Source of the DNA: a virus
Length of the DNA: 22,324 nucleotides
Direction: 5' to 3' (one strand)
IMG/VR virus record: IMGVR_UViG_3300046467_001179
Coordinates: 1 to 22,324 of that record
In this document: positions 1 to 22,324 of the stretch, one piece after another
How the letters are laid out: each line of letters starts with the position of its first letter
How positions within the stretch are numbered: the stretch's first letter is position 1
Position numbers and translations under genes: made by a program
Notes under the pieces: generated by a model
Database searches by the model: none
Seen by the model: the letters and a program-made list of their open reading frames with translations, nothing else
What the model was told of the DNA's origin: nothing

Positions 1-2801
1 GCATCTAAATCAATAACCCCGCCTGCAGAAATACAAATATCATTATAGGATGTTTTATGGGCAGAAAGCTTAACGCCATCACCACTGATCGATTCCTGAT
101 ACGCAGCAACAAAATTCTGTTTATTGTCATCACCACCAAGCTGAACGCCAAGGTCAACATTGGCTCCAACTGAAGCAAGCTGCCCGCCAGTCAAATACCC
201 TCGTCTTGTTGAAAGACTCGAATCATACCACTCTAAAGCAGTAGTGTTACTATACAAACCAAAAGCACTACTGCTAATACGAATCTTATGTAGAGAACTG
301 CCACCCATAACCATTGAATTACTATATGATGTTGGAGCTGCGGCATCTCCTAAACTAATACTTTTAGCAATCAGATTACCAGAAACATCAACAGCAAACT
401 TGCCACTCGAGATACTAATAGTTCCACCAACAATATCAGAACCAGTAATAGTACTACCAGCATTAATATCACCTGTAATATTGGCACCTGTCGCATACAA
501 CACACCGGCAGCAGTCACATGGAATGGCGAAAGTACACCACCACCAGCAAGACCAGACGATATAGCGCCGGCAGTGGTAATAATCAGAATATTACTGCCT
601 GAACCAATAGCCATACTTCCACCGGTTACTTGCAGATCGGAACAAAGCACAGAACCATCATTATAAACTTGAAATGGAGCACTACCCTGCGTAGCGTGAC
701 CAATCCACATGTCACCATCAGAGGCTACGCTGAAAAGATTATTGATAGTCATAGAGCCACCAGTGATAGTCAGGTTTGAGGCAGTAATCGCACCAGCAGA
801 TGAAACAGTGAACGCTCCAGAGTTTATATTGATGCCTGTGCTGTTCAGTCCAGTAATCTGACCACCAGTAACTGTTAGATTTGATGCAGCAACCGCGCCA
901 GCAGATGAAACAGTGAAAGCACCAGAGTTGATGTTGATACCCGTACTGTTCAACCCAGTAATCTGACCACCAGTAACTGTTAAGTTTGAGGCAGTAACCG
1001 CTCCAACATCACTGACAGTGAAAACGCCAGAGTTTATGTTAATACCCGTGCTGTCCAGTCCGGTGATCGCACCACCAGTGATAGTCAAATCAGAAGCAGT
1101 AACAGCGCCATCTTTATCAACCCTAAATGGGGCACTGCCCTGCGTTGCATGACCAACCCACATGTCGCCATCATTTTCAACCTTGAAAATGTCATTCCCA
1201 GACCCAATTGCAATCGAACCTGCCAGCACCACACTAGCTGATAGTGTTCCAGTGAACGTACCGCCACCATCAATCAACAGGTTGCTGCCATCCCACTGCA
1301 ACGCTCCACTAGCACCACCAAGATAAAACTTGCCATCAGGCTTAATCCAGGCACCAGTAGTGCTGGGACCAAGCACCAAACCATTAGTAGGATCTAACCA
1401 CACACCACTATTAGCGTTATCGTGAGCAGTTTTAGCCCCCATACGCAAATACGGTATAGAACTAGCACCGCCACCACCACTATTGAGATGCACAGCGTTA
1501 GCAGCAGAAGGTATGCTCTGAATTATGTCAGAAGCTATCACCCAACCATTAGTACCACCCAGCCTACCAGTATTAGCAACAACAACACCCCGAACAGTGA
1601 CCTCACTAAACTCAGCATTACCATCACCCTCAATCCTCCAACCCGCAGAACCAGATACAAAATCTGGACTCTGAATATAACGAGAAGCGTTAATCGTAAT
1701 CGAATTTAACTCGTCACCAGTAATAGTAGCGCTCTCGATCTCCGTAGCAGTAATAGTACCTGCAAAGATTTCATTGGCAGTAATCGTATTAGCCTGAACA
1801 TCGACCCCTGCGTCAATCTCCAACACATTAATAGCAGACGCAGCAGAAGCTGTTGTAGTACCAGCACCACTAGAACCGCCATCAGCAGTATTCTTATAAT
1901 AAACCCAAGCAGAAGCCGTACCCGAACTATTGATAGCACGAACACGCAGATAATAATCGATTTTTGAGCCGCCGGCACTAGCACGTACATCAAGATTGTT
2001 AACAAGGAAGTAAGTACTCTTAGACTTACCTGAAGCCTTCAAATTGGCAGAAGTATCAAAGCTTGTTTTATTTATAGAAACCTGATATTCGTACTTGCCA
2101 CGCAACTCCTTGACGTCAAACTCAGTATTGTCATCCAGGTAAATAAACATGCCCTTAAATGCAGCTTTTACACCTTCATCAAAAGCAGCATAGTCATCAT
2201 TGAACGTAGTATTCGCAGGAGGCGTACTGTTAACAGCAGGAGCAATGCCAGCACTAGTCGCAGGTACACTATGCACACCCACCGGACTAATAGCGTAAAC
2301 TACTACTTTGTAGTATATGTTTCCGCCATCCCCCGCATTGTTGTCTATTCTCTCAAATCGGTGAGACAATGCTGTAGTTTCGTGAGAGCGTGTAATGACG
2401 TATGTGCCATTAATGCCTGTTTCACTTTTATGTAATTCCACAACATATATATTAATAGAATCGTTAGTACTACCGACCCATGAAGTATCAATAAAAATAT
2501 TACCATCAGAAGTAGTAGAAGCTGAAGATGAGGCTGTGAGACTTGTTACGGTTGAAGGTGCTGACCCGTCAATACGAATTGTACCCTCAGCAAAACCAAC
2601 TTGAAGTATATTGGGACTAAGAGTTGAGTTATTGACAGTACCCATGATGATGTCTCTCAACTGTCCAATATCTATAATGTCTAAGACATTATATGCACTA
2701 AAATCAATCTGAGTAGAATTGGCACCATCGTGATTATGACCAGCAATATCGTAAAACGATACCTGTGACTCAGATATGCCTTCGCCCTCTTCTAATGGCA
2801 T
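1..2801 (-). CDS. Tail fibre / receptor-binding protein, 3' end beyond the window
   Basis: The frame starts at ATG 2801 (MPLEEGEGISES) and was read codon by codon over its distal third, and through the remaining segments, without meeting a stop before base 1. At least 933 residues are therefore present and the C-terminus is missing. Residues about 70-180 and 195-305 look like two fibronectin-III-like domains (SAPSTVTSLTA at the first boundary). Next comes a phage-fibre stretch of short beta repeats (ANEIFAGTITATEIESATIT), then a GWRIEGDGNAEFSEVTVRG motif typical of siphophage tail fibres and J-like proteins. The distal part is built from 35-residue repeats and glycine/serine-rich beta-helix-like segments. 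The start overlaps the hub stop (TAATG) and has a GGGAGG ribosome site. As the last tail gene of the cluster it probably binds the host surface. The fibre role is well supported; the ligand is unknown. Confidence 0.85.
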   Translation of the reverse strand, partial: MPLEEGEGISESQVSFYDIAGHNHDGANSTQIDFSAYNVLDIIDIGQLRDIIMGTVNNSTLSPNILQVGFAEGTIRIDGSAPSTVTSLTASSSASTTSDGNIFIDTSWVGSTNDSINIYVVELHKSETGINGTYVITRSHETTALSHRFERIDNNAGDGGNIYYKVVVYAISPVGVHSVPATSAGIAPAVNSTPPANTTFNDDYAAFDEGVKAAFKGMFIYLDDNTEFDVKELRGKYEYQVSINKTSFDTSANLKASGKSKSTYFLVNNLDVRASAGGSKIDYYLRVRAINSSGTASAWVYYKNTADGGSSGAGTTTASAASAINVLEIDAGVDVQANTITANEIFAGTITATEIESATITGDELNSITINASRYIQSPDFVSGSAGWRIEGDGNAEFSEVTVRGVVVANTGRLGGTNGWVIASDIIQSIPSAANAVHLNSGGGGASSIPYLRMGAKTAHDNANSGVWLDPTNGLVLGPSTTGAWIKPDGKFYLGGASGALQWDGSNLLIDGGGTFTGTLSASVVLAGSIAIGSGNDIFKVENDGDMWVGHATQGSAPFRVDKDGAVTASDLTITGGAITGLDSTGININSGVFTVSDVGAVTASNLTVTGGQITGLNSTGININSGAFTVSSAGAVAASNLTVTGGQITGLNSTGININSGAFTVSSAGAITASNLTITGGSMTINNLFSVASDGDMWIGHATQGSAPFQVYNDGSVLCSDLQVTGGSMAIGSGSNILIITTAGAISSGLAGGGVLSPFHVTAAGVLYATGANITGDINAGSTITGSDIVGGTISISSGKFAVDVSGNLIAKSISLGDAAAPTSYSNSMVMGGSSLHKIRISSSAFGLYSNTTALEWYDSSLSTRRGYLTGGQLASVGANVDLGVQLGGDDNKQNFVAAYQESISGDGVKLSAHKTSYNDICISAGGVIDLD
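757..1108 (-). repeat. 105-bp in-frame tandem repeat in the tail fibre gene
   Basis: Plus-strand copies of CCACCAGT begin at 757, 862, 967 and 1072, exactly 105 bases (35 codons) apart. The flanking sequence is closely similar in the first three units and breaks down within the fourth. Each unit encodes a variant of LTVTGGQITGLNSTGININ followed by SGxFTVSxxGAVTAS. A second module (DGDMW[VI]GHATQGSAPF) occurs on either side of the array, near 670-740 and 1120-1190. This is a repeated beta-rich shaft structure. Confidence 0.9.
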
Positions 2802-5800
2802 TACGCTGCCTCCCTCAAAGTCAATGTTTGACTTATTCCACCGTCAAACGCTGTATCAATCTGAATCACCCAATACTCCTTATTGGATATGCTCAGATTA
2901 TCAAATGTACCTATCTTAATTCTATCACCTAATTGCAATTGTGGCAGACCAGCCGCTCTGATTTGCAAAACCATTACAACATCTTGAAACTTATTCCGAA
3001 TAAACTCCGCTATCGTACTTGCCCAAGTTGCCGATGTGATAAACTTATTGGCAATCTCAATGGACTTAATGCCATACTTTTTAATACTAGGATGATTGGA
3101 AGCAGACTGCTCAACTATCTGCTCCGCATTGCTCTGCACATTGATTGGCACACCTGAGATAGAAGCAAAATACTGCAACCCTAACATTTCATTCTTACCT
3201 TCAACATAAACCAAATCACCAATAGTATTACTAGTACTGGCACTTAACACCAACTCAGCCCCAAACGGTGTTGGCTCCCAAACATCAACATTCACAAGAG
3301 CAGGTTCTTCAAAATCAATAGCTACAATGAACGGATAATACACATCCACAGAAGGAGCCTGAGCATACTTAACTGTGAAATACTTAGTCTCTCTCACTTT
3401 TGTGGTGACACTATCCACTACTGCAGTATGGGCAGCGGCAGCAGTACCAAACATACCCCTTGTTAAACCTTCAAAAGTATAAGTAGTTCTACTAGTGTAC
3501 TGTATTATTTCATCATCCACCTTAACGTATCCAGACCGATACCAAGGATAATCGCCTTCGGTCGTAGTAACCGACATAGAAGTTTGAGAATTGGTCATAT
3601 TGCCAGTCAAACCAGCAATCACCAATGTAGTAGGACTAGGCGCTCTCCAAATACCCTGCCTTGTAGCTGCCTTTAATGTAGGATTAGTGACCCTAACAGT
3701 AACCTTGTTAGCTTGTAAATCAATAGGTGTGCTACCAGAAACAATAAAAGAGTCATCAGAAATAGTTTGCTGAACTAAAGCATGCTGATCAATGAATGAC
3801 TCATAGAATCTATTATAATGATGATAATTAAACTTATTATTTTCATCAAAATAGAACATGCCCAAATCTGCCGTAGATATTTCTTGCATCAAATTGAATA
3901 CATCTGTTGAGTTCCCCCATAGATAATCATACACAGGAATCTCTTTCATATTTATTACATAATAATTTTCCAACACTTCCGCCGACGACAACGCATTGTT
4001 GTACATCACCAATTCATCGAACTTCCCATCAAAATAATAACTTACAGAAGAACCAGAAGAAGAATCTGTTGACTTCGCCACCAAGAAATTCTGACTCGCC
4101 CACGATGCATGACCACTACCAGTAGCAGAAGCCTTCAACACTCCATTCACATAATATTTCAATGTCGTGCCATCATACGTAGCTACAATATGAGTCCATA
4201 ATGAAGTACCAAAAGTAGTATTATCGGAATTAGTAGCAGTTAACGTTTGCGAACCATCTCGCAAATACACACCATTCGCTGAGGAAGTATAAAACAGTCC
4301 GATGCCCTTAGTTGCGCTATGTGCATCATCAATATTACCGGCATACACCCCCTTGCCGCCAATAGCTGCATCAAACTGAGCCAAAACCTCAACACTGTAT
4401 TCTCCAGTATAAATATCCGCTGTAGACAATGCAGCATTATACGACTCATCATAGGGAATAGTTACATGCTGATTGTGATCATTGCTCGTACTATCAAACA
4501 ATGTGGACTTGCTTTCAGAATCAGAAGTCATACCCGAAGTTTGACTTAAACTAGCTGGAGAAATGTCGTCCTGATACACACCGTGATTGTAATGATCTAA
4601 CCCATATGATGAACTGTATGTATCCCGCCTACCGATTGCATCCTGGGCAACAGCCAAATAACAACTCGAGGATGCAACATCTGACCAAGAAGAACCACCA
4701 TTTGTTGAATATTCCCAAAATAATTTCTGTGTTCCATACCAATGAAAATAATCTATTTTAATACGATATGCCGCTCCACTACGCAAAGCTCCAACATCTG
4801 CTGTTATATACTCATTGACATTATAGGGGACATCTACATTTCCCCAGCGATCCATGATAAGAGTATCATTCATGTACATCCTAACGCCTGCATTCTGAGT
4901 CGTAAGCCTAAACATAAAATCACCACTCGTTGGTGCAATAAAGAAAGTATAAAATCTAGCATTAAGATAATACGGAGACCCACCACTAGTCTGAGCACTC
5001 GTAAACACATCCGATACACCATTATTTAGCCCATTCAAATTTAATGCATCCTGATTGGAACTTACAACCTCTCTTGTGGTGGGCGCTGCTGCAGTATTAA
5101 TTGTCCTTATCGTATCACGCAAAGCGTTATACTCTAAACTGATATCCTCTGTGGGCGTCCACCTATCCTGACTCTTATTCCACCAATTAGCCCAAACACC
5201 AACTTCTGCAACATTAGTATTTGACGACTCATCAAAAGGATTACCGTCTTTAAACTGGAGATGCACCAACCCGCCCTTATCAATAGCTTCTTGATGGAAT
5301 TTTTTAAGATAGTCAATATCAGCCCTAGGGAAATTGGTACGCAAAGCCAGATCAGATACTGCTCGACCAGCTAGAGTATCCGATAATAAAAATCCATCAT
5401 CAATTTGAAGCTCACTTAAAAACTTTGTATAATCACGGCACTGAGCAGTTACAACCATGCCAGACGACACATTCCAATTATCTACCCAAAATGTTCCAGC
5501 AGGCACATATTCATATATGTTATTAGCATCATCAACTAACACACCATATTCAACAGTCAATTTAACGTCTTTACGCATATATGGACCGTATCCAGATGTT
5601 GAAAAGGGACTAAACTTACCAGAAGTATTATCTAACGACAAAGATGCAGTATTAGACGCCGTAGCGCCAATAGGCAACGAACTGTTATGCAAGGTATGAA
5701 CTTTACTTGTATTTACATTAATAATATATGAAGACATATCTTCTCTGTATATTGGAGAAACCTCATTAAAACGAGCATAGTCTCCTTTATTCCTAGTTGC

Positions 5801-6424
5801 CAATGCTGTAACCCTAACCCCAATCAAATTTAAATAATTACCATTATCAATAGCCGATTCATAACTATATGATCCAGATGGAATACTTGCCGACGCAGCA
5901 TGCGTTATCCACGACGATTCACCAAACTTTTTATATTCAACTTTAATACTACTAACCTGTCCATAGTATTCAGAAGTGTTAACCTTTATATGGCTTACTC
6001 TAGCTGCCCCGAAGTCAAGATCAACATAAGGATCAGTAGTGAATGTTCCGTCAACAGAACTAGATACAGTTCCGCTCCACCAACCAAACTCGTACTTTGA
6101 ATCCTCTTCATTAGGCATAGCCGACCAATTGCCATCTGCCCTGATAACCTGCCCATTGACGTCCAGAGCGCCTGCGACGCCCCACAGGGACGCTTGCCTA
6201 TCCCAGCCGTTCGCTGCCTGAGAGGGGCCAAAATAGGCGCCTACGGAGCCCTTAGCGGCGCTTGCGTGGGCATCATTTGTCGTGACAGAAACGGTCTGAA
6301 TCTCGCTCCCAACCGTCTTTTCCAGATGCCTACTGTCCGACCAATCAACCATAACTCTAGTTCTATTAGTTGATACAGAACTGTTTATTGCATCAGTAAA
6401 CTTTGTTGATGGTGCAGTAATCAT
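2801..6424 (-). CDS. Tail hub / tip protein with discoidin-, PA14- and LamG-like modules
   Basis: This 1207-aa protein combines tail-hub sequence with inserted carbohydrate-binding modules. Residues 1-60 and about 230-440 look like a phage hub (YIINVNTSKVHTLHNSSLP, CRDYTKFLSEL). Residues about 75-228 resemble an F5/8 type C (discoidin) domain, including YVDLDFGAARVSHIKV. Residues about 485-590 match PA14 (FIAPTSGDFMFRL, MYMNDTLIMDRW). Residues about 640-822 match a LamG/concanavalin fold (WTHIVATYDGTTLKYYVNG and FDGKFDELVMYNNALSSAEV). The C-terminal part carries the tail-protein motif YVKVDDEIIQYT...GLTRGMFGT. It starts at ATG 6424, overlapping the previous stop by 4 nt, and sits between distal-tail-like proteins and the fibre. 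It probably forms the tail tip and touches cell-surface glycans. Domain calls are by eye; ligands are unknown. Confidence 0.8.
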   Translation of the reverse strand: MITAPSTKFTDAINSSVSTNRTRVMVDWSDSRHLEKTVGSEIQTVSVTTNDAHASAAKGSVGAYFGPSQAANGWDRQASLWGVAGALDVNGQVIRADGNWSAMPNEEDSKYEFGWWSGTVSSSVDGTFTTDPYVDLDFGAARVSHIKVNTSEYYGQVSSIKVEYKKFGESSWITHAASASIPSGSYSYESAIDNGNYLNLIGVRVTALATRNKGDYARFNEVSPIYREDMSSYIINVNTSKVHTLHNSSLPIGATASNTASLSLDNTSGKFSPFSTSGYGPYMRKDVKLTVEYGVLVDDANNIYEYVPAGTFWVDNWNVSSGMVVTAQCRDYTKFLSELQIDDGFLLSDTLAGRAVSDLALRTNFPRADIDYLKKFHQEAIDKGGLVHLQFKDGNPFDESSNTNVAEVGVWANWWNKSQDRWTPTEDISLEYNALRDTIRTINTAAAPTTREVVSSNQDALNLNGLNNGVSDVFTSAQTSGGSPYYLNARFYTFFIAPTSGDFMFRLTTQNAGVRMYMNDTLIMDRWGNVDVPYNVNEYITADVGALRSGAAYRIKIDYFHWYGTQKLFWEYSTNGGSSWSDVASSSCYLAVAQDAIGRRDTYSSSYGLDHYNHGVYQDDISPASLSQTSGMTSDSESKSTLFDSTSNDHNQHVTIPYDESYNAALSTADIYTGEYSVEVLAQFDAAIGGKGVYAGNIDDAHSATKGIGLFYTSSANGVYLRDGSQTLTATNSDNTTFGTSLWTHIVATYDGTTLKYYVNGVLKASATGSGHASWASQNFLVAKSTDSSSGSSVSYYFDGKFDELVMYNNALSSAEVLENYYVINMKEIPVYDYLWGNSTDVFNLMQEISTADLGMFYFDENNKFNYHHYNRFYESFIDQHALVQQTISDDSFIVSGSTPIDLQANKVTVRVTNPTLKAATRQGIWRAPSPTTLVIAGLTGNMTNSQTSMSVTTTEGDYPWYRSGYVKVDDEIIQYTSRTTYTFEGLTRGMFGTAAAAHTAVVDSVTTKVRETKYFTVKYAQAPSVDVYYPFIVAIDFEEPALVNVDVWEPTPFGAELVLSASTSNTIGDLVYVEGKNEMLGLQYFASISGVPINVQSNAEQIVEQSASNHPSIKKYGIKSIEIANKFITSATWASTIAEFIRNKFQDVVMVLQIRAAGLPQLQLGDRIKIGTFDNLSISNKEYWVIQIDTAFDGGISQTLTLREAA

Positions 6425-6894
6425 AACTCTTCAAACTCCATAGACACATTATACAACACACCACCAGAAAAATTGCGGCGCATTATCAAAGATTCTTGAT
6501 ACGAATTAACAAAAACATTATATTGTGTATACCCAGTACCATCATTCTTTTTAATATATAAACGTATAGCATTAGTAGAATTAGATAGAGATTTTAAATA
6601 GATCCGCCCTTTACGACCATCAAATGTATCACTTGAATCATCTGGAAGCATCTTCCAGCTCATCGACACCTTTACTTTAGCAAGATTGCGAGGATACCAA
6701 TTGTTTCCCCGACCCCTGGATGTACGAACAGACCTGACGTTTTTTTGCTGCAGTGTTAACGAGGTCTGTCTGCCATGATCAGTTAATGGATCATTATTAA
6801 TCATCATGTACGGCCTATCAGCCCAAGAGCTATAAATAGCTAAACTAGCTGTTCCAGTACCAGTCAGAGCGGCGGATCCAGTCACCGTAGGCAT
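6421..6894 (-). CDS. Distal-tail-like protein, paralogue of its upstream neighbour
   Basis: This 157-aa protein has no catalytic motif. Its last two thirds align with the preceding 166-aa protein: VSMSWKMLPDD...TFDG...IYLKSL here against LSFKYLPSF...TVDG...YMYSLF there, and YQESLIMRRNF...LYNVSMEFEEL against YSEILLRRDEF...YYDVSIELEGL. The position between tape measure and hub, the size and the beta-rich sequence suit a distal tail or tail-tube-like protein. The start overlaps the upstream stop (TAATG) behind a GAGGGG ribosome site, and the stop overlaps the hub start. The N-terminal 50 residues are Thr/Ala/Ser-rich and not shared. Exact role is inferred from context only. Confidence 0.6.
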   Translation of the reverse strand: MPTVTGSAALTGTGTASLAIYSSWADRPYMMINNDPLTDHGRQTSLTLQQKNVRSVRTSRGRGNNWYPRNLAKVKVSMSWKMLPDDSSDTFDGRKGRIYLKSLSNSTNAIRLYIKKNDGTGYTQYNVFVNSYQESLIMRRNFSGGVLYNVSMEFEEL

Positions 6895-7394
6895 TACAGC
6901 CCCTCAAGTTCAATAGATACATCATAATAGTAGCAACGATTAAATTCATCTCGTCGCAACAAGATTTCACTGTAACTCATAATACGAGCTAATGTAGTCT
7001 TATAATCAAAATCAGATTGACTTGCTGTATAATCAGGGAGATACTCTATTAAAACATTTTTATCTAAAGCAAATAGAGAATACATATAATCCCTTGCCTC
7101 ATAGCCATCAACAGTCATGCTAGCAAAACTAGGTAGATATTTAAACGACAAAGAATACTTTTCCGGCACTCCAATACGATACCTTTTACTATTGCCAGAA
7201 GCTAAAGTAACCGTTTTGCCAATAATGTTTGAACCCATCTCAAAAGTTCTATTTTGAGCCGTCAACTCTCTACCATTGATTTTAAAAAAAGATTTTACAA
7301 CCTGCTTAGATCCACCAGCAGCTTTAAACTTGCTATCTATAGCATTAACAGAAGCATTAGCATAAATACTTGAACTTGCCATTAGCACAGCCAT
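6894..7394 (-). CDS. Distal-tail-like protein
   Basis: This 166-aa protein follows the tape measure directly, sharing its stop in a TAATG overlap. A purine-rich GAGGTAGGG acts as ribosome site. ATG at 7394 is favoured; a second ATG four codons in (MASSSIY) is possible. The sequence is beta-rich with a central LSFKYLPSF...TVDG segment and a C-terminal YYYDVSIELEGL, both shared with the next gene. In siphophages this slot usually holds the distal tail protein that joins the tube to the hub, often with a tail-tube-like fold. That assignment is from position and length, not a recognised signature. Confidence 0.6.
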   Translation of the reverse strand: MAVLMASSSIYANASVNAIDSKFKAAGGSKQVVKSFFKINGRELTAQNRTFEMGSNIIGKTVTLASGNSKRYRIGVPEKYSLSFKYLPSFASMTVDGYEARDYMYSLFALDKNVLIEYLPDYTASQSDFDYKTTLARIMSYSEILLRRDEFNRCYYYDVSIELEGL

Positions 7395-10300
7395 TATACC
7401 CTACCTCGCCTGTTATTATCAGCCATAGAACTTATCTTCCTAGATTCGAGACCTCTAGAACGCTCATTCTTGGGAGCAACATTAACGTTGTATTCTCCCA
7501 TCATACCCTCAAACCACTCAGGTTCACCAATGAAGTTCTCAACAAAAATATTAGTACCTGAACCGCCACCACCTTGATAGTTCTTAGTATGATTCATGCC
7601 CTCCAACTTGGACAAGCCAATATTCTGGACAGCCTTGGCGCTCATAACGTATTCACCACCATGAGCCATGACAGGTACCATAGACGACTGGAACCCGCCC
7701 AAATACTTGCCATACTGAGCCTTGACTACACCACCATTATACTTACCAAACATGCCACTAAGACTAGACATCCAGCTAGCATCCCAATAGGCACCACCGA
7801 TTCCAGACGCAGCGGAAGCCACACCACTTCCGAAACTTTTTGCACTATCAATAGGGCTAGATAACCAGCTAGCATCCCAAACAGCACCTGCCGCAGATGC
7901 AGCTGCAGACCCAACATGGCTACCTATATCTCTCCCAACTTCTACAAAGTCCCAATCTCCCGTGTCCGCCCATGGCTTACCGCCAGTAAAACTTCCTATA
8001 TGCTTATTAGTCCAGCCCTCTTCACGATCCCTCTCCGAATCGGTCAAAGCTGTAGATAAATTGACTGTAGGCTTATCAGTCCAACCCCACTCACGATCCT
8101 TCTCCGAATCACTCAAAGATATACCGGGTATGAAACTGCTCGCAGATGGCGTAGCCCAACCAGACCCCTGAAATCCTTGGGCTTGACTAGTCACTCCTAT
8201 ACCAGCACCAGTGTCCAAATTAGTGAAGTCTCTTCTCACTCCTACACCTGCACCTATACCAGCACCAGTGTCCAAATTAGTGAAGTCTCTTCTTCCCTGA
8301 AGGCCGCCTGCACTACTGCCGCCAAACCAACCTCCACCCCCGGCCCCGCCTCGGCTTCCAGGACCCATCCCTAGAGGACTCGGGTCTACACTAGAGACAG
8401 CAGTATTAATCCTATCCACAGAAGCCTCAACACCATCAGCCATAGAGTCCACAGCCTCAATAGCACCATCCTTCAACAACGCCAATTCTGCCACCAAAGG
8501 TAGAATTGTATTAAGAAGCTTCTCCCTGCCGTTTGCCCAAGAAAAAGCGATAATCTCCCAATTGAGATCATCAATCCACGCCTGTTCAACCTCATCAAAC
8601 ATGCGGGTCATCTCACCAGCAGCATCAGCATGGAAGGTTTCAAAAGTCCCTAACCATCCATCCACCTGCCTCTGCACTATAGGACCAACATTAGTTACCT
8701 TCTCATCAATGACACCAGCATCGTCAAACAGTTCCGCAAACTTGCCACGCAACTCGCCATCAACAATTTGAGCAAAGTCTTCAATACTCTTAGCGCTAGC
8801 AGCCTCAGGACCAAAGACACGAGCCATGCCAGTAGTCAGGTACCCATTTACATCATCAACATACTGCTGCCACTCTGCAGCATTCTGAGGTAGACGTTCC
8901 TGAAGATCTGCAAGATGATCGCTAAGAATATCCTTTTCAATTTTCAACAACTCAGCGGCATGCGCTTTAGCTTCCTGAATTTCTTTTATCGCTGCTTTGC
9001 GCTTCAGATCTAACAGATAGTCGGCCCGATTAGTATCAATCTTGCTGACATCCGTCTCTCCCTTAGCAGTAGACATACTAAACTTAACAGCAAGATTACG
9101 AGCATCCTCAATTCTGCCTTCATATATTGCCAAAGCTCTATTGCGAATAAAGTTTTCCTTATCCAAAGACATACGGGCAAGCAATTCTCTACGAGCACTT
9201 TCATACTCAACTGTTTTAGTTAATTCTTTCTCAGCTTTAATCGTATCATTGATAACTGAGATGCGCGTATCATACGCCGCCAGATATACCTTTCCATAAG
9301 CCTCAAATGCTTTCATGGCACTATCAGCTATCTTCTTCATTTCCTTCTGGAACTTGCTCTTAACCTTAGTTACCCACTCTCCCTGAATCTTTCTAAGTTC
9401 CTTCGCTAATGTCTGCGCAGCCTCAGTAGCACCCGCTGCCGCAGCATTCTCATAAACATCTGCCACTTCGTCCTCTGCGTCTTTTGCGCCTTCAATGTGG
9501 GCATCAGTAAGTTGCCCTGCAAAATCAGCACCATCAACAACACCCAGCAGAGCATCCCTAGTGGTTCGCGCCAAATCCCAACCAACAACCGTTGTAAGAG
9601 AGTCCGTAACTGCTTGTAAACCATTATCGAAGCCTTCCGCTATGGCTTCACCTGCCTCTTTTAGCGAATCGCCCTGAATCCAATCATTTACATTCTCTCT
9701 ACCGCTTTGAATAACATCAAACATATCGTCAGCATCTGTTCTCATATCCTTCAACTGATCTTCAATGTTGAAATCGAAATCCCAACCAAGCAATCCACCA
9801 GTCGCCCAATTGAGAGCACCACCAAGATCATTGATGCCGGAAAGCATACCATTAATAACAGGCGTTAACTTATCACCCAACCACAAGAATGCCTTAACAG
9901 TCTCTCTAACAACAAATATAACAACCTCAAGAAGCTTATCAAGGGCACCCATTGCAACTTGCAATACCGGAACAATAACAGTATTGACCACCCAAAAGAA
10001 CGGTGTGGCTAGGAACTGTACAACCTTGATTATGCCTGTAACAATAATCAGAACAGTATCCAACAGATACTCCAAAATCTTAACGATCCAATAAACAACC
10101 TGAATAACGACCTTAGCGATGGCCCGCCAATTGTCAGCCAACCAACTAAGTACAAAACCAATACCCTTAGCAACATAACTAATTACAGTCAATACACCCC
10201 TGATAATTGGTGGAAGAATAGTTAAGAATACCTTTCTGAAAATCCTGGAGAACCACAACGCAACGTTAGCAAGGCCTTGCAGCACACTCGCAACGCCACT

Positions 10301-13300
10301 CATACTGTCCTCTACAGCCTCGCCGCCCTCTTTGGACTTCTTCCCAAAAATGTCCTCAAAAATATCAAAGAAGATTTGTCCGATCTCCTTGAAAACGGCA
10401 ACAATGTTATTCCAAGCCACCTTCAATGTATCAAAAGCACCACCAGCAGCATTTTTAAACTTGCCGAGATTCTGAACAATAAACATGATTGCTGCACCCA
10501 GTATAATCATGATAGCCATAATTCCTGTACTCATCATAGCGATCTTCACAGCCTTCAAAGACGCCTTCCACGCTACCTTAAATACGGTAGCTGACAGAAC
10601 AGCTTGAAGCTTTATCAGCTTGAATGCCCCACCAAAACTCCTTTTAAGGCCACCAGCCATTGTTTTACCAGCTGCCTTCCAACCACCCGTCATGAATCCT
10701 TTAGCCTTTAAAGACTGAGCTTTAACCGCATTCCAAGCCGTATTAAATGGCTTCGTTATACCAGATTTAATGCTAGGTCCAATTTTAGCAAGACTATCGG
10801 TCATCTTTTTAGCGCTAGGACCAGGCATCACTCCTTTTTGAAACTGACCTGCTCCGGGCATGCCTTTGGGAATCCTAGCCTGAACGGGTTTGAAGCCCTT
10901 CATGTACGTAGCTGCCTTGCTGGATTGTGTCTTAAGGCTAGTAGTAGTATTCTTAAACTTCTTTTTAAAGTTGCTTTCCCACCTGTTTACATCATCAGTA
11001 CTATTCTGCCATATATTCTGACGAGCCCTGCGTGAATCCCTCAGTGCCTTTTCTTGAGCCTTATAAGACTTCTTATACTTATCAGTGGCGCCTTTATCTG
11101 GAGCTGGCATCGCAGGGCCATGCATACCATCTCCAAGGCCACCAGAGGCAGTACTGAATCCTCCAGCAGCACCGGCACTTGCATCACTCAAAACATTAGC
11201 GCTTATTTTCTGCATTTCGCCCATGCCGGAATTCATTATGCTTTGATCGGCTCTAATAGATTTAAAAGTATCTAAAATGCCTTTACCTGCATTTTTGACC
11301 TTGCCACCAACAGCAACCCAGCCAGTACCAAACCTTCTAAGAACCGGCATGCTATCACCAGCCATAGCTTTAGAAAGCATCAAGCTTCTAGTCAAATCCT
11401 TCATTCTAGGCAATACGCCAGCCGCCACCCTACCTATACTGCTAATCGCAACAGATGACTGACCAAAAATAAACGCCACAGGACCAAGAGCGGCAGCAAG
11501 CAAACCAACTACAAGAATAACCTGCTTGACAACAGGACTCATATTTTGCATAGCCTGAATCCATTCCCTGATCTTAGGAATAATACCTCTAATGGTATCA
11601 AAGAACTCTGTACCAATATCCAAGAGAAGGTCTCTAATATCGTTACGAACAAGCTGCATCATCATCGCAGGCCCGCCCATCACAGCATCGAACTCTTGGG
11701 TGAACTGTTTACCGGCACTAGAAGCACCCATGAAGTCAATCACCATAGCTTTCATCGGAGGGCTCAAATCTTCCAGAGACCTATTCAAAGCCATAGAACG
11801 CTGTTGTGCATCTAAGAATGTAAGTTGCGTATCCTCACCAGCTATTTTTACATTATGAATATCAAGCAAGAACTTCTCTATTGAATCTTCAGTATCAAAA
11901 GCATTCTTAAACTGCTCTCTTAATGCTTTATCATCAACCGCATTCGACATGGCATTTGCAATATCACCCTGTCCTATGTTTCTAAATATTTGGCCAACAT
12001 CCTTAACATTATCCGCAAAAGACCCCAAAGCCAAAGTCGTAGCATAAATACGTGAAGCCTGACGCTTTCCAACCATCTCACCCAGATAGACCAGAGCCTG
12101 CTCATCAGAAGCCTCTTTGGAAATCAGTGCCATATTCTCAGACATTTTGAAAAGCATCATATTGCCAATACCGAGATCCTTATGGAACCCAGAACCAAGC
12201 TCATTACTCAACTGAGCTGACAACTCAACGACCTTAGACGTTGGATTAACCATCCTCTGCAAAGCAAACTTCAAAGCGTGAGCAGACTCAGTAGCATTCA
12301 AACCAGACTGCCGCATACCACCAATAACACCAGACAAGAATACAAGATCAATACCAGCAGCCTTAGCAGCCGGCGACACCTGAGGGAACGCTTCAGCCAA
12401 ATCCTTCAAGGACAAAGCAGTCATGTTCTCAACAAGGTTGAACTTAGCAAGCATACCGCGAACAACATCAATCTTAGGTACAAGCTCCGTTATCGCCTCA
12501 CCAAATTCATCAACTTCACCTGTTGCTTTATGAGTATCACCAATAACACCAGCAAGGTTGGCAACAAAATCACGCCCAACCTGAGCAGACACCTGACCAA
12601 CATGCTCCAACTTGAGCGTTAGTTCTGCATACATAGAAGCCGTATGTGCTAGATCGTCACCACCACCAAGCATCTTCTTGCCCATCTGAGCAAAATCAGA
12701 TGTCAACGCAGCAACTATACTCCTAGAAACACCCAACTGAGTAGAGAGAGCATGCATCCTTGTACGAAGCCTCTCTTCAGCATCACCTGTTAAACCCAGA
12801 ATCTTCTTAGTTCTAACAAACTGCTTCTCAAAAGCCTCAAACGCCTGCGTAGCCGAACGCAACATAATACCAAGAGGCGCCGTGATACCGACAATCATCT
12901 GACGACCAACCCACTGAAGGTCCTTAGACTTCTTCAACATCAAGTTAGTGACATTTCTTAAATCAGTGCCCAACTTCCGCAACGGAAGACCAGACATTTG
13001 CTTGCGTGCTATAACTATTTGTTTTGAATAAGTACGCCAAGCAGCGCTACCAAGTGTTGTTTCTTTTCTGGCTGCTTTAAGATTGCCAACCTGACTTCTA
13101 ATTTCATTCCTGAAGACCTTGTTATTTCTAACAAGCATCTTCATAGTTGTGGCTTGCCCGAAGAAGATCTTCTGAAGATCCTTAGCCGTTCCCTCCAGTT
13201 TGGGGAAGGCGTTAGCCAACTGCATAGAAGCATCTTTAACTTCTATAGTGTTTGCTTTGAGCTTGAGTACAGACGAACGAAGCTGGCCCAGCTCGTTTAA

Positions 13301-13348
13301 GCCGCCAACTTTAACCCTAAACTCTAAGTTCGTCTCACCTGAAGCCAT
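7394..13348 (-). CDS. Tail tape measure protein
   Basis: At 1984 aa this is the longest gene and has the classic tape-measure layout. The N-terminus (NLEFRVKVGGLNELGQL) and a helical region lead into a TP901-type core at about residues 130-420 (ITAPLGIMLRSATQAFEAFE, DLAEAFPQVSPAAKAAGID). Hydrophobic, probably membrane-active segments lie at about 603-630 (ILVVGLLAAALGPVAFIFG), 939-963 (IMIILGAAIMFIV) and 1033-1156. A charged coiled coil covers about 1326-1490. The C-terminus carries Gly-rich repeats and the common tape-measure motif MVPVMAHGGEYVMSAKAVQN near 1890-1912. It sits directly after the tail chaperones, starting at ATG 13348 behind AGGTGTG. At the usual 0.15 nm per residue it predicts a tail near 300 nm, unusually long. 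No separate lytic domain was recognised. Confidence 0.95.
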   Translation of the reverse strand: MASGETNLEFRVKVGGLNELGQLRSSVLKLKANTIEVKDASMQLANAFPKLEGTAKDLQKIFFGQATTMKMLVRNNKVFRNEIRSQVGNLKAARKETTLGSAAWRTYSKQIVIARKQMSGLPLRKLGTDLRNVTNLMLKKSKDLQWVGRQMIVGITAPLGIMLRSATQAFEAFEKQFVRTKKILGLTGDAEERLRTRMHALSTQLGVSRSIVAALTSDFAQMGKKMLGGGDDLAHTASMYAELTLKLEHVGQVSAQVGRDFVANLAGVIGDTHKATGEVDEFGEAITELVPKIDVVRGMLAKFNLVENMTALSLKDLAEAFPQVSPAAKAAGIDLVFLSGVIGGMRQSGLNATESAHALKFALQRMVNPTSKVVELSAQLSNELGSGFHKDLGIGNMMLFKMSENMALISKEASDEQALVYLGEMVGKRQASRIYATTLALGSFADNVKDVGQIFRNIGQGDIANAMSNAVDDKALREQFKNAFDTEDSIEKFLLDIHNVKIAGEDTQLTFLDAQQRSMALNRSLEDLSPPMKAMVIDFMGASSAGKQFTQEFDAVMGGPAMMMQLVRNDIRDLLLDIGTEFFDTIRGIIPKIREWIQAMQNMSPVVKQVILVVGLLAAALGPVAFIFGQSSVAISSIGRVAAGVLPRMKDLTRSLMLSKAMAGDSMPVLRRFGTGWVAVGGKVKNAGKGILDTFKSIRADQSIMNSGMGEMQKISANVLSDASAGAAGGFSTASGGLGDGMHGPAMPAPDKGATDKYKKSYKAQEKALRDSRRARQNIWQNSTDDVNRWESNFKKKFKNTTTSLKTQSSKAATYMKGFKPVQARIPKGMPGAGQFQKGVMPGPSAKKMTDSLAKIGPSIKSGITKPFNTAWNAVKAQSLKAKGFMTGGWKAAGKTMAGGLKRSFGGAFKLIKLQAVLSATVFKVAWKASLKAVKIAMMSTGIMAIMIILGAAIMFIVQNLGKFKNAAGGAFDTLKVAWNNIVAVFKEIGQIFFDIFEDIFGKKSKEGGEAVEDSMSGVASVLQGLANVALWFSRIFRKVFLTILPPIIRGVLTVISYVAKGIGFVLSWLADNWRAIAKVVIQVVYWIVKILEYLLDTVLIIVTGIIKVVQFLATPFFWVVNTVIVPVLQVAMGALDKLLEVVIFVVRETVKAFLWLGDKLTPVINGMLSGINDLGGALNWATGGLLGWDFDFNIEDQLKDMRTDADDMFDVIQSGRENVNDWIQGDSLKEAGEAIAEGFDNGLQAVTDSLTTVVGWDLARTTRDALLGVVDGADFAGQLTDAHIEGAKDAEDEVADVYENAAAAGATEAAQTLAKELRKIQGEWVTKVKSKFQKEMKKIADSAMKAFEAYGKVYLAAYDTRISVINDTIKAEKELTKTVEYESARRELLARMSLDKENFIRNRALAIYEGRIEDARNLAVKFSMSTAKGETDVSKIDTNRADYLLDLKRKAAIKEIQEAKAHAAELLKIEKDILSDHLADLQERLPQNAAEWQQYVDDVNGYLTTGMARVFGPEAASAKSIEDFAQIVDGELRGKFAELFDDAGVIDEKVTNVGPIVQRQVDGWLGTFETFHADAAGEMTRMFDEVEQAWIDDLNWEIIAFSWANGREKLLNTILPLVAELALLKDGAIEAVDSMADGVEASVDRINTAVSSVDPSPLGMGPGSRGGAGGGGWFGGSSAGGLQGRRDFTNLDTGAGIGAGVGVRRDFTNLDTGAGIGVTSQAQGFQGSGWATPSASSFIPGISLSDSEKDREWGWTDKPTVNLSTALTDSERDREEGWTNKHIGSFTGGKPWADTGDWDFVEVGRDIGSHVGSAAASAAGAVWDASWLSSPIDSAKSFGSGVASAASGIGGAYWDASWMSSLSGMFGKYNGGVVKAQYGKYLGGFQSSMVPVMAHGGEYVMSAKAVQNIGLSKLEGMNHTKNYQGGGGSGTNIFVENFIGEPEWFEGMMGEYNVNVAPKNERSRGLESRKISSMADNNRRGRV
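8196..8293 (-). repeat. 41-bp perfect direct repeat (57-bp period) in the tape measure gene
   Basis: The plus-strand segment beginning CCTATACCAGCACCAGTG occurs at 8196-8236 and again at 8253-8293, identical over 41 bases. The 57-base spacing keeps frame (19 codons) and duplicates the peptide RRDFTNLDTGAGIG. Just downstream (about 7990-8130) an imperfect repeat encodes SDSEKDREWGWTDKP and TDSERDREEGWTNKH. This linker region seems prone to slippage or duplication. Confidence 0.9.
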
Positions 13349-13365
13349 ACATCACACCTAGTATA

Positions 13366-13734
13366 TTATCCCACATCAACGCTTTCATAACCAAGCCCGA
13401 TGGGTAAATGTGTGATAGTAAATTCGCTGTCCAAATCTAAGTCAGCAGAAGAACCTGAGCCTCCTCCCAGATCCTCAAGATCTGTCATAGAGTCGTACTC
13501 GCCTAGCCCCTCTCCTGTAACTACCCTAGCCAACAAATCATAATCATTATGTCGTCTGAACCTTGACATATCAACGATATGTATAAGTTCAGGCAATGAT
13601 AATTCAAGCTCTATGTCTAATATGCTTTTCCAAGCCCCAACGGAGACAAATGCCTCCAAAACGAGATGATGGAGAGGGAAGTCGCTCCAACCTGCTTGTT
13701 GCGAAGCGACTTCACCTCCCCCTCCATCTATCCG
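13366..13734 (-). CDS. Tail assembly chaperone frameshift extension (gpT-like part of a gpG-T fusion)
   Basis: This frame has no good start: no ATG near its 5' end, and the first plausible initiator is a TTG at 13659 without clear ribosome site. It continues without a stop from the end of the upstream chaperone gene, one frame back. Re-reading base 13734 gives RIDGGGGEVASQQAGWSDFP and then HHLVLEAFVSVGAWKSIL, continuing to the TAA at 13366. The full fusion would be 227 aa (105 + 122). The GW..DFPLHHL-type motif right after the junction resembles the start of other frameshifted chaperone extensions. The acidic, Ser/Gly-rich tail (GGGSGSSADLDLDSEF) is not recognised. Lambda gpGT recruits tail tube subunits to the tape measure; the same job is inferred here. 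Confidence 0.85.
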   Translation of the reverse strand, partial: RIDGGGGEVASQQAGWSDFPLHHLVLEAFVSVGAWKSILDIELELSLPELIHIVDMSRFRRHNDYDLLARVVTGEGLGEYDSMTDLEDLGGGSGSSADLDLDSEFTITHLPIGLGYESVDVG

Positions 13735-13740
13735 TTTGGG
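13668..13740 (-). promoter_or_regulatory. Programmed -1 ribosomal frameshift site: slippery heptamer plus stem-loop
   Basis: On the minus strand 13740-13734 reads C CCA AAC in the phase of the upstream gene, a canonical X XXY YYZ slippery heptamer. The zero-frame stop TAG follows one codon later (13730-13728). Five bases past the heptamer an inverted repeat begins: 13728-13722 pairs with 13674-13668 (7 bp, GATGGAG/CTCCATC) and 13713-13705 pairs with 13686-13678 (9 bp, GAAGTCGCT/AGCGACTTC). The internal loop is asymmetric and the apical loop is 18 nt. Both pairings were checked base by base. The spacing and stem strength suit a frameshift-stimulating hairpin. Confidence 0.88.
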
Positions 13741-14048
13741 TCTTCTGCAACCTCATTGCCCATACTGGCAGCCATTAAGGCACCAAAGCACTTGAGGTCT
13801 AAAGCATCTTCGAGAGCATCTTCATCATTAGCTAAATCAGGATCAACCTTCTGCAGAGCGATTGCGGCTGCAGATACCATATTATCAATATCTGCATCAG
13901 AAAGGCCCGCTTCACTATCGACATTTAACTTATCCGCAATTTTCATAAAACTACGGAGCTGCCTGATAGTGAGCGGGAATACCTTCCTGTTCACACCGTC
14001 TGCAAAAGCAATATCCTGACCTTCTCGTAGGTCTTTATTTACAGCCAT
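13728..14048 (-). CDS. Tail assembly chaperone, short form (gpG-like)
   Basis: This 106-aa, mainly helical, acidic protein lies between the major tail protein and the tape measure, the standard slot for the lambda gpG-type chaperone. It has no catalytic motif; it begins MAVNKDLREGQDIAFADG and ends EVAEDPNG. Most ribosomes should stop at 13728, giving the short form, while a minority slip one codon earlier into the extension frame. It starts at ATG 14048 behind AAAGGTG. It has its own promoter candidate, the only sizeable gap in the tail cluster being just upstream. The role is inferred from position, size and the frameshift arrangement. Confidence 0.85.
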   Translation of the reverse strand: MAVNKDLREGQDIAFADGVNRKVFPLTIRQLRSFMKIADKLNVDSEAGLSDADIDNMVSAAAIALQKVDPDLANDEDALEDALDLKCFGALMAASMGNEVAEDPNG

Positions 14049-14072
14049 TTAATTTTCACACCTTTCATTAAG

Positions 14073-14093
14073 TGGTAGATGATCATTCTACCA
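14073..14093. repeat. 7-bp inverted repeat over a -10 element, possible operator
   Basis: TGGTAGA (14073-14079) and TCTACCA (14087-14093) are perfect inverted copies separated by 7 bases that include the self-complementary TGATCA. The repeat covers the -10 hexamer and the expected start of the neighbouring promoter. A regulator could bind here, or it may form a hairpin at the transcript's 5' end. No regulator gene is in the window. Confidence 0.5.
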
Positions 14094-14113
14094 TATTTTT
14101 ATAACCAGATCAA
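14085..14113 (-). promoter_or_regulatory. Promoter candidate for the tail chaperone / tape measure block
   Basis: Minus strand: -35 TTGATC (14113-14108), a 17-base spacer, and -10 TAGAAT (14090-14085) preceded by the extended TGG. Transcription would start near 14078, giving a leader of about 30 bases that contains the chaperone ribosome site. It lies in the 78-bp gap after the major tail protein. Sigma-70-like, judged by eye. Confidence 0.6.
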
Positions 14114-14126
14114 GCATTACCCCGAG

Positions 14127-14726
14127 TTACGAGAGAGTTACTTGATCTTGAATCTTACCATACTCGTAACCGACATCAGCAGCGTTGGGCAGAATCCTGA
14201 ACTCAACAGGGAACGCCACAGCTTCTGACCGCTTCATCGAATGCGAACTTGCCGAATACGATACAGCGCGCTTGGTCTGAAATGTACGAGTCTTGGTTGC
14301 AGCAGCAGTCGTTCCCGGCGCATTGCCGATAACCTGCACAACCTTCTCATACGGATATACGTTTTCAATACCAAACTTGAATGTCTGCGATGCCGAAGCA
14401 CCAGAAAGCGTATCCAAATCAGTCACGATGTCTGCAGTTGCTGAATCAGACGCAGCCACGGTAGAATTGTAGTTCCATGCGTGGGCAAGATTAACCAAGG
14501 TCGCCTCAGCGAAAGTTGTCTTCATCATCACTTTCACACGGGACTGAATAACCTTTGCAGCATCACCAAACTGATCGACTTCAATGTCAACCATGTCAGG
14601 CTCCCAAGACAGCTCAACGCCATCAATAGTAGCACCAACGTCTGGACAAGCTGAAAAGGCAGTGCCTGCTTCTCCAACTGCTACGGTTGCTTCACCAACT
14701 ACAATATTTGCAGTAGTAATTGCCAT
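14127..14726 (-). CDS. Major tail protein (tail tube subunit)
   Basis: This 199-aa, beta-rich, Ala/Thr-rich protein opens MAITTANIVVGEATVAVGEA, a style common in siphophage tube proteins. Its middle (VELSWEPDMVDIEVDQFGD) resembles the conserved tube segment that describes the contact with neighbouring subunits. It sits after the connector genes and before the tail chaperones, the expected place. It has the best ribosome site in the window, AGGAGG at 14740-14735, eight bases before the ATG, as expected for a structural protein made in many copies. No Ig-like extra domain is seen at the C-terminus. The tube role is inferred from length, composition and gene order. Confidence 0.85.
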   Translation of the reverse strand: MAITTANIVVGEATVAVGEAGTAFSACPDVGATIDGVELSWEPDMVDIEVDQFGDAAKVIQSRVKVMMKTTFAEATLVNLAHAWNYNSTVAASDSATADIVTDLDTLSGASASQTFKFGIENVYPYEKVVQVIGNAPGTTAAATKTRTFQTKRAVSYSASSHSMKRSEAVAFPVEFRILPNAADVGYEYGKIQDQVTLS

Positions 14727-14741
14727 TATGTTTTCCTCCTA

Positions 14742-14942
14742 TTATTCTAGAGTAAACAAACATTTACCACGTTTGTCTCTCCATCTTGATATTTTTATTG
14801 CGTGCTCTAAAGGCACTTCATCTTTGCGGCTTCCCACTCCCCTAGAGTTCTGCCACTCAAATTCATGAGTGGATCCCCCTACGCGAGCAACAAAACCTGA
14901 TGTCTTTCCCACATACGTAATAGAAGTATATCTTACTTTCAT
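14742..14942 (-). CDS. Small conserved-looking phage protein of unknown function
   Basis: The product is 66 aa, basic and beta-rich, starting MKVRYTSITYVGKTSGF and ending RWRDKRGKCLFTLE. Small proteins of this style (beta strands, a polar middle, then a short helix ending in a strand) are frequent among actinophage head and tail genes, but I cannot name a family. It lies 12 bases after the tail terminator and 15 bases before the major tail protein, so it is co-transcribed with tail genes. There is no strong ribosome site before ATG 14942. A structural or assembly accessory is plausible. YVGK alone is not enough to call a GIY-YIG nuclease. Confidence 0.6.
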   Translation of the reverse strand: MKVRYTSITYVGKTSGFVARVGGSTHEFEWQNSRGVGSRKDEVPLEHAIKISRWRDKRGKCLFTLE

Positions 14943-14954
14943 TATTATTGCGAA

Positions 14955-15413
14955 TCAATCTGTCACGTACATGACTGAAAAGTCTAGTTGGATTGCGTAC
15001 CAACCCTCCTTTTCAAGAGGTTCAGTAGTTCTAGATCTCAACAATCTTGAACTCAATACTCGATTTTTAACACTATTTGTATTAGTAGTGGACGTTACAG
15101 TAGCATCTGTACCCGGTCCCCTTGGACCCCCACCAACATCAAACATACTAATAATCTTATTAGTAATCCTAAAACAGCGATCTGCCTCCGAATCATAAAT
15201 ATGATAACGGAGAGTATCTTCTCGTATCATATAAGAACTACTCTCAATATGACCCGGTATCCAATAATAAATTATAAACGGCGGAGTTTGACTACTGGGG
15301 GCAACCATAGGAAAGATATCCATCGTTGTTCCAGCCACAGTTGCCAACTCCGAATTGGTTTTCAATGCAGTATTAAAGTCGTATGCGATAATCTGATCAC
15401 CAAATACCGGCAT
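14955..15413 (-). CDS. Tail terminator / tail completion protein
   Basis: This 152-aa protein occupies the fourth connector position, just before the tail tube gene. Its make-up fits tail terminators of the gp17/gpU type. An N-terminal helix (YDFNTALKTNSELATVAG) is followed by PPFIIYYWIPG, a strand region (SSYMIREDTLRYHIYDS), a helix that would face the ring centre (RCFRITNKIISMF), and a final strand pair ending AIQLDFSVMYVTD. Its start overlaps the previous stop (TAATG), with only a weak ribosome site, suggesting translational coupling. The family is inferred from order and secondary structure pattern. Confidence 0.7.
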   Translation of the reverse strand: MPVFGDQIIAYDFNTALKTNSELATVAGTTMDIFPMVAPSSQTPPFIIYYWIPGHIESSSYMIREDTLRYHIYDSEADRCFRITNKIISMFDVGGGPRGPGTDATVTSTTNTNSVKNRVLSSRLLRSRTTEPLEKEGWYAIQLDFSVMYVTD

Positions 15414-15760
15414 TATCTCGTAATCCTTCCGCTAAAATCTCTCTGCACATTGACAGACATGTCTTTCATTTCATCATTTATAATCTCCACAACTTGATCT
15501 CGTATGGAATCTAATAGACCTTCACTTGAAGATGTCAATGTAATACCCAGACCATCCATGTCTACCTTCCAGTCAAGCTCAAGAGCTTTTTCTCGTCCCG
15601 GGAACGCATCTCTAATGCGACTTTCAATCTGACCAACGGACTGAGAACCATTCGCTGCTAATGATGTGTAGAGTTCAGTTTCAGCAGATTGCAGTTTGCT
15701 TGACATCTGCTTAACTTCGCCATCTTTCACCTTTAAAGAATACCATCCAGGCTTTGCCAT
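15413..15760 (-). CDS. Neck / tail component, HK97 gp10-like
   Basis: The 115-aa protein is helical at the start (VKQMSSKLQSAETELYTSLA), followed by IRDAFPGREKALELDWKVDM and a C-terminal helix ending SVNVQRDFSGRITR. Proteins of this size between the head-closure and tail-terminator genes are usually gp10-like neck components; a long N-terminal helix plus a helix before the last strand is typical. GGAGGCG precedes the ATG, and the start overlaps the previous stop by one base. No enzyme motif is present. The function is assigned from position. Confidence 0.6.
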   Translation of the reverse strand: MAKPGWYSLKVKDGEVKQMSSKLQSAETELYTSLAANGSQSVGQIESRIRDAFPGREKALELDWKVDMDGLGITLTSSSEGLLDSIRDQVVEIINDEMKDMSVNVQRDFSGRITR

Positions 15761-16134
15761 TACTGCGCCTCCGATACAACTCTAGCAGTAATATGTAAAT
15801 GGTGTATGCCACCCGACAGGCCAGTATACTTCATAATAGAAACGATCTCTAATGGACCTGCTTCAATAATATTACCCTTATTATCACGAATATTAAACAA
15901 TCTAGATTTATATGTCACAACACCATTAAAGTGTTTTGGAATATTAATATGATACTGATCAATATCTTTAACATATGGACTCACATCACGTTCATGGCTG
16001 CCCGGTGTCATAAAACCATTAATAGTCTCTGAATAGAAGTAGCTTTTAACTACCTGACCGGCAGAAGAAGTGTTAGAGCTGAGTTGATGAACGTCGATCC
16101 TCTGCGGGAACTTCATATACGTCTGAAAAGCCAT
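15760..16134 (-). CDS. Head closure / head-tail stopper protein
   Basis: The 124-aa product is almost all beta: an opening FPQRIDVHQLS, a middle INGFMTPGSH...VSPYVKDIDQYHINIPKHF, and a C-terminal LEIVSIMKYTGLSGGIHHLHI ending in ITARVV. A small barrel with the final pattern (G-hHhxIxaRxV) is common in stopper proteins of the SPP1 gp16 type, which plug the portal after packaging. It starts two bases after the adaptor stop. The call rests on gene order and fold pattern. Confidence 0.65.
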   Translation of the reverse strand: MAFQTYMKFPQRIDVHQLSSNTSSAGQVVKSYFYSETINGFMTPGSHERDVSPYVKDIDQYHINIPKHFNGVVTYKSRLFNIRDNKGNIIEAGPLEIVSIMKYTGLSGGIHHLHITARVVSEAQ

Positions 16135-16136
16135 GA

Positions 16137-17084
16137 CTATCCCACGTAATCCATTACATAGTGTGTATAGTCCATCAATAGCACATCGGCATCAGTATTG
16201 CCAGTAGATCCATAAAAATCTTGGTCAAACCGATACCGGGTAGTATCCATATCAACAGAATGAATACGATGCCTGCGATACTCGCTGTCATCATTCATTA
16301 AATCTAAAACTAATAATTCAGCAGCATCTCGAACATTATTAGGAACATATCTCCATCCAAAATTACCAGTCACCTTATAATCAGATTTACTATTAAACTT
16401 ATTATGATAAGTTCTAGCAATATAACTTTTTCTAGTATCTGAAACTTTATTTTTAAATCGAACAACATATGAAGAACCGAAGTTCCCCATCGTATTATAC
16501 TTCTCAAGATTGTTCAAGGTAGTATCGCTAGCATCATGAATAGTTTCAGCATCGCTGTCTCCAAAGTCGGCAACTACAGTAGTTAAAGTATCTATGGGAT
16601 ACGGTAAACGCAAAAAACGATTATCGTAGCCATCTATTATAAAACTCTTAGATCCGTAATTATCAAAATCCTGTCCACAATACGTATTGATAATCCTACG
16701 AGCTTTTCTCTCATAGTCTTCAAATTTAGCTCCAAATGTAGCCTGCAAATCTGAGTGATTCGTAAAAAACGTCACCGGCGTAATATAAGGCGTATAAACA
16801 TTAAAATAAGATTCACTCGTATAAGCCGTCGAGCTTATATCGTAAGCAAAGACAACTTTGTGTGCTCCACCCTGTGCCAGTACGAAATTATTAGAATTAG
16901 CAGTAGTTTCTCCAAATACAATTGAATACTCGCCAGCAGCAGTTCTCGTACACGCCGTAGAGGTTTGCACTACACTACTGTCAGCAAACTCATGTGATAA
17001 CGTTGCATTCACCACACTGCTATCAGGATCTGCTCCTAAAGCTAATAAAACTGTTTTACTAGTATTTATCTTTACATCGTCCAT
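16137..17084 (-). CDS. Head-tail adaptor with an extra N-terminal beta domain
   Basis: Residues from about 105 on resemble HK97 gp6-like adaptors: a helix with YERKARRIINTYCGQDF followed by beta strands (FLRLPYPIDTLTTVVADFGD), WRYVPNNVRDAAELLVLDL and an Arg-rich, Asp-rich end. Usual adaptors are near 100-200 aa; this one is 315 aa because about 100 residues of beta-rich sequence (VNATLSHEFADSSVV, GAHKVVFAYDISS) precede it. That part looks like an Ig- or BppU-type domain. It starts at ATG 17084 behind GAGGA. A promoter sits just upstream, so this gene opens the connector-tail unit. Adaptor role is likely; the N-terminal domain's role is unknown. Confidence 0.7.
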   Translation of the reverse strand: MDDVKINTSKTVLLALGADPDSSVVNATLSHEFADSSVVQTSTACTRTAAGEYSIVFGETTANSNNFVLAQGGAHKVVFAYDISSTAYTSESYFNVYTPYITPVTFFTNHSDLQATFGAKFEDYERKARRIINTYCGQDFDNYGSKSFIIDGYDNRFLRLPYPIDTLTTVVADFGDSDAETIHDASDTTLNNLEKYNTMGNFGSSYVVRFKNKVSDTRKSYIARTYHNKFNSKSDYKVTGNFGWRYVPNNVRDAAELLVLDLMNDDSEYRRHRIHSVDMDTTRYRFDQDFYGSTGNTDADVLLMDYTHYVMDYVG

Positions 17085-17101
17085 GGTGTTCCTCTATAGA
17101 A

Positions 17102-17110
17102 ATTATACCA
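17102..17110 (-). promoter_or_regulatory. Extended -10 promoter for the connector and tail genes
   Basis: TGGTATAAT on the minus strand is a perfect -10 hexamer with the extended TGn motif, in the 35-bp gap after dpdA-like. The expected start is near 17095, giving a leader of roughly 10-12 bases with GAGGA just before the ATG. No convincing -35 was found, as is usual for extended -10 promoters. The ten bases ATGGTATAAT differ at one position from the site before the tail chaperone. Confidence 0.6.
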
Positions 17111-17119
17111 TTATCAGCA

Positions 17120-17836
17120 TTATGAAACTAACATTTTCTCTCGCCATCGCAATGCATAACGACGACAATTCGCACATGATCGATGAGTACACTCATCTAA
17201 TGGAGGTTCATACCTAGCCCAAAAGGACCAAGCCATTGAATCTGCGCTGGTCAGGAGATGTTTATTGCTCTTATAAGCAGCACCCTTAATACCAAATCCA
17301 TGCAAATTTAGTGGTTGCAATGATTCAATAATTTCAGATATTTCCATATCAGCATGTCTTCGACAGACAGAACCCAAACCAATAACAGCCTCTTCACCGA
17401 GATCCACGCCTTCTCTCTCGTACATGTCAACACATTCTAAATAGCTGTCTTTGCTCCATCCCTGAAGGACTGGAACAAGAATGGGGCCAAGGATTTCTCG
17501 TAGTTCAAGAAAGTTCCTTACTGTTTTTACCTGATGTTCTTTAACAGATAGACCAGTAGCTTTAAGAGCAGAAGCTTCACACATCCAATCTTGCGGCGCC
17601 GCCCAATCCAACATACCTATTTCGTCAATATACCTATTCACTATCTCAGCATATGATGCAACCGACATCTGCCATCCTCCATTTTTATGCAACTCAGTGA
17701 AGCCCCCCGAATCTAAAACCCAACGATGAGACGCCACGGGCAGGACTACACGACGCTCCAACCTACGCCGTGAAACAAATAACGGAACATTAATATCCTT
17801 CAACCAAGAAGGCTCATGTGTCCCTAAGTAAAACAA
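17120..17836 (-). CDS. dpdA: DpdA-family DNA transglycosylase (7-deazaguanine insertion)
   Basis: This protein belongs to the TGT-like DpdA family of phages. Enzymes of this family swap guanine in DNA for a 7-deazaguanine base, protecting phage DNA from restriction. From MFYLGTHEP: LDSGGF (Asp42), AAPQDWMCE (Asp83), VPVLQGW (about 121-127), GLGSVCRR (153-160), HGFGIK and LTSADSMAWS (Asp199) are characteristic, followed by a zinc-type CTHRSCANC (Cys216, Cys221, Cys224, with His218). The frame can be opened at TTG 17851, but TTG 17836 gives the family-like beginning MFYLGTH and 238 aa; no ATG is available. It overlaps the PP-loop gene by 13 nt, so the two are probably translated together. No deazaguanine-synthesis gene (FolE, QueD, QueE, QueC) is in the window. 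Which base is inserted is unknown. Confidence 0.9.
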   Translation of the reverse strand: MFYLGTHEPSWLKDINVPLFVSRRRLERRVVLPVASHRWVLDSGGFTELHKNGGWQMSVASYAEIVNRYIDEIGMLDWAAPQDWMCEASALKATGLSVKEHQVKTVRNFLELREILGPILVPVLQGWSKDSYLECVDMYEREGVDLGEEAVIGLGSVCRRHADMEISEIIESLQPLNLHGFGIKGAAYKSNKHLLTSADSMAWSFWARYEPPLDECTHRSCANCRRYALRWREKMLVS

Positions 17837-18621
17837 TATCCAGAATCGCAATCTTCAGGACCATCAAGATCGAAAGATAACTGATCCTCAACTACCGTAT
17901 CTAAAGGCTTTGCATATCGTGTCAACCATACGTGATCTTTACCTACAGCATCTCGCTTTTTATTTATCTCCTGCTCAAGATATACAGACTTGTCAAACAA
18001 GTCAGGCCTTTCAATCTTCAAGCGTCTCCAAGCTTCCTTATTATGAAAAGGACAAAAAAAACATGCCGATTTAGGAGGAGCAGGTAAACCAACCTCTTTT
18101 ATAACATCATAACAAGCCTTACGATTCATCTGCAATTGCAATAATGGATACTCTAATATCTGATCATCAAACCCAGAATTATCCCTAGCACGTTCAATCT
18201 CATCTACAGAAATACCCAATCCTGTTATCGCCGGGTCTTCTCTGCACGAACCATTTGCACGCTGCCATCTACGTATAACTCTTATCTTAAAATCGGAAGT
18301 GCATCCCCGAGTACCCGGTGCTCCGTTGCTCATCCTAATCGGAATAGGTATTTGTGCGCTATTCTCAGCCAATAATCTATTCCATATAGTTTCCACAGAA
18401 CCATTCTTTAAAACGCGATGCAGTTCAATTAGCTCAATACCATGCTTTTTCGCAAACGGTATATGATGTTCACGATAATAATCTAAAGATCGAGGATCTT
18501 CACTATCATCACCAACATTGGCAAATAGAAATACATCATACGGTTCAGGCAATTTACCTAGAGCTTGTAATACCAATACCGCTGTAGACTGAACACCTGC
18601 ACCAAATGAGAATGTCCTCAT
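17824..18621 (-). CDS. PAPS-reductase-like PP-loop ATPase family protein
   Basis: The 265-aa protein starts with a PP-loop, FSFGAGVQSTA, that binds ATP in ATP-pyrophosphatase enzymes, followed by FANVGDD. Cysteines follow a recurring pattern: RGCTSDFKIR (Cys107), RKACYD (Cys170), SACFFCPFHNKEAW (Cys187, Cys190), and a terminal CDSGYCFT (Cys258, Cys263). Cys107, 170, 187 and 190 could hold an iron-sulfur cluster. This is not a classical sulfate-assimilation enzyme; phage members are annotated as phosphoadenosine phosphosulfate reductase family. It starts at ATG 18621, six bases after the endolysin stop, and overlaps dpdA. The pairing suggests a step in DNA base modification. An anti-defence or sulfur role cannot be excluded. 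Confidence 0.8.
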   Translation of the reverse strand: MRTFSFGAGVQSTAVLVLQALGKLPEPYDVFLFANVGDDSEDPRSLDYYREHHIPFAKKHGIELIELHRVLKNGSVETIWNRLLAENSAQIPIPIRMSNGAPGTRGCTSDFKIRVIRRWQRANGSCREDPAITGLGISVDEIERARDNSGFDDQILEYPLLQLQMNRKACYDVIKEVGLPAPPKSACFFCPFHNKEAWRRLKIERPDLFDKSVYLEQEINKKRDAVGKDHVWLTRYAKPLDTVVEDQLSFDLDGPEDCDSGYCFT

Positions 18622-18627
18622 GCGATC

Positions 18628-19338
18628 CTACTCCCAGAGAGCTGTCCAAGTTTTTGGGCCAACAACCCCATCTGGCTTAAGCCTAGCGCACTTTTGAAAT
18701 TGCTTAACCGCCCTTAACGTTCCACGACCAAAGATGCCATCTGCAATGCCGACATCTACACCGATTGCTCCAAGACGTCTTTGCATCGTCTTTACACGAT
18801 CAGATCGTTCCTTGTAACGTATCGGCTTGAGTTGAATACTCTTTCTGATATCATTCAATAATCTAACTATACCCAGCCAGTCTATCTTAGGGGTTTCTTT
18901 TTCAGCTGCCGTTTCAATTACTCCACTTTCAATTTGAAACCAGCCATCCCCATCTCGAGGCTGATGATGCCACCATTCACTAGAAACGGTGGGATATAGG
19001 CCATAATGTTTAGCGATATTATTAACTTCCCACGTTTTAATACCTTTACCTACCAGACCAAAGTCAACAGCATAACAATAACCATCCGGCTGCTCCATAT
19101 GGAAAGATCCCTTAAAGAACCCATCAGGACGTTGCCAATCAGGATTAGCGGCTAAGTTGCCGCGACCTTTCTTATACCTATCATGCAACCACTTCTGCTG
19201 TGCATACGTTCTGCAACCAGATGTCACAATTACACGACCCTTAATTCTAGGATCTTGAAAGAACTTATCTAACCTAGCTTTAAATCTAGGATGCAATAAG
19301 CTAAGATCTACCCTTGAGTTACTTACTGGTATTGTCAA
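18628..19338 (-). CDS. Endolysin: M15-type peptidase plus peptidoglycan-binding domain
   Basis: This 236-aa enzyme should cut peptide cross-links of the host wall at lysis. Residues 38-120 carry VTSGCRTYAQQ, the zinc motif GSFHMEQPDGYCYAVDFG (His80, Asp92), then SSEWWHHQ (Glu121, His124), the M15 (VanY / D-Ala-D-Ala carboxypeptidase) pattern. Residues about 178-235 form a PG_binding_1 domain (VKTMQRRLGAIG, DGIFGRGTLRAVKQFQ, GVVGPKTWTALW). The frame has a TGA just upstream, leaving TTG at 19338 as the start; GAGGA lies about ten bases before it, inside the preceding gene. It overlaps that gene by 20 bases. No holin or signal peptide was seen. Bond specificity cannot be read from the sequence. 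Confidence 0.9.
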   Translation of the reverse strand: MTIPVSNSRVDLSLLHPRFKARLDKFFQDPRIKGRVIVTSGCRTYAQQKWLHDRYKKGRGNLAANPDWQRPDGFFKGSFHMEQPDGYCYAVDFGLVGKGIKTWEVNNIAKHYGLYPTVSSEWWHHQPRDGDGWFQIESGVIETAAEKETPKIDWLGIVRLLNDIRKSIQLKPIRYKERSDRVKTMQRRLGAIGVDVGIADGIFGRGTLRAVKQFQKCARLKPDGVVGPKTWTALWE

Positions 19339-19510
19339 CGTTAGTCACATCCTCGGCAGTAATCTCCGTTCCATTAAACTGAGCTATGAACGCTTGCTGT
19401 TTGGCAACTACTGCACGCAGTGCAGCCAGTTCTAGCTGAGTCTTTCCCTCTACAGTTTTATTTAATTCATCCAAGATTTCTTGGATGGTAGGGTTTGCGT
19501 CAAATTCCAT
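19319..19510 (-). CDS. Small helical protein, function unknown
   Basis: The 63-aa product is acidic and mostly helical, with a likely coiled-coil stretch (ILDELNKTVEGKTQLELAAL and AVVAKQQAFIAQF) and a polar end. No membrane segment, so it is not a typical holin. It starts at ATG 19510 behind GAAAGGA, 11 bases after the upstream gene, and its end contains the endolysin ribosome site and start, so the two are probably coupled. A lysin partner or regulator is possible; I do not recognise the family. Confidence 0.7.
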   Translation of the reverse strand: MEFDANPTIQEILDELNKTVEGKTQLELAALRAVVAKQQAFIAQFNGTEITAEDVTNVDNTSK

Positions 19511-19521
19511 TTTTTTCCTTT

Positions 19522-20364
19522 CTATAACTTTTCGACTTGATCTGCGATTCTCCTGAGCTGATCAGCCAGACTCGGAGTCATCTCTGCCATCATGTCTACC
19601 GGCTTCGGAGGTGCTTTTATAATCTTCTCTGATTCTGCGGTTTCCTTAGCAGCCTCTTCCTTTTCAGCAATCATTCGGGCTATAGCGTCCCAGTCGATTC
19701 CTGGGTCAGCTACATCAACGCCAAGATTTTCCAACTTGTAATCCGAAATGTCCCATGCCATATTGTCAGGCGAAACTGCTGGGCCACCATAATAAGCATC
19801 TAGCCAAGCCCATGTAATAGCAGTCTTGTCAGTAACAACAAGATTATGACGAACCCATTCACCACCGTCTACTCTAGCACGAATAAAGCCTTCATCAAAA
19901 TCAGCTTCACATTCAAAAAGAACAGCAGGTCCACCAATCTTAATTTGCCCAACCTTAACAGAATCTCCCCACTTTGGACCCTGACCCAGATGGTAGAAGT
20001 ACATACCGATAGGCATGAAGCCATCTTTGGTCTTGCCGAACCATGTGCGGAACGAGAAGCCGTCGGGGTTGGGCTGCCTGTTGCCATGTCCGTAGGATTG
20101 GCCTCTGGCGTTCTTGTACCGCAGATCGGCAAACCCCAGTGTCTTTCCAGTACTGTGAGAGTTCCAGTTGCCAAGCGCCCTAACCATGTAGGACACCTTC
20201 ACATGGCGACAGGGTGGCACCTCTTGATAGAGGGCACAACCGTAATGTTCACCGTTTCGGAACATCAATCGCAGTCCAGAATCACTCCTGTATGCATTAT
20301 GTATCTTTCCACTCCAAGACTTTTCCCAGCCATCTTCAAAAGTTTCATGAACAAGAATACTCAT
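19522..20364 (-). CDS. Jelly-roll glycan-active protein, PL14 / concanavalin-like
   Basis: Residues 1-220 look like a beta jelly roll of the polysaccharide-lyase or LamG type: MSILVHETFEDGWEK, LRLMFRNGEHYG, LGFADLRY, DGFSFRTWFGK, IGMYFYHLGQG, then ITWAWLDAYYGG. GKTLGFADL...GHG...GFSFR...YFYHLGQ resembles the GG.lpGl...F...W....YH.. pattern of alginate-lyase-like families. After residue about 220 comes a helical, charged tail ending PSLADQLRRIADQVEKL that may multimerise or attach to a virion part. The start chosen is ATG 20364; a TTG six codons upstream would lie over the -10 element. It sits beside the endolysin, so it may degrade or bind an outer polysaccharide. Lyase activity is not proven; a pure binding module is equally possible. 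Confidence 0.7.
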   Translation of the reverse strand: MSILVHETFEDGWEKSWSGKIHNAYRSDSGLRLMFRNGEHYGCALYQEVPPCRHVKVSYMVRALGNWNSHSTGKTLGFADLRYKNARGQSYGHGNRQPNPDGFSFRTWFGKTKDGFMPIGMYFYHLGQGPKWGDSVKVGQIKIGGPAVLFECEADFDEGFIRARVDGGEWVRHNLVVTDKTAITWAWLDAYYGGPAVSPDNMAWDISDYKLENLGVDVADPGIDWDAIARMIAEKEEAAKETAESEKIIKAPPKPVDMMAEMTPSLADQLRRIADQVEKL

Positions 20365-20370
20365 ACGGTG

Positions 20371-20379
20371 ATTATAGCA
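20371..20379 (-). promoter_or_regulatory. Extended -10 promoter giving an apparently leaderless mRNA
   Basis: Minus strand TGCTATAAT combines TGn with a perfect -10 hexamer, and only six bases (CACCGT) separate it from the ATG at 20364. Transcription would begin at or next to the A of the start codon. There is no Shine-Dalgarno sequence before this gene, unlike most others here. It lies in the short gap after the ferredoxin. No good -35 was seen. Confidence 0.65.
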
Positions 20380-20401
20380 CAAATATAGAGAAAAAGCACA
20401 C

Positions 20402-20677
20402 TCAACCGTCCGCTATCTCTATGTAAATACATTCGCCGGGACATTCATCTGCCGACTCTATGACATCCTCTAAAAGCCCCTCAGGGACATCGGCCAGACC
20501 CTTAGCCATCTTGTAAACCGGTTCGCCCTTAGCCGATCCGTCAGGTCCGTACATAGTAGGCCATCCAACTTCCTTCACATAGGCCAATCCGTCATCGTGC
20601 ATCTCGAAGATATCAGGGCAGATCTCAGCACACAGCCCATCTCCCGTGCATAGATCTTGATCAATCCATACTTTCAT
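20402..20677 (-). CDS. Small ferredoxin of the actinobacterial P450-ferredoxin type
   Basis: The 91-aa protein begins MKVWIDQDLCTGDGLCAEIC and ends ECPGECIYIEIADG. Cluster ligands expected are Cys10, Cys16 and Cys79 (the Cys of CP); position 13 in C-x2-D-x2-C is Asp, as in Pyrococcus furiosus ferredoxin, where Asp replaces a Cys. Two extra cysteines, Cys20 and Cys83, could form a disulfide. A central insertion (GWPTMYGPDGSAKGEPVYK) makes it slightly long for the type. It would carry one [3Fe-4S] or [4Fe-4S] cluster and pass electrons to an oxidase or reductase; no partner enzyme is obvious here, although the PP-loop protein 1.8 kb downstream may be one. The ATG overlaps the upstream stop (TAATG) behind GAGGAGG. 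Confidence 0.92.
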   Translation of the reverse strand: MKVWIDQDLCTGDGLCAEICPDIFEMHDDGLAYVKEVGWPTMYGPDGSAKGEPVYKMAKGLADVPEGLLEDVIESADECPGECIYIEIADG

Positions 20678-22324
20678 TATTCATCCTCCTCGATAGTTAG
20701 TCGGTACCAACCGCCGTTCGCTGTGTTGTAAACCGAAGCCTGCACCACATAGTTACCCACAGCCATGTCCGTGCGGACAATGCGGCTGTCCCACTGATCG
20801 CTCACGTTGTCGATCACTGGGACACCATTGGAGCAAGCCCCTCCGGTGTTGCAGTAGGTAATAGTGGGTGTCTCATCCACATCCACCGCACTGCTAGGCG
20901 GGTTGGTGCAAGTGCTTCCACAGTCGCTCCCACCGTCATCGTCCGTTTCAATCGTGCCGCCGGGTGCGATGCTGTCCGTATCCCCTGAGTGGTCCCCCTG
21001 ATCAGAGTCCGTATCTTCTCTGAGGTAGAGATACGGGTCGGCAGCCTCGTTACTTGTATTGAACTGGGCGCGAGTCAGATTTGTTTCAGCGTCGATACGG
21101 ACACTGGTTACCTCAGTCAAAGAAAACTGGATATGGTCGCGGTCTTGGCGGCTAGAGGATTGCACGATGCACCAGTCCCCCATGCCTCTCCAACCACCCT
21201 CAGCACAGCCTTCCTCAGTGGCCACCGTTGCAGTTGTCGTAGAAGCTGACGTATAAGCATCGCCAGCAGTGGCGGTAGTTGTCTGAGGACTCCAGCCGCG
21301 CACAGTGCTGCAAGACTGCTGAACGCCATCTGAGAGTGTGCATGAGGTCATATCTGATCCGGCGCGAGCCACCACGGTCGTCGTGTCTACATGAGTCGTC
21401 GTAACTGTTGTAGCCGTCGTGGTGTCAAGATGCCAGTGACCATCGTTGCTGTTATGGGTCAAGATTCCGCTCTCAGCGGTTGTGGTGGCGGTCCCCGTCT
21501 GAGCAGTAGTAGTGCTCGTAGAGATCGTCTCGGACAAGGCAGTGTTCGTGTTCGTGTAGGTAATGGTCGGGTAGTAGACCGCTATTGGGACCACCACCGG
21601 GATGTACGCCTCTTGGACTTCTTCGGGAAGGTATTCTTCTGCGACATCTATTGAGACGATCCCTGCTTCAACCTCAACAGTGAAGTCAACCCATGTGGTG
21701 TACCCACCCGGTGGAGTACCCCAGTCATCGTAGTAGGCAGGGTTATTGGCTGCATCGTAATCCTCCCAGTCATCATAACCTCCGGGTGCATCGTCACATG
21801 CTGAAGTGCCCCGACAGTCGCTATAGGGATCCCATGATTCTTCCGGCTCCGGCTCCGGCTCAGGCTCCGGTTCTTCCCATTCTTCTTCATCTACTTCAAC
21901 GTGAATGTCTTCTTCGAGTTCTTCTTCAATTTCTTCAAGTATCTCTGCGCTTTCCTCTTCCCATTCTTCTTCTTCCCATTCTTCTTCATCTACCTCTTCG
22001 TCCCATTCTTCTTCCCATTCTTCGTCTTCTTCTGCAGCAGGCATATCCGTTTCGTCCACTTGCTCTTCATCCATTTCCTCTTGTTCAAATGGAGCGCTGT
22101 CGGATTCAAACTCGTCATCATCGAGCCATTCGTCTTCCCATTCCTCTTCTAATTCCTCTTCAACTTCTTCTTCAACTTCTTCTACTTCTTCTTCGGGTCC
22201 TTCCAGCCACTCGTCTTCTTCTTCCCCTTCTGGTTCATCATTCCCCCACCCAGTTTCGTTCCCATCTTCGTCGGATTCTTCATCGCTTTCTTCATACTCT
22301 TCATCATACCATTCTTCTTCCTCT
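20677..22324 (-). CDS. Highly acidic Glu/Trp-repeat protein with PPC-like C-terminal domain, 5' end beyond the window
   Basis: The frame is open from the stop at 20677 to the right edge, so ATG 22074 is internal; 548 residues are visible. The first 160 or so are almost pure Glu/Asp with Trp every few residues (WEEEWDEEVDEEEWEEEEWE, then EPEPEPEPEE). A Tyr/Asp/Gly-rich linker (DDWEDYDAANNPAYYDDWG) follows, then a long Thr/Ser stretch (TTTATTVTTTHVDTTTVV) with scattered cysteines. The last 190 residues look like a PPC (pre-peptidase C-terminal) beta domain: HIQFSLTEVTSVRI, DPYLYLRED, then SRIVRTDMAVGNYVVQASVY and GWYRLTIEE, with Asp/Cys-rich insertions. Such domains are usually extracellular and glycan- or protein-binding. 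A virion surface or host-adhesion role is plausible; I do not recognise the whole protein. Confidence 0.75.
   Translation of the reverse strand, partial: EEEEWYDEEYEESDEESDEDGNETGWGNDEPEGEEEDEWLEGPEEEVEEVEEEVEEELEEEWEDEWLDDDEFESDSAPFEQEEMDEEQVDETDMPAAEEDEEWEEEWDEEVDEEEWEEEEWEEESAEILEEIEEELEEDIHVEVDEEEWEEPEPEPEPEPEESWDPYSDCRGTSACDDAPGGYDDWEDYDAANNPAYYDDWGTPPGGYTTWVDFTVEVEAGIVSIDVAEEYLPEEVQEAYIPVVVPIAVYYPTITYTNTNTALSETISTSTTTAQTGTATTTAESGILTHNSNDGHWHLDTTTATTVTTTHVDTTTVVARAGSDMTSCTLSDGVQQSCSTVRGWSPQTTTATAGDAYTSASTTTATVATEEGCAEGGWRGMGDWCIVQSSSRQDRDHIQFSLTEVTSVRIDAETNLTRAQFNTSNEAADPYLYLREDTDSDQGDHSGDTDSIAPGGTIETDDDGGSDCGSTCTNPPSSAVDVDETPTITYCNTGGACSNGVPVIDNVSDQWDSRIVRTDMAVGNYVVQASVYNTANGGWYRLTIEEDE

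Follow-up and report, generated by a model that had tools for sequence, protein, structure and literature searches.

In a viral DNA record of 22,324 bases (IMG/VR IMGVR_UViG_3300046467_001179; G000), a gene for a DpdA-type guanine transglycosylase overlaps a gene for a PP-loop/PAPS-reductase-like protein. Each of the two genes is of a known type and is usually found without the other, and their pairing recurs independently. We tentatively favor the reading that the pair consists of two separately acquired DNA-protection genes stacked side by side, in which DpdA would use a base from outside the phage and the PP-loop protein would introduce a sulfur-type modification of its own. The whole record, which is a fragment and possibly incomplete, was analyzed and is called the window below.

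Results

The gene pair and its coordinates

The late region of the window (43.6% G+C) is encoded on the minus strand, and dpdA is the downstream and the PP-loop gene the upstream member of the pair (Table 1). Both genes are real and lie where the sequence-only reading had placed them, as shown by the match of DpdA to PF23859 and of the PP-loop protein to phrog_424 and the PADLOC SspD profile. The flanking genes, an endolysin-like gene upstream and a head-tail adaptor-like gene downstream, were also described correctly. The dpdA frame encodes 243 residues from its first TTG (17851) and overlaps the gene for the 265-residue PP-loop protein by 28 nt from that start, or by 13 nt from the second TTG (17836, MFYLGTHEPSWL). 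The DpdA homologs begin at FYLGTH, corresponding to the second TTG (e.g., MTFYLGTHEPHWL in L002), and the PF23859 match on the longer protein begins at residue 7. These results indicate that the second TTG is the likelier start and that 13 nt, the overlap originally claimed, is the better figure.

Table 1. Features of the window (positions in the 22,324-base record).
Feature	Position	Strand	Remarks
Tape measure protein	7394–13348	-	Late region
Tail/Ig-domain protein	14127–14726	-	Late region
Head-tail adaptor-like protein	16137–17084	-	Downstream border of the slot
Variable slot, endolysin to head-tail adaptor	17085–18627		Contents differ among relatives
dpdA, guanine transglycosylase (DpdA, PF23859)	17120–17836	-	Likely start TTG 17836, alternative TTG 17851
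PP-loop/PAPS-reductase-like protein	17824–18621	-	phrog_424, SspD-like; C107, C170, C187, C190, and C258/C263 conserved
Endolysin-like protein with PG_binding_1	18628–19338	-	Upstream border of the slot
4Fe-4S ferredoxin (Fer4_15)	20402–20677	-	Lineage-wide, with or without the pair

In addition, a long open frame at 20677–22323 of the window encodes a repetitive segment that is extremely rich in E, D, and W and, after it, T-rich segments; no family match was found for this frame in Pfam or PHROGs.

The pair occupies an accessory slot

Positions 3–17084 of the window are colinear with positions 13198–29642 of an 85-kb relative (G048), at roughly 34–82% protein identity. In this relative, the slot between the endolysin and the head-tail adaptor holds a methyltransferase and a Mom-family protein (PF25680; locus L257 9730–10787, equal to G048 29730–30787), which have a DNA-protection role by family. 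Mom carries out an acyl-type modification of adenine, a chemistry unrelated to that of DpdA or the PP-loop protein. G048 also has DpdA, a 100-residue open reading frame, and a PP-loop gene, located 30 kb away on the opposite strand and in the reversed order. In other relatives, the slot contains a methyltransferase alone, a ferredoxin alone, or a ferredoxin with a ClpP-like open reading frame. The dpdA gene of mycobacteriophage Pops (Pegunavirus, cluster B1-type) also adjoins a head-to-tail adaptor, and thus the position is not unusual for the DpdA family. The place that had been called odd for DNA modification is an accessory slot, which carries putative modification genes in several relatives.

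The ferredoxin gene is kept across the lineage (also in L342–L346, L263, and L264), and it had no match in the isolated-phage collection. It was considered as a dedicated electron donor and rejected as evidence specific to the pair, since it also occurs in or close to the slot in relatives that have neither the PP-loop gene nor DpdA there.

The DpdA protein has a predicted TGT-type fold

The window DpdA matched PF23859 with 288.5 bits (cut-off 27; E = 6e-86) and phrog_1279 with E = 1.7e-87. Its AlphaFold model (pLDDT 95) has the TIM-barrel fold of the TGT type, and four of the five best Foldseek matches were to TGT, with E values between 1.8e-5 and 3e-4; one of these structures is the preQ1 complex 3bld. 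Because hhalign against E. coli Tgt aligned only the DSGGF stretch and was not significant overall, we relied on the fold match for the kinship to TGT. Across 61 aligned relatives, which share 45–68% identity with the window DpdA, the motifs DSGGF (D47), APQDWM (D88), CRR (C163), HGFG.K (H184), and SADSMAW (D204), as well as C226/C229, were invariant or nearly so. These include the catalytic aspartates and zinc cysteines of TGT, the nucleophile being mapped by motif rather than by superposition, and their conservation indicates that the family is under selection.

The isolates nearest by DpdA are mycobacteriophages (about 51–53% identity), and phage annotations name the PF23859 family queuine tRNA-ribosyltransferase. 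The singleton DpdA of mycobacteriophages Pops and Bella96, the "third group" of Hutinet et al. (2019; PMC6884629), belongs to the same family over almost its full length, and precursor genes are nearby neither there nor in the window. In contrast, the window dpdA overlaps a PP-loop gene, whereas none is annotated beside dpdA in Bella96 or Pops. Judged from the predicted model and the conserved residues, the window DpdA is probably a guanine transglycosylase that would insert a 7-deazaguanine into DNA.

The base would come from outside the phage

No precursor genes (FolE, QueC, and QueD) were seen in the window, a 22-kb and possibly incomplete fragment, and family searches of G048 found neither QueC, PTPS, and FolE nor the VUT transporter. 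Among 50 contigs with a related DpdA, QueC was present in 5, PTPS/QueD in 3, FolE in 1, and VUT in 10. A dpdA gene without queC, queD, or folE is the usual state of this DpdA branch. The pathways of phages 9g, CAjan, and Rosebush (Gat-QueC/QueC/QueD/QueE/FolE; PMC6884629) share DpdA as the inserting enzyme with the window; however, those phages encode precursor genes, whereas QueC, PTPS, and FolE are not visible in the window or G048.

A survey of phage 7-deazaguanine genes from 2019 counted 76 phages with DpdA only, more than in any other group (PMC6884629). In that survey, the DNA of mycobacteriophage Orion, which has a singleton DpdA, contained no 7-deazaguanine, and traces of dADG were present in the DNA of the dpdA-only phage 7-11. 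Phage MED16 has only dpdA and yet contains dADG in its DNA (PMC8306585), and another report describes six new B1 phages, each with DpdA and without the other preQ0 genes (PMC9584339). In view of these publications, reliance of a phage dpdA on a precursor made elsewhere is an established kind of situation and is not new. The rarity of queC, queD, and folE in the related contigs, G048 included, and the modified DNA of 7-11 and MED16 support the earlier proposal that the precursor is supplied from outside the phage.

The VUT family (PF02592), of which one member matches TIGR00697, "queuosine precursor transporter," below the cut-off, was found in 19 loci, and in all 19 its partner is either a PF23859 DpdA or phrog_15826. 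The direct adjacency of VUT and DpdA in a subset of loci argues for salvage. The phrog_15826 family is annotated elsewhere as a DpdA-like tRNA-guanine transglycosylase, and its profile link to PF23859 was not significant. It is putatively a second DpdA-like family, a label that is based on its annotators and on the constant VUT neighbor. VUT lies directly beside phrog_15826 in L117 (12178–13339), L104 (6506–8816), L106 (6688–8816), L204 (1–2858), and L245 (2679–5627), often with a PAPS-reductase-like PP-loop gene alongside.

The PP-loop protein resembles SspD/DndC distantly

The PP-loop protein matched phrog_424, named PAPS reductase, with E = 5.7e-30 and had no Pfam match of its own. Its match to the PADLOC SspD profile is distant (2.2e-13; 5e-18 for L169 and 2e-20 for L065). 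PF01507 did not match it and matched 6 of 76 relatives weakly, hhalign of the family against E. coli CysH gave nothing significant, and the protein does not qualify as a CysH member. It was also rejected as a QueC substitute, since PF06508 did not match and the hhalign alignment with E. coli QueC was confined to the N-terminal region that surrounds the loop. Among the 76 relatives, C107, C187, and C190 are present in all, C258 in 75, and C170 and C263 in 74 each. The PP-loop motif is S-[YF]-G-[GA]-G-V-Q-S, in which Q stands in place of the D of ATP-using superfamily members.

The AlphaFold model (pLDDT 90) has a low-confidence C-terminal tail that contains CDSGYCFT. Its best fold matches were weak (TM about 0.4–0.46) and comprised LarE with a [4Fe-4S] cluster, NcsA, TtuA, and, lower down, PAPS reductase. 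The only solved sequence found by the family profile is "PptA" (PDB 21fy, chain C; E = 2.8e-7 over profile positions 118–233), which shares the CxxC and a DEIxRA-like stretch with the family. No literature on the function of PptA or on phage phosphorothioation was found among the papers examined; the function of PptA could decide the chemistry of the PP-loop protein.

The SspD/DndC subunit of phosphorothioation systems is like the window protein in its PP-loop fold, its conserved cysteines, and the PADLOC match, and chromosomal relatives of the window protein adjoin an SspA-like cysteine desulfurase, as in those systems. In contrast, the match is distant and the window protein ends in a different tail, CDSGxCFT. 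Neither SspA/B/C nor DndA/D/E partners nor a cysteine desulfurase was recognized in the 22-kb fragment.

PP-loop genes of this family mostly occur without DpdA

Searches with the PP-loop family yielded 217 hits in bacterial (actinobacterial) genomes, of which the best 80 were kept, and 208 in viral contigs. Among 50 viral contigs with a PP-loop gene, 5 carry a PF23859 DpdA and 2 the second DpdA-like family, so that 7 have either and 86% neither. Conversely, among 47 contigs picked by DpdA, this PP-loop family is represented strongly in 3 and by a more distant relative in 2. Of 162 loci, 5 have a PF23859 DpdA within 1.2 kb of the PP-loop gene, 3 have phrog_15826, 12 have a C5-methylase, and 8 have a DNA methylase of another kind at that distance; DNA methylases are thus commoner neighbors of these genes than DpdA is. 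Even PP-loop proteins closely related to the paired ones occur without DpdA. These results do not agree with the earlier proposal that the PP-loop protein is a dedicated partner of DpdA; wide occurrence of the gene without dpdA had been named in advance as the observation that would speak against it, and this is what was found.

In about 17 Streptomyces-type loci, the PP-loop gene belongs to an island that also encodes an SspA/DndA-like cysteine desulfurase (SspA match, 4e-130), a PbeA-like helicase, an MzaB-like HATPase, PLD, and HTH proteins. An SspA-like desulfurase is near 24 chromosomal PP-loop relatives, and dnd_rel_methyl (TIGR04096, 6e-156) is within 1.2 kb of the PP-loop gene in 14 loci. 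Mainly from this Streptomyces company, the PP-loop protein is read as a sulfur-type DNA-modification enzyme.

The recurring island, seen for example in L102 (945–8798), L129 (1057–11277), L112, L115, and L141, where the desulfurase is divergent from the PbeA-like helicase, the MzaB-like HATPase, PLD, HTH, and the SspD-like PP-loop gene, itself looks like a phosphorothioation-type defense system, possibly an undescribed one.

Pairing with DpdA recurs

A PF23859 DpdA lies within 1.2 kb of a PP-loop gene in the window, L053, L065, L169, and L185, and phrog_15826 does so in L104, L106, and L204 (at 3.6 kb in L117). The paired genes are always on the same strand and occur in both orders. In L053, L104/L106, L117, and L204, the PP-loop gene joins a group of VUT and DpdA genes, and in two cases it overlaps the DpdA-like frame. 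A 3-kb stretch of the isolated Arthrobacter phage Aoka contains gp36 (PAPS-reductase-like, distant), gp38 (VUT), and gp40 (DpdA-like), and neither QueC nor PTPS was found in the complete genome of this phage. Descriptions of such recurrent PP-loop/DpdA/VUT neighborhoods were not found in the literature examined.

On a tree of 148 PP-loop proteins, adjacency to DpdA needs at least 8 changes, indicating that the pairing arose or was lost repeatedly. Under a null model of uniform placement, the finding of 4 of 7 contigs with the two genes within 1.2 kb has p of about 0.001. This value overstates the case, because further neighbors in these compact regions lie within 1.2 kb at similar rates (RuvC-like, 6/8; TerL, 7/9; primase, 14/23; C5-methylase, 12/28), and this control weakened a strong claim from adjacency. 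The association is suggestive and falls short of proof.

The nearest relatives of the window DpdA (L002 and L003, 68% identity) are on contigs of 31 and 81 kb without the PP-loop gene, and no DpdA was found on the contigs of the nearest relatives of the window PP-loop protein (L082, L166, and L167, 61% identity). The pair in the window thus looks assembled from separate sources.

Discussion

On the reading that we tentatively favor, the variable slot of this tailed phage would have received the pair as an accessory insert for DNA protection. DpdA would exchange guanine in DNA for a 7-deazaguanine base that the phage does not make and that the host queuosine pathway or salvage would provide. 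The PP-loop protein, of the SspD/DndC/PAPS-reductase kind, would most probably add its own sulfur-type DNA modification, with nucleotide chemistry at the PP-loop, a putative Fe-S site formed from C107/C170/C187/C190, and a C-terminal CDSGxCFT tail that may carry sulfur. Both proteins would act in parallel against restriction, and not as one pathway. Against two merely stacked genes, the constant company of VUT and a DpdA type (19/19), the joining of several such loci by the PP-loop gene, and the two overlaps suggest a relation more intimate than unrelated genes need. Against the sulfur-type role count the desulfurase, SspB/SspC, and DndD/DndE, which are unseen in the window fragment, the distance of the SspD match, the weak fold matches (TM about 0.43), the null comparison with CysH, and the Q in place of D in the PP-loop motif.

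The sequence-only reading had instead proposed a role for the PP-loop enzyme in tailoring the 7-deazaguanine, either ahead of its insertion by DpdA or afterward, to give a base outside the known set. The adjacency in five PF23859 and three phrog_15826 loci, on one strand and in both orders, the at least 8 changes on the tree, the co-occurrence with VUT (L053, L104, L106, and L204), the gene set of Aoka, in which the PAPS-reductase-like gene is more distant, and the uniform-position null are all consistent with tailoring. However, most viral contigs with the PP-loop gene lack both DpdA families, the PP-loop proteins of L182 and L195, at a path of 0.1 from that of L053, are on contigs of 58 and 71 kb without DpdA, other neighboring genes are adjacent at similar rates, and the PP-loop protein is not a QueC. 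We consider tailoring a serious rival, and a separate sulfur-type modification stacked beside DpdA the likelier explanation. One form of tailoring, in which the PP-loop protein would convert an imported or host 7-deazaguanine into a sulfur-bearing base (e.g., a thioamide at C7) that DpdA then places in DNA, is improbable; if true, such a hypermodified guanine would link deazaguanine with phosphorothioate chemistry, and a few mobile genes (PP-loop, DpdA, and often VUT) would make it.

The remaining explanations each concern one of the two proteins. DpdA could be idle in a host without usable 7-deazaguanine, or could modify host tRNA, so that the guanine of the virion would be unmodified. This agrees with the DNA of Orion (PMC6884629), whose host makes no preQ0, and with the tRNA-ribosyltransferase annotation of the family, whereas the active-site and zinc-site residues kept across the 61 sequences and, by analogy, the modified DNA of the dpdA-only phages 7-11 (PMC6884629) and MED16 (PMC8306585) argue against it; we regard it as having a low probability. 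A metabolic role of the PP-loop protein, as a PAPS/APS reductase that aids host sulfur assimilation during infection and has nothing to do with DNA, is very unlikely. The name of phrog_424, the weak PF01507 matches of a few members, and a Cys-bearing C-terminal tail with Fe-S-like cysteines that resemble the PAPS reductase fold class would fit such a role, but a profile match to CysH is absent, and the neighbors are DNA methylases, DpdA, replication genes, and SspA-type islands rather than genes of sulfate assimilation.

On the DNA modification status of DpdA-only phages, which number 76 in the 2019 survey (PMC6884629), the present results give three handles: a VUT gene beside DpdA in a subset, a pairing with the PP-loop gene that is repeated yet optional, and, in this phage lineage, a slot in which other members have Mom or a methyltransferase. 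Since the isolate Aoka carries a comparable PAPS-reductase-like, VUT, and DpdA-like set without QueC or PTPS, this status can be tested in the laboratory.
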